In this document: one piece after another, positions 1 to 64,000 of the stretch
How the letters are laid out: every line of letters starts with the position of its first letter
Numbering within the stretch: position 1 is the stretch's first letter
Assembly: GCA_017449025.1 (NCBI GenBank)
Contig: JAFSKJ010000082.1
Location: forward strand, 1-64,000
Reading direction: 5' to 3'
Source: Prevotella sp.
Lineage (GTDB): Bacteria > Bacteroidota > Bacteroidia > Bacteroidales > Bacteroidaceae
DNA length: 64,000 nucleotides
Made by a program: the position numbers and the translations under genes
The notes under the pieces: generated by a model
Databases searched by the model: none
What the model was told of the DNA's origin: nothing
The model's input: only the letters and a program-made list of their open reading frames with translations

Positions 1-483
1 AAGAAGATGCAGGTATTGTGGCTCCGTTTCCTCACCGAAATCAACGATGAAACGCGCGAAGCCCCCGCTGAACTGTTAGAGAACGCCGAGGTGAGCGAGG
101 CTCTCGAAATCGTGGAGCGTGCCGCCTTCGACGATGGCGAGATGCGAGCCTACGATAAGTTCTGGGACAACGTGAGTATCCAAAAAACGTTAGACAACGC
201 CCGAAAGCGTGAGATTGAAGCGGCTAAGCGTGAGATTAATGCGGCTAATGCAGCTAAGCGGGAGGCAGAGAAAGCCGTAGCAGAGGCCAAGGTAGAAGCA
301 GAAGAGGCCAAGGTAGAAGCAGAAGAGGCAAAGGCAGAAGCAGAAGAGGCCAAGGCAGAAGCAGAAGAGGCCAAGAAGAAAGTGCTTGACACCGCCCGCA
401 AGCTGAAAGCAATGAATGTGATGGCCCCAGAGCAGATAGCAGAAATAACAGGTCTTGCTTTAGAACAAGTAAATGGACTATAG
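1..483 (+). CDS. Rpn family nuclease/putative transposase, C-terminal part (5' end outside window)
   Basis: The reading frame is open from the first base, so the gene begins upstream of the window. The visible ~160 residues match the C-terminal half of Bacteroidota Rpn/PD-(D/E)XK transposase-like proteins: an acidic helical part (NDETREAPAELLENAEVSEA), then a highly charged coiled coil. They end in a short helix-turn-helix-like tail (MNVMAPEQIAEITGL) typical of this family. The PD-(D/E)XK catalytic core would lie upstream and cannot be checked. The coiled coil is built from near-perfect 21-bp repeats that encode heptads. Family members are thought to promote recombination; no terminal repeats are visible here. 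The call rests on the characteristic tail and composition. Confidence 0.75.
   Translation, partial: KKMQVLWLRFLTEINDETREAPAELLENAEVSEALEIVERAAFDDGEMRAYDKFWDNVSIQKTLDNARKREIEAAKREINAANAAKREAEKAVAEAKVEAEEAKVEAEEAKAEAEEAKAEAEEAKKKVLDTARKLKAMNVMAPEQIAEITGLALEQVNGL
286..378 (+). repeat. 21-bp tandem repeat encoding AK(V/A)EAEE heptads
   Basis: Four consecutive copies of a 21-bp unit (gccaaggtagaagcagaagag and variants) encode a seven-residue coiled-coil heptad inside the Rpn-type gene. The period equals one heptad, so copy-number change keeps both the frame and the coiled-coil register. Confidence 0.85.
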
Positions 484-570
484 CCCCCCTCTCATCCCCC
501 TTGGGGGGAAGACAAACAGTTCCTCCCCTAAGGGGGAGGTTAGGAGGGGGCTTTATAGGAGGGGTCTTCA
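484..570. repeat. G/C-rich palindromic intergenic repeat (family A, copy 1)
   Basis: A run of C-rich and G-rich blocks (CCCCTTGGGG and CCCCTAAGGGGG cores) flanks the spacer gacaaacagttcc and ends in ttaggagggggctt. The same arrangement recurs at 28636-28770 and 29757-29870, with relatives at 15204-15277 and 19722-19812. It can fold into strong hairpins and directly follows the Rpn stop codon, so it may also act as a terminator. Confidence 0.75.
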
Positions 571-632
571 CTCTTTTTGCTTAAAAGTGCTGAAATTTAT
601 GTGATTTTAGCAGAAGTTCCAACTTTTCTTTG

Positions 633-640
633 TAACTTTG
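633..640 (+). promoter_or_regulatory. Bacteroidota -7 promoter element TAACTTTG
   Basis: An exact TAnnTTTG element lies 39 bp before the response-regulator/phosphatase gene. The surrounding 22 bp (aacttttctttgtaactttgc and neighbours) also occur before dapA. No convincing -33 TTTG lies at the usual spacing. It would be the promoter for the signalling-NRPS operon. Confidence 0.65.
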
Positions 641-678
641 CATCCCAAAACATAGGAAACGACTAATAAATAACTAAC

Positions 679-1845
679 ATGAAACCAGTAAAAATACTCA
701 GCGTTGACGACGAGATGGACCTTGAGTTGCTTCTCACACAGTATTTCCGCCGCAAGATTCGCAAGGGTGAATACGAGTTCGTTTTTGCCCACAACGGTTT
801 GGAGGCACTGACTATGATGGTGAAGCACCCCGACATAGAGATTATTCTGTCGGACATCAACATGCCCGAAATGGACGGCCTGACGCTGTTAGCTAAGGTG
901 AACGAGATGCGCAATCCCGCGCTGAGAGTTATCATGGTAAGTGCATACGGCGACATGGGCAATATTCGTCAGGCAATGAACAACGGTGCATTCGACTTCG
1001 CCACAAAGCCCATCGACCTTGATGACCTGAGTGTGACGATAGAGAAAGCCATTGAGCAGATCAACTACGTCCACCAGATGCAGAAGGAGCACTCGCAGTT
1101 AGAGTCGCTGAAGGGCGACCTGGCCGTGGCCAGCGAAATACAGCAGGCCATCCTTCCGAGGGTGTTCCCGCCATTCCCCGAGGACTCAGACAAGCTGGAC
1201 ATCGCCGCATCGATGACACCTGCAAAAGACGTTGGCGGCGACTTCTACGACTTCTTCCGCATCGACGAAGACCGCATAGGCTTCGTCATTGCCGACGTCA
1301 GCGGAAAGGGCATCCCGGCAGCCATCTTCATGGCTGTCAGCCGCACACTGATACGTGCAACAGGGGTGCACGGCGGCAGTCCCGCCGACTGTCTGACCTA
1401 CAGCAATAAGCTGCTGGCAGAAGAATCGGTGGACTGTATGTTCGTCACCGTGTTCTATGGAATCTTAAACATGAAGACGGGCGAGATAAGCTACTGCAAC
1501 GGCGGCCATAACCCGCCTTACGTGCTGAAACGCAGCGGAAAGGTGGAGATGCTGCCTATGTCGCAAGACCCGATGGTGGGTGCCATCGACGGCATAGAGT
1601 ACCACGAAGCCAAGCTGCAGCTTGAGCAAGGCGACGCATTAGTGATGTTCACCGACGGCGTGACTGAGGCCATGAACATAAACAACGAGGAGTTCGGCGA
1701 GGAGCGCTTGGAAGACACGTTAGCGGAGGTGACGCTGCACAACTGCCAGCAGATAGTAGATGCCATCAAGGCCGACGTGGCCGCCTTTGTCGGCGAAGCC
1801 GAGCAAAGCGACGACATCACTGTGCTGGCCCTGAAGAGACTTTGA
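679..1845 (+). CDS. Response regulator with PP2C/SpoIIE-type serine phosphatase output (RsbU-like)
   Basis: A 388-residue cytoplasmic signalling protein. Residues 1-120 are a receiver domain with the acidic pocket D10-D11, phospho-acceptor D59 (LSDINMPEMDG), S88 and K110. A helical linker (about 121-160) contains the VASEIQQAILPR motif that precedes SpoIIE phosphatase domains. Residues about 170-388 are a PP2C/SpoIIE phosphatase with metal-binding Asp residues in DVGGDFYD, ADVSGKG and SDDITVL. In known systems such proteins dephosphorylate anti-sigma antagonists, or another phosphoprotein, when the receiver is phosphorylated. It is the first gene of a run ending in the NRPS and could be the response partner of the histidine kinase at 6362. 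No anti-sigma antagonist (STAS) or HPK-type kinase gene is seen nearby. Confidence 0.93.
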   Translation: MKPVKILSVDDEMDLELLLTQYFRRKIRKGEYEFVFAHNGLEALTMMVKHPDIEIILSDINMPEMDGLTLLAKVNEMRNPALRVIMVSAYGDMGNIRQAMNNGAFDFATKPIDLDDLSVTIEKAIEQINYVHQMQKEHSQLESLKGDLAVASEIQQAILPRVFPPFPEDSDKLDIAASMTPAKDVGGDFYDFFRIDEDRIGFVIADVSGKGIPAAIFMAVSRTLIRATGVHGGSPADCLTYSNKLLAEESVDCMFVTVFYGILNMKTGEISYCNGGHNPPYVLKRSGKVEMLPMSQDPMVGAIDGIEYHEAKLQLEQGDALVMFTDGVTEAMNINNEEFGEERLEDTLAEVTLHNCQQIVDAIKADVAAFVGEAEQSDDITVLALKRL

Positions 1846-1885
1846 ATTAATAATTTACAATTAATAATTCACAATTAATAATTAG
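1845..1885. repeat. AT-rich direct repeat aattaataatt x3
   Basis: Three near-identical copies of aattaataatt separated by ta/ca-rich linkers fill the gap between the phosphatase gene and the next gene. Similar AT-rich stretches occur at 22984-23012 and 46501-46513. It may simply be intergenic filler, but it is repetitive. Confidence 0.6.
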
Positions 1886-1898
1886 TAAAAATCGATAA

Positions 1899-3458
1899 TT
1901 GAAGGTTAATAGAAACATAGTAACGGGAGTCCTGGGCGTACTGCTATTGGCAACGACGACGGGAGGGCTGGTAGGCTGGTACACGGAGCATCAGCGCGTG
2001 ACCGACTTAGAGAGCCAGCTCGTCAGGGCCCGGCAGCAGGAGCAGCGATCGGCTGTGGTGCGCAGCGTGAGCAAGCAGATGGAAGAGATTGCCTACCAGC
2101 AGAAGGAAATCTCAGAAGAGCAGCGCGAGGAAGCCATCCAGCAGAAACGGGTGGCCGACGAAATGCGACAGCGCTCTGAAGTGGAGCGTATGAACGCCCT
2201 CGTTGCACGGGAGCAGGCCGTCGCTTCCGAAAGGCAGGCACAAGAGGCCCGCCAGGTGGCTGAAAGCGAACGGCAGATGGCCGAGCATCAGCGCATACAG
2301 GCTGAACTGTCGAAGCGCATTACCGACACCTTGAGCTATGTAGCCTTAGCACGTTCCTTAGGTTCGCTGTCGTCAACACAGACGCAGTTGGGCAACACTG
2401 AGGTGGGCGACTTGCTGGCTTATTCGGCCTTTCAGTTCATCGACCGCTACCAGGGCGACGTCTATTATCCTGCTATCTTCCATTCGCTGATGACAGCCAG
2501 CCGGACAAAACGCTCGTGGTCGGAACACAACGGCTCACTGACGGGACTGGCCTACATGTCGAATACCGACAACCGCATTGTAACGGTCAGCACCTACGGC
2601 GAAATCATGATTCACAAAAAGAACGGTGACTATCTGCAGAGCGAGACACTACTGAGCAACAACAACTATGACTTCCGCGACGTGTTCATCGACGACGAGA
2701 TCATCTACGCCGTCAGCCGCAGCGGTCATCTGGTCATCATCGACCACGGTAATCCCACGATAATAGAACTGCCCGCCCTTGACTACCCCATGTGGATTAC
2801 CAATCTTGACGATGACAACCTGCTGCTGATAGGTGACCACGGGCTTGCACAGTACGAGAAGCGGCGCAAGATGATAGTTGCCACCCGCGAACTGGACTTC
2901 CGGCTGACGGCTTCGCAGCGCTACAACTACCTGCCCATTCTCTTCGATGACCGCGGATGCCAGCACGTTGTGAAGAACATCAATGAACTGATTACCACCG
3001 ACGTGCCGGTGCCTGGGCGGGTGACGGCGTTTGCCAGCTCGAAGAACACCAAGCAACGGGCCTACGGAATGAGCGACGGCACCATCTACTTGTTCGACGA
3101 GACCAGCGGCTCGTCCACCAAGCTGGAGGGACACCTGTCGCGCATCTCAAGGCTGAGAATCAACGGAAGGCGGCTGTTCTCGGCCAGCTACGACGGCACG
3201 ATGAAACAGTGGAATACGGGCAGCAGTAAGATTGAGCCGATGACGCTTATCTCCGCCGGCTCGTGGATTATGAACTTCACTTTAGACAACTCAAAGCAGT
3301 ACGCCTGGATTGGCGACCAGAACGGCAACCTGACAGAGGCCCTGCTCTCGGTACCCATGATGGCAGAGAAACTGAAAGCGCAGTTGAAGCGCAACTTCAC
3401 CACCGATGAGTGGAACTACTATATTGGCAGGAATGTACCATACGAAAAATTCAAATGA
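1899..3458 (+). CDS. Membrane-anchored coiled-coil protein with C-terminal WD40/propeller-like domain
   Basis: The start is TTG at 1899; the first in-frame ATG is about 60 codons in and would lose the N-terminal membrane segment (NIVTGVLGVLLLATTTGGLV). That segment is followed by a long Gln/Glu/Arg coiled coil (about residues 30-145). Residues about 200-490 look like degenerate beta-propeller blades, including a WD-like blade (RLFSASYDGTMKQWN). The tail DEWNYYIG...VPYE resembles the C-terminal signature seen in bacterial WD40/STAND-type proteins. Its stop codon overlaps the start of the next gene (ATGA), so the two are translationally coupled. It probably sits at the membrane as a scaffold or sensor for the neighbouring kinases. 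No enzymatic motif was found. Confidence 0.75.
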   Translation: MKVNRNIVTGVLGVLLLATTTGGLVGWYTEHQRVTDLESQLVRARQQEQRSAVVRSVSKQMEEIAYQQKEISEEQREEAIQQKRVADEMRQRSEVERMNALVAREQAVASERQAQEARQVAESERQMAEHQRIQAELSKRITDTLSYVALARSLGSLSSTQTQLGNTEVGDLLAYSAFQFIDRYQGDVYYPAIFHSLMTASRTKRSWSEHNGSLTGLAYMSNTDNRIVTVSTYGEIMIHKKNGDYLQSETLLSNNNYDFRDVFIDDEIIYAVSRSGHLVIIDHGNPTIIELPALDYPMWITNLDDDNLLLIGDHGLAQYEKRRKMIVATRELDFRLTASQRYNYLPILFDDRGCQHVVKNINELITTDVPVPGRVTAFASSKNTKQRAYGMSDGTIYLFDETSGSSTKLEGHLSRISRLRINGRRLFSASYDGTMKQWNTGSSKIEPMTLISAGSWIMNFTLDNSKQYAWIGDQNGNLTEALLSVPMMAEKLKAQLKRNFTTDEWNYYIGRNVPYEKFK

Positions 3459-6358
3459 CCATGATGTACAAGAAACTGCTGATACCCATATTTATCATTT
3501 TTCCTTTGTTCATTAGCTCCGCAAGGGCTCAAGGGATTCCTTTCCTCCGCAACTTCACAGCCAAGGAATACAACGGACACAACCGTAACTTTGATATTGT
3601 GGTGGGTGAGGATGGTACAGTCTATGTTGCCAACTTTGAGGGCCTGATGTATTACGACAACGTGGAGTGGCGCATGATTCATACGCCGGGCATCACCCGT
3701 GTCACGGTGGCCTACCGCGATGCAAACGACATTATTTGGGCGGGGGGCTACAACTACTTCGGCCGCATAGATAAGAAGCCCAACGGCGAACTGTATCTGC
3801 ATCAGGTTGGAAAGACAGGAGCGTTCCACGGCGAGGTAGGAGAAATATGGGAAACTGGCGGAGAGTTGCTGTTCCTGGTCAACGATGGCAACATCTACAA
3901 GGTAGAGGGCGAGCAAATTGTCGTCAAGAAGAAAGTGAGCGGCGACAAGTTAGGCATAGGCATGTCGGACATTGTACAGACTGATGCCCTGGACATGAAC
4001 AGCAAAGTGGTGGTGCTGGATGACATTACGCAGACGGAACCATTGGAAAACGGCCTGAAGGTTGTCGTGAAGAGAAGCGAGGGACTCATCGTCACCGACG
4101 AGAACGACAAGGAACTATACACCATCACCGAAGCCAATGGACTGTGTACCGACAATGTGGTGTGGGTATCCTACAATGGCCACGGCCTGTTGTGGGGAGC
4201 TACCGAAAACGGAATATTCTCGATGGCCATTCCGTCGGCCATTTCGCATTTCACCAGTCACGAAGGACTGGATGGCGAGGTACTCTCAATCGAGGAACTT
4301 AATGGAAAGATATATGTCGGCACAAACAGTGCCCTTTATCGCTTGGAGGGCAAACAGTTCGTCGAAGTGCCCGGCATCAACCATGCCTGCTGGGCACTGG
4401 TGAAGAGCGGCCAAAGCCTGTTAGCAGCTACAACAGGGGGTATCTACCGCATCGCTGCTAACGGCACTGTCAGGCAACTGAGCACGAAGCTCTCTTCGGC
4501 AATCCTTGACGAAGGATCACAGATATACAGCGGTGAACTGGACGGCGTGTATCGGATACAGACATCGGACAACAGCATCAAGAAAGCGTGCGGACTGGAG
4601 AAAGTGACTAAAATATTAAAAGATGGGGATGGCACCATCTGGCTGCAGAGCACATTCGGGGAAGTGTGGAACAAGAAAGCCAACGAGACGGACTTCCGGC
4701 CATATAAAATAGGAGCGGTGGAGGATGCTTTGACTATAGTCCCGTTGGGCGACAAAGTGGAGGCCGTCAGTGCCGTTGCCACAACGCCGTTCCCGTACCC
4801 TCGCCTCTCGTATCAGGACGAGAACGGCGTCACATGGCTGACGGACAACGATGGAAAATCGCTTTATAGGTGGAAAGACGGCAAGCGGTTGGACGACATG
4901 AGCCAACTGCTGACACCCATCGGTGATATTTCGGTAGGTGCTATTCTATACCACGACCACGAGTTATGGATAGGCGGCGACAATGGACTGACGGTGATTA
5001 ACACAGGCATGAAAGACCCCGCACTGCAGACCAAGCCCCGGCTGCTGTTCCGATCGGTTGTCCTAAACAGCGACAGCATACTGTGGGGTGGCTACGGTGA
5101 TATGCCGAAACAGCTGCCTGAGCTGTCGAGCAGCGACAGGAACCTGCGCTTTACCTACGCCGTCGACTTTCTGCCCTTGGTGGGAGCCACCCTCTACAGA
5201 TACAGGCTGAACGATGGCAGCTGGAGCGCTTGGGCCGAGGACAACGATGCGGAATTCATCAACCTGTCTCATGGTTCGTACACCATCAGCATCCAGGCTC
5301 GTCTGGCCACTGGCGAAGAGACCGAGGTGACGACGATGGACTTCAGCATAGCCTACCCATTCTACGTGCGATGGTACATGCTCTTGTTCTATTTCCTATT
5401 GGTTGCGCTGTTTGTCTATGCTTTATTCCGCTACCGTCTGCATCGTCTGAACGTGGAGAAACACCGGTTGGAGAGCATTGTACAGGAACGAACCGCTGAG
5501 GTGGTGAAGCAGAAGGACGAAATCGAAGAGAAGTCGAAGAGTCTGGAAAAAGCCCTCGACGAACTGAGCAACGCCCAGCATGAGCTGATACGCCAGGAGA
5601 AGATGGCCACCGTGGGTAAGCTGACGCAGGGACTCATTGACCGAATACTGAACCCTATGAACTATATCAACAACTTCTCGAAGCTCTCCGAGGGGCTGGT
5701 CAAGGATATCGAGGCGAACATCGAGGACGACAAGGACAACATGAACGAGGATAACTATGAGGACACGATGGACGTGTTAGGTATGCTACGCGGTAACCTG
5801 CAGAAAGTGGGGGAGCACGGCCAGAATACCACCCGCACGCTGAAAGCGATGGAGGAAATGCTGAAAGACCGCAGCGGCGGCATCGTGCCCATGAACCTTG
5901 TATCGGTGTTGCGACAGGACGAGGATATGCTGCGCAATTACTTTGCCGAGGATATCAACCGCTATGGCATCAAGACGACGTTCGACGTGCCCCAGAGCGA
6001 CATCACCATCAACGGTAATGCCGATCAGCTGAGCAAGACTATGATGAGCCTCTTGGGCAATGCCATCTATGCCGTTGGCAAGAAAGCCCAGCGTGAGCAG
6101 TTCCAACCGGAAGTTTCTGTCAATGTAAGCACCGACACCCACGTCCACATTGCCATCCGCGACAACGGTATCGGCATCGAGGATACTATCATCAACAAGA
6201 TATTCGACCCCTTCTTCACCACCAAGACAACCGGCGAGGCTGCCGGCGTAGGTCTGTACCTGAGCCGGGAAATCTTACAGAACCACGGCGGTGACATCAG
6301 CGTGAAGTCAGAAAAGAATGTTTATACGGAGTTTATCATCACATTACCAATCTCTTAG
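3455..6358 (+). CDS. Propeller-type membrane sensor histidine kinase lacking the phospho-accepting His
   Basis: The ATG at 3455 overlaps the previous stop. Downstream ATGs at 3461 and 3464 are also possible; all precede a signal peptide (KKLLIPIFIIFPLFISSARAQ). Residues about 30-540 form a two-component-regulator beta-propeller, followed by a Y_Y_Y-like domain (about 560-630). One membrane helix lies near 636-662, then a coiled coil (about 670-710). The dimerisation segment reads LTQGLIDRILNPMNYINN: the H-box His is Asp (D729) and the following Glu is Arg, although NP is kept. The ATPase part looks intact (LLGNAIYAV, DNGIGI, FDPFFTTK, GVGLYLS). It probably senses a periplasmic ligand and either signals without autophosphorylation or partners the intact kinase just downstream. 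The gap to that gene is 3 bp. Confidence 0.88.
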   Translation: MTMMYKKLLIPIFIIFPLFISSARAQGIPFLRNFTAKEYNGHNRNFDIVVGEDGTVYVANFEGLMYYDNVEWRMIHTPGITRVTVAYRDANDIIWAGGYNYFGRIDKKPNGELYLHQVGKTGAFHGEVGEIWETGGELLFLVNDGNIYKVEGEQIVVKKKVSGDKLGIGMSDIVQTDALDMNSKVVVLDDITQTEPLENGLKVVVKRSEGLIVTDENDKELYTITEANGLCTDNVVWVSYNGHGLLWGATENGIFSMAIPSAISHFTSHEGLDGEVLSIEELNGKIYVGTNSALYRLEGKQFVEVPGINHACWALVKSGQSLLAATTGGIYRIAANGTVRQLSTKLSSAILDEGSQIYSGELDGVYRIQTSDNSIKKACGLEKVTKILKDGDGTIWLQSTFGEVWNKKANETDFRPYKIGAVEDALTIVPLGDKVEAVSAVATTPFPYPRLSYQDENGVTWLTDNDGKSLYRWKDGKRLDDMSQLLTPIGDISVGAILYHDHELWIGGDNGLTVINTGMKDPALQTKPRLLFRSVVLNSDSILWGGYGDMPKQLPELSSSDRNLRFTYAVDFLPLVGATLYRYRLNDGSWSAWAEDNDAEFINLSHGSYTISIQARLATGEETEVTTMDFSIAYPFYVRWYMLLFYFLLVALFVYALFRYRLHRLNVEKHRLESIVQERTAEVVKQKDEIEEKSKSLEKALDELSNAQHELIRQEKMATVGKLTQGLIDRILNPMNYINNFSKLSEGLVKDIEANIEDDKDNMNEDNYEDTMDVLGMLRGNLQKVGEHGQNTTRTLKAMEEMLKDRSGGIVPMNLVSVLRQDEDMLRNYFAEDINRYGIKTTFDVPQSDITINGNADQLSKTMMSLLGNAIYAVGKKAQREQFQPEVSVNVSTDTHVHIAIRDNGIGIEDTIINKIFDPFFTTKTTGEAAGVGLYLSREILQNHGGDISVKSEKNVYTEFIITLPIS

Positions 6359-6361
6359 GTT

Positions 6362-7183
6362 ATGGAACAGCAGATAGAGACCCTACAACAGCAATTGAAA
6401 AAGCAGGAGAAGCTGGCATCGTTAGGCATGTTGAGTGCAGGCATAGCGCACGAAATCCAGAATCCCCTGAACTTCGTCATCAACTTCAGTAAGATGTCCG
6501 ACAAACTGCTGAAGGACTTGGCCGAGATTGTGGCCGACAACGAGGACAATCTCCCGGACGACGACCGCGAAGAAGTGGAGGACATCGTTGCCGACCTGAA
6601 AGAGAACTTGGCGAAGATTGTGGAACACGGCGAAAGAGCCATCAGCATCATCCGGGGCATCCTGTTGGTGTCACGCGGCAAAGACAACGAGTTCCTGCCA
6701 ACCGACGTGAGCAAGCTGGTGAAGGAATACGTGTGGCTGTCTTACCACGCCATGCGCGCCAACCAGAAGAACTTCAACATCAGCATACATGAGAACTATG
6801 AGGAGGGCTTGCCCCTGATGATGGTCATCCCGCAGGACCTAAGCCGGGCTGTGCTCAATGTGATGAACAACGCCTGCTATGCCGTATGGAAGAAGTCGCA
6901 GACTGCTGAAGCAGGCTATCAGCCGGAGGTCAACATTGCGGTGAAGAGTGCCGACGGCAACATCGTCATCAGCATTGCCGACAACGGCGAAGGCATGACC
7001 GACGAGGTGAAGCAGCACCTATATGAGAATTTCTTCACCACCAAGCCGGTGGGACAAGGCACGGGCCTCGGCATGGCCATCACCCGCGACATCATCGAAG
7101 ACAAGCACCAAGGGCGCCTCACCTTCGACTCCGAGGAAGGCAAGGGTACCACTTTCACGTTCACCATACCCATCAGGAAATGA
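6362..7183 (+). CDS. Soluble sensor histidine kinase (HisKA-HATPase)
   Basis: A 273-residue kinase without membrane segments. A short coiled coil (1-18) leads into an H-box with H30 in LSAGIAHEIQNPLN. The HATPase_c domain shows an N-box (VMNNACYAV), G1 (DNGEGM), an F-box (NFFTTKP) and G2 (GTGLGMAITRD). The helical insert between the H-box and ATPase domain (residues about 45-85) is rich in Asp/Glu and resembles that of the upstream pseudokinase. The two probably share ancestry and may heterodimerise (inference). It starts 3 bp after the pseudokinase and overlaps the TonB-receptor start by 4 bp. The likely phosphate acceptor is the receiver at 679. Confidence 0.93.
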   Translation: MEQQIETLQQQLKKQEKLASLGMLSAGIAHEIQNPLNFVINFSKMSDKLLKDLAEIVADNEDNLPDDDREEVEDIVADLKENLAKIVEHGERAISIIRGILLVSRGKDNEFLPTDVSKLVKEYVWLSYHAMRANQKNFNISIHENYEEGLPLMMVIPQDLSRAVLNVMNNACYAVWKKSQTAEAGYQPEVNIAVKSADGNIVISIADNGEGMTDEVKQHLYENFFTTKPVGQGTGLGMAITRDIIEDKHQGRLTFDSEEGKGTTFTFTIPIRK

Positions 7184-9609
7184 AGAAGAGTCTATACCTT
7201 ATTATATATATAATGGTCGTACACTTGGGCTCGCTGAATATCAACGCCCAAGACAACAGCACCCTCCGCCAGATATATTCGCAGGCAGAGAGTGACTACC
7301 AGTTGGGACGGCTGGAGCAGGCTATAGACTTGCTGCAAACCCATCAGAACAACTTCCAGGGCAACATGAGGCAAAACGTTTACAGACTCATCTCGCTTTG
7401 CTATCTGGCTCAGGACAGCCTGCAACAGTCGGAAATCTACGCCTCGCTGTTGCTCAAGGAAAACCCCTACTATACCTCTGTCCAAGACCCCATCCGATTC
7501 GAGGAAATGGTCAATAGGCTGAAAACAGGTAGCAGTGCCACGGTGACAACGGCCTCGAGTCAGGCAGAACGTATTGAAGAGGCTCCTGTTCCTGTGATTA
7601 TTATCACAAGAGAAATGATAGAAACGTTAGGTTACAACAAAAGTCTGAACCAGTTATTAGCAACCTATGTGCCAGGTATGGCGGAAGTGGCCTCGAACTA
7701 TATGGATAACATGGCTATGCATGGTGCCTACACCTCCAATCAGGAGAAAATACTTGTCATGGAGAACGGCCATCGTCTGAATACCCGCTCTACCAATAGC
7801 GGAAGAATGGACTACTCCATCAGTACAGACAAGATTGACCATATTGAAGTGCTGCGCGGCCCTGCTTCTTCGCTGTATGGAAACGTGGCACTCTCTGCCG
7901 TTGTTAACATCATTACCAGAAGCGGACGAAGCATTGACGGTGTAGAAGCCAAATATGGCTATGGCAGTTTCGGAACACACAAGGGCGATTTCATGATAGG
8001 TACCAGCTACATGAATACCGACATCTTTGCTTGGGCTTCCATCTACAAGTCGAACGGCCAACAGCGTCGTATGTCTGACGGCTTGGGGTATGAAGAACAG
8101 TGTTTTGCCGCCTACTCTACAGATCAGGAATACGACAACAGTGGAATAGCTCATATTGCCACATACAAAGACACTCCTGCCTATGATATCGGCCTGACGC
8201 TGAAAAACGGGGACTTTTTCTTAGGCTTCAGCCGGAAAAACAGCAAAAAGGCATCACAGTATGCCTACTACAGCAACTACGACTACGACCTGTACCGTGA
8301 CTTCGACGGCATAAAACCTGGCTACAACATAGAAGACATGCATGCAGAACTTGGGTATTCTCACCAGTTCCGGAACATTGGCTTGTCGGCCACGTTTTAC
8401 GGAGACTGGTATAATTTCACGGATTACAGCGTCATTGCCGAGCATATCTATTATCCTGACTTCAACAATGATGGAACTGTGAAACTGAACGAAGACGGAG
8501 TTCCCGTCATCAAATTGTGGGATGGTTTCTATCAGGTATATAATTGGAAAGAACATACACTTGGCGGGAATGTAAAGGCGAGCACTGACTATAAGACAGG
8601 CGACATGAAAGGCAACCTGCTCGTAGGTTGTCAGTATGAATATTTCACGCTTTCTGACACTTATGGCATGCTGGGTGCCGACTATGACTCTACGGCCATC
8701 TTCACCCGTGCATCGAAAAATACCATCAGAGTGGGACATGAGACAGGACTCTCATTCTACGCACAGGACAAACACTATTTCTCAAGCCGTCTGATTCTTA
8801 ATGCCGGTTTACGCTACGATGTCAAATTCCGTGCCAACGACACCAAGGTCAGCGCTTTGTCGCCCCGACTGGCTTTGATCTACATTCCCAACAGCCTTTT
8901 CAGTATGAAGATTTCATACTCCAAGGCTTTCGTTGATGCGCCCTACTTCTATCGGTTCAACTCGGACAACACCTATAGGGGACTTGAGAACCTACAGCCA
9001 GAGTACCTGAACTCAGTGCAATTCGATGTACTTGGCAAAATTGAAAGCTGGCATCTTAATTACGACCTGAATATTTTCTACAACCGGTTCAAGAACCTCA
9101 TCTACCTTGACCCGACAGCCGGACTTGAAGATCAGAAATACCTGAATTCAGGACGCCTTGAGAACACCGGCATAGAAGTATGTGCCAGCTATTTATACAA
9201 GCGATTATCGGGCAACTTGTCTTTCTATTATTGCAAAGACCTGAAAGCACAGGACTATTATTTCAGCCAAGATGAAAAGCAAGTGTATTCCGTCCCTTCC
9301 ATAACTGCTAACCTGCATCTGGGATGGAAGCCCATGATAACGAGCAAGCACGAAGTCCAGCTGTACGGTAACTTGCAGTACATAGGCCGCAAGCTGATGG
9401 TATCGCCAACATTTGACGATTTCTATATTGCCGACCGAACCCTATTGGATGTAGGCATCAGCTACAAGTTCATGAACAGAGTTAAACTTTCCTTTGATGT
9501 AGAGAATATTTTCAATACCGACAGTTATGTATGCGGCCCCACCGTTTTGGTCTTTCCATACTTCCAACGCGGCAGAACACTGATGGGGAGCATATCTTTC
9601 TCCTTATAG
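7180..9609 (+). CDS. TonB-dependent outer-membrane receptor with N-terminal TPR-like domain
   Basis: An 809-residue outer-membrane protein. A signal peptide ends near residue 24 (LNINAQ). Residues about 28-105 resemble tetratricopeptide helices (YSQAESDYQLGRLEQAIDLL) rather than the carboxypeptidase-regulatory domain common in Bacteroidota receptors. The plug spans about 130-255 (VIIITREMIETLG ... IEVLRGPASSLYGNVALSAV), followed by a 22-strand-type barrel ending in the C-terminal aromatic-rich strand MGSISFSL. No SusD partner follows. Its position between the kinase and the NRPS suggests it transports or senses the NRPS product, or a metal complex of it (inference). It overlaps the kinase gene by 4 bp and precedes the NRPS by 12 bp. 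Confidence 0.92.
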   Translation: MKKSLYLIIYIMVVHLGSLNINAQDNSTLRQIYSQAESDYQLGRLEQAIDLLQTHQNNFQGNMRQNVYRLISLCYLAQDSLQQSEIYASLLLKENPYYTSVQDPIRFEEMVNRLKTGSSATVTTASSQAERIEEAPVPVIIITREMIETLGYNKSLNQLLATYVPGMAEVASNYMDNMAMHGAYTSNQEKILVMENGHRLNTRSTNSGRMDYSISTDKIDHIEVLRGPASSLYGNVALSAVVNIITRSGRSIDGVEAKYGYGSFGTHKGDFMIGTSYMNTDIFAWASIYKSNGQQRRMSDGLGYEEQCFAAYSTDQEYDNSGIAHIATYKDTPAYDIGLTLKNGDFFLGFSRKNSKKASQYAYYSNYDYDLYRDFDGIKPGYNIEDMHAELGYSHQFRNIGLSATFYGDWYNFTDYSVIAEHIYYPDFNNDGTVKLNEDGVPVIKLWDGFYQVYNWKEHTLGGNVKASTDYKTGDMKGNLLVGCQYEYFTLSDTYGMLGADYDSTAIFTRASKNTIRVGHETGLSFYAQDKHYFSSRLILNAGLRYDVKFRANDTKVSALSPRLALIYIPNSLFSMKISYSKAFVDAPYFYRFNSDNTYRGLENLQPEYLNSVQFDVLGKIESWHLNYDLNIFYNRFKNLIYLDPTAGLEDQKYLNSGRLENTGIEVCASYLYKRLSGNLSFYYCKDLKAQDYYFSQDEKQVYSVPSITANLHLGWKPMITSKHEVQLYGNLQYIGRKLMVSPTFDDFYIADRTLLDVGISYKFMNRVKLSFDVENIFNTDSYVCGPTVLVFPYFQRGRTLMGSISFSL

Positions 9610-9621
9610 ACAAGTGATAAA

Positions 9622-12600
9622 ATGGACAACAAACAGATAACACTAATTGAGCGATTCAAAGAAATTGCAGACAGAAAGCCTGATGCCATTGCCGTAAAAG
9701 ACAAAAAGCAGATTGTCACTTACAGGCAATTGGACATGTGGTCAGACCATATAGCATCTGCCATACTCAAGAGAGTAACATACTGCGATGAAAAGTGCTT
9801 CATAGGCATCTATGCCCAGCGGACCGTTTTGCTGCCTGCCATGTACCTCGGAGTGTGGAAGGCCGGTTTTGCTTATCTGCCAATGGATCCAGCCCACGTG
9901 GCAGCACGGCAAGCCTCCATCATCAACGACTGTGCACCTGCATTAATACTTACAGACACTGAAGCCGTTCCTCCCGTAATAGGTGATACTGCTTATCTAT
10001 ACATTCAGGGCGAATCCATGACAGACACCCCAGACTTTGTAGTCCAGCCCCCATGCAGATATGCCTATATCATCTACACTTCAGGCACTACTGGCACTCC
10101 TAAAGGAGTTCCCATCTTGCAGCGCTCGTTAGACAATCTCGTGGATGCTCGGCAAGATTTTATTCCTGCTGCAGAGAACGAAACAGAGCTATGCTATGCC
10201 AGCATCTCCTTCGATGCATCGGTATGGGAGATTTTCCCTGCCCTGCTGACGGGCACCTCCATATATATAGCCGACGACGAGGAAAGGCATAATCCGAATG
10301 CGTTGGTTCAGATTATGGAAGAACAGCAGATATCCGTTGCCACAATTCCTCCCGTCATGCTCAGCATCCTCCCCTACCGCCACTTGCCCCGACTTCGGTA
10401 TTTGGTCGTGGCGGGTGAGAAATGCCCTGAGGCAACCATACGCAAATGGCAAAAAACGTGCAAGGTAATCAACGCCTACGGTCCAACGGAGGCAACTGTA
10501 TGCGCAACAGCCTGCATCTTGAATGAAAACAGCCATCCAAATGACATTGGGACTGCACTACGTAACATGTCTTGCCACATTCTCGACGAGCATCTCAAGC
10601 CAGTAGCAACAGGTGAGAAAGGCGAGTTGTACATTGGCGGTGTACAACTGACGGAAGGCTACTGGCACGGAAAACAAGCCAACGAGAGTTTTGTCTCGCT
10701 AACAGATGTAGCAGACGGAGCACGGCTATATGCTACGGGGGACATTGTTTATGCCAACAATGAAGGGCATCTTGTCTTCTGCGGACGTAAAGAAAAAGAC
10801 TCACAGGTGAAGATTCATGGCTACAGAGTGGAATTGGGTGAAGTCCAAACTGTTATTGAGCGTTTCCCACATGTCAATGCTGCGGTTATTGAGACTCAAG
10901 GACAGGACAGCAATGCCACTATGCGGGCCTATATTGCCACAGATGACCACAACCTCGACATCAAACAGTTGAGAGACTACCTTGCCAAAGAACTGCCCTC
11001 TTTTATGATCCCTGCCATTCTCTTCCCTGTACAGACCATTCCATATAATCTTCATGGAAAGACCGACTTTGAACAGCTGCATCGCCTATACCAGAACAGT
11101 GTGGAGTCACAGACTTATGGGGATGAGCAATTTGATGATATAGAACGCCAGATTGCTAAAATGTGGAGAAAAGTCACTGGCAGCAATGCCCCCATCAGCA
11201 GGTCAACCCATTTCTATGAGTTTGGCGGTGATTCCGTGACAACAATTCTCATGAGCATGGAGATAGAGACAGAGTTTAAGATAGAACTCGCTCTTGATGA
11301 TGTGTTTACACATTTGCGTTTTGAAGAGCTTGCCCAGTTAATCAGACAGGCAAAACCAAGTGAAACTCAAAGAAAAATACGCACAGGACAGCGTACAAAA
11401 CTGCCCATTCCACGGCATCTTCACGATTTGTTCATGCATTGTTGCCTGTCAGATGAGACTTCTCAGGCATATAACCTTGCTGTATTCGTGCCCTTTGACA
11501 AAAACCTCAATACTGATTTGCTCTTGAAAGCATGGAACCTGTTGCGCATTACTCAGGATGCTTTGCGCTTCATGTTTACTATCACCGACTTTGGACAGCC
11601 TGAACTATGGCTTCAACCCTTCGACTGTGAATTGTCCATCCCTTTGATTGAAGCAAAGGATGAAGAGATGTGGAACGACTGCAACCAAAGAATATCAACT
11701 ATTATCCCACTTGACCGCCTCTGCTACACTGTTCTATACCACAGGGAGGATGGCAGTTACCTGTTTGCCCTGTTCATCCACCACTTGATTTCCGACGGAT
11801 GGACTGCAAATATCATTAAGCAACAACTGACGGATATATACGCCTCTTTAGTCAGCAACGAACAGATTCTCCTGCCAAACCTTTCCTATAACTATATTGA
11901 TTATGCTATAGACAAAACGAGGAAAGAGGAACAGGACATACAAGAGTTCAGCAGCTATTGGAGAGACTACCTCACGGATGTTGCCGACTTACAGTTTCCC
12001 AGCACCAAGTCTGCCGTATCACCTGACTACACTGCAAGATACATCTATGATGAATTGCCACTTGCAGCCTCTATACAGTTACAGTCCATCTGCAATGAGA
12101 ATCATGTCACCATGTTCTCACTGTTTTCTGCCGCCTACCTGGTAACCCTGTCCCGTTTTTGCCGTCAGGACAGTTTCGTCATAGGTTATCCGTCAGCAGG
12201 CAGATCATCAAACCTTTGTTCCGATGTCATTGGCTACTACGTCCATACGCTCCCGCTCAGATACCATGCAGAATATCAACAATTGTCATCAATAGAATTA
12301 TGCAGACAGTTACAGCATGACATATTGCAGGGTGAGAGCCACCTGCTTTCATTGAGCAGCATCATCTCATCAATGGACATGCCTTCCAGCATGTCAGACA
12401 GCCCTCTCATTCAGACCATCCTGACTGTCGAGGAAGCCGGACTTGAGAACCAGCATCTGCATAATAAATATGCCCACTTCCCATTGACGCTGTTGGTCAT
12501 CAAGGATCTCAATTCCCTGAAACTCCAATGGATGTACCGCCACGTACTGTTTTCTGCCGACCACATCAAGGACTTATCCCATTGTCTGGTAAACCTCCTT

Positions 12601-15222
12601 GTCCGTATCGCCCACCATCCCCATATGCCGATGGCGGAAATGGCTTTGGCCTCTGACGAGGAAATAGCAAAGATGAAGACAGCCAATACCATCTATCCCT
12701 TTGTCACTCCCAAGGAAAACATCATCGATTTGTTCAAGGCACAAGTTCGTACCAGCCGTCATCCATGGATTTTGAAAGATGCCCACAGCCAATTGTCATT
12801 CCAGGATTTCGACCAGCAGTCCGACAGTCTGGCTGAACGTCTGCTCCGTCAGGTTCCCGTTCATGCAGCCACCGGCCTCTTCATGTATCGTTCCGTCAAG
12901 GCCATTGTAGCCATGATGGGAATCCTCAAAGCCGGACACATGTATGTTCCCATGGACCAGACCTATCCCGACGAGCGACTCAAGACCATGATTTTAGATA
13001 GCGGCATGAAGTGCATTGTTTGCAACCGCGAACTCACCGACAGCCTCAGACGCCTCAACCTAAGCCCGGAAGTCAACATAATCATCTTTGAGGAATGTAT
13101 GGAAAAGCCATGGCCCCTCACCCTGCAACCTCAGCCCATCGACAGCCAGACACCTGCCTACATGATTTACACGTCAGGAACCACAGGAAAACCTAAGGGC
13201 GTCGTGATCAATCATGGCAATGTCACATCGTTCGTCACCATTGGAGTCAGAGACCGATTCCTTCCGTCGCCCGACGACATCGTGCTCCAGTACTGCTCCT
13301 ATCTGTTTGACGTGTCAGTCAACGACATCTTCACCACCATTCTTCACGGGGCGCGGCTTGTCTGCATCGACGAAGAAGAGCGACGAGACCCCCACCGTCT
13401 TTTCAACATTCTCGAGAATGAGAAGGTTACACACGCCTACATTGCGCCCGCCTTCCTCCTGGCATGCAACAAGGAGGCCACCTCTGCCTTGCGGACACTT
13501 ATTGTAGGAGGAGAAGCTCCTGCCCAGACACTTGTCGACCGCTACACCCCACACCTGAACATGATTAACGGCTATGGACCCACAGAGAACACCGTCTTCA
13601 GCACGTCACACAATTATAACCAGACACACATCTATGCAGCCAACTGCATTGGCAAAGCACTCACTGGCGTCACCTGCTACGTTCTTGACCATAGCCACCT
13701 TCCCGTTCCCGCCGGCTGTCCTGGCGAACTGTTCCTCGGAGGCTTGCAGCTGTCTCCCGGCTATCATAAGCGGCCAGAACTCAACAAAGAACGCTTCATC
13801 AGCAATCCTTTCATAACAAGCCAGGACGCCCTCAGAAACCAGAACACCCGCATATATGCCACTGGCGATATTGTAGTACAAGACACCAACGGCAACATCT
13901 TCTATCTCGGGCGCAAGGACTTCCAAGTGAAGATTCGAGGCTTCAGGGTAGAACTGCACGAGATAGAGAGCATTCTGACAAAGCATCCTGACGTCAGCCA
14001 GTGCATCGTACAGGTTCGCCGTCATAACGTCACCGACCAGCTGGCCGCCTACGTCATTTCTCCCAATCCAGATCTTGAGCCGCACCAGCTGAGAGAGTTC
14101 CTTACTCCTTACCTCCCCTCCTATATGATTCCCGACAGCTGGTACATCGCACCAAGCCTGCCACTCAACAGCAGCGGAAAGATTGACCGCCGCCATCTGC
14201 CTGAAAGCACCTTATTGCCAAGCCAGGCTTCTGATGAGGAATGTACTGAGGAAGAGACAAAGACAAAGACACTTGTGTCCAGGATTACCGACATTCCTGC
14301 CGAGGCCATCAAACTTGACGACGACCTGTTCAACGACCACGGCATCAACTCCCTACATGTACTTGAATTAACCCACCAGCTGTCGCAGCGCGGATACAAC
14401 ATCCATCCCACAGACCTCTACCAACAGCGCAGCATCAGGAAATTAGCCGCCTACCTGTCGTCCGACGAATGTACCAAGGGACTGACCGACAAGCAGATTG
14501 ACGAGCGCATCTGTTTCTTCGCCACCCCCGACGACCCAAACAAGCCCATACTCGTCGTGGCTGCCGGCTATCCACATTACGAATGGTTCTACGGCGAGTT
14601 CCACCGACAGTTCAAAGAGAGCTATACCATCCTCGTACTCGAGACACCCAACGAGCTGTACGCCCTCCGGCCAAACCTGCCGCCCACCTGCGATGCCATG
14701 ATCGACGAATACATCCGACTGCTGCGCCCCGTCTTGGAGCGCCGTACCATAGCCGGAGTCACCGGACTCTGCTTCGGAGGCGACATCGCATTGAAATTAG
14801 CCGTCCGGCTCAATCAGTACAACCTTGCTAAGCCAGCCGCTTTCGTCATCGACGGCTATGCCTGCCGCTCAGAATACTCCGACTGGACACTCGTTGAGCA
14901 AGAGGGCATCTCCATGGAACTCATTGTCAAGCGCAACGAAGTGGTCAGCCAGCTCTCGAAGACCATGATTCACGAGTATTACCCAGGCACCACATATCTG
15001 TTCCGCGCCACCGTCTTTGCCGACGAGCCGGGCCAGTCCAAGAAACGCGGAGAAGAACTCTTTCCAAAGAACTGTGCTAACTGGGCAAGAATACAACCTG
15101 ACCTTCACGTCGTACTAATGGACTACGTACACATGGATCTCGTAGTACATCCCGATTCAGTCAAACGAATCAAAAACCATATTGACGCAGAACTGCTGAA
15201 ACAAAGCCCCCTTGCCCCCTAA
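9622..15222 (+). CDS. Two-module non-ribosomal peptide synthetase (A-T-C-A-T-TE)
   Basis: An 1866-residue synthetase. Module 1 has an adenylation domain (1-490; A3 motif IYTSGTTGTPKG near 149) and a carrier domain with phosphopantetheine Ser S538 (FGGDS). Module 2 has a condensation domain (about 590-1030; HHLISDGW with H720/H721 and D725), an adenylation domain (about 1040-1540; YTSGTTGKPKG near 1180) and a carrier domain with S1577 (DHGINS). A thioesterase follows (about 1630-1866). The absence of an N-terminal condensation domain marks an initiating module, so a dipeptide-derived product is expected. Read against GrsA by eye, the specificity pocket of A1 is D-A-W-V-V-A-A-V-C (aromatic-like) and of A2 D-V-N-A-I-G-G-V-F (unassigned). 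The thioesterase has C1717 in GLCFGG, with D1744 and H1837 as likely triad partners. No phosphopantetheinyl transferase or tailoring enzyme is adjacent. Confidence 0.95.
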   Translation: MDNKQITLIERFKEIADRKPDAIAVKDKKQIVTYRQLDMWSDHIASAILKRVTYCDEKCFIGIYAQRTVLLPAMYLGVWKAGFAYLPMDPAHVAARQASIINDCAPALILTDTEAVPPVIGDTAYLYIQGESMTDTPDFVVQPPCRYAYIIYTSGTTGTPKGVPILQRSLDNLVDARQDFIPAAENETELCYASISFDASVWEIFPALLTGTSIYIADDEERHNPNALVQIMEEQQISVATIPPVMLSILPYRHLPRLRYLVVAGEKCPEATIRKWQKTCKVINAYGPTEATVCATACILNENSHPNDIGTALRNMSCHILDEHLKPVATGEKGELYIGGVQLTEGYWHGKQANESFVSLTDVADGARLYATGDIVYANNEGHLVFCGRKEKDSQVKIHGYRVELGEVQTVIERFPHVNAAVIETQGQDSNATMRAYIATDDHNLDIKQLRDYLAKELPSFMIPAILFPVQTIPYNLHGKTDFEQLHRLYQNSVESQTYGDEQFDDIERQIAKMWRKVTGSNAPISRSTHFYEFGGDSVTTILMSMEIETEFKIELALDDVFTHLRFEELAQLIRQAKPSETQRKIRTGQRTKLPIPRHLHDLFMHCCLSDETSQAYNLAVFVPFDKNLNTDLLLKAWNLLRITQDALRFMFTITDFGQPELWLQPFDCELSIPLIEAKDEEMWNDCNQRISTIIPLDRLCYTVLYHREDGSYLFALFIHHLISDGWTANIIKQQLTDIYASLVSNEQILLPNLSYNYIDYAIDKTRKEEQDIQEFSSYWRDYLTDVADLQFPSTKSAVSPDYTARYIYDELPLAASIQLQSICNENHVTMFSLFSAAYLVTLSRFCRQDSFVIGYPSAGRSSNLCSDVIGYYVHTLPLRYHAEYQQLSSIELCRQLQHDILQGESHLLSLSSIISSMDMPSSMSDSPLIQTILTVEEAGLENQHLHNKYAHFPLTLLVIKDLNSLKLQWMYRHVLFSADHIKDLSHCLVNLLVRIAHHPHMPMAEMALASDEEIAKMKTANTIYPFVTPKENIIDLFKAQVRTSRHPWILKDAHSQLSFQDFDQQSDSLAERLLRQVPVHAATGLFMYRSVKAIVAMMGILKAGHMYVPMDQTYPDERLKTMILDSGMKCIVCNRELTDSLRRLNLSPEVNIIIFEECMEKPWPLTLQPQPIDSQTPAYMIYTSGTTGKPKGVVINHGNVTSFVTIGVRDRFLPSPDDIVLQYCSYLFDVSVNDIFTTILHGARLVCIDEEERRDPHRLFNILENEKVTHAYIAPAFLLACNKEATSALRTLIVGGEAPAQTLVDRYTPHLNMINGYGPTENTVFSTSHNYNQTHIYAANCIGKALTGVTCYVLDHSHLPVPAGCPGELFLGGLQLSPGYHKRPELNKERFISNPFITSQDALRNQNTRIYATGDIVVQDTNGNIFYLGRKDFQVKIRGFRVELHEIESILTKHPDVSQCIVQVRRHNVTDQLAAYVISPNPDLEPHQLREFLTPYLPSYMIPDSWYIAPSLPLNSSGKIDRRHLPESTLLPSQASDEECTEEETKTKTLVSRITDIPAEAIKLDDDLFNDHGINSLHVLELTHQLSQRGYNIHPTDLYQQRSIRKLAAYLSSDECTKGLTDKQIDERICFFATPDDPNKPILVVAAGYPHYEWFYGEFHRQFKESYTILVLETPNELYALRPNLPPTCDAMIDEYIRLLRPVLERRTIAGVTGLCFGGDIALKLAVRLNQYNLAKPAAFVIDGYACRSEYSDWTLVEQEGISMELIVKRNEVVSQLSKTMIHEYYPGTTYLFRATVFADEPGQSKKRGEELFPKNCANWARIQPDLHVVLMDYVHMDLVVHPDSVKRIKNHIDAELLKQSPLAP

Positions 15223-15277
15223 AGGGGGGGTGAGGGGTTCTGCAGGAACTCCCCCTTTAGGGGGTTGGGGGGCTTAC
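15204..15277. repeat. G/C-rich nested palindrome (family A), likely terminator of the NRPS operon
   Basis: The block agcccccttgccccctaaag is followed, across a short spacer, by its inverted counterpart ccccctttagggggttgggg. Each arm also contains its own small palindrome (CCCCTAAAGGGG). It overlaps the last NRPS codons and would form a strong hairpin in the transcript. Confidence 0.75.
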
Positions 15278-15286
15278 TGCATTACC

Positions 15287-15337
15287 CAGGGTGATGCCCT
15301 GGGCTATGTGATTATTGGCCTTTCAGGCCGTTTTCAA
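15287..15337. repeat. REP-like stem-loop pair (CCAGGG...CCCTGGGCTATGTG / GGCCTTTCAGGCC)
   Basis: Two small adjacent hairpins (cccagggtgatgccctggg and ggcctttcaggcc) form a unit that recurs at 47606-47655, in both cases close to the long palindrome of family B. Such paired hairpins resemble REP sequences mobilised by REP-associated tyrosine transposases; no such transposase is in the window. Confidence 0.6.
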
Positions 15338-15370
15338 CCGCACAGCACGGAAAATTTTTCATAAAAATAG

Positions 15371-15492
15371 CGTGAAACATTGAGACCTCATTCACAGAGT
15401 GGCACTCTACGGAGCTAAAGTGGCACTTTTTTGAAAATAAGTGGCACTTTACGCTCGTAAAGTGCCGCTCTGCGGATGAGGCATGTTTCACG
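15371..15492. repeat. 122-bp long palindrome with four GTGGCACTTT-type units (family B, copy 1)
   Basis: The element begins cgtgaaacattgag and ends gcatgtttcacg, its inverted counterpart. Inside are four units related to AGTGGCACTTTA/TAAAGTGCCACT, two in each orientation. The interior matches the reverse complement of the element at 47777-47897 over about 85 bp with few differences. It sits between convergent genes. No ORF is supported in it. Confidence 0.8.
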
Positions 15493-15512
15493 CCATTTTT
15501 ATGGAAAAAGAG

Positions 15513-18104
15513 TTAGAAGCTGAAGGCGATGATGTAGCGCATGCCCCACTTGGGGCTTGTGGGCAGGTGGTTGTAGCTGAGCCGCCGGACATACTCTACG
15601 TGCCAGATCTTGAAAATGTTGTGGATGCCGAATACCATTTCGGCGTATGGTTTGTTGGGGTCCATCACGTGGCTTCCCTCAGGGAAGTACATGAGGCGGC
15701 TGCTGCCGCGATTCTGCTCTAAGAAGGGGTTGTTCTTGTCGGTAAGCGTTCCCCAGAGCATGCGTACGCCGATGTATTCGCGCCAGTGGAGTTTTTTTAT
15801 GAGTGGCACGCGGTTGAAGATTTTCCCGTTCAGGTCCCACGATACCATGAGCGAGGCAAAGCGGTCGTTGAGGAACTCCATGGTGTTTATCAGGTTGAAG
15901 GTTTCTGGGACGATGATGTACGACTGGTTGGCTGGGGGCTGTATGAGGAGGGGGTAGGGCACTTTGTTCCACTGTATGCCTGCCTTGGCACTTATGTCGA
16001 GTTTTCCCCAGCTGCTGAGCCAGAATCGCTTGTAGATGCCGGCCTCTGTGTAGTTGTAGTTGTAGTTGCCGCCGAGTATGCCGTCGAATCCCATGGTGTG
16101 GGCTACGCTGAACACTGGGGCGTCGAGGTTGATGACGCGCCGGCGCAGTTTGTTGTTGATGTATGTCTCGCCGGGGGCGTAGCGCAGGCGTCCGGTGACC
16201 TCTGTGGTGCGGAGGAAGGAGCCGTTGCCTGTTCGCCAGAACTCGGTGGGCTTGGGCTTGTCGAGGGTGCAGAAGGTCATGGCGCCGCAGCTCTCGTTTT
16301 CTTCGAGCTTGCCGTTGACGGTGAGTTTCAGTCCCCAGTCGGTCTCGTACTCGAAGGTTACCTGCTGGCGGTTGTAGAGCATCATCTTGTTGGTCTCTGC
16401 CCATTTCAGGGCTACCATGAAGTTGTCTTTGTCGGTATCTAAGAATCGGTCGCCGGGCGAGCAGACATCTTTGTTGAGCTGGATGGTCATGGTGCGGCGG
16501 GGGAACTCGTGAGGCAGGTATTTCTTGGGATTGAGCGAATAGGTGAACTCTGCGTTGTAGTAGTCTTTCTTCGAGCCCCATCCGTGGCCGTAGTAGCCGG
16601 AGAGGAAGAAGTGCTTGGAGAGGTTGGCCGTGGTCTTGGCCGACAGTCGTGAACGCCATCCGTCGACATAGTTTCTGGTGAGAATGGTGTTGACGGGGCA
16701 GATGTCGATGTAGTTGGGCGTGCTGGTCTCTACAGAGTTCTCGAAGAGGGCCTTAAGTCCGAAGATGACGTACTTCATGCCCTTGACGTTTTCGATGCTG
16801 TGTATGAACTTGTCCATGGAACTCTCGCTCTTGGTGAGTTCCACCTGTCGGTACTGGTTCCAGAAGGCCTCGTCGCGCATTTGTGCGTCGGCCTCCGTCA
16901 CTTCATTGCTCAGTCCTTTGAAGAGTTTCTTGGGTATGGGGTCGAAGGTATAGTCGCTCAGTCGGGTGGTGCGTGTTACGCTGACGGAGCGGAGGAAGCT
17001 GAGGAACTCCAGCTCGGTGCTCATGTCATCTGTGGTGAGCACCCACTGGCCGTTGGGCAGCTGCTCGTAGTCCTGCAGGATTTTTACGTTCTGCACGAAG
17101 TTGACGTTCGACTGCTTGGGAATGGTCATCTGGCAGCGGCGCACATGCAGTGACGAGTCTTTCAGTATGTAGAGGTCGCCTCGGAATCCCATGTCGTTCT
17201 GGTTGTTGGGCAGGAATTGCAGGTGTATGCATGAGTCGCGTATTGCCGAGGGGTCGTCGTGCCTTTCTATGGTGAGCGTGTCTTCTATATAATAGCGGTA
17301 GAAGCCTATGCCTTCTTCGGAAATGGGCGAGATGAAGGGGTACTGTAGCAGGCGGATATGGTCTTGGTAGATGTCGATGTCGGTGAACACGTCCTTGACC
17401 ACCGTGTTGATGATGTCGCCTGTCTGGAACAGGTCGTTGACGCCCTTGCTGCTTTGTCCGGTTATGATGGTCTTCTCTGAACGGGGTTCGCGCCGATAGA
17501 CTTTCTGCGAAACGGTTTCGTCGACGCTGACAGGCAGAATCATCTTGCCGGTGACGTTGCTGGTCTCAACCTGCTCCACCAGCCATGGGTGTTTCTTGAA
17601 GGGTCCCTGCTCCAGCTGTTCGGGCTTCAGGTCGTTGAGCGAGAGGGTAATTTTCTCGTACTTGTTATACTGATAGTAGTCGTTCAGTCCGAGGTCGGTC
17701 TTCTGCTTGGCTGCCACCACGCGTCGCATAAGCTCCACGGCGGGATTGTTTTTGCGACTATACCTGCTGCGACTGGCTTTTACGGTGACTTCTGCCAACT
17801 GCTGCTGGTCGGGCTTGAGCTTGATGTTGAGCCGGCTCTTGGTCTTGTTGGTGACAGGCAAGATGCGTGACTTGTAACCTACGGCACTGAAGGTGAGGTT
17901 CCAGCCTTCGTGGCGGTCTATGCGGTATTTACCGCTGATGTCGGAGACAACAGCCAGCTGATGCCCCTTGTATAGCACGCTGGCAAGGGGTATGCTGTCG
18001 CCTGTATCGGCATCGGTGATGACACCGTAGATTTGCTGCGCACTAATCGGGGTGACGAGCACACAGGCAAGGGTGATGAAAAGATATTTCAGTCTTGCTG
18101 TCAT
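15513..18104 (-). CDS. DUF5686 outer-membrane protein with carboxypeptidase-regulatory-like N-terminal domain
   Basis: An 863-residue protein with signal peptide MTARLKYLFITLACVLVTPISAQ. Residues about 25-110 form a CarboxypepD_reg-like beta sandwich (IYGVITDADTGDSIPLASVLYKG). The remainder matches the DUF5686 family and is predicted to end in an outer-membrane beta-barrel (the final strand ends in aromatic Phe). Function is unknown; family members occur beside envelope and export genes. It is the last gene of the minus-strand operon: its ATG overlaps the stop of the LolA-like gene by 4 bp, tying it to the lipid/polyene-type export system upstream. Confidence 0.88.
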   Translation of the reverse strand: MTARLKYLFITLACVLVTPISAQQIYGVITDADTGDSIPLASVLYKGHQLAVVSDISGKYRIDRHEGWNLTFSAVGYKSRILPVTNKTKSRLNIKLKPDQQQLAEVTVKASRSRYSRKNNPAVELMRRVVAAKQKTDLGLNDYYQYNKYEKITLSLNDLKPEQLEQGPFKKHPWLVEQVETSNVTGKMILPVSVDETVSQKVYRREPRSEKTIITGQSSKGVNDLFQTGDIINTVVKDVFTDIDIYQDHIRLLQYPFISPISEEGIGFYRYYIEDTLTIERHDDPSAIRDSCIHLQFLPNNQNDMGFRGDLYILKDSSLHVRRCQMTIPKQSNVNFVQNVKILQDYEQLPNGQWVLTTDDMSTELEFLSFLRSVSVTRTTRLSDYTFDPIPKKLFKGLSNEVTEADAQMRDEAFWNQYRQVELTKSESSMDKFIHSIENVKGMKYVIFGLKALFENSVETSTPNYIDICPVNTILTRNYVDGWRSRLSAKTTANLSKHFFLSGYYGHGWGSKKDYYNAEFTYSLNPKKYLPHEFPRRTMTIQLNKDVCSPGDRFLDTDKDNFMVALKWAETNKMMLYNRQQVTFEYETDWGLKLTVNGKLEENESCGAMTFCTLDKPKPTEFWRTGNGSFLRTTEVTGRLRYAPGETYINNKLRRRVINLDAPVFSVAHTMGFDGILGGNYNYNYTEAGIYKRFWLSSWGKLDISAKAGIQWNKVPYPLLIQPPANQSYIIVPETFNLINTMEFLNDRFASLMVSWDLNGKIFNRVPLIKKLHWREYIGVRMLWGTLTDKNNPFLEQNRGSSRLMYFPEGSHVMDPNKPYAEMVFGIHNIFKIWHVEYVRRLSYNHLPTSPKWGMRYIIAFSF

Positions 18105-18592
18105 TTAAAAACGTATTCGGTATAGTCTTCTCCTCGTCCGTTCATGCGGAGTGTGCGAAGAGTCTTGGCCTTGGTGTCAACGGTCAAGACGAACGAGGTG
18201 AAGAGCTGGCGTTTTTTCTTCTCTGTAGGTACTATAGTGACAGTGGTGGCGTTTCCCTTGGTTGTGGCAGTTATGTCGTCGCCCTGGGGAATGGCCTGCT
18301 GGTTGATGACTGCCTTCAGCACCGTATGGAAGGTTGCAAACAGCGGGTTCTTCTTGCTGTCGGTGACGTGCTGGCGTCCACCCATGGTCATGGTAAACCG
18401 TGTGCCGTCCATGATGAGCTGGTCTTTGCCGCCATCGGTGGAAATGGAGATGTAGTCGGGCTTGCGGATGGTAAGTGTGCCGGTGGTGACGACATCGGTC
18501 TTGACGGCCTTCTTATGGCTGGTCTTTGTAACGGTCTGTGCGCTGACGGTCATGGCCAGCATGCAGAATAGAATTGTCAATAGCTTTTTCAT
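18101..18592 (-). CDS. LolA-like outer-membrane lipoprotein carrier protein
   Basis: The start was placed at 18592 (MKKLLTILFCMLAMTVSAQ), because the longer frame adds a non-signal N-terminus. The mature protein of about 145 residues has the LolA fold pattern of alternating beta strands (GTLTIRKPDYISI, GTRFTMTMGG, FVLTVD). LolA-like proteins with an MMPL exporter are a standard pair in aryl-polyene and flexirubin clusters, where they are thought to carry the lipid-like product across the periplasm. It lies just after the MMPL gene and overlaps the DUF5686 gene. Confidence 0.8.
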   Translation of the reverse strand: MKKLLTILFCMLAMTVSAQTVTKTSHKKAVKTDVVTTGTLTIRKPDYISISTDGGKDQLIMDGTRFTMTMGGRQHVTDSKKNPLFATFHTVLKAVINQQAIPQGDDITATTKGNATTVTIVPTEKKKRQLFTSFVLTVDTKAKTLRTLRMNGRGEDYTEYVFK

Positions 18593-18596
18593 GAGG

Positions 18597-21047
18597 TTAT
18601 GGGGTTTTGAGCCATCGGAAGACGGCGGGTTGAACAACGTAAGAAAGGATAACAGCCGAGAGCAGGCCTACAAGTGTGGAGAAACCCACACTGCGGATGG
18701 CGGGATGAACTGCGAGGAGCATGCTGCCAACGGTGGTGAGCAGGGTGACGGCAGAAAGCAGGATGGCGGTCTTGTGAGAGGTGAGGGATGAGGGGTGAGA
18801 GGTGAGGCCGTTCATGACGAAAATGCTGTAGTCGACACCGATACCGAAGATAAAGGTTGAGATGATGATGCTGATGAGATTGAACTGCTGGCCGAAGATG
18901 TTCATGGCGCCCAGCACAATGAGCCAGCTGAGCAGTATGGGCATAAAGCCGAGGAGGGTGTGCTTGATGTTGAATTGCAGCGACAGCCATAGTACCAGCA
19001 GTACGAAAGCCATTGATAGCCATTGCAGCCTGTCGAAATCGTTGCTCATCTGCAGCAGGGTGTCCGTAGTATAATAATAGGTGTCGAGCACCAGCAGGTG
19101 TGGGTCGCTGCTTATGGCATCGCAGATGCGGATATAGTCGCTGTCGCTGCTTCGCACGGAGTCGTTCTGGCATCGTACGGATGTGAAGCATAGCCATGTG
19201 CCGTCGTACGACTGCTCCATCAACGTAGACAAGTAGCCCTGTGGAATCAGGCCGGCGTCGTAAACGGCATCAGGAGCATAGTCGGCCTTGGCAGCCTCGA
19301 AGAACGGCTGAAAAGCTTCGGGACGCAGGTCGGCTGTCGGTGCGGCCTCACGAATAAGCTGCCGGACGGTGGCCAGTCGGCTGTCGTCCCAATAGCGGTG
19401 CCATGCATCGATGCGCTGCTGCTGTCGGTCGAGTGATACCAACAGGTCGTTGGTGGGGGTGTAGCTCTTCACCAATCCAAGGTGCTGGAGGGAGTCGAGT
19501 TTATGGCGCAGCACGCCGAAGTGTTGGAGGGCTTCTTCCATGGTCTGTCCCTTGCTGGCAAAATACTTGGTCTTGTCGCCTGTGTACGTTTTCTCGCGGA
19601 GCAAGTTCTCGGAGTGCTCCACCATAGGGTTGTCGTAGCCTAGGTTATGCATGTCGGCATCGAAGTGTGTGCCGCCAATGAACCAGGCTCCGATGCAGAC
19701 AACTAAAATGATAGCGGCAAGCCTCCCCAAGCCCCTCCGAAGGAGGGGATGTTTAGATAGATAATTGGCTGACTGGAGATTCATTATGTAATTAAACATC
19801 CCTCCCTTCGGGAGGGCTTGGGTGGGCCCAAGCATTTGCGGCAGCCAGATGAGCGAGAACAGCGTGGCCCCGAGTATGGCAAACGAGGCAAACAGTCCGA
19901 AGTCGCGCAACAGGTCGGTCTGGATGAACAGTAGTCCTGAAAACGAGCCGATGGTGGTGATACAGCCCAAGAGTACGGGCTTCACCTGGTCGCGCAACAG
20001 CTGTACGGGGTTGCTGACATACAGATGGTGGGTCATGACATGGAGCACATAGCTGAGTGCCACTCCGAGCACCACGCCACCGATGCCCAAAGCCAGTAGT
20101 GAGAACTGGCCCTTCAGCCAGTACATCATGGTGAGTCCGAAAAGCGTGCCGAAGGCCACGGGCAACAGGAGCAGTGGGATGGTGTTCCACCGGCGGAAGC
20201 AGAGCTGCAGGAAGATGAGTACCAAGGCCAATGCTCCAGCTATGGTGGTGGTCAGGTCGTGCTTGATTTGTGTGGAGTTGTAGTAGCCGCTGGCAGGTGT
20301 GCCGTGATAGCTGATGGTGGTGGCGGGATGCGACTGCCGTAGCTGACTGATCACGGTGTTTAGCCGTTCGAAGAGTGCGGAGCCTTGGCCGGTATTGGTC
20401 GACGAGAACTTGGGTGTGAGGAATGCCAGGCACACCGTTGTATCGGGCACGAAGAAATGGTTGTCCAAGGTCAGGTAATTGCCGGCGCTTAGCAGCGTCG
20501 TCATCTGTTTGGCCAGCACGTTGCGCATGCCTATGGGGTCCAGTTCGATGAGTTCTGGAAACATCTCTCCGAATTCGCCCTGCAAGTCGTCACGGTTCTG
20601 CTTCATCTGCTGAGCCACGTGTTCCTTTGTCAACAAGGAATCGAAATGCACATAGACCGCCGTGTCGATGTATGCCGGCAGATGGGCGGTCATGTAGTCG
20701 ATGCCCTCGGGCAGCAAGTCGTCGTCAATCCTGTAGAACAGGTTTTCCACCAAGGCCGTGTCGCCTTGCAGGGAGTCGGCAAATGCATCGCAGGTGGCCA
20801 TCAGTTCTTGGTGGTCCTGCCCTTCGAAGAGCACAAATACCTTGTCCTTGATTTTCAGGTCGGCAAAAGCCAGCTTGGTGCTTCCATCCTCGTTTTTCGA
20901 AGATGGCATCAGCTGGTTGATGTCTTCCTCCAAGTGAATCTGCGATGAACAATAACCAAACAATGCGAAGAGACATGCCAAAGAGAGCCAGCAGACTACC
21001 CGATGGCTGTGGAAATACTGATGGATACGGACAAGCAGTTCTGTCAT
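18597..21047 (-). CDS. MMPL/RND-family exporter
   Basis: An 816-residue inner-membrane transporter with the RND/MMPL layout: helix 1 near residues 17-37, a periplasmic loop, helices 2-6 (about 245-410), a second half starting with helix 7 (AAIILVVCIGAWFIGG) and a second helix cluster near 660-810 (FGIGVDYSIFVMN). It probably exports the acyl product made by the neighbouring ketosynthase/ACP/dehydratase, handing it to the LolA-like protein. Its ATG overlaps the dehydratase stop by 4 bp. The cytoplasmic loop between helices 6 and 7 (about residues 412-442) is encoded by a palindromic repeat, noted separately. Confidence 0.9.
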   Translation of the reverse strand: MTELLVRIHQYFHSHRVVCWLSLACLFALFGYCSSQIHLEEDINQLMPSSKNEDGSTKLAFADLKIKDKVFVLFEGQDHQELMATCDAFADSLQGDTALVENLFYRIDDDLLPEGIDYMTAHLPAYIDTAVYVHFDSLLTKEHVAQQMKQNRDDLQGEFGEMFPELIELDPIGMRNVLAKQMTTLLSAGNYLTLDNHFFVPDTTVCLAFLTPKFSSTNTGQGSALFERLNTVISQLRQSHPATTISYHGTPASGYYNSTQIKHDLTTTIAGALALVLIFLQLCFRRWNTIPLLLLPVAFGTLFGLTMMYWLKGQFSLLALGIGGVVLGVALSYVLHVMTHHLYVSNPVQLLRDQVKPVLLGCITTIGSFSGLLFIQTDLLRDFGLFASFAILGATLFSLIWLPQMLGPTQALPKGGMFNYIMNLQSANYLSKHPLLRRGLGRLAAIILVVCIGAWFIGGTHFDADMHNLGYDNPMVEHSENLLREKTYTGDKTKYFASKGQTMEEALQHFGVLRHKLDSLQHLGLVKSYTPTNDLLVSLDRQQQRIDAWHRYWDDSRLATVRQLIREAAPTADLRPEAFQPFFEAAKADYAPDAVYDAGLIPQGYLSTLMEQSYDGTWLCFTSVRCQNDSVRSSDSDYIRICDAISSDPHLLVLDTYYYTTDTLLQMSNDFDRLQWLSMAFVLLVLWLSLQFNIKHTLLGFMPILLSWLIVLGAMNIFGQQFNLISIIISTFIFGIGVDYSIFVMNGLTSHPSSLTSHKTAILLSAVTLLTTVGSMLLAVHPAIRSVGFSTLVGLLSAVILSYVVQPAVFRWLKTP
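19722..19812. repeat. Nested palindromic repeat inside the MMPL coding sequence
   Basis: Arms of about 29 bp (ccaagcccctccgaaggagg on one side, its near-inverse on the other) enclose about 35 bp of unique sequence. Each arm has an internal hairpin (CCCTCCGAAGGAGGGG and CCCTCCCGAAGGGAGGG). The frame stays open through it and encodes PTQALPKGG ... LSKHPLLRRGLG. It resembles the intergenic family A elements in structure. Confidence 0.8.
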
Positions 21048-21493
21048 CTGACAAATATTTTCAAGTCAACTTCGCATATAGTGTCATTGCCTATGCATGA
21101 TTTCCCGTGACATAGCGTCATGGAACCAAACGAGAAGCCCATGGTGATGGTTGTCGTGATTTGCTCGTTGGCACTTGGGCGGCGTTGGCATACGAAATGC
21201 TTCACTTCGGCAATCATGCCCACGGGGGGACTGGCGGCTCCCTGCCGTATTGCCACATGCCCGGCAAGTGCCGAGGCCGACTGGGCGATATGCTCAATCA
21301 GTCCGGACTCAGACATCTCACCACTTGGCAGCATGAAATAGTTGTCCAAGCGCAGAGCCAGCGAGGTGGTGCAGGATGCGCCCGTCAGGCTCCCTGCCGT
21401 TGTGGGTTCCTCACCAGCCTCAAACTCATCGACCATCACAAACGGATTGCGCTGGGGAATAAGTTGCAAAACCTCAACACCTCTATATTTCAT
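21044..21493 (-). CDS. 3-hydroxyacyl-ACP dehydratase-like hotdog protein (ApeP/FabZ-like)
   Basis: A 149-residue single hotdog domain. The N-terminal PQRNPFVMVDEF corresponds to the FabZ PHRYPFLLVD motif, and the central helix ESGLIEHIAQSASALAG carries the expected Glu. The FabZ catalytic His (GHFPG) is not visible at the matching position, where the sequence reads NYFMLPSGEMSE, closer to ApeP-type proteins of aryl-polyene clusters. It probably dehydrates, or only binds, ACP-linked 3-hydroxyacyl chains. It overlaps the exporter gene and follows the ACP gene by 15 bp. Confidence 0.8.
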   Translation of the reverse strand: MKYRGVEVLQLIPQRNPFVMVDEFEAGEEPTTAGSLTGASCTTSLALRLDNYFMLPSGEMSESGLIEHIAQSASALAGHVAIRQGAASPPVGMIAEVKHFVCQRRPSANEQITTTITMGFSFGSMTLCHGKSCIGNDTICEVDLKIFVR

Positions 21494-21508
21494 GCGAAGC
21501 CAAAATTT

Positions 21509-21748
21509 TTACAGGTGCTGCTCAATGTAATCGTACAGACTGTTGAAAGTCTCGATCTTCTTCAGGTCTTCAACCGGGATGGTAATCTTATAGGTTAACT
21601 GCACCAGTGCTATGAGGTCCACCAGGTTGATGCTGTCTAAGCCCAGCGTCTCCTTCAGATTGGCATCGGGCGCAAACTCACTCTGTTCTACTTCAAACTC
21701 TTCTTCCAACAGGCTGTTCACCTGATTAATGATTTCTTGTCTTGTCAT
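21509..21748 (-). CDS. Acyl carrier protein
   Basis: A 79-residue acidic helical protein with the phosphopantetheine attachment site LGLDSINLVDL (S39). It is a discrete ACP next to the ketosynthase and hotdog dehydratase, so it is likely dedicated to this cluster rather than to primary fatty-acid synthesis. Ten bp separate it from the ketosynthase gene. Confidence 0.93.
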   Translation of the reverse strand: MTRQEIINQVNSLLEEEFEVEQSEFAPDANLKETLGLDSINLVDLIALVQLTYKITIPVEDLKKIETFNSLYDYIEQHL

Positions 21749-21757
21749 AATTGTTTC

Positions 21758-22978
21758 TTATAAGTTTTTTATTATTAATGTCGAATTTGTTCCGCCGAAG
21801 CCGAACGAGTTGCTCAGGAACATGTCGAAATGCTGCTGGCGGGTCTCGGGTAAGACGTTGATGCGCTGTGTCACCTCGTCAGGGTTTTCAAAGTTCAGTG
21901 AGCCGCCAATGAAGTCGTTCTTCATCATCAGCATCGAGTAGATGATTTCTGAAGCACCGGCCATCCACATCTCGTGGCCCGTCTGGCTCTTCGTTGAGGT
22001 GACGGGCACCTTGTAGTCGCCGAACACCTGTGCGATGGCTTCGGCCTCACGGCTGTCTCCGATGGGGGTGGAGGTGGCATGGGCGTTAATATAGCCAATG
22101 TCGCTGGGCTTGACACCTGCGCTCTCCAAACTGCGTAGCAACGAGCGGGCAGGGCCTTCCACGTTTGGTGTGGAGATGTGGTCGCCATTGCCCGAGAATC
22201 CCCAACCGAGGATCTCAGCCAGTATTGTGGCTCCACGACTCACTGCGTGCTCGTAGCTCTCTATGATGAGTGTGGCAGCTCCGCCGCTGGGCACCAGGCC
22301 GTCGCGGTCGCGGTCGAAGGGCCGACTGGCTTTTGTGGGCTCGCTGATGCGGGTGGAGAAAGTCTGCAAGGCATCAAACGAGGCAATGCCGTACATGTTG
22401 TTCTCCTCAGCACCGCCGCAGACTATGCAGTCTTGCAAGCCGTTCTTGATGAGCAGGAATCCCAGGCCTAACGACTGCGAACCGCTGGCACATGCAGCCG
22501 ATGCCGTAAGGTTGATGCCCTTCAGGTGGAACAGCGTGGCAAGATTCATGGTCACCGTCGAGTTCATCGACTGGAAGATGGCACCCGAGCCGCACGCTGC
22601 CGTGGAACGGGCCTGGCGGAACTTGTCCATGGCCACCATTGTGGATTCGGCCACCGAGTCGTTGCCATAGATGATGCCTACCTCGTGGCTGTCGATGAAG
22701 TCTTGGGTCAGGCGGGCCTGCTCCAAGGCCTGCACGGTGGCCATGTAGGCATACTGTGCCTCTTCGGGCATCATCTGACGCACGTTGCGGCTTAATACTC
22801 TCTTCAAATCGGGTAGGGGGACATTGGCGCAGATGGGCGAACGAAAGCCCGCATCCTTACGCTCTTGGCTGAACACAATGCCACTGCGCCCTTCGAACAA
22901 GGACTGGCGAACCTCGTCAAGTGTTGTGCCGATGCACGACCAGATTCCCATACCCGTGATAACTACTCTTCTTTCCAT
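21758..22978 (-). CDS. Beta-ketoacyl-ACP synthase (KAS II/FabF-like)
   Basis: A 406-residue thiolase-fold condensing enzyme with the Cys-His-His triad: C163 (SAACASGSQS), H300 (INAHATSTPIGD) and H335 (SQTGHEMWMAG), plus the C-terminal SNSFGFGGTN loop. It performs decarboxylative Claisen condensation on ACP-bound chains. Only one ketosynthase is present, whereas aryl-polyene clusters usually carry two or more including a chain-length factor. Its product is presumably passed to the adjacent ACP, dehydratase and exporter. Confidence 0.92.
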   Translation of the reverse strand: MERRVVITGMGIWSCIGTTLDEVRQSLFEGRSGIVFSQERKDAGFRSPICANVPLPDLKRVLSRNVRQMMPEEAQYAYMATVQALEQARLTQDFIDSHEVGIIYGNDSVAESTMVAMDKFRQARSTAACGSGAIFQSMNSTVTMNLATLFHLKGINLTASAACASGSQSLGLGFLLIKNGLQDCIVCGGAEENNMYGIASFDALQTFSTRISEPTKASRPFDRDRDGLVPSGGAATLIIESYEHAVSRGATILAEILGWGFSGNGDHISTPNVEGPARSLLRSLESAGVKPSDIGYINAHATSTPIGDSREAEAIAQVFGDYKVPVTSTKSQTGHEMWMAGASEIIYSMLMMKNDFIGGSLNFENPDEVTQRINVLPETRQQHFDMFLSNSFGFGGTNSTLIIKNL

Positions 22979-23002
22979 ATTCCTAAAATATTAATTCATA
23001 AT

Positions 23003-24133
23003 TCATAATTCCTTTTGGTAGCACCTACGGCGCTTGACAAACTCCGGCTGCAGCGGTTTCCACTGTGACAGTTCGCGAACGTTGTCTTCCAACTGTGGTC
23101 CCGTCTCAGCCCACTTGAAGCCATACTTATTATAAATAGGTATAAGATTGTCGAAGAACAGGGCGTTCACGCCCATGCCCTGATAGTCGGGGTGCACACC
23201 CACAAGCAGCATCTCCACCGTTTCCTCATGCTTCCACTTCAGTGCCTTTAGCAAGTGGTACCAGCCGGTGGGGAATAGTCGGCCATCGGCCTTTTGCAAC
23301 GCCTTCGACAAACTGCCTATAGTTACGGCGGCCCCTACCACCTCATCCTGCTTGTTGAGCACTATAGGCACCATCTGCCTGTCAAGGAGCGGGAGATAAT
23401 GGTCGAGGAATGTCGTAATCTGGGTTTCCGACAGAGCAGAAAAGCCGAAGATAGGGGAGTAGGCCTTGTTGAACATCTGCATCACCAGCTCTGCATAGTG
23501 TCGGCGGTCGATGCCTGCATCGCCCATCTTAACTACTCTCAGCCCCATCTGCTCGCGCACATACTGCGCTGTGCGAGTGTAGCGAAGTGGTGTTTCCTGT
23601 GGGATCCGTATGCGTATCTGCACCCAGTCCACAGCCTTCTTGTAGCCCAGTGCCTCCATGTGACGCGGATAATAGTCAGGGTTCCAGATGGTGTTCATAG
23701 TGCCTGTCATCTGGAAGTCGTCAACGAGCATACCCTCCTTGTCAAAGTCGGTAATGCCCATCGGGCCTTGCAGGGTGTCCATGCCCCGCTCCAGCCCCCA
23801 CTGCCCCACAGCCTCGAGCAGTGCGGTGCTGACATCCAAGTTGTCTGTAAACTCTATCAGGCTGAACCTTACCACCCGCTGCTGCCAGCGCTCGTTGGCC
23901 TTGCGGTTCACTATGCCCACGATGCGCCCAACGGGAACGTCGCCCTGGTAAGCCACGAAAGGCTGAACGTCGGAAAATTCCAGCCCTGGGTTGCTCTTTT
24001 TGAGGAATACTCCAACGATGTCGCGCTCCAGGTCGGGCACATACTGTGGCACGCCATGAAAGATCATGCATGGCAGGCGCACAAAGTCGTCCATATCCCG
24101 TCGGCACATCACCTTGCGAACTTCCACTTTCAT
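23003..24133 (-). CDS. GNAT-like acyltransferase-fold protein of unknown function
   Basis: A 376-residue protein. The C-terminal region (about 300-376) has a GNAT-like acetyl-CoA-binding pattern (EMLLVGVHPDYQGMGVNALFFDN), and the N-terminal half (VEVRKVMCRRDMDDFVRLP ... GRIVGIVN) looks like a second, degenerate GNAT domain. The substrate is unknown. It overlaps the AraC-type regulator gene by 4 bp and is followed by the ketosynthase, so it is likely co-transcribed and may modify the product or its precursor (inference). Confidence 0.7.
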   Translation of the reverse strand: MKVEVRKVMCRRDMDDFVRLPCMIFHGVPQYVPDLERDIVGVFLKKSNPGLEFSDVQPFVAYQGDVPVGRIVGIVNRKANERWQQRVVRFSLIEFTDNLDVSTALLEAVGQWGLERGMDTLQGPMGITDFDKEGMLVDDFQMTGTMNTIWNPDYYPRHMEALGYKKAVDWVQIRIRIPQETPLRYTRTAQYVREQMGLRVVKMGDAGIDRRHYAELVMQMFNKAYSPIFGFSALSETQITTFLDHYLPLLDRQMVPIVLNKQDEVVGAAVTIGSLSKALQKADGRLFPTGWYHLLKALKWKHEETVEMLLVGVHPDYQGMGVNALFFDNLIPIYNKYGFKWAETGPQLEDNVRELSQWKPLQPEFVKRRRCYQKEL

Positions 24134-25023
24134 TGCCCTGTCTTTGTCTTGTTTCTGTATTCTAATGGTGTCATGCCCGCCTCTTCACGGAAGTACTGCC
24201 CGAAGAAGGAAGAGTTGGCAAACCCCAGTCTGTTCGATATTTCCTTCACCGACAGGTCGCTCTCCTTCAAGAGCTCGTAGCAGTCCTGCATCACGCATTC
24301 CGTAATCCATCGCAACGGCGACTTGTCGCTAACGCGCTTGCATACAGTGGAGAGGTGTTTCGGCGTAATGTTCAGGAGGTCGGCGTAGAAAGCCACTTGC
24401 TGTTTCTTTTGCTGCTGCTTGCTGATAAGCATGAGAAAGCGGTTGAACAACTCCTTGTCGTGTCCCGTCGACGCGCCCACGTCTTCCTTCACCGCCATGT
24501 CATCGTGGCGAAGCAAGTCCTCACAAATAAGCAACAGCATCATTCGCAAAAACACCTCCAGAATGCTTGTCGACAAATGCATCTCCCCATACCGGTTGAT
24601 GATAGGCTCCGAAAGGTTCTGGATTTCTCTCATCCAGTCGGCAGTTTCTATTACATATATCTCCTTCATGTACAATGCCTTGTTCCAGATGTTTATCTGA
24701 CTGCCAAGCAGCTGTTTCAGCATCCTGTCGCTAATCAGCAGGACGTTGGCCTCAATGTCCGTACTCATCATCATGGGCTGCACCAGCTTCCCCGCCGGAA
24801 TCAGCAGCATCTGCCCCGGCAGTACCTTTATTTGGCTGTTGCCTCCAACCTCAACCATGATGCGCCCGGCGTGGCACACAACAATGGAGTTATAGTCAAT
24901 TCTAAGTGAAGACAGATTCCGCACCTCGCGCAGGCTGCTTATGAACAACACGTCTTTGCCTAACACTTGGAGCGGTTCCACGATGTTTGTCAGTAATCCC
25001 ATTTCTGTCTTGTTTAGACCCAT
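24130..25023 (-). CDS. AraC-family transcriptional regulator
   Basis: The start was set at MGLNKTEMGLL (25023), because the longer frame (to 25053) runs into the promoter at 25041-25048. Residues 1-165 form a cupin-like sensor domain (IMVEVGGNSQIKVLPGQML). The C-terminal ~100 residues hold two helix-turn-helix units (FYADLLNITPKHLSTVCKRV and VKEISNRLGFANSSFFGQYF) ending in GMTPLEYR. It is the first gene of the minus-strand operon and probably controls it. Confidence 0.92.
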   Translation of the reverse strand: MGLNKTEMGLLTNIVEPLQVLGKDVLFISSLREVRNLSSLRIDYNSIVVCHAGRIMVEVGGNSQIKVLPGQMLLIPAGKLVQPMMMSTDIEANVLLISDRMLKQLLGSQINIWNKALYMKEIYVIETADWMREIQNLSEPIINRYGEMHLSTSILEVFLRMMLLLICEDLLRHDDMAVKEDVGASTGHDKELFNRFLMLISKQQQKKQQVAFYADLLNITPKHLSTVCKRVSDKSPLRWITECVMQDCYELLKESDLSVKEISNRLGFANSSFFGQYFREEAGMTPLEYRNKTKTGQ

Positions 25024-25040
25024 AAACTTGTTTTGGGGTG

Positions 25041-25048
25041 CAAAATTA
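25041..25048 (-). promoter_or_regulatory. TAATTTTG -7 element, AraC/ketosynthase operon
   Basis: On the minus strand TAATTTTG lies 17 bp before the chosen regulator start. No TTTG was found at the exact -33 spacing. It supports the shorter start codon. Confidence 0.6.
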
Positions 25049-25216
25049 AACATTTTGTGCCAAATTCTGACGTTCAGAATTTCTTTAAAAGCGTCCGTTA
25101 TGTCATTTTATGCAGGAAAGAACCTTTTTAGGGAATAAACGGACATGAATACAAGACTCCCTTAATCCCCCTTTGGGTGGAAAATCCACAAAACTGCGTA
25201 AATCTTCCAAAATAGT

Positions 25217-25247
25217 TTTGTCATCTCGCCAATTCTTCGTAACTTTG
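25217..25247 (+). promoter_or_regulatory. Promoter of dsbD-apgM (TTTG-19-TAACTTTG)
   Basis: TTTG at 25217-25220 and TAACTTTG at 25240-25247 are separated by 19 bp, the classic Bacteroidota primary-sigma layout. The dsbD start codon follows 35 bp downstream. Confidence 0.8.
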
Positions 25248-25282
25248 TCCGCAAATTGCATAAATGACTAAAAAGACACGGC

Positions 25283-27334
25283 ATGTTTCCTGCATTTAAA
25301 AGACTGATAACTGTAGCTTTCCTGTTGACGCATGTGCTCTTGATGAGTGCACAGATGATAGAACCCGTGCATTTCTCCGCAACGCTGAAGACAGGCAGCG
25401 GCCCCGAGGCAGAGATTGTCTTCTCCGCAACAATAGACAAGGGCTGGCATGTCTATTCCACCGACATAGGGCAGGACGGCCCCATAGCGGCCACCTTCAA
25501 TGTGGACAGGATGGAGGGCGTGGAGACCGTTGGCAAACTGCAGCCAAGGGGTAACGTCATAAAGCAGTACGATGAGATGTTCGGCATGGAGCTGAAGTAC
25601 TTCGAGGGCACTGCCACTTTCGTGCAGAAGATACGTTTCACGAAACCCGAATACGCCATCGACTGCTATTTAGAGTATGGCGCCTGCAACGACCAGAGCT
25701 GTCTCCCCCCATCAGTGGTAGAGCTGCACAAGGAAGGCAAAAGCCCGGTAAAGCAAGCAGCAGATGACAAACCATCAAGTCAGCCAAACGATGCCACCCC
25801 CATTCAGCCGGAAGCACCTCGCGCCGAGCAGCCGGAACCACCTCGCGCCGAGCAGCCGGAAGCACCTCGCGCCGAGCAGCCGGAAGCACCTGACAGCGAA
25901 AGGGTGGGGCATGCTGACTATGCTCTTTCAGAGGCGCAGGGAGAGCCCCCTGTCGCCGACAGCTCGTTGCTTTACATACTGCTCATGGGCTTCATAGGCG
26001 GACTGCTGGCAGTGTGCATGCCCTGTATATGGCCCATCATACCCATGACCGTTAGTTTCTTCCTTAAGCGGTCGAAGACCACCGGCGTCCGCGACGCAAT
26101 GGCCTATGGCATCAGCATCATAGTCATCTACTTGGGACTGGGCCTGCTTGTCACGGCAGCATTCGGCCCCGACACACTGAATGCCATGTCCACCAACGCC
26201 ATCTTCAACATATTCTTATTTATACTGTTAGTGGCATTCGCCCTTTCCTTCTTCGGATGGTTTGAGATAAAGCTACCCAGCAGCTGGGCAAACAAGGTTG
26301 ACAAAAAGAGCGGCGAGGTAAACACCGTCCTGTCCATCTTCCTTATGGCATTCACCCTGGCCTTGGTCTCCTTTTCATGCACAGCACCGATAATAGGGCT
26401 GCTCCTTGTAGAGACCACCACCACCGGCAATTTCTTAGCGCCAGCCGTAGGCATGTTCGGCTTTGCCGTTGCCCTGGCCTTGCCCTTCACACTTTTTGCC
26501 CTCTTCCCCTCATGGCTGAAGCAGGCGCCGAAGTCCGGCTCGTGGATGACCACCGTCAAGGTGGTGCTCGGATTCATCGAGCTGGCCTTCGCACTCAAGT
26601 TCCTCTCCGTGGCCGACCTGGCCTACGGATGGCACCTGCTCGACCGTGAGGTGTTCCTCTCGCTGTGGATAGCCATCTTCGCCCTGTTGGGAGCATACCT
26701 CTGCGGATGGCTCAAATTCCAGCAAGACCAGATAGGAGGCCAGTTGCACAAGCCCATGCCAGTGGCATGCATCATGGGCGGCCTCCTGTCGTTCGCCTTC
26801 GCCATATACATGATACCAGGCCTCTGGGGCGCACCATGCAAGGCCGTCAGCGCCTTCGCCCCACCCATGAACACCCAGGACTTCAATCTCAACACAAAGG
26901 TGGTAGAGGCAAAATACACCGACTACCACGAAGGCATGGCAGCAGCAAAAGCCCAAGGAAAGCCCGTACTCCTCGACTTTACAGGCTACGGGTGCGTGAA
27001 CTGCCGCAAGATGGAGGCCGCCGTGTGGACCGACCCCACGGTGGCAGACCTGCTCACCAACCACTTTGTGCTCATATCGCTATATGTCGACGACAAGACA
27101 CCATTGAACGAACCCATAGAGGTGAAAGACACGCATGGCCACGTCAAGACCCTGCGCACGGTGGGAGCCAAGTGGAGCCACCTGCAAACCACCAAGTTCG
27201 GAGCCAACGCACAGCCCTTCTACGTCATGCTCGACAACCACGGCAACCCCCTGGCTCCCACCCGCGGCTACGACGAAGACAAAAACGAATACATAAAATT
27301 CCTGAGAACAGGACTTCAGAAATATGGCAGATAA
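25283..27334 (+). CDS. dsbD: DsbD-type thiol:disulfide interchange protein
   Basis: A 683-residue electron carrier that moves reducing power from the cytoplasm to periplasmic thioredoxin-like partners. Signal peptide MFPAFKRLITVAFLLTHVLLMSAQ. The N-terminal DsbD-alpha domain (about 25-150) has Cys residues in YGACNDQSCLPP. A Pro/Glu/Ala-rich linker with four short repeats (about 170-205) follows. The membrane domain (about 230-500) carries CMPCIWPIIP and FSCTAPIIG. The C-terminal thioredoxin domain has the active site C571-V-N-C574. The linker is unusually repetitive. apgM follows 21 bp downstream. Confidence 0.92.
   Translation: MFPAFKRLITVAFLLTHVLLMSAQMIEPVHFSATLKTGSGPEAEIVFSATIDKGWHVYSTDIGQDGPIAATFNVDRMEGVETVGKLQPRGNVIKQYDEMFGMELKYFEGTATFVQKIRFTKPEYAIDCYLEYGACNDQSCLPPSVVELHKEGKSPVKQAADDKPSSQPNDATPIQPEAPRAEQPEPPRAEQPEAPRAEQPEAPDSERVGHADYALSEAQGEPPVADSSLLYILLMGFIGGLLAVCMPCIWPIIPMTVSFFLKRSKTTGVRDAMAYGISIIVIYLGLGLLVTAAFGPDTLNAMSTNAIFNIFLFILLVAFALSFFGWFEIKLPSSWANKVDKKSGEVNTVLSIFLMAFTLALVSFSCTAPIIGLLLVETTTTGNFLAPAVGMFGFAVALALPFTLFALFPSWLKQAPKSGSWMTTVKVVLGFIELAFALKFLSVADLAYGWHLLDREVFLSLWIAIFALLGAYLCGWLKFQQDQIGGQLHKPMPVACIMGGLLSFAFAIYMIPGLWGAPCKAVSAFAPPMNTQDFNLNTKVVEAKYTDYHEGMAAAKAQGKPVLLDFTGYGCVNCRKMEAAVWTDPTVADLLTNHFVLISLYVDDKTPLNEPIEVKDTHGHVKTLRTVGAKWSHLQTTKFGANAQPFYVMLDNHGNPLAPTRGYDEDKNEYIKFLRTGLQKYGR
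25807..25890 (+). repeat. 24-bp tandem repeat encoding PE(A/P)PRAEQ in the DsbD linker
   Basis: Three full copies and one partial copy of a 24-bp unit (gccggaagcacctcgcgccg agca and variants) encode an eight-residue proline-rich repeat between the periplasmic and membrane domains. Copy-number variation would preserve the frame. Confidence 0.9.
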
Positions 27335-27355
27335 GCACATAAAAGCAACACACAC

Positions 27356-28627
27356 ATGAAACACATCATCATTTTGGGCGATGGCATGGCCGACCTGCCC
27401 GTAGACCGACTCGGAGGGAAAACACCCCTCCAGCATGCACACAAGCCAACCATGGATATGCTCGCACGACAAGGGCGCTGCGGGCGACTCATCACAGTGC
27501 CAGAAGGATTCCCACCCGGCAGCGAAGTAGCCAACACCGCAATCCTCGGATACGACCTCAACAAGGTGTACGAAGGGCGCGGACCACTCGAAGCCGCATC
27601 CATAGGCTACGACATGGCACCCGACGACCTCGCCATCCGCTGCAACATCATCACCATAGACAACGGAAACATCTTAACCCACAACGGCGGAAACCTGCAG
27701 ACAGCAGATGCCCGCATACTCATTGACCACCTGAACCAGAAACTCGCCAACCCCATCAACCAAGCACAAGGCTGCCAGCGCGTCAAGTTCATCACAGGAA
27801 TACAATACCGACACCTGCTCATAGTCAAGGGAGGCTCCAAGCACATAATCTGCGCACCACCACACGACCACCCCAACCAGCCATGGCGCCCACTGCTCGT
27901 CAAGGCCGACCACCAAGCAGCAGCCGCCCTTCCCGCCGACAACACCCGCCTCACACCACAGCAGACTGCCGACCTGCTGAACCACCTCATACTCAAGTCG
28001 CAGGAAATACTCTCCGCACACCCCTACAATCAGGCACGAGCCGCCAAGCGCCAGCGGCAGGCCAACAGCATCTGGCCATGGAGCGGAGGCTACCGGCCAT
28101 CCATGCACACCCTGCAAGAGCAGTACCCACAGATAAGCAGCGGAACCGTGATCTCTGCCGTCGACCTGATACGAGGCATAGGCCGCTACGCAGGACTCAA
28201 CATAGCAGAAGTGGAAGGAGCCACAGGACTCGCCGACACCAACTACGAAGGCAAGGCACAAGCAGCCATCAGCGCACTGCGAACAGGCGATTTCGTATTC
28301 CTCCACGTAGAAGCCAGCGACGAAGCCGGACACGACGGCAACCTGGAACTAAAAGTCAAGACCATAGAATACCTCGACCAGAGGCTCATAGCACCCATCC
28401 ACCGCGAAGTAAGCACATGGCAGCAGCCAGTGTGCATAGCAGTACTGCCCGACCACCTCACACCCGTAGAGCAGCGCATACACGTGGCACAGCCAGTGCC
28501 GTTCCTCATTTGGCACAAAGGCATCACACCCGACAGCGTACAGCAATACGACGAACAGTCGTGCGTCGGCGGGAGCTACGGAATGCTCAAGCCAAGCCAG
28601 TTCATGCAAGAGCTCATGAAAATATAA
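27356..28627 (+). CDS. apgM: 2,3-bisphosphoglycerate-independent phosphoglycerate mutase (archaeal/ApgM type)
   Basis: A 423-residue alkaline-phosphatase-superfamily enzyme interconverting 3- and 2-phosphoglycerate in glycolysis. The N-terminal metal motif IILGDGMADLP, the catalytic Ser region PPGSEVANTAILGYD and the C-terminal HVEASDEAGHDG and PDHLTP metal sites match the ApgM family. Its length is normal. It is probably co-transcribed with dsbD (21-bp gap). It is followed by a large nested palindrome that likely terminates the transcript. Confidence 0.93.
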   Translation: MKHIIILGDGMADLPVDRLGGKTPLQHAHKPTMDMLARQGRCGRLITVPEGFPPGSEVANTAILGYDLNKVYEGRGPLEAASIGYDMAPDDLAIRCNIITIDNGNILTHNGGNLQTADARILIDHLNQKLANPINQAQGCQRVKFITGIQYRHLLIVKGGSKHIICAPPHDHPNQPWRPLLVKADHQAAAALPADNTRLTPQQTADLLNHLILKSQEILSAHPYNQARAAKRQRQANSIWPWSGGYRPSMHTLQEQYPQISSGTVISAVDLIRGIGRYAGLNIAEVEGATGLADTNYEGKAQAAISALRTGDFVFLHVEASDEAGHDGNLELKVKTIEYLDQRLIAPIHREVSTWQQPVCIAVLPDHLTPVEQRIHVAQPVPFLIWHKGITPDSVQQYDEQSCVGGSYGMLKPSQFMQELMKI

Positions 28628-28635
28628 AGAAAAGC

Positions 28636-28780
28636 CCCCCAACCCCCTAAAGGGGGAGTAAGCCCCCCTCTTATCCCCCCTTGGGGGGAGGACAAAAAGT
28701 ACCTCCCCCAAGGGGGAGGTTAGGAGGGGGCTTACTCCCCCTTTAGGGGGTTGGGGGGCTGGGGGCTTTTTTTTTTCCGT
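28636..28780. repeat. Large nested palindrome (family A) ending in a T run
   Basis: The outer arm (agccccccaaccccctaaag ggggagtaagccccc) pairs with its inverse near 28730-28762. Between them lies an inner copy with the spacer gacaaaaagtacc flanked by CCCCTTGGGG and CCCCAAGGGGG hairpins. A run of ten or more T follows the last arm, so on the + strand it should act as a strong terminator for apgM. Confidence 0.85.
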
Positions 28781-28787
28781 GTTTCGC

Positions 28788-28818
28788 TTTGTCGTTACAA
28801 CTTTTCTTTGTAACTTTG
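28788..28818 (+). promoter_or_regulatory. dapA promoter (TTTG-19-TAACTTTG)
   Basis: TTTG at 28788-28791 and TAACTTTG at 28811-28818 are separated by 19 bp, 50 bp before the dapA ATG. This placement rules out the longer reading frame starting at 28779. Confidence 0.8.
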
Positions 28819-28868
28819 CAGCCTCTTTTATTGACTGTGGACTCTCATCCAACAAAAAGACTATCGAC

Positions 28869-29756
28869 ATGGTACGGAATATTTTCAGGGGTCTGGGCAT
28901 TGCCCTCATTACCCCGTTCAGGGAAGACGGCTCTGTGGACTATGGCGCCCTGAAGCGTCTTGTGACTTATCAGCTTGACAATGGTGCTGACTTTTTATGC
29001 ATACTGGCCACTACTGGCGAGACTCCTACGCTGACGGCGGCGGAGAGACAGGCTGTGAAGGACCTTGTGGTGGATGTTGTGCGGGCGCGCGTACCTATAC
29101 TTATGGGTTGCGGCGGCAACAACACGGCTGCCGTGGTGGATGAGCTGAGGCATGGCGACTTCAGGGGTATCGACGGTGTGTTGAGTGTGTGCCCTTACTA
29201 TAACAAGCCGTCGCAGGAGGGGCTTTACGGGCATTTCAAGGCCATAGCGGGCGCCACGGAGCTGCCGGTGGTGCTGTATAATGTTCCTGGACGTACGGGC
29301 ATAAACATGAAGGCGGAGACTACAGTCCGCCTGGCTCGCGACTGCGGCAACATTGTGGCTATAAAGGAGGCGAGCGGGTCACTGGAGCAGGTTGACGAGA
29401 TTATAAAGAACAAGCCGCGCGACTTCGACGTGATCTCGGGCGACGATGCTCTTACCTTCCCCATGGTGTCGTGCGGTGCGGTGGGGGTGATCTCGGTCAT
29501 CGGCAATGCGCTGCCCAAGGAGTTCTCGAAGATGATTCGCCTGCAGATGCGTGGCGAGTATGATGCGGCGCGCAAGATTCACCACCGCTTCACCGACTTG
29601 TTCTCGCTGCTCTTCGTTGACGGCAACCCTGCGGGCGTGAAGGCGATGCTCTCTGAGATGGGTTTCATAGAGAACATTCTCCGCCTGCCCTTGGTGCCCA
29701 TGCGCATAAAGAACATGCAGAGAATGTCGGAGATACTGAAGGAGCTTAAGATATAG
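28869..29756 (+). CDS. dapA: 4-hydroxy-tetrahydrodipicolinate synthase
   Basis: A 295-residue TIM-barrel aldolase of the lysine/diaminopimelate pathway, condensing pyruvate with aspartate semialdehyde. The Schiff-base Lys is K166 (IVAIKEASG), the catalytic Tyr is Y137 (VLYNVPGRTG) and the TTGE motif is at 48-51. The ATG at 28869 was chosen because the promoter lies immediately upstream and the homologous proteins start at this point. It stands alone between two palindromic repeats. Confidence 0.96.
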   Translation: MVRNIFRGLGIALITPFREDGSVDYGALKRLVTYQLDNGADFLCILATTGETPTLTAAERQAVKDLVVDVVRARVPILMGCGGNNTAAVVDELRHGDFRGIDGVLSVCPYYNKPSQEGLYGHFKAIAGATELPVVLYNVPGRTGINMKAETTVRLARDCGNIVAIKEASGSLEQVDEIIKNKPRDFDVISGDDALTFPMVSCGAVGVISVIGNALPKEFSKMIRLQMRGEYDAARKIHHRFTDLFSLLFVDGNPAGVKAMLSEMGFIENILRLPLVPMRIKNMQRMSEILKELKI

Positions 29757-29870
29757 CCCCAAAGCCCCCTCCTAACCTCCCCCCTTGGGGGAGGAATAAG
29801 CCCCCCTCTTATCCCCCCTTGGGGGGAGGTCAAACAGTTCCTCCCCCAAGGGGGAGGTTAGGAGGGGGCT
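29757..29870. repeat. G/C-rich nested palindrome (family A) between convergent dapA and iorB
   Basis: Two arms, agccccctcctaacctcccc and its inverse ending ttaggagggggctt, enclose an inner CCCCTTGGGG/CCCCAAGGGGG pair with the spacer gtcaaacagttcc. The layout is nearly the same as at 484-570 and in the core of 28636-28780. It can serve as a bidirectional terminator. Confidence 0.85.
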
Positions 29871-29871
29871 T

Positions 29872-30441
29872 TTACTGGGCTTGGCGCCCTATGGAGAGTG
29901 CCTTGATGTTGGCCTCTACTATGGCTTCTCCCTTCCGTGCGAAGACTCTTCGGATGGCTTCCTCGAGCTTGTGGTATTCAATGCCGAGTGCTTTCTGGGC
30001 TGCGCCGAGCAGTATGACGTTGGCGGAGCGGGGTATGCCGTTGTCGCGCGCCATCTGCTCTATGTCGATGCAGATGACGTTGGGCAGCTTGGCAAGGTCG
30101 GCGCTGACCACTTGCATGTCGGGGTAGTTGGGTATGTTGACAAGTGGTGTTGCGGATGTGATTATCCATCCGTCCTTGGATAGGAAGGGCAGGTAGCGCA
30201 GGGCTTCCATGGGTTCCATGGATATGATGACGTCGGCGCCGCCCTTGGCAATGAGGTCGCTGGCAATGGGCTGTGAGCTGATGCGCAGGTTTGACTGCAC
30301 GTCGCCGCCGCGCTGCGACATTCCGTGCACCTCGGCCTGCTTGATGTAGAGGTTCTCGTTCATGGCGGCTTCGCCTATGATGGTGGCTATGGAGAGGATG
30401 CCTTGCCCTCCCACGCCGCAGAGTATGATATCGGTCTTCAT
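29872..30441 (-). CDS. iorB: Indolepyruvate oxidoreductase subunit beta
   Basis: A 189-residue gamma-type subunit of the 2-oxoacid:ferredoxin oxidoreductase family, with IILCGVGGQGILS at the N-terminus and the HGMSQRGGDV motif. With IorA it oxidatively decarboxylates aryl pyruvates to aryl-acetyl-CoA. The ATG at 30441 was chosen because upstream residues (lysine/glutamine-rich) belong to the tail of iorA read in another frame. It follows iorA by 23 bp. Confidence 0.93.
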   Translation of the reverse strand: MKTDIILCGVGGQGILSIATIIGEAAMNENLYIKQAEVHGMSQRGGDVQSNLRISSQPIASDLIAKGGADVIISMEPMEALRYLPFLSKDGWIITSATPLVNIPNYPDMQVVSADLAKLPNVICIDIEQMARDNGIPRSANVILLGAAQKALGIEYHKLEEAIRRVFARKGEAIVEANIKALSIGRQAQ

Positions 30442-30464
30442 TTGCTGTTTGGCTTTTTTCTGTT

Positions 30465-32072
30465 TTACTGTTTTGCTTGCGCCTTCTTCTGTTTCAGGTG
30501 GCGCTGCAGTGTCTGCATGCATTCGCGCCGCGGTATGATTACTGACGGGCCGTGATGGTTTATTTCGTCGCGCATGATCTTGGTGATCTCTGGCATGTTC
30601 TTCGGTATGGGGTTCACCACGTGCAGGTGCTCGTGGCTGAGTCCGAGTCCGAGGCAGATGGCCTCAAACTTGTTGGTGCCTGCTGAGTCCTGTCCGCCGG
30701 TCATGGCGGTTGTCAGGTTGTCGCTGATGATTACTGTGATGTCGGCTCCCTCGTTGATGGCGTCGAGCAGTCCTGTCATTCCGCTGTGGGTGAATGTGGA
30801 GTCGCCGATGATGGCCACCGAGGGCCACTGTCCGGCGTCGGCGGCTCCCTTGGCCATGGTTATGGATGCTCCCATGTCGACGCAGGAGTGGATGGCCTTG
30901 AAGGGGGGCAGGAAACCGAGGGTGTAGCATCCGATGTCGCCGAAGACGCGGGCTTGCGGATAGTCGAGCAGCACCTGGTTGAGGGCTGTGTAGACGTCGC
31001 GGTGGCCGCAGCCTTGGCAGAGTGCGGGTGGGCGTGGGGCCACGTCCTGGCATGGGGCGTAGCTCTCGTCGACGGGCAGCCCGAGTGCGCGCTTTATGAG
31101 GTCGGGGTTCAGCTCGCCTGTGCGGGGCAGCTCTCCTGTGAGGCGGCCTTTGATGATGGCGTTGCCGGGCATTACGCCGCGCACCTGGTCTTCTATGAAT
31201 GGCTGTCCCTCCTCGCATACCAGCACTTCCTGGCAGTCGTCGGTAATGCGGCGTATGAGCTGCTTGGGTATGGGGTACTGCGAGATCTTGAGCACGGGGA
31301 AGTGGCAGCCGCCGGGGTAGCTCTCCATGAGGTAGTTGTAGGCAATGCCGCTGGCTATGATGCCGAACTGGTGGTCGCGACCGTCGATGTATTTGTTGTA
31401 TTTGCTGTCTACGGCCATCTGCTCGAGCAGGGGCTGCTGGGCGGTGACAATGTTGTTGCGCTTGCGGGCAAAGGCGGGCAGAAGCACCCATGACGAGGGC
31501 TGCGCGTCGTAGTTCAGCTCGTTGGGCTGTCGCGGCTCGTCCTTTACCTGGACCACGGCGCGCGAGTGGGCCATGCGGGTGGTGACGCGCATGAGCACGG
31601 GCAGGTGGAGCTGCTCTGACATGTCGAAGGCTTCCTGCATCATGTCGTAGGCCTCTTGTTGCGAGCTGGGCTCGAGGGTGGGAACCATTGCGAACTTGGC
31701 ATAGAAGCGGGAGTCCTGCTCGTCCTGGGAGGAGTGCATCGAGGGGTCGTCGGCCACGAGCACCACCAGGCCGCCGTTGGTGCCTGTCATGGCTGAGTTG
31801 ACAAACGGGTCGGCGCAGACGTTGAGTCCTACGTGCTTCATGCATACCAGGGCGCGCTTGCCCATGAACGACATGCCGAGGGCGGCCTCCATGGCCGTTT
31901 TCTCGTTGGCAGACCAGCGGCGGTGTACGCCGCGCTCTGCTGCAAGGGGGGAGTTCTGGATATACTCTGTGATTTCAGTAGAGGGCGTGCCGGGATAGGC
32001 ATAGACACCGCTCAGGCCTGCGTCGAGGGCTCCCTGAGCAATGGCTTCGTCGCCCAATAAAAGCTTTTTCAT
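30465..32072 (-). CDS. iorA: Indolepyruvate oxidoreductase subunit alpha, without ferredoxin domain
   Basis: A 535-residue thiamine-diphosphate enzyme. The N-terminal pyrimidine-binding domain (YAYPGTPSTEITEY, ANEKTAMEAALG) and the TPP/Mg domain (CQGCGHRDVYTAL, GDIGCYTLG, GDSTFTHSG) are clear. The C-terminus stops after SVIIPRREC with a basic tail; the cysteine-rich 2[4Fe-4S] domain usual in archaeal IorA is absent. Electron transfer would need a separate ferredoxin. The start was moved to MKKLLLGDEAIAQG (32072), because the promoter overlaps the longer frame. Confidence 0.9.
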   Translation of the reverse strand: MKKLLLGDEAIAQGALDAGLSGVYAYPGTPSTEITEYIQNSPLAAERGVHRRWSANEKTAMEAALGMSFMGKRALVCMKHVGLNVCADPFVNSAMTGTNGGLVVLVADDPSMHSSQDEQDSRFYAKFAMVPTLEPSSQQEAYDMMQEAFDMSEQLHLPVLMRVTTRMAHSRAVVQVKDEPRQPNELNYDAQPSSWVLLPAFARKRNNIVTAQQPLLEQMAVDSKYNKYIDGRDHQFGIIASGIAYNYLMESYPGGCHFPVLKISQYPIPKQLIRRITDDCQEVLVCEEGQPFIEDQVRGVMPGNAIIKGRLTGELPRTGELNPDLIKRALGLPVDESYAPCQDVAPRPPALCQGCGHRDVYTALNQVLLDYPQARVFGDIGCYTLGFLPPFKAIHSCVDMGASITMAKGAADAGQWPSVAIIGDSTFTHSGMTGLLDAINEGADITVIISDNLTTAMTGGQDSAGTNKFEAICLGLGLSHEHLHVVNPIPKNMPEITKIMRDEINHHGPSVIIPRRECMQTLQRHLKQKKAQAKQ

Positions 32073-32102
32073 GTTTTCGTTCGGTTTGTTTACTTGCGGC
32101 GG

Positions 32103-32134
32103 CAAAGTTACAAAGAAATCTGCGTACTGCCAAA
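32103..32134 (-). promoter_or_regulatory. iorAB promoter (TTTG-20-TAACTTTG)
   Basis: On the minus strand TTTG (32131-32134) and TAACTTTG (32103-32110) are 20 bp apart, 30 bp before the iorA ATG. Confidence 0.8.
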
Positions 32135-32205
32135 CGTTACGACTTTTTTTTGCCCTCTGATGCTATTTATCTCCCGAAAAGTTTCGCTCACTCAGCATTT
32201 TTTTG

Positions 32206-32213
32206 TAAATTTG
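32206..32213 (+). promoter_or_regulatory. -7 element TAAATTTG before the DUF1846 gene
   Basis: TAAATTTG lies 28 bp before the ATG, within the 169-bp divergent region shared with iorAB. It probably starts the long + strand run to 44285. Confidence 0.65.
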
Positions 32214-32241
32214 CAGCCTGAAAGCAAAAACTTGACAAGAG

Positions 32242-33705
32242 ATGAGAATAGGATTCGACAACGACAAGTATCTGAAGATACAGTCGGAACACATACGTGA
32301 GCGCATTGCGCAGTTCGACGGCAAACTGTATATGGAGCTTGGCGGAAAGCTTTTCGACGACCACCACGCTTCGCGCGTGCTGCCGGGGTTCAAGCCCGAC
32401 TCCAAGCTCCGCATGCTGGCTCAGCTGCGCAGCCAGATTGAGATTGTAATAGTGGTGAGTGCCGACGACATAGAGAAGAACAAGGTGCGTGCCGACCTCG
32501 GCATCACCTACGACGAGGATGTGCTGCGACTGAGAGAAGAGTTCATGAACAGGCAGTTCACCGTGGGCTCGGTGGTCATAACCCATTACGACGGGCAGCG
32601 GGCTGCCGACCAGTTCCGCCACCGCTTGGAGCGCTTGGGCATACGCAGCTATATACATTATCTTATTGACGGATACCCGCACAACGTTGAGCTGATAGCC
32701 TCGGACGAGGGCTTTGGCAAGAACGACTATGTGGAGACTTCGCGCGAGCTGGTGATAGTGACTGCGCCCGGACCGGGCAGCGGCAAGATGGCCACGTGCC
32801 TGTCGCAGCTGTACAACGAGAACAAGCGCGGTGTGCGGGCAGGATATGCCAAGTTCGAGACTTTCCCGGTGTGGAGCCTGCCTCTTAAGCATCCGGTGAA
32901 CATTGCATACGAGGCTGCCACTGCCGACCTCAACGATGTGAACATGATAGACCCCTTCCACTTGGAGGCTTACGGGAAGATTGCCGTCAACTACAACCGC
33001 GACATTGAGATATTCCCCGTGCTGAACGCTCTGTTCGAGGGTATATACGGTGAGAACCCGTATAAGTCGCCCACGGACATGGGCGTCAACATGATTGGCT
33101 TCTGCATAAGCGACGACGACGCGTGCTGCCAGGCATCGCGCGACGAGATAATACGCCGCTACTACGCCGCAACGAACAAACTGGCCGACGGTGCCGACAA
33201 CGAGAGCGAGGTGCACAAAATACAGATGCTCTTCAACCAGGCCAAGATAAACACGGCTTACAGGCGCGTGACCGTGGCGGCCAATGCAAGAAAGGAGGAG
33301 ACAGGCCACACGTCGGCTGCCATAGAGCTGAGCGATGGCACTATCATTACTTCCAAGTCGTCGCCGCTCTTGGGGTGTAGTGCAGCTCTACTCTTGAACG
33401 CCACAAAGCACCTGGCCGGCATCGACCACAAAGTGAAGCTCATACCACAGTCGCTGATAGAGCCTGTGCAGAAGACCAAGACCGAATACTTGGGAGCGAA
33501 GAACCCAAGGCTGCATACCGATGAGGTGCTGGTGGCGCTGAGCGTGTTGTCGCAGCACGACGGCAACTGCAGGCTCGCACTGGAGCAGTTGCCGAAGCTG
33601 CGCGACTGCCAGGTGCACTCAACGGTGATGCTTTCGGAGGTTGACCGTAAGATATTCAAGAAGCTTGGATGCGGACTTACGTGCGACCCCGTGAGGAAGA
33701 AGTAA
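32242..33705 (+). CDS. DUF1846 (UPF0371) family protein
   Basis: A 487-residue protein of the DUF1846 family, recognised by its N-terminus (IGFDNDKYLKIQSEHIRERI), the GPGSGKMATCLSQLY nucleotide-binding-like loop near residue 178 and DTSAAIELSDG-type C-terminal segments (here HTSAAIELSDG). The fold is known in the family but its biochemical role is unclear. It is first of a + strand run; the cytidylate-kinase-like gene follows after 46 bp. Confidence 0.9.
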   Translation: MRIGFDNDKYLKIQSEHIRERIAQFDGKLYMELGGKLFDDHHASRVLPGFKPDSKLRMLAQLRSQIEIVIVVSADDIEKNKVRADLGITYDEDVLRLREEFMNRQFTVGSVVITHYDGQRAADQFRHRLERLGIRSYIHYLIDGYPHNVELIASDEGFGKNDYVETSRELVIVTAPGPGSGKMATCLSQLYNENKRGVRAGYAKFETFPVWSLPLKHPVNIAYEAATADLNDVNMIDPFHLEAYGKIAVNYNRDIEIFPVLNALFEGIYGENPYKSPTDMGVNMIGFCISDDDACCQASRDEIIRRYYAATNKLADGADNESEVHKIQMLFNQAKINTAYRRVTVAANARKEETGHTSAAIELSDGTIITSKSSPLLGCSAALLLNATKHLAGIDHKVKLIPQSLIEPVQKTKTEYLGAKNPRLHTDEVLVALSVLSQHDGNCRLALEQLPKLRDCQVHSTVMLSEVDRKIFKKLGCGLTCDPVRKK

Positions 33706-33751
33706 CCTGAACATTAATAATATCAAAAAAAAATAACTACACTTGATTGTC

Positions 33752-34396
33752 ATGAATAAGAACGAGAAATTTGTCATCACCATCAACCGTGAGCTGGGTT
33801 CAGGCGGACGCACCGTAGGCCGCATACTGGCAGAGAAGCTTGGAGTGCCTTTCTATGACAAGGCACTGGTAAAGACGCTGGAGAAGGAGTTTGACCTCTC
33901 GGTGGAAGAGATAGAAAAGCTCAAGGGTCGCAAGCACGACTGGTGGAGCGAGTTCAAGCGCAACCTGTCGATAGGCAAGGCCGTATCTGTAGGGACACAG
34001 TACTATCAGGTGCCTATGGCCGAGGTTCCCGACATGCTCACTACCGACGAGATGTTCGAGGCCGAGAAGCAAATACTACAGGGAATAGCCGAAACGGAGT
34101 CGTGTGTCATTGCAGGCCGAAGCGGATTCTTCGTGTTCCGCAATCATCCCAACCACTTCAGCGTGCTCATACAGGCACCCATGGAACACCGCGTAAACCG
34201 TGTGGCGCAGAAGCAGGGAATAGCGAGAGAAGAGGCCATGGAGGTAATTGAAAAGGTTGACAAGATGCGTGAGAGATACGTTAACAAGTACACCAAGACT
34301 TCACGCTACGACACGCGCAACTACGACCTCGTGATTAACATTGACGGGAAGACAGAGGACGAGGCCGCCGACTTCATACTGAGATACATTGGTTAG
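33752..34396 (+). CDS. Cytidylate kinase-like family protein
   Basis: A 214-residue P-loop-like kinase of the Cytidylate_kin2 family: FVITINRELGSGGRTVGRILAEKLG at the N-terminus carries a modified Walker A (GSGGRTVG), followed by FYDKALVK and VIAGRSGFFV. The ATG at 33752 was chosen over the in-frame TTG at 33743. Its substrate is not certain; the canonical Cmk of Bacteroidota is a separate gene. It is probably co-transcribed with the S9 peptidase gene. Confidence 0.85.
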   Translation: MNKNEKFVITINRELGSGGRTVGRILAEKLGVPFYDKALVKTLEKEFDLSVEEIEKLKGRKHDWWSEFKRNLSIGKAVSVGTQYYQVPMAEVPDMLTTDEMFEAEKQILQGIAETESCVIAGRSGFFVFRNHPNHFSVLIQAPMEHRVNRVAQKQGIAREEAMEVIEKVDKMRERYVNKYTKTSRYDTRNYDLVINIDGKTEDEAADFILRYIG

Positions 34397-34430
34397 ATAG
34401 ACAATGCAAACGATTCAATTCCTTAGCCCT

Positions 34431-36647
34431 ATGAAAAAGATGATGACAGCGGCCGCCATAGCCCTGTTTGTGGTGGGCGGCATAAATGCGAACGCACAAG
34501 ACAACGTGAAAATAGGCAAGCAGAACATAACCGTGAAAGACGGCCGAATGACGCCCGAGGCTCTCTGGGCAATGGGGCGCATAGGCAGCTATAGTGCCTC
34601 GCCCGACGGCAGGCAGATAGTCTATCAAGTGGGCTACTACAGCGTAAAGTACAACAAGAGCCACCAGGTGCTCTACAAGATGCAGGCCGACGGCTCTGGC
34701 AAGCAGCTGTTGACCACCGGCGACAAGAATGAGACCGACGCACAGTGGATTGACAATGAGACGATAGCCTTTGTCACTGCGGGAGAGATATGGAAGATGA
34801 AGGCCGACGGCAGCAACCGCACGCAGCTCAGCAAAACCGACGGAGCCGTAGAGGGCTACCTCCTCTCGCCTGACAGGAAGAGGGCCATTGTGCTGAAGAG
34901 CATACCCTTCCACGGCATCATACAGAAAAACCCCGACGACCTGCCGAAGGCCACCGGACGCTTGGTAACCGACCTCATGTACCGCCACTGGGACCACTAC
35001 GTCGAGTCCATACAGCACCCCTTCCTGGCCACGGTCACTACCGACGGCATTGCCGTTGGCAAGGACATTCTTCAGGGCATGCCCTTTGAGTGCCCCATGG
35101 AGCCTTTCGGAGGTGTTGAGCAGCTGGCGTGGTCGCCCGACTCCAAGACCATTGCCTACACCTGCCGCATGAAGAAGGGTCTGGAATACAGCATATCCAC
35201 CGACTCAGACATCTTCCTCTACGACTTGGAGGCAGAGGAGGGGACGGTGGACAAGAACCGCAACCTATGCAAGGAAGGCGTAGACCTGCCCAACCAGCCT
35301 TTCGCCCAAGATGCACAAATGCGCCTGGACCCTACAAAGACCATGAAGCATCAGCGCATCAACAGCATAGGCAAGGAGCAGGGTGAAGACTACAATGTGG
35401 GCTACGACCAGAACCCGAAGTTCTCGCCCGACGGACGATACGTGGCGTGGCTCTCGATGGAGCGCGACGGATATGAGTCCGACCGCCAGCGCCTCTGTCT
35501 CTACGAACTCTCAACGGGCAAGAAGAGCTACATCACCGAGTCGTTCGACTCAGGAGTGGACGATTTCTGCTGGGCGCCCGACTCCAAGACTATTTATTTC
35601 ATTGGTGTATGGCACGCCACGGAGAACCTCTACCGCACAAACATAAAGGGCGAGGTGATGCAGCTTACCGACGAGTGGGCCGACTTCGGCTCGCTGCAGA
35701 TGCTCGACTCCAAGCGGCTGCTCATGGAGCGCCATTCGTTCACGGCTGCTGCCGACCTCTACGTGGTCACCCCGGGCAAGGACATTAAGAAGACCACCAT
35801 CCAGCGACTGACGGAAGAGAACAAGCACATATTCGACCAGCTGGCAAAGCCCACTGTGAGGCAGCGATGGGTAAAGACCACCGACGGCAAGGAGATGCTC
35901 GTCTGGATAATACTTCCTCCCAACTTTGACGAGACAAAGAAATATCCCACGCTACTCTTCTGCGAAGGAGGCCCGCAAAGTCCGGTGTCGCAGTTCTGGA
36001 GCTACCGCTGGAACTTCATGATAATGGCCTCGCAGGGTTATGTCATCGTTGCACCAAACCGCCGCGGACTACCGGGATTTGGACAGGAGTGGCTTGAGGA
36101 AATCAGCGGAGACTGGACCGGGCAGTGCATGAAGGACTATCTCTCGGCCATTGACGATGCGGCCAAGAACCTTCCCTTCGTAGACAGCAACCGCATGGGA
36201 GCCGTGGGCGCGTCGTTCGGCGGCTTCTCCGTCTACTACTTAGCCGGACACCACGAGGGGCGCTTCAAATGCTTCATAGCCCACGACGGTGCCTTCAACC
36301 TTGAGGCTATGTACACCGAGACCGAGGAGAACTGGTTCTCGAACTGGGAATACGACGATGCCTACTGGAACAAGGACCGCACGGCAAATGCCGACCGCAC
36401 ATACAAAAACTCACCACACCTCTTCGTAGACAAGTGGGACACGCCCATTCTCTGCATACACGGCGAGAAGGACTACCGCATCAATGCCACACAGGGCATG
36501 TCGGCTTTCAATGCCGCCAGAATGAGAGGCATTGAGGCACAGCTGCTCATATTCCCCGACGAAAACCACTGGGTGCTGAAACCACAGAACGGCATTCTCT
36601 GGCAGCGCACTTACTTCAACTGGCTCGACAGGTGGCTGAAGAAATAG
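34431..36647 (+). CDS. S9 family prolyl oligopeptidase-type peptidase (DPP5-like)
   Basis: A 738-residue secreted peptidase. The start was set at MKKMMTAAAIALF, which gives a clean signal peptide ending NANAQ. Residues about 30-470 form a WD40/PD40 propeller (SPDGRQIVYQV, WSPDSKTIAYT, WAPDSKTIYFI). The C-terminal alpha/beta-hydrolase domain has the nucleophile S595 (GASFGGFS), an Asp in GEKDYRI and H713 (DENHW). Related periplasmic dipeptidyl peptidases feed peptide catabolism in Bacteroidota. The exact specificity cannot be read from the sequence. Confidence 0.92.
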   Translation: MKKMMTAAAIALFVVGGINANAQDNVKIGKQNITVKDGRMTPEALWAMGRIGSYSASPDGRQIVYQVGYYSVKYNKSHQVLYKMQADGSGKQLLTTGDKNETDAQWIDNETIAFVTAGEIWKMKADGSNRTQLSKTDGAVEGYLLSPDRKRAIVLKSIPFHGIIQKNPDDLPKATGRLVTDLMYRHWDHYVESIQHPFLATVTTDGIAVGKDILQGMPFECPMEPFGGVEQLAWSPDSKTIAYTCRMKKGLEYSISTDSDIFLYDLEAEEGTVDKNRNLCKEGVDLPNQPFAQDAQMRLDPTKTMKHQRINSIGKEQGEDYNVGYDQNPKFSPDGRYVAWLSMERDGYESDRQRLCLYELSTGKKSYITESFDSGVDDFCWAPDSKTIYFIGVWHATENLYRTNIKGEVMQLTDEWADFGSLQMLDSKRLLMERHSFTAAADLYVVTPGKDIKKTTIQRLTEENKHIFDQLAKPTVRQRWVKTTDGKEMLVWIILPPNFDETKKYPTLLFCEGGPQSPVSQFWSYRWNFMIMASQGYVIVAPNRRGLPGFGQEWLEEISGDWTGQCMKDYLSAIDDAAKNLPFVDSNRMGAVGASFGGFSVYYLAGHHEGRFKCFIAHDGAFNLEAMYTETEENWFSNWEYDDAYWNKDRTANADRTYKNSPHLFVDKWDTPILCIHGEKDYRINATQGMSAFNAARMRGIEAQLLIFPDENHWVLKPQNGILWQRTYFNWLDRWLKK

Positions 36648-36692
36648 GATGAACACACACATACGTAAAATAAAAGAGAAAATACTACGACA

Positions 36693-37298
36693 ATGAAGAA
36701 ACTACTGATGATGGTTATGATGTGCCTGCCCATGGCGGTCATGGCACAGAACACATGGGAGATGGCCGAGGAGAAGGAGGGCGTTGCTGCCAACCCCGAC
36801 CAGAAATACTTGGCGGGAGCCGTTCCCGTGGTCGACGGTAGGGTGGAGTTCCGCGCCACCATACAAGCACCGGGCAAGAATGCGCGTCAGGTTTACGACA
36901 TAGTCAAGGCCTATATGGAAAAGATGACTACTGAGAAGAATCAGTTTGAGCAGAGCCGCATAGTAATCGACGAACCTGAAAGCGGCCGCGTGATTGGCTC
37001 ATACCAGGAGTGGCTCGTCTTCAAGTCTACAGCCCTGAACCTCGACCGCACACGCCTGTTCTTCAACCTTGTTGCCGAATGCTCCGACGGAAAGGCCGAC
37101 ATCACCCTCACGCGCATACATTATTTATATGAAGAGGAGCGCGACCCACAGGCAATAAAGGCAGAGGACTGGATTACAGACGAGCAGGGACTGAACAGGA
37201 AGAAGACCAAGCTGGCACGAGTGTCTGGCAAGTTCCGTCGTAAGACCATCGACCGTAAGGACTTCTTGTTCAACAAGTTCACGGAATTGCTTAAATAA
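36693..37298 (+). CDS. DUF4468 domain-containing secreted protein
   Basis: A 201-residue protein with signal peptide MKKLLMMVMMCLPMAVMAQ and a DUF4468-type domain (VEFRATIQAPGKNARQVYDI ... ITLTRIHYLYEE). The function of the family is unknown; it is presumably periplasmic. It lies 12 bp before the small membrane-protein gene. Confidence 0.85.
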   Translation: MKKLLMMVMMCLPMAVMAQNTWEMAEEKEGVAANPDQKYLAGAVPVVDGRVEFRATIQAPGKNARQVYDIVKAYMEKMTTEKNQFEQSRIVIDEPESGRVIGSYQEWLVFKSTALNLDRTRLFFNLVAECSDGKADITLTRIHYLYEEERDPQAIKAEDWITDEQGLNRKKTKLARVSGKFRRKTIDRKDFLFNKFTELLK

Positions 37299-37310
37299 AC
37301 GGTAAGTGCG

Positions 37311-37574
37311 ATGGACGAACTCGACAACAGCCTGCCAAAGGCTGAGACGGAAAAGACGGGACTGCCACGAAGGCACAGACGCGGGCCGAAGCCAATAGTA
37401 GACGAGAGCAAGACACGCAAGCTGCGCAATGTACTTAACATTGTGTTCATAGTGGGCTGCATCTTGGGCATGGCTTGGTACTTCTATTCTGACCACACCA
37501 CAGCCTACTACATACTCATTGTGGCGTCGGTGTTCAAGTTTGTCGAGCTTACGCTCAGAATCATGAGGATATAG
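37311..37574 (+). CDS. Small two-helix membrane protein
   Basis: An 87-residue protein with a basic, Pro-rich N-terminal half (RRHRRGPKP) and two predicted membrane helices (VLNIVFIVGCILGMAWYFY and AYYILIVASVFKFVELTL). No family was recognised. Twelve and four bp separate it from its neighbours, so it is very likely a real, co-translated gene. It may be an accessory to envelope biogenesis with the porin downstream (inference). Confidence 0.75.
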   Translation: MDELDNSLPKAETEKTGLPRRHRRGPKPIVDESKTRKLRNVLNIVFIVGCILGMAWYFYSDHTTAYYILIVASVFKFVELTLRIMRI

Positions 37575-37578
37575 AAAT

Positions 37579-39825
37579 ATGAGGATAGCTGTCAGAACAT
37601 ACAGCAGCAAAATGCGCCGTTTGTCGGCAGGGGTATGGACCTCTGCCGCAATGCTGTTCTTTGTGACAACGACATCGATGGCACAGGGCTTCAACCAGAT
37701 TGATGCCGACGGAAACGTGACGCAGCAGAACGACAACCGCAACTTCAACCCCCACAACAACGATTCCACCAAAAGCAGCGGCAAGGAGGTGCCGCAAGGA
37801 CTGTACGTCTGGACTGTCGACGGTCGCTTCGGCGACATCAGGCCTGCCGAGCCCGACACCTTGCAGCACCTGTACATGAAAAGCATATTCAACACAGGCC
37901 TGCACGGTGAGTACAACTCCACGGGAAACAACTACACCCCGCGACAGAACCGCATATTCATCGACCGCGACGAGTCGGACGAGTTTATCTTTACTACGCC
38001 CTACAGCTACATCTTAACCAAGCCCGACGAGTTCCACTTCACCAATACACTCTCGCCGCTTACCAACCTGACTTACGACAACTGCGGCGACAAGCAGAAC
38101 GGCGAGGACCACCTTGAGGCTAAGTTCGCCGTGAACGCCGGCAAGCGCATAGGTGCCGGTTTCGACCTCGACTACTCCTACGCCCGCGGTTACTTCTCAA
38201 ACCAGAGCACGTCGCACTTCGGGGCAACACTGTTCGCCTCATACCTCGGCGACCAGTACAAGGCCCACCTGCTTTTCAGCAACTATCACCAGAAGGCTGC
38301 CGAGAACGGCGGTATCACCAACGACAACTACGTCACACACCCAGAAGCCTCTACCGAGAACTATACCGAAAGCGAGATTCCCACAGTGCTCTCGCGCAAC
38401 TGGAACCGCAACGACAACCAGCACCTGTTCTTCACCCACCGATACTGCCTGGGCTTCTACCGCAAGGTGGAGATGACCGAGGCAGAGAAGAAGGCACGGC
38501 AGTTTGCTGCCGAGTCGAAGAAGGAAAACGCGAAGAAAAAGAAAAAAGATGAGAACACCATGGAGATGGCCGACAGCCTCAGCATGGCAACGGCGGAAGC
38601 AGAGGATGAGCCTGAAGACCCGAACATGAAGGAGGAGTTCGTGCCTGTGACAAGCCTCATACACACCTTGGAGCTAAACAACTTCAAGCGCATATACCAG
38701 GCCTACAGCGTGCCAAGCAACTACTACGCCGAGCAGTTCTATGAAGGCGGCTACGAGATAAGGGGCGACACACTCTACGACCGCACCAGATACCTGGAGC
38801 TTAAGAACACCATTGCGCTGGCACTCCTCGAGGGGTTCAACAAATACGCCCGTGCCGGCATCAAGGCTTTTGTCTCACATGAGCTGCGTAAGTTCCAGAT
38901 ACCAGACACCCTTGACGGGTACTACAGTCAGGGGAGGTACAATGAGAATGACATCAGCATAGGCGGACAGCTGACAAAGACCGAGGGCAAGACGCTGCAC
39001 TACGACATTCTTGGCGAGACATGGATAGCTGGAAAAGACATCGGGCAGCTGAAGCTCGACTTCAACGGCGACATCAACCTGCCACTCCTCGGTGACACCG
39101 TACAGTTGGCTGCAAAGGCATACTTCTACAGGCTCACTCCCACTTTCTTCCATGAGAAGTTCCACTCAAAATATATATGGTGGGATGCCGACCTCTCAAA
39201 GGAGACACGCACCCGCATAGAGGGCATGCTTTCATACCCCAAGACCAAGACCAGCCTGCGGGTGGCCATCGAGGAGGTGCAGAACTATACCTACTTCGGC
39301 ATGAGCTACGACTACTCAGACAATGCGCGCACCAATATGACGGCCAGCATAATGCAGCATGGTGGCAACATCAACATCATGACAGCACAGCTCTGCCAGA
39401 ATTTCCGCTACGGGGTGTTGAACTGGGAGAACATGGTCACATGGCAGAACTCCAGCAACAAGGACGTGCTGCCGCTGCCGTCTCTCAACATCTGGACAAA
39501 CCTGTTCCTGAAGTTCAAGATTGCACGTGTGCTCAACACGGAGATAGGTGCCGACATGACCTACTTCACCAAGTACTACGCACCCGACTACTGCCCACTG
39601 CTCGGACAGTTCGCTGTGCAGCAGAATGCTGACAGCCGTATAGAGCTGGGCGGGTTCCCTTTCATCAACGTCTATGCCAACATGCACCTTAAGCGGGCAC
39701 GCTTCTTCATAATGATGAGCAACGTAGCAGCAGGTGCCGCCAACCGAATGACGTTCCTTACTCCTCACTATCCCACCAACAGCTCTGTGCTGCGATTGGG
39801 CGTGAGCTGGAACTTCACCAACTGA
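37579..39825 (+). CDS. Putative outer-membrane porin (Porin_10 type)
   Basis: A 748-residue beta-barrel protein. The signal segment ends TTSMAQ (about residue 36). The N-terminal GLYVWTVDGRFGDIRPAEPDT segment is a hallmark of Bacteroidota putative porins; repeated amphipathic strands follow. A long charged insert (about 300-360, with KKENAKKKKKDEN followed by acidic stretches) probably forms an external or periplasmic loop. The last residues (LRLGVSWNFTN) form the terminal strand. The substrate is unknown. Confidence 0.85.
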   Translation: MRIAVRTYSSKMRRLSAGVWTSAAMLFFVTTTSMAQGFNQIDADGNVTQQNDNRNFNPHNNDSTKSSGKEVPQGLYVWTVDGRFGDIRPAEPDTLQHLYMKSIFNTGLHGEYNSTGNNYTPRQNRIFIDRDESDEFIFTTPYSYILTKPDEFHFTNTLSPLTNLTYDNCGDKQNGEDHLEAKFAVNAGKRIGAGFDLDYSYARGYFSNQSTSHFGATLFASYLGDQYKAHLLFSNYHQKAAENGGITNDNYVTHPEASTENYTESEIPTVLSRNWNRNDNQHLFFTHRYCLGFYRKVEMTEAEKKARQFAAESKKENAKKKKKDENTMEMADSLSMATAEAEDEPEDPNMKEEFVPVTSLIHTLELNNFKRIYQAYSVPSNYYAEQFYEGGYEIRGDTLYDRTRYLELKNTIALALLEGFNKYARAGIKAFVSHELRKFQIPDTLDGYYSQGRYNENDISIGGQLTKTEGKTLHYDILGETWIAGKDIGQLKLDFNGDINLPLLGDTVQLAAKAYFYRLTPTFFHEKFHSKYIWWDADLSKETRTRIEGMLSYPKTKTSLRVAIEEVQNYTYFGMSYDYSDNARTNMTASIMQHGGNINIMTAQLCQNFRYGVLNWENMVTWQNSSNKDVLPLPSLNIWTNLFLKFKIARVLNTEIGADMTYFTKYYAPDYCPLLGQFAVQQNADSRIELGGFPFINVYANMHLKRARFFIMMSNVAAGAANRMTFLTPHYPTNSSVLRLGVSWNFTN

Positions 39826-39846
39826 CCGCCAACGCCCGATATACCC

Positions 39847-40494
39847 ATGAACAGAAAACAGCGCTATCAGTACATCATCGACTACTTCCGCCGGGAGATG
39901 CCACAGGTGACCACCGAGCTGGAGTTCGGCAGCGTCTTCCAGCTGCTGGTGGCCGTAGTGCTCAGTGCACAGTGCACAGACAAGCGCATCAACCAGGTGA
40001 CGCCGCAGCTCTTCAGCAAATACCCCGACGCGGCCACAATGGCCGGAGCCGAGGCCGATGACATCTACGAGCTGATAAGCAGCGTGTCGTACCCCAACGC
40101 CAAGGCTCGACACCTTGTTGAGATGTCGCGGCGCATAGTCGATGATTTCGGTGGAGAGGTGCCTCACGACATGGACCAGCTGCTGACACTGCCTGGGGTG
40201 GGACGCAAGACGGCAAACGTGATTCAGGCCGTAGCCTTCGGACAGGCAACAATGGCCGTCGACACACACGTCTATCGCGTAAGCCACCGCCTCGGACTCG
40301 TCGGCCCGCGCGACAACACACCGCTGAAGGTGGAACGTGCACTCGTCGCCAATATTGCCGAGGCCGACCGACCGCTGGCACACCACTGGCTGCTGCTCCA
40401 CGGCCGATATGTGTGTACCTCGCAGCGCCCCAAGTGCAACAACTGTGGCCTTGCCGACATCTGCCCCAAGAAGCTGGAAGGTTCAAAACTATAG
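39847..40494 (+). CDS. nth: Endonuclease III
   Basis: A 215-residue DNA glycosylase/AP lyase for oxidised pyrimidines. The helix-hairpin-helix motif LPGVGRKTANV carries catalytic K121, and D139 lies in MAVDTHVYRVSHRLG. The C-terminal [4Fe-4S] loop fits C-X6-C-X2-C-X5-C (VCTSQRPKCNNCGLADICPK). Length and motif order are normal. Confidence 0.96.
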   Translation: MNRKQRYQYIIDYFRREMPQVTTELEFGSVFQLLVAVVLSAQCTDKRINQVTPQLFSKYPDAATMAGAEADDIYELISSVSYPNAKARHLVEMSRRIVDDFGGEVPHDMDQLLTLPGVGRKTANVIQAVAFGQATMAVDTHVYRVSHRLGLVGPRDNTPLKVERALVANIAEADRPLAHHWLLLHGRYVCTSQRPKCNNCGLADICPKKLEGSKL

Positions 40495-40533
40495 TTTACA
40501 CTAATCAATAACAATACTTAAACAACAACAATC

Positions 40534-42120
40534 ATGAAACTAACAGAAATACTGAACAGCCAGTACAACAAATCTGAATGGGAAGCCAAGGGCTACCAGC
40601 TACCCAAGTTCGACATCGCTGCCGTAAGGAAGAAGACTCACGACGAGCCTACGTGGGTGCACTTCGGAGGAGGCAACATTTTCCGTGCTTTCCCCGCTGC
40701 CATTCTCAACGACGCGCTCAACACTGGTAATTACGACCGAGGAGTGATTGTGGCCGAGACATTCGACTTCGAGGTTGTAGACAAGGCCTACGCTCCATAC
40801 CAGAACCTGTCGCTGCTCGTCAGCCTCCAGTCTACAGGAACCATCGAGAAGAAAGTCATAGCCAGTGTCACCGAGGCACTGAAGGCCGACCCCCAGTTTG
40901 CCGACTGGCAGCGCCTTGTTGAGGTGTTCCGCAACCCGTCGCTGCAGATGATTTCGTTTACCATTACCGAAAAGGGCTATGGATTCAACGACGCCGACCT
41001 GGCACGTGGGCTGAAGCCCGTGTTCGCCATGGGTAAGGTGACGGCACTCCTCTATGAGCGCTGGCAGGCTGGCCAGCTGCCACTTACCGTTCAGTCGATG
41101 GACAACTGTTCGCACAATGGCGACAAGGTCAAGGCCGGAGTGTTCGCATACGCCGAACGATGGGCTGCCGACGGACTTGTGCCACAGGCGTTCGTAGACT
41201 ATCTCAAGGACGAGACGAAGATAACCTTCCCATGGTCGATGATTGACAAGATAACCCCCCGTCCGCACGAGAAAGTCAAGGAAATGCTTGCTCAGGACGG
41301 ATTCGAGGACAACAAATACATCGAGACAGAGAAGCACACCTTCACAGCACCGTTCGTCAACGCCGAGGAAGTGCAGTATCTCGTTATCGAGGACAACTAC
41401 ACCAACGGGCGCCCGCCGCTCGACCTTGGAGGGGCACTGTACACCACACGCGAGACCGTGGACAAGGTGGAGACCATGAAGGTGACCACCTGCCTGAACC
41501 CGCTGCACACCGCAATGTCCATCTACGGATGCATGCTGGGCTACACGCTCATCTCTGCCGAGATGGCCGACGCCGACCTGCGCCCATTCGTTCAGAAGTT
41601 AGGATATATCGAGGCTATGCCCGTGGTCACCGACCCGGGAGTGCTCAATCCCTACGAGTTTATCGGTGCCGTTATCAACCGCCGACTGCCCAACCCGTTC
41701 ATGCCCGACGCCCCGCAGCGCATAGCCATGGATACCAGCCAGAAGCTGCCCATCCGCTTCGGCGAGACCATCAAGAAGTACATTGCCCGCGGACTCGACA
41801 TGAGCAACCTCGTGCTGATTCCTCTGACCCTTGCCGGATATGCCCGCTATCTTAAGGGCATCAAGGACGACGGAACACCTTTCGACTGTTCGCCCGACCC
41901 CATGCTCGCCGAGATGCAGGCCATCGTGGCTCCGCTCGAGATAGGCAAGGCCGACCAGGACTATTCCTGCCTGCGCAAGCTCTATAGCCGTAAGGACGTC
42001 TTCGGCCTCGACCTTTATGAGGCAGGACTTGGATGTCAGATAGAGGGAATGGTTCGCGAGCTGTTTGCTGGCAACGGTGCCGTGCGCGCCACACTCCATA
42101 AGTATGTCTCTGCACGCTGA
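40534..42120 (+). CDS. Mannitol dehydrogenase-family oxidoreductase
   Basis: A 528-residue long-chain polyol dehydrogenase. The N-terminal Rossmann domain has HFGGGNIFRAF in place of the usual G-X-G-X-F-H-R pattern, and the C-terminal domain has TTCLNPLHTAMSIYGCMLGY and DTSQKLPIRFG, both typical. Family members oxidise mannitol, fructuronate or tagaturonate-type substrates with NAD(P). Which one is used here cannot be told; no uronate isomerase or kinase is adjacent. It lies 39 bp after nth. Confidence 0.85.
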   Translation: MKLTEILNSQYNKSEWEAKGYQLPKFDIAAVRKKTHDEPTWVHFGGGNIFRAFPAAILNDALNTGNYDRGVIVAETFDFEVVDKAYAPYQNLSLLVSLQSTGTIEKKVIASVTEALKADPQFADWQRLVEVFRNPSLQMISFTITEKGYGFNDADLARGLKPVFAMGKVTALLYERWQAGQLPLTVQSMDNCSHNGDKVKAGVFAYAERWAADGLVPQAFVDYLKDETKITFPWSMIDKITPRPHEKVKEMLAQDGFEDNKYIETEKHTFTAPFVNAEEVQYLVIEDNYTNGRPPLDLGGALYTTRETVDKVETMKVTTCLNPLHTAMSIYGCMLGYTLISAEMADADLRPFVQKLGYIEAMPVVTDPGVLNPYEFIGAVINRRLPNPFMPDAPQRIAMDTSQKLPIRFGETIKKYIARGLDMSNLVLIPLTLAGYARYLKGIKDDGTPFDCSPDPMLAEMQAIVAPLEIGKADQDYSCLRKLYSRKDVFGLDLYEAGLGCQIEGMVRELFAGNGAVRATLHKYVSAR

Positions 42121-42150
42121 CGGACAAGCGTGCCACACAAAACCAATGAG

Positions 42151-43005
42151 ATGAAGATAACACGAATAGCACTTTACGCCGTTATTTGCCTGACACTCAC
42201 TTGTCAGGCATTAACGGCACAAAACTCACAGAAGCTGCCTGCGGCAGCTGACAGTACGGCTGTGGCCGACAGTGTGGACATCAGCGAGCTGGCCCGCGAG
42301 GCCGCTGCCGACGACGACGGGCTGGTGGGCGGCATGCTTGCCGACGACGAGCTGGAATCAGAGGGCGGCTTCCACCAGATGTTGAAGATCAAGTTCATTG
42401 AGGGCAACGCCGGATTCATGTCGCTCGTGGCACTTGCTTTGGTGCTGGGCCTGGCTTTCTGCATAGAGCGACTTATCTATCTTACGCTGTCGGAGGTGAA
42501 CGCCCGGAAGCTGATGGGCGACGTTGACGCGCTGGTGATGAAGGGCGACATAGAGGGTGCCAAGCAGATTTGCCGCGACACCCGCGGCCCCGTGGCCTCT
42601 GTGTGCTATCAGGGACTGCTCCACATTGCCGACAAGCCCGATGCCATAGAACGCTCCATAGTAGCCTATGGCTCTGTGCAGGCTGCCAACCTGGAGCGTG
42701 GCTGTTCGTGGATAAAGCTGTTCATATCCATAGCCCCGTCGCTGGGATTCCTCGGCACGGTGATAGGCATGGTAATATCGTTCGACCGCATTCAGACTGC
42801 CGGCGACATAAGTCCGACGGTGGTTGCCGAGGGAATGAAGGTGGCGCTCATAACAACCATCTTCGGCATTGTGGTGGCGCTGATACTGCAGGTGTTCTAT
42901 AATTATATTATGGTGAAGATAGAGCACCTGACACAGCAGATGGAAGAGTCGGCCATCACGCTGCTCGACACCATTGCAAAATACAAGGAGGGTGCCAATG
43001 GCTGA
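42151..43005 (+). CDS. exbB: ExbB/TolQ-type proton channel protein
   Basis: A 284-residue inner-membrane protein energising outer-membrane transport. The start is ATG at 42151 (MKITRIALYAVICLTLTCQA, signal-like), rather than the upstream GTG. A Ser/Asp-rich linker follows, then three helices: near 90-110 (GFMSLVALALVLGLAF), about 195 (APSLGFLGTVIGMVISF) and about 235-255. The APSLGFLGTVIGM motif is diagnostic for MotA/TolQ/ExbB. Followed by a small membrane protein and two ExbD genes, overlapping by 8 bp. Confidence 0.92.
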   Translation: MKITRIALYAVICLTLTCQALTAQNSQKLPAAADSTAVADSVDISELAREAAADDDGLVGGMLADDELESEGGFHQMLKIKFIEGNAGFMSLVALALVLGLAFCIERLIYLTLSEVNARKLMGDVDALVMKGDIEGAKQICRDTRGPVASVCYQGLLHIADKPDAIERSIVAYGSVQAANLERGCSWIKLFISIAPSLGFLGTVIGMVISFDRIQTAGDISPTVVAEGMKVALITTIFGIVVALILQVFYNYIMVKIEHLTQQMEESAITLLDTIAKYKEGANG

Positions 43006-43348
43006 TGCAGCTCCCATATATGTCGACATGGTGCTGTGGGCTGTCTACGTGCTGCTTGTGCTCACCATAGCGGCGGCTGTCTACTCAGCCTTCCACGGAG
43101 TGCGCACTCATGGCAGGCAGGTGGCCGAGAGCCGCCTCATCCACCGTGCCGCCACAGGCGCCATTGCCGTGCCGGTGGTGGTGATGGCTGTAAGCTACGC
43201 CCTCGCCTCCACCAAGCCTCTCACCATCAACGGACATGCGTTCGACTCTGTCGTCTGGCTTAGGCTCACCGACATGTTCATCTTTACGTCAATCACTCTC
43301 ATTATTGTATGTTTCGCCATCGTCATAGCGACGAAGTTCCGTCGCTGA
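42998..43348 (+). CDS. Small three-helix membrane protein in the exb operon
   Basis: A 116-residue protein starting MADAAPIYVDM, overlapping the exbB end by 8 bp and the exbD start by 40 bp. Three membrane helices are evident (VLWAVYVLLVLTIAAAVYSA, AIAVPVVVMAVSYALA and MFIFTSITLIIVCFAIVIA). No family was recognised. Its overlap on both sides suggests it is translated with, and may assemble into, the ExbB/ExbD complex (inference). Confidence 0.8.
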   Translation: MADAAPIYVDMVLWAVYVLLVLTIAAAVYSAFHGVRTHGRQVAESRLIHRAATGAIAVPVVVMAVSYALASTKPLTINGHAFDSVVWLRLTDMFIFTSITLIIVCFAIVIATKFRR

Positions 43349-43767
43349 ACACCACATCGACAGCCGACATATCGTTCATGCTGCTGATATTCTTCCTTGT
43401 CACGTCGTCGATGGACACCGACAAGGGACTCTTCCGCCAGCTGCCACCGGCGCCGCAAGAGCAGGAGCAGCTGTTGGACGTGAAGGCCGACGATGTGCTC
43501 ATTGTGCGATTAGACGCTAACGACAGGCTAACATGCCAGGGCGACACCATAGGCACTGATGAGCTCACCGAGCGTGTCGTTGCATTCGTCAAGGAGCGCG
43601 GAGCAGCCCATGTGGTGTCTGTTAGGACTCACCGCAGCACCACATACAACGCCTACTTCCAGATGCAGCAGGCTCTGGTGAAGGCATACGCACGCCTGCA
43701 TTGTCAGCAGCGCATCAGCGAGGAGGAGCCTGAGGGCGACAAAGAAGAAGGAGGGGCAACACCATGA
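43309..43767 (+). CDS. exbD: ExbD/TolR-type protein 1
   Basis: A 152-residue protein. MFRHRHSDEVPSLNTTSTAD precedes a single membrane helix (ISFMLLIFFLVTSSM) with the conserved Asp at its start, then a periplasmic ExbD domain. It couples proton flow through ExbB to TonB-like energy transfer. The 40-bp overlap with the preceding ORF is large, but the N-terminus matches ExbD proteins well. Confidence 0.92.
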   Translation: MFRHRHSDEVPSLNTTSTADISFMLLIFFLVTSSMDTDKGLFRQLPPAPQEQEQLLDVKADDVLIVRLDANDRLTCQGDTIGTDELTERVVAFVKERGAAHVVSVRTHRSTTYNAYFQMQQALVKAYARLHCQQRISEEEPEGDKEEGGATP

Positions 43768-44285
43768 TTTCACGCGGAGCATTCACTAACGGAGGCATGC
43801 GCTTCAGGCACTCCCAGCGCGGAGTGCCGTCGCTGAACACGGCGGCCTTGCCCGACCTTATCTTCACCGTGCTCTTCTTCTTTATGATTGTCACCACGAT
43901 GAGACAGGTGGAGCGCAAGGTTAGCTACCGTGTGCCGCAGGGTACAGAGATAAGCAAGCTGGGGCATAAGTCGTCGGTGGTCTACATCTCCATAGGTCCG
44001 CCAGCCCCACACTTGAGGGCAACTATGGGCACTAAGACGTGTATACAGCTTAACAACAAACTGGCAACGACAGACGACATAGTAGAGTTCATCAACGCCG
44101 AGCGCGCACGCATGACTCCTGAGGAGGCCCAGCGAATGACCGTAAGCCTGAGGATAGACCGCAATACGGAGATGGGCGTGGTGGCCGACGTGAAGATGGC
44201 TCTTCGCCGTGCCAAGGCTACGCGAGTGAACTATTCGGCAACAAAGAAACCCAGTCCGGCCACTCCCAAAGGAAAGGGCCGGTAG
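43764..44285 (+). CDS. exbD: ExbD/TolR-type protein 2
   Basis: A 173-residue second ExbD paralogue: RGVPSLNTAALPDLIFTVLFFFMIV includes the conserved Asp in the helix, followed by a periplasmic domain and a basic Pro/Lys-rich tail. It overlaps exbD1 by 4 bp. No TonB gene is found in the window, so the partner must be encoded elsewhere. Confidence 0.9.
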   Translation: MISRGAFTNGGMRFRHSQRGVPSLNTAALPDLIFTVLFFFMIVTTMRQVERKVSYRVPQGTEISKLGHKSSVVYISIGPPAPHLRATMGTKTCIQLNNKLATTDDIVEFINAERARMTPEEAQRMTVSLRIDRNTEMGVVADVKMALRRAKATRVNYSATKKPSPATPKGKGR

Positions 44286-44300
44286 GTAAGGAAACAAGAA

Positions 44301-44325
44301 GGGAGGCCCTGCGGCCTCCCTTTCT
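44301..44325. terminator. Factor-independent terminator between exbD2 and the M48 gene
   Basis: The hairpin gggaggcc-ctgc-ggcctccc is followed by tttct on the + strand. It ends the exb operon and can terminate the convergent protease gene as well. Confidence 0.85.
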
Positions 44326-44326
44326 G

Positions 44327-45136
44327 CTATTTGTTGTAGTACTTCAGCGCCTCAGGCATCCAGCCCTGAATGTTCTTGATGCGGGTGGCATCCGAAGGGT
44401 GGTCGCTGAGAAACTCTGCCGTCTGGTTTGACGACGCGGCCGACATGCGCTGCCAGAACGTGGTGGCCACGCGCGGGTCGTAGCCTGCCATTGCGGCAAA
44501 GATCAGGCCCATGTGGTCGGCTTCGTTCTCATGGTTGCGCGAATACTTCAGGTTGCCGAAGTTGAAGTTCAGGGCAGCCACCGTCTGCAATATGCTCTGC
44601 GTGTTGGTGCCCATGCCTAACGCTCCGGCAATGGCAGAGCCTATCTGCAAGCCCTGCTGCTGGCGCATCTGAGTGCTGAGCTGCTCGGCAGAGTGACGCG
44701 CCACGGCGTGGGCAATCTCGTGGCCCAGCACTATGGCCAGCGAGGCCTCGTCCTGAGTGACAGGCAGCAAACCCTCGTATACCACAATCTTTCCGCCAGG
44801 CATGCACCATGCGTTCACGTTCTTGTCCTGAACCAGGTTGAACTCCCAATTATAGTTGCTCACATCGTTGGCCTGTCCGTTGGCTTTGAGATAGTTCACC
44901 ACGGCCGATGCCAACTTCTGTCCCACACGCTTCACCATTGCAGTGTTGGTGGCATTGGTCGACACCTTGGCCGACTTCATGAATTCCTGATACTGCTGCG
45001 AGGCCAACGAGAGCACTTCACCGTCGCTGACCATCAGCGTCTGCTGTCTGCCCGTAATGGGCACTGTCGACGTAGTGCCGCAGCTAACCATCACGACGGC
45101 AACCATCGAGATAAGAATAACTTTTATTGTCTTCAT
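44327..45136 (-). CDS. M48-family zinc metallopeptidase lipoprotein
   Basis: A 269-residue lipoprotein: the lipobox VVMVSCGT gives a mature Cys at residue 19. The zinc motif HEIAHAVARH and a downstream Glu (ENEADHMG) define M48/Oma1-LoiP-type peptidases. It probably acts in periplasmic or outer-membrane quality control. It is monocistronic with its own promoter. Confidence 0.93.
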   Translation of the reverse strand: MKTIKVILISMVAVVMVSCGTTSTVPITGRQQTLMVSDGEVLSLASQQYQEFMKSAKVSTNATNTAMVKRVGQKLASAVVNYLKANGQANDVSNYNWEFNLVQDKNVNAWCMPGGKIVVYEGLLPVTQDEASLAIVLGHEIAHAVARHSAEQLSTQMRQQQGLQIGSAIAGALGMGTNTQSILQTVAALNFNFGNLKYSRNHENEADHMGLIFAAMAGYDPRVATTFWQRMSAASSNQTAEFLSDHPSDATRIKNIQGWMPEALKYYNK

Positions 45137-45175
45137 AGTTAATATTTATTATGGTTTTATGTTCACTAACGACCG

Positions 45176-45207
45176 CAAAGTTACAAATAATTGAGAGAAA
45201 AACCAAA
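45176..45207 (-). promoter_or_regulatory. M48 gene promoter (TTTG-20-TAACTTTG)
   Basis: On the minus strand TTTG (45204-45207) and TAACTTTG (45176-45183) are 20 bp apart, 39 bp before the ATG. Confidence 0.8.
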
Positions 45208-45257
45208 CATTATTACAGTTTTTCCTCTCTACCTTCACATAATTCAATAATTTTGCC

Positions 45258-45265
45258 TAATTTTG
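45258..45265 (+). promoter_or_regulatory. -7 element TAATTTTG before the DUF3078 gene
   Basis: TAATTTTG lies 16 bp before the start codon, in the divergent region with the M48 gene. Confidence 0.6.
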
Positions 45266-45281
45266 CAGCATCATTATTATT

Positions 45282-46484
45282 ATGACTATGAGAAAGGAAA
45301 TGTTGTTTATCGCGGCCATCGCGACACTCAGTGCCCAGGCCGCACAGCCGCAAGACAGTATCAGCGGAAAGTATTACCGACTGTTCACACCTGTCACCCT
45401 CTATCACCAGATTGCCGCCAACCAGCTGTCGCTCGACGGTGAGGACAACGGCGAGGACTATGCAGCGACGGCTGCCGTCGACCAGGCACTTATGAATGTC
45501 TATCTCAACAGGCCAGACCTTGTGGAGGTCACCGAGAGCCAGCTGCAAGAGTCTGGTTCGCTGCGCGACGACATCGACAAGCCCATTACCAACAAGGTGG
45601 AACTCGTGGATAAAGCCACACCCATTGCCGATGAGCCGGACACCGTGGCCACTGAGGTGATGGTGACTAAGCCGAAGTTCTGGACAAAGAAGGGCGACGG
45701 ATTCCTGCAGTTCATGCAGAACTATATCTCAGGAAACTGGTACAAGGGCGGCGAGAGCAACTACGCCCTGATGGGAAATGTGACACTCGAAGCCAACTAC
45801 GACAACAAGGCCAAGTGGAAGTGGGACAACAAGCTTGAGGCAAAGCTCGGATTCCAAACGTCGCGCTCCGACTCCGTACATAAGTTCAAGTCGAACGAAG
45901 ACCTGCTGCGACTCACGTCGAAGCTCGGCTTGCAGGCTTCAAAGCACTGGTACTACACACTGCAGTTCATAGGCTACACCCAGTTTGCACGGGGATTCAA
46001 GTCGAACGACAACAAGACCTACTCCGACTTCATGTCACCCTTCAACCTGAACCTCGGCCTTGGTATGGACTACAAGATTGAGTCGAAGGACAAGCGCCTC
46101 ACAGGCTCGATAAACCTTTCGCCCTTCGCCGTCAACTACCGATATGTTGACCGCACATGGTTCAAGGAAAACGAATGGTTCCCGAAGCGCTACGGCATAG
46201 ACCCGGAGAAGCACTCGCTCACCGACTTCGGTTCGCAGGTGACGGCAAACGCCGAGTGGAAAATCTCTGAGACGGTGAAGTGGAAGTCGCGATTCTACGC
46301 CTTTACCTCATACAAGCGCGCCGAGATTGAGTGGGAAAACACGTTCGAGCTGAGAGTGTCGAAGTACATCACAGCCAACATCTTCCTCTATCCGCGATTC
46401 GACGACTCCAACAAGCGCGACGAAGACCTCGGCTACTGGCAGTTCAAGGAATACTCGTCAATAGGCTTCAGCTACAGCTTCTGA
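45282..46484 (+). CDS. DUF3078 outer-membrane beta-barrel protein
   Basis: A 400-residue protein with a short signal peptide (MTMRKEMLFIAAIATLSAQA; the start may be the second ATG at 45288). From about residue 125 the sequence follows the DUF3078 pattern (NYISGNWYKGGESNYALMG, WKWDNKLEAKLG), with alternating amphipathic strands and a terminal aromatic strand (SSIGFSYSF). Function is unknown; likely outer membrane. Confidence 0.85.
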   Translation: MTMRKEMLFIAAIATLSAQAAQPQDSISGKYYRLFTPVTLYHQIAANQLSLDGEDNGEDYAATAAVDQALMNVYLNRPDLVEVTESQLQESGSLRDDIDKPITNKVELVDKATPIADEPDTVATEVMVTKPKFWTKKGDGFLQFMQNYISGNWYKGGESNYALMGNVTLEANYDNKAKWKWDNKLEAKLGFQTSRSDSVHKFKSNEDLLRLTSKLGLQASKHWYYTLQFIGYTQFARGFKSNDNKTYSDFMSPFNLNLGLGMDYKIESKDKRLTGSINLSPFAVNYRYVDRTWFKENEWFPKRYGIDPEKHSLTDFGSQVTANAEWKISETVKWKSRFYAFTSYKRAEIEWENTFELRVSKYITANIFLYPRFDDSNKRDEDLGYWQFKEYSSIGFSYSF

Positions 46485-46512
46485 AAAGCCTTTCGACAAA
46501 GAATTAATAATT

Positions 46513-46558
46513 ATCCGCAAAGATACCACGAAAGCCCGAAGGGCTGATAAGACCACAG
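46513..46558. repeat. REP-like stem-loops (gcccgaagggc / gcaggggttgttacccctgc)
   Basis: Two short hairpins lie side by side in the DUF3078-rpmA intergenic region. They resemble dispersed REP sequences common in Bacteroidota; no mobilising gene is near. Confidence 0.55.
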
Positions 46559-46644
46559 GCAGGGGTTGTTACCCCTGCAAGTCAGCGGCGTGAAGGCAAC
46601 CATAAAGAATTATCATCCCCCAAGGGGGAATGAGGGAGATTAGC

Positions 46645-46679
46645 AGAAACCCCGCTCCGGAAATCCGAAGCGGGGTTCT
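46645..46679. terminator. Hairpin downstream of rpmA
   Basis: Arms aaccccgctccgga and tccgaagcggggtt form a 14-bp stem with one mismatch and a short loop. It lies between the convergent DUF3078 and rpmA genes. The T tract is weak, so it may work with other factors. Confidence 0.65.
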
Positions 46680-46713
46680 GTGTTTGTTTGGAATAAATTG
46701 TTTCTTTGTTTTG

Positions 46714-46977
46714 TTAAGCCTCAGCGCTGGGTATAACAGAAACGACGCTCTTGTCGCGCTTGCCCTTGTGGAACTGCACCGTTCCATCAACGAGAGCGTA
46801 CAGCGTGTCGTCCTTACCAATAGCCACATTGTTGCCGGGGTTGTGCTTGGTGCCGCGCTGGCGAACGATGATGTTGCCTGCTAAGCACTGCTGGCCGCCA
46901 AATATCTTGACGCCAAGTCGCTGAGCTGCTGACTCGCGACCGTTCTTAGAACTACCTACACCTTTTTTATGAGCCAT
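46714..46977 (-). CDS. rpmA: 50S ribosomal protein L27
   Basis: An 87-residue ribosomal protein with the invariant start [24 protein letters not shown]-type sequence (read [16 protein letters not shown]) and the [17 protein letters not shown] core. It follows rplU by 18 bp in the standard L21-L27 order. Confidence 0.98.
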
Positions 46978-46995
46978 ACTGAAGTCCTCCTTACT

Positions 46996-47313
46996 TTAAG
47001 CGGTTACTGATTTGATTTCTAACTCTGTGAACTGCTCACGGTGACCATTGCGCTTGCGGCTGTCCTTGCGGCGCTTCATCTTGAAGACAATCACCTTGTC
47101 GCCCTTTACGAGCGGGTTCACAACTTCACATACTACCTTTGCACCCTCTACGGTGGGGGCACCTACCGTTACTGCGCCGTCAGCATCTACGAGCAGCACC
47201 TTGTCAAATTCAACAGTCTTGCCAGCCTCAACATCCTTGATGTGGTGAACAAAGAGCTTCTTGCCCTGCTCGGCCTTGAACTGCTGACCCTGAATCTCTA
47301 CAATTGCGTACAT
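46996..47313 (-). CDS. rplU: 50S ribosomal protein L21
   Basis: A 105-residue ribosomal protein starting [20 protein letters not shown]. The C-terminal [21 protein letters not shown] is the typical RNA-binding loop. The longer frame to 47376 overlaps the leader and was rejected. Confidence 0.98.
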
Positions 47314-47353
47314 TTTGCTTTTTATTTGATTTTTGGGTTTTTTCCGTGAGGCG

Positions 47354-47369
47354 GCGCACGTCCGTACGC
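47354..47369 (-). promoter_or_regulatory. Hairpin in the rplU leader
   Basis: On the minus strand gcgtac-ggac-gtgcgc can form a 6-bp stem (one G-U pair) with a tetraloop about 40 nt before the rplU start. Ribosomal-protein leaders often bind their own protein; that role is a guess here. Confidence 0.3.
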
Positions 47370-47404
47370 ACTTCATTCTGCCCCTGCGGACTCAATTCGG
47401 GGTG

Positions 47405-47412
47405 CAAAGGTA
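47405..47412 (-). promoter_or_regulatory. -7 element TACCTTTG of rplU-rpmA
   Basis: On the minus strand TACCTTTG fits TAnnTTTG and lies 91 bp before the rplU ATG, implying an ~85-nt leader. Confidence 0.65.
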
Positions 47413-47605
47413 CTACTTTTTTGCGACATACCTACCCTTGCCTGTCACCTTTCGCTTCGCAATTACATTTATTTAACAGTTAAGGGCAGGTATGTTATAT
47501 AAATTCTATACACATCTATAGGAAGAAGATGCCTTGGCATCGAAAGGGCAAAAACATTTTTTGGGGCTTTTGCCCTTGCAGGCGTATTTCCCCGCCCCTT
47601 CGCCC

Positions 47606-47655
47606 CCAGGGCGCTGCCCCGGGCTATGTGCTTTTTGGACTTTCTGGCCGTTTCC
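47606..47655. repeat. REP-like stem-loop pair, second copy
   Basis: ccagggcgctgccccggg followed by ctatgtg and ggactttctggcc matches the unit at 15287-15337 in order and spacing, with compensated changes in the first stem. Confidence 0.6.
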
Positions 47656-47776
47656 CCAGCAAGAGGTTTACAATGTGGTGTGATTACCCCCAAAAAACCA
47701 CCGAAAAAGCTTTCGTTTTTCCTTTTTCCTGTCCCAAAAGTCGATGGTTTTCTGAATGTTATTTGCTCTTTTCTAC

Positions 47777-47897
47777 CGTGAAACATTGGGGGTCATCCGT
47801 AGAGTGGCACTTTACAATCGTAAAGTGGCACTTAATTTCAAAAAAGTGCCACTTTAGCTCCGTAAAGTGCCACTCTACGGATGACCCCCAATGTCAC
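47777..47897. repeat. 121-bp long palindrome with GTGGCACTTT units (family B, copy 2)
   Basis: Arms of about 39 bp (starting cgtgaaacattgggggtcat) are almost perfectly inverted at the right end (gatgacccccaatgt). Four units of the AGTGGCACTTTA type lie inside, two per orientation, separated by aatttcaaaa. It corresponds in reverse orientation to the copy at 15371-15492. Confidence 0.85.
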
Positions 47898-47982
47898 ACA
47901 GTTTCTCGCAAGCGTGCGCATGAAAATTGTAGTAATAGTAAAACAGGTAAAGGAACGACAAATGGGAATGATAAGGCTCAGG

Positions 47983-50034
<2,052 letters not shown>

Positions 50035-50069
50035 TTATTGGTGTGGCTTTTCAGAAGAAAATCTCAGGT

Positions 50070-51572
50070 TCAGAATTGTATGGGATTGCCTATGCAAGCG
50101 TTAGGCATCTGGATGTTTATCATGTTGCATACGGTAGGTGCAATGTCGGTTATCGACGTTGGCTTTGACGTGCGTCCGTGTGGCACTTTCCAGCCGAAGA
50201 AAAGCAGCGGTATGTGTGAATCGTATGGATTCCACGAGCTGTGGGTGGTTCCCGTGGGCGAGGATGCACTTCCGAAGCTGTACCATGACGGCTCAATGAT
50301 TACCTGTATGTCGCCTGAGCGTTGCGCATGCCATCCGCGAATGGCGCGTTCGCGGAGGAAAGCGGGTAGGGTAGTCAGTGCTGCCGCGTCGTAGTCGAAA
50401 GCATAGACCACATGTGGCTGTTGTCTCAGGAAGCTGACGGCAGCCGCCTTGACGGCCTTAATGTCAAGTCCTTTGTCGGCAATGCGCTTGTGGTTGAGAT
50501 AGAAGCGGAACTCCAAGGATGTCCTTACAAGGCTGTCGGCTCCGAACAGATTGTTGAGGTGGGCATTGAGCTTCTGCCTGATGTCGCTGTTCATCCATCG
50601 CCCGGCCGGCATCTTGTGCTCCTGCATGAAGACGTCGTTGTGGGCAGCACCGTGGTCGGCGGTAAGGAAGAGCAGATAGTTGCCCTTGCCCACCTTGCTG
50701 TCGAGTAATGCCAGCAGGCGTGCAATCTGCTTGTCCAGTTCCAAGTAAGCCTTGTCGGTGTGTTCGCCGCGCGTGCCCCATTTGTGCCCTATAGCGTCGG
50801 TCTGCGAGTAGCTGATGCATAGCATGTCGGTATCGTCTCCCTGTCCCAAGCGTTCGGCTTTGACGGCCTCCATAGCCATCTCTGTGATGAGCGTTGCCAT
50901 ATATGGGCTTGTGTTGATGGCGTCGCCGAGTCTTTTCACCTCAGCGTTGCCCTTGAGCTTGCTGTTGTAGAAGCTCACCCAGTCGGGCAGCTTGTCCATA
51001 TAGTATGTGGAGGTGATGAACTTCTTGTTTCTGCGGTCGTACCAGAATGAGCCGTTGGCAGTGTGGCCTCCGGGCAGTATGGCGGCCCTGTCCTTGTAGG
51101 AGATGCTGAAGACCTTGGAGTGGAAGTCGGTGTGCAGCCTGAGCTGGTCGCCAATGGTGGTGGCCAGCAGCAGGTGTGGCGATGCCTGTCCTATCTCGCT
51201 ATTGTCGGAGCCAACAGTTTGTACCGACTTGTCGGCTACGCTGCTTGTTGAGCGCCCGTCAATCAGGAACGTGTTGCCGGCGATGCCGTGAAGGGCTGGA
51301 GTGGAACCGGTGTAAACGCTGGAATGGCCTAATGCCGTCACTGTGGGCAAGTAGTCAATCATGGTGTTGTCGCATGAGTAGCCCTCCTCTATCAGGCGCT
51401 TTATGCCGTCCTTGGCAAACTTGTCGTAGTAGCGCGATAGGTAGTCCCACCGCATCTGGTCTACGACGATGCCCACCACCAACTTAGGGTGCTCGTTGAA
51501 CCCTATTGCCGACAGCGCTGCCGCATTGAAAATGGAACAGCAGATGATAGTAATAAACAGTAGTCTTTTCAT
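50070..51572 (-). CDS. PafA-like alkaline phosphatase family protein
   Basis: A 500-residue secreted phosphatase. The start is MKRLLFITIICCSIFNAAAL (51572), because the longer frame lacks a signal peptide and crosses the promoter. Metal ligands include D38 (VVDQMRWDY) and the DHG of TADHGAAHND. The nucleophile is T79 (PTVTALGHSS). SYKDRAAILPGGH matches the K-X-R motif that marks phosphate-monoesterase PafA proteins. It probably releases phosphate from organic monoesters in the periplasm. Confidence 0.9.
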   Translation of the reverse strand: MKRLLFITIICCSIFNAAALSAIGFNEHPKLVVGIVVDQMRWDYLSRYYDKFAKDGIKRLIEEGYSCDNTMIDYLPTVTALGHSSVYTGSTPALHGIAGNTFLIDGRSTSSVADKSVQTVGSDNSEIGQASPHLLLATTIGDQLRLHTDFHSKVFSISYKDRAAILPGGHTANGSFWYDRRNKKFITSTYYMDKLPDWVSFYNSKLKGNAEVKRLGDAINTSPYMATLITEMAMEAVKAERLGQGDDTDMLCISYSQTDAIGHKWGTRGEHTDKAYLELDKQIARLLALLDSKVGKGNYLLFLTADHGAAHNDVFMQEHKMPAGRWMNSDIRQKLNAHLNNLFGADSLVRTSLEFRFYLNHKRIADKGLDIKAVKAAAVSFLRQQPHVVYAFDYDAAALTTLPAFLRERAIRGWHAQRSGDIQVIIEPSWYSFGSASSPTGTTHSSWNPYDSHIPLLFFGWKVPHGRTSKPTSITDIAPTVCNMINIQMPNACIGNPIQF

Positions 51573-51594
51573 GATGCTTGTAGTATTGATTTTG

Positions 51595-51602
51595 CAAATG
51601 TA
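51595..51602 (-). promoter_or_regulatory. -7 element TACATTTG of the phosphatase-ligA pair
   Basis: On the minus strand TACATTTG lies 22 bp before the chosen start codon. No -33 TTTG was seen at the usual spacing. Confidence 0.55.
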
Positions 51603-51699
51603 CGCATAATTATTGAGAAAAACACGCAGTAGGGCGATTCTTTTTGCTAAAAAAACAAAAAACATCTGTGCGCGTGGGTTTCTTTTGCGTTTTTTTTCA

Positions 51700-51707
51700 T
51701 AACTTTG
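51700..51707 (+). promoter_or_regulatory. -7 element TAACTTTG of the phosphohexomutase-hppA operon
   Basis: Exact TAACTTTG, 47 bp before the ATG of the mutase gene. Confidence 0.65.
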
Positions 51708-51754
51708 TCAGAAAATAAACCAAAGAAATCAATAACCGAAAACAATTAACGATT

Positions 51755-53503
51755 ATGGAAAACAATGCACAGCTCATTGCCCAGTGCGAGGCACGGGCAA
51801 AACAGTGGCTTTCTCCGGCCTTTGACGAGGAGACACGTAACCAGGTACAGGCAATGCTCGACTCAGAGGACAAGACGGCTCTTATCGATGCCTTCTACCA
51901 GAACCTGGAGTTCGGTACAGGCGGTTTGAGAGGAATCATGGGTGCGGGCACCAATAGGATGAACAAGTACATCGTTGGTATGGCCACACAGGGTTTTGCC
52001 AACTACATTCTCAAGGCTTTCCCCGGTCGCACCGACCTCAGCGTGGTGGTAGGCCATGACAACCGCAACAACGGCCGCATGTTCGCCGAGTCGGTAGCCG
52101 CCATTTTCTCTGCCAACGGCATCAAGGCTTACCTCTTCGAGAGCCTTCGCCCAACGCCGGAAATCTCGTTTGCCATCCGCCAGCTTGGCGCCCAGGCAGG
52201 CGTAAACGTTACAGCCAGCCACAATCCCCGCGAATACAACGGCTACAAGGCATACTGGGATGACGGCGCACAGGTGCTCTCCCCGCACGACAAGGGCATT
52301 ATAGAGGAGGTGAACAAGGTGCAGATAGAGGATGTGAAGTTCGAACCCAACTACGACCTCATCGAGATTATTGGCGGCGAGATGGACTGGGACTACCTGC
52401 AAGCCGTACGCGAGGCAATGGTCGACCAGGATGTGATACTTCGCCAGAAAGACCTGAACATAGTCTATTCGCCCATGCACGGCACTGGTCGAGTCATCAT
52501 TCCCGAGGCACTGCGCTCATGGGGCTTCCAGAACATACACGTGGTGCGCGAGCAGATGGTCATCGACGGCAACTTCCCGACGGTGGTGTCTCCCAACCCG
52601 GAGAATGCCGAGGCTATGACGCTTGGCATGAAGCTTGGCACTAAGATCAACGCCGACCTCGTGATTGCGTCCGACCCTGATGCCGACCGCCTTGCCATAG
52701 TATGCCGCAACAACAAGGGCGAATGGGAGATTCTCAACGGCAACCAGACGGCAATGATGTTCTCGTGGTACATCATTACCAACAAGAAGAAGCTCGGACA
52801 GCTCAAGGGCAATGAGTTCATGGTGAAGACCATTGTCACCTCTGAGATGATTGCCGCCATTGCCAAGAAGAACGGCGTGGAGATGTTTGACGAGTACACG
52901 GGCTTCAAGTGGATTGCCTACCGCATACGCGTCAACGAGGGCAAGAAGAAGTATATAGGCGGTGGAGAGGAGTCGTTCGGATTCCTGCCGTTCGACAAGG
53001 TGCGCGACAAGGACTCACCCGCTTCCATCTGCCTCATCTGCGAGATTGCCGCATGGGCAAAGGACAACGGCATGACGCTCTACGACCTGCTTATGAACAT
53101 CTATTCCGAGTACGGATTCTCCAAGGAGACCACCATCAACGTGGTGAAGCCCGGTAAGAGCGGCGCCGACGAGATAAAGCAGATGATGACCGACTTCCGC
53201 GCCAATCCTCCGAAGGAGCTGGGAGGCTCCAAGATATGCCTCTGGAAGGACTACCAGAGCCTTGAAGCCACCAAGGCCGACGGCACTGTAGAGAAGCTCG
53301 ACATGCCGGCAACGGCCAATGTGCTGCAGTGGTTCACCGAGGATGGCATCAAGATCAGCGTGCGCCCATCAGGCACCGAGCCTAAAATAAAGTTCTACAC
53401 AGAGATCAAGGACAACAGCTTCAAGGGCGCCGACAGCTATGAGCGCTGCACAAAAGCTGCCGAGGAGAAGATAGAAGCCATCAAGAAGAGCCTGAACCTT
53501 TAA
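51755..53503 (+). CDS. Phosphoglucomutase/phosphomannomutase family protein
   Basis: A 582-residue alpha-D-phosphohexomutase. The phosphoserine loop is TASHNPREYNG, the metal loop DPDADRLAI, the sugar-binding loop GGGEESFGF and the phosphate-binding loop RPSGTEPKIKFY. It interconverts hexose 1- and 6-phosphates, glucose most likely from its length and motif spacing. hppA follows after 21 bp. Confidence 0.94.
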   Translation: MENNAQLIAQCEARAKQWLSPAFDEETRNQVQAMLDSEDKTALIDAFYQNLEFGTGGLRGIMGAGTNRMNKYIVGMATQGFANYILKAFPGRTDLSVVVGHDNRNNGRMFAESVAAIFSANGIKAYLFESLRPTPEISFAIRQLGAQAGVNVTASHNPREYNGYKAYWDDGAQVLSPHDKGIIEEVNKVQIEDVKFEPNYDLIEIIGGEMDWDYLQAVREAMVDQDVILRQKDLNIVYSPMHGTGRVIIPEALRSWGFQNIHVVREQMVIDGNFPTVVSPNPENAEAMTLGMKLGTKINADLVIASDPDADRLAIVCRNNKGEWEILNGNQTAMMFSWYIITNKKKLGQLKGNEFMVKTIVTSEMIAAIAKKNGVEMFDEYTGFKWIAYRIRVNEGKKKYIGGGEESFGFLPFDKVRDKDSPASICLICEIAAWAKDNGMTLYDLLMNIYSEYGFSKETTINVVKPGKSGADEIKQMMTDFRANPPKELGGSKICLWKDYQSLEATKADGTVEKLDMPATANVLQWFTEDGIKISVRPSGTEPKIKFYTEIKDNSFKGADSYERCTKAAEEKIEAIKKSLNL

Positions 53504-53524
53504 TTACCTATAATAACCGACACA

Positions 53525-55729
<2,205 letters not shown>

Positions 55730-55753
55730 CGCATGTGAGCCTAATGCCTAATT

Positions 55754-55789
55754 GAGGCTGTAGCCACCGGTGGCTACAGCCTCAATTTC
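55754..55789. terminator. Terminator after hppA
   Basis: gaggctgtagccacc is followed at once by its perfect inverse ggtggctacagcctc (15-bp arms, no spacer), then aatttct. The symmetry makes it active in either direction. Confidence 0.85.
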
Positions 55790-55907
55790 TATGTCGGGGG
55801 CAGGAACAGTCCTCGCTGGAGGGGTCTGCGCCCAAAAGAAAGATAATTATGTTTCTTTAACAGCAACAGATGTAATCATTTTGAAATGTCGTTGTCTATT
55901 AAGTAGA

Positions 55908-56453
55908 ATGAGCGAGATAGTCAACATAGAAGAACGTCAGCGCATCAAGCGGATTCTCGACGGCAAACGCGAGGAGTACGCCTGGTTTGTGAAGACCTAT
56001 TCACAGCAGGTGCTCAACTTCACCAGCCGGATGGTGCCCAATGCTGAAGATGCCAAGGAAGTGGCGCAGGATGCCTTTGTCAAGGCCTTCCGCTCGTTGG
56101 GCAGCTTCAATTTCCAGTCGTCGTTCTGCACATGGGTCTGCCGCATTGCCTACCACAAGTCGCTGAACTGCCTGAAACACCAGCCGCCTCACTATGTCGA
56201 CATCGACAACCTGCCGGCGATTACAGACGAGGAACTGTCTACTGGACGCGAGGAACGCATTGCGATGATGGAAGCGGCCGTAGAAGACCTGCCGCCTGAC
56301 GAACGGATGCTGATACACCTCTATTATTATGAAGACCGACCGCTGCGGGACATAGCCTACATCGTGGACGCGGAGCCGAATGTGCTGGCTACCAGACTCC
56401 ACAGAATCAGAAAGAAACTGTTACTGGCGATTAAACGGAAAGAAGATGAATGA
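55908..56453 (+). CDS. ECF-type RNA polymerase sigma factor
   Basis: A 181-residue sigma-70 family factor starting MSEIVNIEERQRIKR; the longer frame would start inside the hppA terminator. Region 2 (AKEVAQDAFVKAFRSLGSFN ... FCTWVCRIAYHK) and region 4 (LPPDERMLIHLYYYEDRPL) are clear, with no extra domains. It overlaps the next gene, a putative anti-sigma factor, by 8 bp, the usual sigma/anti-sigma layout. Confidence 0.93.
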   Translation: MSEIVNIEERQRIKRILDGKREEYAWFVKTYSQQVLNFTSRMVPNAEDAKEVAQDAFVKAFRSLGSFNFQSSFCTWVCRIAYHKSLNCLKHQPPHYVDIDNLPAITDEELSTGREERIAMMEAAVEDLPPDERMLIHLYYYEDRPLRDIAYIVDAEPNVLATRLHRIRKKLLLAIKRKEDE

Positions 56454-57048
56454 ACTGAAAGATACTGACATACGTGAAGCCCTGAAACGCAGGGAAGCAC
56501 GGCGAACAAAGACGGAAGTGCCTGCTGACTTCTGCGACAACGTGATGCAGGAGATAACTTCCAAGGCTGCTGCACACAGAGCAAGGTATGCCTACATCGC
56601 CATCCTTGCCGCTGCCGCCTGCATAGCCTTTGCCGTAATCCTGACTTGGCCGAAGGAGGATGAGCAAAAGTCCGTTGGGAGCGAACTTTTAGTCAGTGAT
56701 GAGAAAACTCCAAGTCCGTCGCCTACGGACAAGCAAGACACAGCAAGTCGGGTGCTGCCAGTTAAAGTGGCAATGCGTCAAGCCAAAAGAGCAGGCATAA
56801 AGTTAGTGGAAAAGCAAAACGCTGCCACAGCGACAGACAGCCTCGACTATTATATTAATAAGATAGAACGCGAACTGGCCCAGGTGGATGACAGCCTCTA
56901 TATTGAGCGCATTCATAAGGTGATGCACGCCGACGAACGACTGCAGCGTATCGTCAACAGCTACATCGTGAATGAATTGCATAAAGATGTCAAGTCCAAC
57001 GAGGCTAATAATATTAATAATGTAAAAACTGATGAAGATGAAGAATAG
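56446..57048 (+). CDS. Putative membrane anti-sigma factor
   Basis: A 200-residue protein starting MNELKDTDIREALKRR. The N-terminal cytoplasmic segment (about 1-45, VPADFCDNVMQEI) is followed by one membrane helix (AYIAILAAAACIAFAVILTW) and a periplasmic part. There is no recognisable zinc-type ZAS motif (H-X3-C-X2-C). The role is inferred from the 8-bp overlap with the sigma gene. It also overlaps the next ORF by 17 bp. Confidence 0.75.
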   Translation: MNELKDTDIREALKRREARRTKTEVPADFCDNVMQEITSKAAAHRARYAYIAILAAAACIAFAVILTWPKEDEQKSVGSELLVSDEKTPSPSPTDKQDTASRVLPVKVAMRQAKRAGIKLVEKQNAATATDSLDYYINKIERELAQVDDSLYIERIHKVMHADERLQRIVNSYIVNELHKDVKSNEANNINNVKTDEDEE

Positions 57049-59008
57049 AAACATTTTGATGGCAGTATGCCTGATGTGGGCAATGTCAATAAGTGCCCAG
57101 GTGAGCGACGCAGCCCGTCGTGTCCAAGAAGCGTTGCAGGCATTCGTGGCCTCTGGTGAGTACAACGTCACTAAGGGAGCCGTGATTGACAGAGACGAGA
57201 CCACTGGCAGCAAGACAACGCTGTACAGTTTCAGCCAGGTGTTCGGCATTGAGAACAGCAACGATGCAGCCATCCTGTTCCCCAACCTGAAGGCACTGGA
57301 GGCGACGCTCCGCAGTGAGGCCATCTACGCCAAGGAGGTGATTATCCACGACCCTGGAGAAAGTGCGCCACTCTTGGCTGGTTTACAATATGCATACGGG
57401 AGTAATCACGGGGGAATCACCCGCCAGATAACGTTCGGCAAGCAACAGAACATCCGTCTGCTGTCATTCGAAGAGCCTGACGGTTTCCGCTATGCCGTCA
57501 TCCTGGTGTGGGAACAGCAAATCAAGTTTGACGAAAAGATTGGAAATGTCTGGATGATGAACGGCACCATCAATGAGTTTTATGGTAAGAAGCTTGAAGA
57601 CACTCCCCTCTTCCAACCTTATGACAAACAACTGAGAGGAGAATTGACCATTGGACCAGCCATAGACCCCACCGCCCCACAGACTTACGACGAACTGCTG
57701 GCCAAGGTCAGGCAGACCTGTAAAATCTATGACCGCGAGACGTCGGGCGGAAAGACGGCTGCAGTCGTGATACTCCACAAGATGTGCGACGGCTATCCCC
57801 ACAAGCTGACCCGTGAGCAGTACAACACGCTCATCGGCATCCTAAGCCCCTACGCCGAGACGGCTGCAGGACAGAAACACAAGGAAATGTTTGGCTACAC
57901 CTGCTACACGCTATACCAAAAGAGCGAGCACTACACAGCGGACGGCAGTAAGCCACAGCGTCGCCCGGCCATGATAACCTCTTCCACCATCTCCACGACG
58001 CAGCTGCGGAAGGCCGTCTCATACAACGGGCTGATTACCAACGGTTCTGAAGACCTGCAACTGGTGGACTGTCAGATTAGCGGCATAGCCCCAGCCGATG
58101 CCGACAGTATTAGCGTCCGCCGCAGCGTGTCCTCTTTCGAGGAGCTTGGCCGCTTCCCCGTCCACAACGGCCGCTTCTCATTTACCTGCCGATTGCCGAA
58201 GGACGAGGTGTGCGGCCTGACCACGGGAAACCGCTATTTCACGTATTTCTGGGCAGACGGTCAGCCCATCGACGCAGACTTGGTAAAGAGCACCGTCAAG
58301 AGTCAGAAGGCTTCGCAACAGCGCAACAACTTCCTGAACGACACGGAGGCAGAACGGTTGCGCATGCTGAAGATAGAGAATCGCGCCGAACTGGATGCCG
58401 CCATCGCCAAGCAGCGTGAGCGTTATCGTCAGGTCATCTTCCAAGGCAACGACGACCTACTGAGAGCCTACGCCCTCTACAAGGCATATACCGAACTGAC
58501 CTACGACGAACTGAAGCCCTTCGTCAGCGACAAGTTCCGCTATGCCAACCACCTGCTGATGGTTCCCGTCAAGGAGTATGTGACAGGACTGGAGAAGCGC
58601 CGCCCAGGGAAGCATTATGAAGACATGCTCGTTGCAGACACGCTGGGCAACTATCACCAGTTGAAAGAGTACATTGGAAAGGGATATGTTGTGCTGCACT
58701 TCTGGGAAAGCTGGAATCGCGACGAGCTCGACATCCTGCCCCAGCTGCGCACACTCTACGACCAGTATCAGCGACGAGGCCTGCAAATACTCAGCCTTGC
58801 CACAGACGGCAATTATAAAAAGCAGTGGAAAGACCGACTGATAGAAGAGAACCTGCCCTGGCCGCAACTGGCCACCAAAGCGGCCAAGAATCTATACGGC
58901 ATCCTCTCATGGCCCGAAACCGTTGTCATCGGCCCTGACGGCACCATCGTTGCCAGTCCCTCAACCGTGCAGGAGTTGGAGGCAGAACTGAAAAAGATTT
59001 ATCAATAA
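57032..59008 (+). CDS. Secreted thioredoxin-fold protein without CXXC, co-operonic with ECF sigma
   Basis: A 658-residue protein with signal peptide ending SISAQ. Residues about 20-330 are of unknown family. A DUF4369-like beta domain follows (about 335-420, CQISGIAPADADSI). The C-terminal ~145 residues are a TlpA/AhpC-like thioredoxin fold (YVVLHFWESWNRDELDILPQ ... WPETVVIGPDGTIVAS). The usual W-C-X-X-C is replaced by W-N-R-D, so it is not a redox-active disulfide. It is probably a periplasmic sensor or structural protein whose state is linked to the sigma/anti-sigma pair (inference). Confidence 0.8.
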   Translation: MKMKNRNILMAVCLMWAMSISAQVSDAARRVQEALQAFVASGEYNVTKGAVIDRDETTGSKTTLYSFSQVFGIENSNDAAILFPNLKALEATLRSEAIYAKEVIIHDPGESAPLLAGLQYAYGSNHGGITRQITFGKQQNIRLLSFEEPDGFRYAVILVWEQQIKFDEKIGNVWMMNGTINEFYGKKLEDTPLFQPYDKQLRGELTIGPAIDPTAPQTYDELLAKVRQTCKIYDRETSGGKTAAVVILHKMCDGYPHKLTREQYNTLIGILSPYAETAAGQKHKEMFGYTCYTLYQKSEHYTADGSKPQRRPAMITSSTISTTQLRKAVSYNGLITNGSEDLQLVDCQISGIAPADADSISVRRSVSSFEELGRFPVHNGRFSFTCRLPKDEVCGLTTGNRYFTYFWADGQPIDADLVKSTVKSQKASQQRNNFLNDTEAERLRMLKIENRAELDAAIAKQRERYRQVIFQGNDDLLRAYALYKAYTELTYDELKPFVSDKFRYANHLLMVPVKEYVTGLEKRRPGKHYEDMLVADTLGNYHQLKEYIGKGYVVLHFWESWNRDELDILPQLRTLYDQYQRRGLQILSLATDGNYKKQWKDRLIEENLPWPQLATKAAKNLYGILSWPETVVIGPDGTIVASPSTVQELEAELKKIYQ

Positions 59009-59049
59009 AGGTTGATAGAGATTCGAAACCAGTCATTTTATAAATTGAA

Positions 59050-59147
59050 GTGTCTAAAAATCATACGCTAAGGTGTCTAATTATTAGACAATCTGCATCC
59101 GCTGGGACCGAAAGCCTTGGCGGATTCGTTTTATTGGCGTAACTTTG
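59050..59147 (+). promoter_or_regulatory. Regulated promoter of the FtsX permease: GTCTAA palindrome plus TTGG-19-TAACTTTG
   Basis: GTCTAA-TTA-TTAGAC (59075-59089) is preceded by a half site gtctaaaaa (59052). A -33 TTGG (59117-59120) and the -7 TAACTTTG (59140-59147) are 19 bp apart. Nearly the same sequence precedes the second permease at 62869-62965, with identical palindrome-to-promoter spacing (51 bp from palindrome end to -7 start). It is a likely activator-binding site. Confidence 0.8.
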
Positions 59148-59169
59148 CAAACAAAAAAAGGATTAAAAT

Positions 59170-61548
59170 ATGAAGACAATCATCAGAAACTTCGCATCGA
59201 TTTTCAGAAAGTTTGCTGTGGCGAACGTGTTGAACCTGCTGGGCCTGAGCCTGGCCTTTGCCTCGTTCTTCCTCATTATGACGCAGGTACACTACGACCT
59301 GGGCTACAACAAGAGCTTTACGGAGCACGAGAACCTGTTCCGACTGACCGTGAAGTTAGGGGCAGGTTACGAAGACTATGGCAGTACGCTTCCCCGTCCG
59401 CTTGTAGAACACTTGGCGGCATCGTCGCCTCACGTTACAGGCCATACCGTCATGCAGGGATGGACGAACTTCGACCAGTATGTCGTGGGTGAACAAGAGT
59501 ACTCGCTAAACTTGGTCTATGGCATCCATGATTTCCTCAGCGCGTTTAAGCCGACTGTCATTGGCGGTGACCTGAAGGGGTTAAACCAACTGGCTAATAT
59601 CGTGCTGCCGCGTTCTGAGGCGATGCGCATATTCGGTACTGCCGATGCGGTGGGCAAGAGCATGAAATACAAATGGGACGATGGCTGGCTTTTCAATGTG
59701 TGTGCAGTGATAGAGGACTATCCCGAAAACAACTTCCTGCATGGCGCGTGTTTTATAGGTATCGACAGCAACGAGGACAATTACAACAACTGGAACTACG
59801 ATGCCTATATACGAGTGGATGATGTCAGGAACCTGTCGGCTGTGCAGAAGACCATGCGTCAGGCTGCCGTTGAACTCTTCAAGGAAAAGTTCGGCCAGAC
59901 AACTAAAGAAGAGGAAGAAGCCCTGCAAGTAATGTTTACCAATGTGGCTGATGCGCATTTCGCCAAAGACCTGAATAAGGCCGCCCCAAGCGAGAACTCT
60001 GTCTATCTGCTCATCTGCTTCTCGTTGCTGATAGTGGTGATAGCTGCCGTGAACTTCATGAACTTCACTTTGGCAGAGACCCCTATGCGCATCCGCAGCA
60101 TCAATACGCAGAAAGTCTTGGGCGCTACGACGGCAAAACTGCGAGGCAGCCTGATGGCGGAGGCAGTGCTGATCAGTCTGATTGCCTTCCTGGTGGCATT
60201 GGGAATCGTCTATGTGGCTCACGACTTGGGCATGCAGCAGTTGGTGCAGGGCAGCATCCTGTTGCAGGACCATCTGCCGCTGATTGGCCTCACCCTGCTG
60301 CTGAGTATCGTGGTGGGCTTGATGGCGGGCGCCTATCCGTCTTACTACGTCACCTCCTTCCCGCCAGCCTTGGTGCTGAAAGGCTCCTTCGGGCTTTCTC
60401 CCAAAGGCCGTGTGTTGCGCACCGTCTTGATTTGCCTGCAATTCGTTGGCTCCTTCATACTGGTCATTGGCGTGGGCATCATGTATCAGCAGAGCTATCT
60501 CATCTATCACACCGACTACGGCTTCGACAAGGACGAGGTGCTGGTAGTGGGAACGGCTCCAGACACACGCGACAATGCCGATGCCATCGACACTGAGTTG
60601 CGAAAGATTCCAGGCATTGAGGGAGCCAGTCTGACCCAGAGCATTCCGGGTAGTAGCGATCGCTATATGACGTGGGGCAGGGGCAATGGCGACAAACACA
60701 TGAACTTTACCTGCTTCTTCGTGGACTGGCGGTTCCTTGACATTATGGGCATTGACATTGTAGAGGGTCGCAACTTCCGTAAGGACGACGGCGATGTGTA
60801 TATCTTCAGCGAGTCGGCAAAGAAGCAATATCCTTGGCTCACTGTTGACCAGCCCATCAACGATGGCGATTTCCCCGTGGTTGGCTTCTGCAAGGATATC
60901 AAGTACTCTACGTTGCGAGTGGATGACAGCCAGCAGCCTATTGCGTTCTTAGTCCCCAGTCCGAATGGCGGATATTGGAATAATGGCTCTTGGCGCAACC
61001 ACTTGATGGTGCGCGTAGCTAAGGGAGTGGATAAACGAGAAGCCAAACAGAAAGTGTTGGATACCGTACTAAAATACGAGCATGACAACGAACTTGGCAT
61101 AGACAACGGCGGCCTGCGCTATATGGACGAGGTGCTGGAGCAATCCTACCAGCAGGAAAGCCTCTTCACCAAGCAGATACTGCTGTTCTCGCTGCTGGCC
61201 ATCCTCATCAGCATGATAGGTGTGTTTGGCATGACCATGTTCGAGAGCGAGTACCGCCGCAAGGAGATTGGCATCCGCAAGGTGTTCGGCAGTTCCACGA
61301 AGGAGATACTGACCATGTTCAACCGTCGCTACCTGTATATCCTGCTGGCCTGCTTCGTGGTGGCGGCTCCTGTAGGCTACCTGCTGGGCGTGCACTGGCT
61401 CGAAGGCTTCGCCGTCCGCACCTCCGTATCGCCCTTGCTCTTCTTGGTGTCCTTCCTGCTCATCACCCTGATTACCATGCTGACGGTGACCTACCAAAGC
61501 TGGAAGAACGCTAACGAGAATCCCGTCAACAGCATTAAGAACGAATAG
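59170..61548 (+). CDS. MacB/FtsX-type ABC transporter permease
   Basis: A 792-residue inner-membrane permease with two halves: helix near 17-40 plus a periplasmic core (about 45-275), three helices (about 280-395), then helix near 425 (LICLQFVGSFILVIGVGIMY), a second periplasmic core and three C-terminal helices. EYRRKEIGIRKVFGSSTKEI is the FtsX coupling motif. No ATP-binding subunit is adjacent; it must be encoded elsewhere. Family members are mechanotransmission exporters or antimicrobial-peptide resistance factors. It carries the GTCTAA-type promoter upstream. Confidence 0.92.
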   Translation: MKTIIRNFASIFRKFAVANVLNLLGLSLAFASFFLIMTQVHYDLGYNKSFTEHENLFRLTVKLGAGYEDYGSTLPRPLVEHLAASSPHVTGHTVMQGWTNFDQYVVGEQEYSLNLVYGIHDFLSAFKPTVIGGDLKGLNQLANIVLPRSEAMRIFGTADAVGKSMKYKWDDGWLFNVCAVIEDYPENNFLHGACFIGIDSNEDNYNNWNYDAYIRVDDVRNLSAVQKTMRQAAVELFKEKFGQTTKEEEEALQVMFTNVADAHFAKDLNKAAPSENSVYLLICFSLLIVVIAAVNFMNFTLAETPMRIRSINTQKVLGATTAKLRGSLMAEAVLISLIAFLVALGIVYVAHDLGMQQLVQGSILLQDHLPLIGLTLLLSIVVGLMAGAYPSYYVTSFPPALVLKGSFGLSPKGRVLRTVLICLQFVGSFILVIGVGIMYQQSYLIYHTDYGFDKDEVLVVGTAPDTRDNADAIDTELRKIPGIEGASLTQSIPGSSDRYMTWGRGNGDKHMNFTCFFVDWRFLDIMGIDIVEGRNFRKDDGDVYIFSESAKKQYPWLTVDQPINDGDFPVVGFCKDIKYSTLRVDDSQQPIAFLVPSPNGGYWNNGSWRNHLMVRVAKGVDKREAKQKVLDTVLKYEHDNELGIDNGGLRYMDEVLEQSYQQESLFTKQILLFSLLAILISMIGVFGMTMFESEYRRKEIGIRKVFGSSTKEILTMFNRRYLYILLACFVVAAPVGYLLGVHWLEGFAVRTSVSPLLFLVSFLLITLITMLTVTYQSWKNANENPVNSIKNE

Positions 61549-61561
61549 AGCAGCGAATACC

Positions 61562-61605
61562 TTTCGGGCGAAATCTACTTCTTTTTGGTTAGATTTCGCC
61601 CGAAA
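61562..61605. terminator. Terminator after the FtsX permease
   Basis: tttcgggcgaaatcta and its perfect inverse tagatttcgcccgaaa (16-bp stem) flank a 12-nt T-rich loop, followed by tattttgttg. Confidence 0.88.
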
Positions 61606-61676
61606 TATTTTGTTGTTAGCGGAAAAGTTCGTACCTTTAGCCAAATTTTCAGTTGAATTGCAAATCTGTCCAATCT

Positions 61677-62864
61677 ATGAGCAACAAACTTATAAACAGA
61701 ACGTTCGCATCGTCTTTTTCTGACGTATTCAGTGTTTTGCCCGTCATTACACTGACATGACCGCGTCAGTCAGGCAAGACCACACTATGCCGTGAGCAGT
61801 TCCAAGACCTGCCTTACGTCAGTCTTGAGGATGCCGACACGCTGGCAGAGGTACAAGCCGACCCCAAGGCTTTCTTCAACCGTTATCCCAAGGGTGTCAT
61901 CATTGACGAGGCCCATCACTTTCCCACCATATTCTCATATATACAGGTGATAGTTGACGAGGACCGCTTCCAGGGCACTGACCAGCACCACTATATTGTT
62001 ACGGGCAGCAGTAACTTTGCGCTGATGGAGAAGATTACACAGTAGATGGCCGGACGCACCGCCGTCTATTCGCTCCTTCCCCTTAGCACGGGCGAGATAA
62101 TGAGCCGCCAACCGGAGGCCACCACGTCGAAGATGCTGCTCTACGGCGGCTTCCCCGCAGTGTGGATGGCCGACGGCGAGGCAGCACGACAACAGCTGAT
62201 GGCCGGCTACTACACCACATACATAGAGCGTGACGTGCGCACACTCATCAACGTGAAAGACCTGCAAGCCTTTCAGATGTTCATCCGCCTATGCGCCAGC
62301 CGTGTAGGACAGGAGTTCAATGCCTCGGCGGTGTCCAACGAGGTGGGCGTTGCCGTGAATACCATTCGCAGTTGGCTCAGCATCCTTGCCGCCTCCTACG
62401 TGGTCTATCTGCTGCATCCCTACTACACCAATATCGGCAAGCGGCTGACGAAGACGCCGAAGCTCTACTTCTACGACACGGGCATGGCAGCCTTCCTCTT
62501 GGGCATCACCACTGAGCAGCAGATGGACGTACATCCGCTGCGTGGTCCGCTGTTCGAGAACATGGTCATCAACGACATGATGAAGTCGGCCCTGAATCGT
62601 GGTGACAACATGCAGCAGTTGTTCTTCTACCGCGACAAGAGCCAGCGCGAGGTTGATGTGCTGCGCATTCTGCCGCCCAACTTGGTAGAGGCATACGAGA
62701 TAAAGTCGGCCCAGACTTGGAACAGCGACTTCTTTGCCAACCTGAACTACCTGCGCCCCCTGTTGAAGGAGCGGATGCTGAAGACGATGGTGATATACGA
62801 CGGTCAGCAGGAGAACCCGCAGACAGACAACGGCATCGTCAACTTCCGCCACTTACAATCGTAG
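61677..62864 (+). pseudogene. AAA ATPase/DUF4143 protein, interrupted by two in-frame stop codons
   Basis: The frame starting at ATG 61677 encodes a complete AAA_14/DUF4143-type protein except for TGA at 61758-61760 and TAG at 62043-62045. The first stop replaces the expected first Gly of the Walker A motif (LT-stop-PRQSGKTT). The Walker B GVIIDEAHH and the sensor VTGSSNFALMEKITQ follow in the same frame, then after the second stop MAGRTAVYSLLPLS and the DUF4143 part (62046-62864; VGVAVNTIRSWLSILAASY, LFENMVINDMMKS). No frameshift is needed. It is most likely a decaying gene; sequencing error or recoding are alternatives. Confidence 0.88.
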
Positions 62865-62868
62865 ATAC

Positions 62869-62965
62869 TGTCTAAAATTCATACGCCAAACTGTCTAATT
62901 TTTAGACAATCTGCATCCGCCGGGGCCGAAAGCCTTGGCGGATTCGTCTTGTTGGCGTAACTTTG
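62869..62965 (+). promoter_or_regulatory. Regulated promoter copy before the decayed permease
   Basis: GTCTAA-TTT-TTAGAC (62893-62907), half site gtctaaaa (62870), TTGG (62935-62938) and TAACTTTG (62958-62965) repeat the arrangement at 59050-59147 almost base for base. Confidence 0.8.
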
Positions 62966-62991
62966 CAGCAGCAAAAGAAAAACGTACGAGT

Positions 62992-63852
62992 ATGAATAGT
63001 TATCTGAAATTCCTGAGCCGCCACAGGCTGTTTACCCTTATCAATATCGTGGGACTGTGCCTCTCTATGGCGTTCCTGCTGCTGTTGGGCAATCTGATCT
63101 ATCGTCAGACAACTGTAGAGGACTACCAAACGCGTGCAGACAGAACCTTCGTCGTTGGCAACGAGATGTGCATGATGTCTAACTTCCGCGTAGGCGAGCG
63201 ACTGAAAGACCGTTTTCCTGAGGTGGAAGACTGGTGCTCTATGGCCGGCTACAGCATGAAGTTTAACATTCAAGGCTAGGAGGCTGACACCAAAGTGCTG
63301 GTTACGGGCCAGAACTTCTTTACGTTCTTCGACTACCGCTTGCTGACGGGCGACCGCCAGAAGGTGCTCAGTGCGCCCAACCAGATTGTGGTGAGCAAGT
63401 CGTTCGCACAGCGTTATTGGCCCGATGAGAGTCCTATTGGCAAAGAGATGGTATTAGACGATGCGAACGGAGAGGAAGTACGTATCACCTACACCGTCAG
63501 CGGCATCATGGACGACTTCGACCGCTCCATCGTTCCTGACGGCTATGAGTGCGTCTTCAACGTAGAGAACCTGCGCCACTTCCACTACTCTGCCTGGATC
63601 GAGCAGATGAATAATGCCGCTTGCTGCGTGCTCTTTCTCATGCAGCGCGAGGGCTGTGACTTGCGGAGAAAGACAAAAGACATGCGCGACTACCTGAAGT
63701 CCTTCTTCTGGCTCTACCAGATTGAGGCTGCGAAGGAACTGCCGCTCGTACTCTCTCTCCTGATTGTCCTCGCTGTCAATGTCCTCACCGCCACTTTCCA
63801 AGGCTGGCGCGCCGCCACGGAGAATCCCGTAGAGAGCATAAAAACCGAATAG
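62992..63852 (+). pseudogene. Decayed MacB/FtsX-type ABC permease (nonsense codon plus internal deletion)
   Basis: ATG 62992 opens a permease N-terminus: helix FTLINIVGLCLSMAFLLLLG and a periplasmic domain. TAG at 63277-63279 interrupts it, and the same frame continues to 63852. Residues after YLKSFFWLYQIEAAK jump directly to the final helix and tail (VLSLLIVLAVNVLTATFQGW ... NPVESIKTE), so roughly 500 residues seen in the intact paralogue at 59170 are missing. The regulated promoter upstream is retained. Confidence 0.88.
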
Positions 63853-63922
63853 GCCAGTTTATGTCAAAGGATAATTGTATATCTGATAGGAATTTTGGAT
63901 ATATATAAGTCGGCTTGCAGTC

Positions 63923-64000
63923 TCAGAGGTTGAGGCTGCAGCCGGCTATGAGCCAGATGCCGGGCTGGGGCACATGGCCGTAGTCTACGTAGCTGTGGTT
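63923..64000 (-). CDS. TonB-dependent receptor, last 25 codons (5' part outside window)
   Basis: Read on the minus strand, the last 78 bp encode NHSYVDYGHVPQPGIWLIAG followed by CSLNL and TGA. The phrase VDYG(N/H)VPQPG and a terminal hydrophobic strand are typical C-termini of Bacteroidota TonB-dependent receptors. Only this tail is visible. Confidence 0.7.
   Translation of the reverse strand, partial: NHSYVDYGHVPQPGIWLIAGCSLNL

Follow-up and report, generated by a model that had tools for sequence, protein, structure and literature searches.

A run of six genes in a draft genome of Prevotella sp. (assembly GCA_017449025.1; 134 contigs, about 81% complete) places a nonribosomal peptide synthetase (NRPS) gene directly behind genes for phospho-signalling proteins and a TonB-dependent receptor. 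This raises the question of whether a small peptide made by the synthetase is also sensed by the proteins encoded next to it. The window, the whole stretch of DNA analysed, is positions 1 to 64,000 of the forward strand of contig JAFSKJ010000082.1. The synthetase and a matching receptor are joined to a conserved signalling operon as a single exchangeable block, and this suggests that the cell senses its own peptide via an unusual relay.

The six-gene run and its products

The six open reading frames (coordinates 679 to 15222) are all open and intact, lie on the forward strand and are tightly packed, confirming the operon-like run described in a first-pass annotation. A 53 bp gap follows the first gene, the second and third share a 4-bp ATGA overlap with the third starting at 3455, 3 bp separate the third and fourth, the fourth and fifth overlap by 4 bp, and 12 bp lie between the fifth and sixth. 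The sequence TAACTTTG (forward strand, coordinates 633 to 640), 38 bp from the first start codon, matches TAnnTTTG, which we take to be the -7 element of Bacteroidota promoters. As the same gene order recurs in relatives (see below), the layout is not due to chance. Neither an Rfam match at gathering scores nor a tRNA was found in the window. A defence system was also considered and set aside, as none of the six proteins has a PADLOC match.

The first gene (679 to 1845) encodes a 388 aa response regulator with a SpoIIE-type PP2C phosphatase output (RR-PP2C; Pfam Response_reg and SpoIIE), in which the receiver and PP2C catalytic motifs are intact. The second (1899 to 3458) encodes a 519 aa protein with an N-terminal membrane anchor found by hydropathy, a WD40 propeller (Pfam) and a coiled coil recognised by eye. 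The product of the third gene (3455 to 6358) begins with a signal-peptide-like segment and has a putative propeller, read by eye and without a Pfam match, a Y_Y_Y domain (PF07495; 1.2e-06), a transmembrane segment (hydropathy; residues 637 to 655 numbered from the methionine at 3464) and a HATPase_c domain; no HisKA, receiver or HTH match was found in this chain using Pfam. The fourth gene (6362 to 7183) encodes an intact, soluble histidine kinase (HK) of 273 aa (Pfam HisKA and HATPase_c; HEIQ motif), the only copy found in the window's genome at E ≤ 1e-60. The H-box of HK is IAHEIQNPLNF and its equivalent in the third protein, LIDRILNPMNY, lacks the phospho-acceptor His, hence pseudokinase. 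The earlier report of a histidine-less kinase beside an intact one was borne out in relatives, where the motif could be located in 109 of 111 pseudokinase rows and reads DRIL in 107 and DRIQ in 2 of them, and HK has HEIQ, HEIR or HEVQ in 88 of 88 kinases. A kinase that, in the rows read, always lacks the histidine and is paired with one that is always intact provides a natural test case for pseudokinase control.

The fifth gene (7180 to 9609) encodes an 809 aa TonB-dependent receptor (Pfam Plug PF07715 and TonB barrel PF00593). An AlphaFold2 model of the receptor from 22 sequences (mean pLDDT 84.9, pTM 0.81) has helices from residue 27 to 116, residues 116 to 127 at pLDDT below 50, and then the plug and barrel. 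Residues 25 to 115 (7252 to 7524) form an all-helical, TPR-like N-terminal domain and residues 128 to 809 (7561 to 9606) the plug and barrel, a division that also draws on the co-variation described below; residues 116 to 127 are predicted to be a flexible linker. TPR_2 was detected in 9 of 21 receptor N-terminal domains and STN in 0 of 21 (Pfam, E ≤ 0.01), nor was STN found in that of the window at E ≤ 0.05, and a PDB sequence search with the TPR-like domain returned weak TPR and SusD-type matches only. Neither the six genes nor the three past the NRPS gene gave a Pfam match to a FecR-like anti-sigma factor or an ECF sigma factor.

The sixth gene (9622 to 15222) encodes a bimodular NRPS of 1866 aa in the order A-T-C-A-T-TE (Pfam AMP-binding and PP-binding, two of each, and Condensation; TE by motif). 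The condensation domain (11449 to 12675; Pfam) carries HHLISDG at residue 720, the second adenylation domain lies at 12739 to 14205 (Pfam, with its end set from alignment), and the condensation, carrier and adenylation motifs are all intact. The C-terminal thioesterase-like domain (14539 to 15219), recognised from the motif GLCFGG, had been left unnamed earlier; it has no Pfam match in the window's protein and a PDB sequence search gave nothing useful, and the domain of two relatives matches PF00975 below the cut-off. The nucleophile place is taken by Cys in the window and many relatives, and by Ser in others. If the modules are used collinearly, the product would be of two residues. The first adenylation code, DAWTVAAVC, read by eye at what we take to be the GrsA positions, is close to DAWTIAAIC, presumably the code for Phe, and thus suggests Phe; the second, DVNYIGGVF, gave no prediction by eye. 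Some code positions, read by eye, are not shared between this NRPS and its closest relatives, and therefore their products probably differ.

Two further large NRPS loci are present in the window's genome, and 934 NRPS clusters in rumen Bacteroidaceae are given in a passage of PMC8241843, hence the earlier statement that NRPS genes are uncommon in this phylum fails for this group. Differential expression of Prevotella NRPS clusters is also mentioned in that passage.

Two runs elsewhere in the genome were noted. On another contig (C85, L218), a gene for a 2291 aa NRPS and, after it, reading frames resembling MacB/FtsX (two), HlyD and TolC (one each) share one strand, and by eye this is an NRPS with its own exporter. 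Within the window, a flexirubin/aryl-polyene-like run occupies 15513 to 25053 on the reverse strand and includes genes for a DUF5686 outer-membrane protein, a LolA-like protein (best NCBIfam model flexirubin LolA2, below cut-off), an MMPL-type transporter, a ketosynthase, an AraC regulator and a weak acetyltransferase match, together with a 149 aa hotdog-like reading frame and an acyl-carrier-like one (21509 to 21748), both recognised by eye.

Distribution of the cassette

Orthologues of the NRPS were found at 10 loci in 398 genomes of the same genus; they align along most or all of its length at 39 to 42% identity. One more locus (G544) is partial and 46% identical over its end. Seven of the ten proteins are 1837 to 1867 aa long, and the other three (G648, G546 and G537) are 2266 to 2339 aa; the one long form tested, that of G648, has an additional condensation domain. 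All six genes are present in order at five loci (G678, G602, G654, G648 and G546), and at four (G488, G582, G751 and G499) the WD40, pseudokinase, receptor and NRPS genes are found without those for RR-PP2C and HK. The order WD40-pseudokinase-receptor-NRPS is kept in 9 of the 10, and the synteny expected from the first-pass annotation was therefore found in relatives. Absence of the signalling genes next to homologous NRPS genes, named there as evidence against it, was seen at one locus, G537, where none of the other five genes adjoins; RR-PP2C and HK are missing from four and the set is complete at five. The family sample (399 genomes, that of the window among them) yielded no close NRPS relative beyond the window itself, matches at E ≤ 1e-60 being 23 to 36% identical, and a scan of named genome contigs with the NRPS found no relative.

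Each of the four genomes in which HK is missing from the NRPS branch has one HK orthologue elsewhere (59 to 61% identity, E ≤ 1e-60), and in G488, the one of the four that was opened, it lies within a second WD40-pseudokinase-HK-receptor set. Two input branches may therefore feed one kinase in such genomes.

The WD40 protein was used as the marker for locating cassettes in other genomes. Matches were found in 140 of 398 genus genomes (E ≤ 1e-30), in 28 of 389 family genomes from 7 of 30 genera (E ≤ 1e-40), and in 20 of 364 order genomes (E ≤ 1e-40), the last mostly in a different, longer frame. Besides the window's genome, the order-level matches are in 19 genomes, 17 of them outside the family with frames of 1025 to 1060 aa (e.g. 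G831:C12:48757-50325), which are therefore probably not the same gene. In 10 of the 28 family genomes (including the window's), representing four genera, an NRPS match lies, as read from the coordinates, 4.1 to 6.5 kb past the WD40 gene on the same contig and strand. A scan of genome contigs with an alignment of the pseudokinase gave, among the best 80 matches, three cassette loci at the top (50 to 54% identity) from uncultured Prevotella or Prevotellaceae MAGs (red deer, RUG431 and RUG11071); the remaining 77 are kinase-domain matches with 24 to 33% identity.

WD40 matches occur at no fewer than about 150 places, of which 100 were fetched, mostly the most similar with a sample of the tail, and 12 further loci were chosen for their NRPS. 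In this non-random sample of 111 WD40 loci, RR-PP2C is present at 98, the pseudokinase at 110, the receptor at 97, HK at 88 and an NRPS of one of several architectures at 31 (19 of 99 without the 12 chosen loci), and missing parts are explained in some cases by contig ends. Near-copies (e.g. L094/L096, L095/L097, L135/L143 and L136/L138/L140) are included in the counts; L075 to L082 have no WD40 match in the stretch examined and L149, taken as a WD40 locus, has none at the cut-off. Among the 92 loci that could be judged for the receptor and the downstream side, 29 have an NRPS gene and 63 do not. The first-pass interpretation is therefore supported in part, since the proposal of signalling genes reserved for the NRPS was not upheld, and the chassis must serve other ligands too.

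The NRPS payloads fall at 813 to 857 aa, about 1.2 to 1.35 kaa, 1.76 to 1.87 kaa, 2.27 to 2.34 kaa and 2.81 kaa. Architectures were examined using Pfam on the window's NRPS and five variants: the forms of 813 to 857 aa have one A and one T domain and the thioesterase-like motif, and those of about 1.2 to 1.35 kaa are C-A-T in both tested. The gene order is either receptor-NRPS or NRPS-receptor, and in G653, G755 and G233 a non-orthologous NRPS (25 to 26% identity) accompanies the same RR-WD40-pseudokinase-HK set. Judged by sequence, the chassis is the constant part, and the NRPS with the receptor plug and barrel the variable payload. The unusual feature is the reverse of dedicated signalling, namely a common relay onto which matched synthetase and receptor parts swap as one block.

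The cassette is found just past a close homologue of the window reading frame at 53525 to 55729 in L067, L068, L073, L074, L083, L085 and others; by eye this encodes an H+-pyrophosphatase, and in the window it is ~38 kb from the cassette. In many relatives the cassette precedes a gene for a 395 aa protein that has no match among the window's reading frames.

Co-variation of the receptor with the NRPS

On a receptor tree of 101 rows, the NRPS label requires 3 changes, against 26.2 in shuffles. When all trees are restricted to the same 78 loci, 26 of them with an NRPS, the label requires 3 changes for the receptor, 7 for HK, 10 for WD40, 11 for the pseudokinase and 12 for RR-PP2C, with ~22 in shuffles. 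Mantel tests used the 25 loci with everything present and the terminal module of the NRPS (last 830 aa), L182 being omitted as its receptor duplicates that of L168. The receptor-NRPS correlation was 0.765 (0 of 1000 permutations as high) and 0.766 (0 of 1000) given the four signalling proteins, and correlations with the NRPS were 0.168 for HK (11 of 1000), 0.079 for RR-PP2C (112), 0.060 for the pseudokinase (177) and 0.023 for WD40 (308). Rank-based values were 0.344 for the receptor (0 of 2000), 0.301 after thinning to 17 loci (9 of 2000), and -0.02 to 0.06 for the signalling proteins, the rank correlation being weaker because most NRPS distances are near saturation. This co-inheritance fits the earlier suggestion of a peptide that is made and sensed.

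The two parts of the receptor behave differently. Residues 25 to 115 correlate with the signalling proteins at 0.62 (HK 0.74) and with the NRPS at 0.30, and the plug and barrel with the NRPS at 0.64 to 0.80 (barrel 0.77) and with the signalling proteins at 0.11 to 0.25; a sliding window along the receptor places the switch between residues 100 and 125. The barrel correlates with the signalling proteins at 0.22 uncorrected (49 of 2000) and 0.02 given the N-terminal domain (787 of 2000). The N-terminal domain retains a correlation with the NRPS of 0.32 given the signalling proteins (0.30 without correction; 0 of 2000 each), and therefore the split is not absolute. The N-terminal domain thus follows mainly the signalling genes and the plug and barrel follow the NRPS, the switch lying by the predicted linker.

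The contrast is strongest in the 16 receptor-first loci (N-terminal domain-signalling 0.83, barrel-signalling 0.23, barrel-NRPS 0.945) and absent from the nine NRPS-first loci with the order HK-NRPS-receptor (0.39, 0.42 and 0.61, respectively). In 49 loci without an NRPS, correlations with RR-PP2C and HK were 0.79 for the N-terminal domain, 0.35 for the plug and 0.60 for the barrel. As the split is confined to the receptor-first order and the barrel of NRPS-less loci also follows RR-PP2C and HK, some of this pattern reflects linkage to HK.

Eight loci (L104, L109, L110, L114, L117, L125, L127 and L160) encode a receptor of the window's clade with no NRPS gene beside it. No orthologue of the window's NRPS was found in these eight draft genomes, seven of which have other NRPS-like genes, and judging from gene content such receptors are possible listeners.

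Exchange of the receptor-NRPS block

Exchange was also visible at the DNA level, where 24 pairs of loci with a chassis distance below 0.26 and an NRPS distance above 0.5 were compared. In the 15 receptor-first pairs, collinearity is lost inside the receptor gene, at codons 108 to 146 in nine and codons 242 to 270 in six, and in the nine pairs that differ in gene order it is lost no more than 84 nt from where HK ends. Such a loss may mean divergence as well as crossover. The match resumes 18 to 143 nt past the block in 8 of the 24 pairs, and in the other 16 not within the stretch examined. The co-variation switch and 9 of the 15 ends within the receptor lie at or near the predicted linker, and in some cases the receptor N-terminal domain is left behind.

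In the clearest case (L066 and L111), the chassis proteins are about 95% identical (RR-PP2C 98%), with 88% DNA identity from RR-PP2C to receptor codon 125 to 129. The remainder of the receptor and the NRPS differ, and a 92% DNA match is found again 36 nt past the NRPS gene. In L115 and L116 (94% DNA identity; RR-PP2C 99% identical as protein), the receptor, the NRPS and their order differ. Collinearity of the window ends at codon 139 with L086 (RR-PP2C 93%) and at codon 108 with L087, with no resumption in either. The reverse case is seen in L067 and L068, where a block from about receptor codon 93 to past the NRPS gene is shared (81% DNA identity) and the chassis is diverged. Near-identical chassis thus bear different receptor-NRPS blocks.

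Partner-switch genes as candidate output

The usual targets of RR-PP2C enzymes are STAS proteins that antagonise RsbW-like kinases. An RsbW-type gene (HATPase_c_2, 5.7e-31) and a STAS gene, the latter identified by 44% identity of its product to the STAS protein of L113, are neighbours on contig C78 of the window's genome (L217), unlinked to the cassette. All 11 genomes tested encode STAS-like proteins. Directly past the receptor there is a STAS gene in L113, an RsbW-type gene in L131 and L176, and both in L154, with a Pfam basis for L113 and L131 only.

An AraC-type HTH protein encoded beside the STAS gene in L113 was tried as a general output; a strong relative (39%, 1e-38) was found in one of eight genomes and weak AraC-type matches in the other seven, and it is therefore not a constant part. 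The STAS gene adjoins a coiled-coil AraC-type HTH gene in L113 (11246 to 12126) and L226 (16472 to 17907), the latter also with an RsbW-type gene, and in such pairs the partner switch may act on the HTH protein, not a sigma factor.

Two NRPS-first cassettes (L112, 16522 to 18297; L219, 1541 to 3310) carry, directly past the receptor gene, a gene for a MATE-type exporter whose C-terminus is an RsbW-like HATPase_c_2 domain, identified using Pfam in L112, with the L219 protein 81% identical. The exporter thus contains a partner-switch domain of its own. On contig C75 of the window's genome (L216, 9003 to 18852), genes for a dCache-SpoIIE-HATPase_c_2 fusion, a STAS protein and a 2414 aa NRPS lie in a row, so that this genome has another NRPS with a partner switch linked to it, and similar-looking runs were seen in L223, L226 and L228 (Pfam on L226 only).

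Comparison with known systems

The cassette resembles pyoverdine-FpvA and FecA-type systems in that the receptor for an NRPS product would be TonB-dependent and carry an additional periplasmic domain at its N-terminus. However, the N-terminal domain here is TPR-like and helical, not STN, and whereas FpvA signals through an anti-sigma/sigma pair, no such pair lies among the six genes and the relay would consist of WD40, pseudokinase, kinase and RR-PP2C. The hybrid two-component systems (HTCS) of Bacteroidota combine propeller, Y_Y_Y, kinase, receiver and AraC HTH in one chain. The pseudokinase is similar in having Y_Y_Y, one transmembrane segment and a kinase-like C-terminus, with a putative propeller read by eye, but lacks the phospho-acceptor His, receiver and HTH, and would work together with a soluble kinase encoded separately and a regulator of the phosphatase type. 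A PP2C domain is also part of HsbR, and the RR-PP2C recalls the HsbR/RssB-type partner switch of Pseudomonas, RssB being its best NCBIfam model (140 bits, below the cut-off of 700). Here, though, it is linked to an outer-membrane receptor, and the RsbW-type and STAS genes of this genome are unlinked. The aureusimine synthetase AusA has the domain order A-T-C-A-T, shared by the window's NRPS; among equivalog models AusA fits this NRPS best, at 716 bits with a cut-off of 2500, but the NRPS ends in a thioesterase-like domain with Cys at the nucleophile place.

Keyword searches of open-licence PMC papers, judged by title and start of abstract, found no such receptor-NRPS-phosphorelay system. According to PMC6482189, a response regulator works with an anti-sigma factor antagonist in the HsbR-HsbA switch. 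A section of PMC11444679 gives FpvA the build STN-plug-barrel, reports that the plug region discriminates receptor groups, and cites work on synthetase-receptor coevolution. In passages of PMC11366639, pyoverdine receptors group with synthetase type, two non-producers retain a receptor, and whether the receptor transfers together with the NRPS is a significant, unresolved question, one case there implying that it does; the block exchange seen here bears on that question.

Interpretation of the receptor-NRPS cassette

The explanation that we favour, and consider probably correct though far from certain, is a two-part device that senses a self-made small peptide. RR-PP2C, WD40, the propeller pseudokinase, HK and the TPR-like N-terminal domain of the receptor would form a constant chassis acting as a trans-envelope relay, and the receptor plug and barrel with the NRPS a variable block supplying both the peptide and the part that recognises it. 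The NRPS would make a short peptide, of two residues in the window's version, which would leave the cell and be bound by the cognate receptor. The periplasmic TPR-like domain of the receptor would then contact the periplasmic WD40 and propeller parts, passing the signal inward, and the pseudokinase, lacking a phospho-acceptor, would control the soluble kinase. This would phosphorylate the receiver of RR-PP2C, and the PP2C would dephosphorylate a STAS partner, so shifting an RsbW-type partner switch encoded elsewhere in the genome. No exporter gene was found in the six-gene run of the window.

A sub-case with a different purpose is that the peptide is a metallophore, the receptor importing the metal complex and the relay reporting its uptake, as FpvA does for pyoverdine, with cell-to-cell signalling incidental. 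The best NCBIfam model of the receptor is a TonB siderophore family (below cut-off), the co-grouping of receptor and NRPS has its precedent in pyoverdines (PMC11366639), and receptor loci without a synthetase resemble siderophore users that do not produce. However, no known chelator-tailoring or iron gene was found among the six genes using Pfam, a product of one or two residues, one being expected for the one-A forms, is small for a chelator, and most judged cassettes have no NRPS. A metallophore role is accordingly possible but rather doubtful. An antibiotic that inhibits competitors importing it, with the relay monitoring producer density or immunity, would suit the diversity of NRPS payloads swapped on a constant chassis, which resembles arms-race turnover, and the MATE-type exporter past the receptor in two relatives. 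Yet inspection of gene orders gave no candidate immunity gene common to the cassettes, and a receptor importing the producer's own toxin would presumably harm it, making this quite improbable.

The pairing might also arise if the block swaps only as neighbours, the receptor importing an unrelated nutrient and the NRPS product being a secreted metabolite co-regulated by it. Receptor and NRPS genes adjoin in all 25 loci used, and as the 16 receptor-first loci, where the N-terminal domain adjoins HK, show the split and the nine NRPS-first ones do not, linkage alone yields part of the split. Physical linkage could thus carry plug, barrel and NRPS together without recognition and may explain part of the pattern. 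However, HK adjoins the receptor in receptor-first loci yet barely co-varies with the NRPS (0.17), the pairing of receptor clade and NRPS holds across both gene orders and very different NRPS types, and the adjacency is found in further genera, hence we consider hitch-hiking unlikely.

With reference to the favoured two-part device, we suggest, tentatively and with some reservation, that it may represent a new class of outer-membrane self-communication in Bacteroidota. Plug-barrel and synthetase would swap as one specificity cassette before a fixed relay, giving many mutually private peptide channels, with receptor-only strains listening and, in some species, two receptor branches per kinase. 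The receptor-NRPS pairing supplies testable ligand-receptor pairs. If the device operates as proposed, bacteria of a major rumen and gut group would use a receptor-coupled phosphorelay to read, at their outer membrane, a nonribosomal peptide of their own making.
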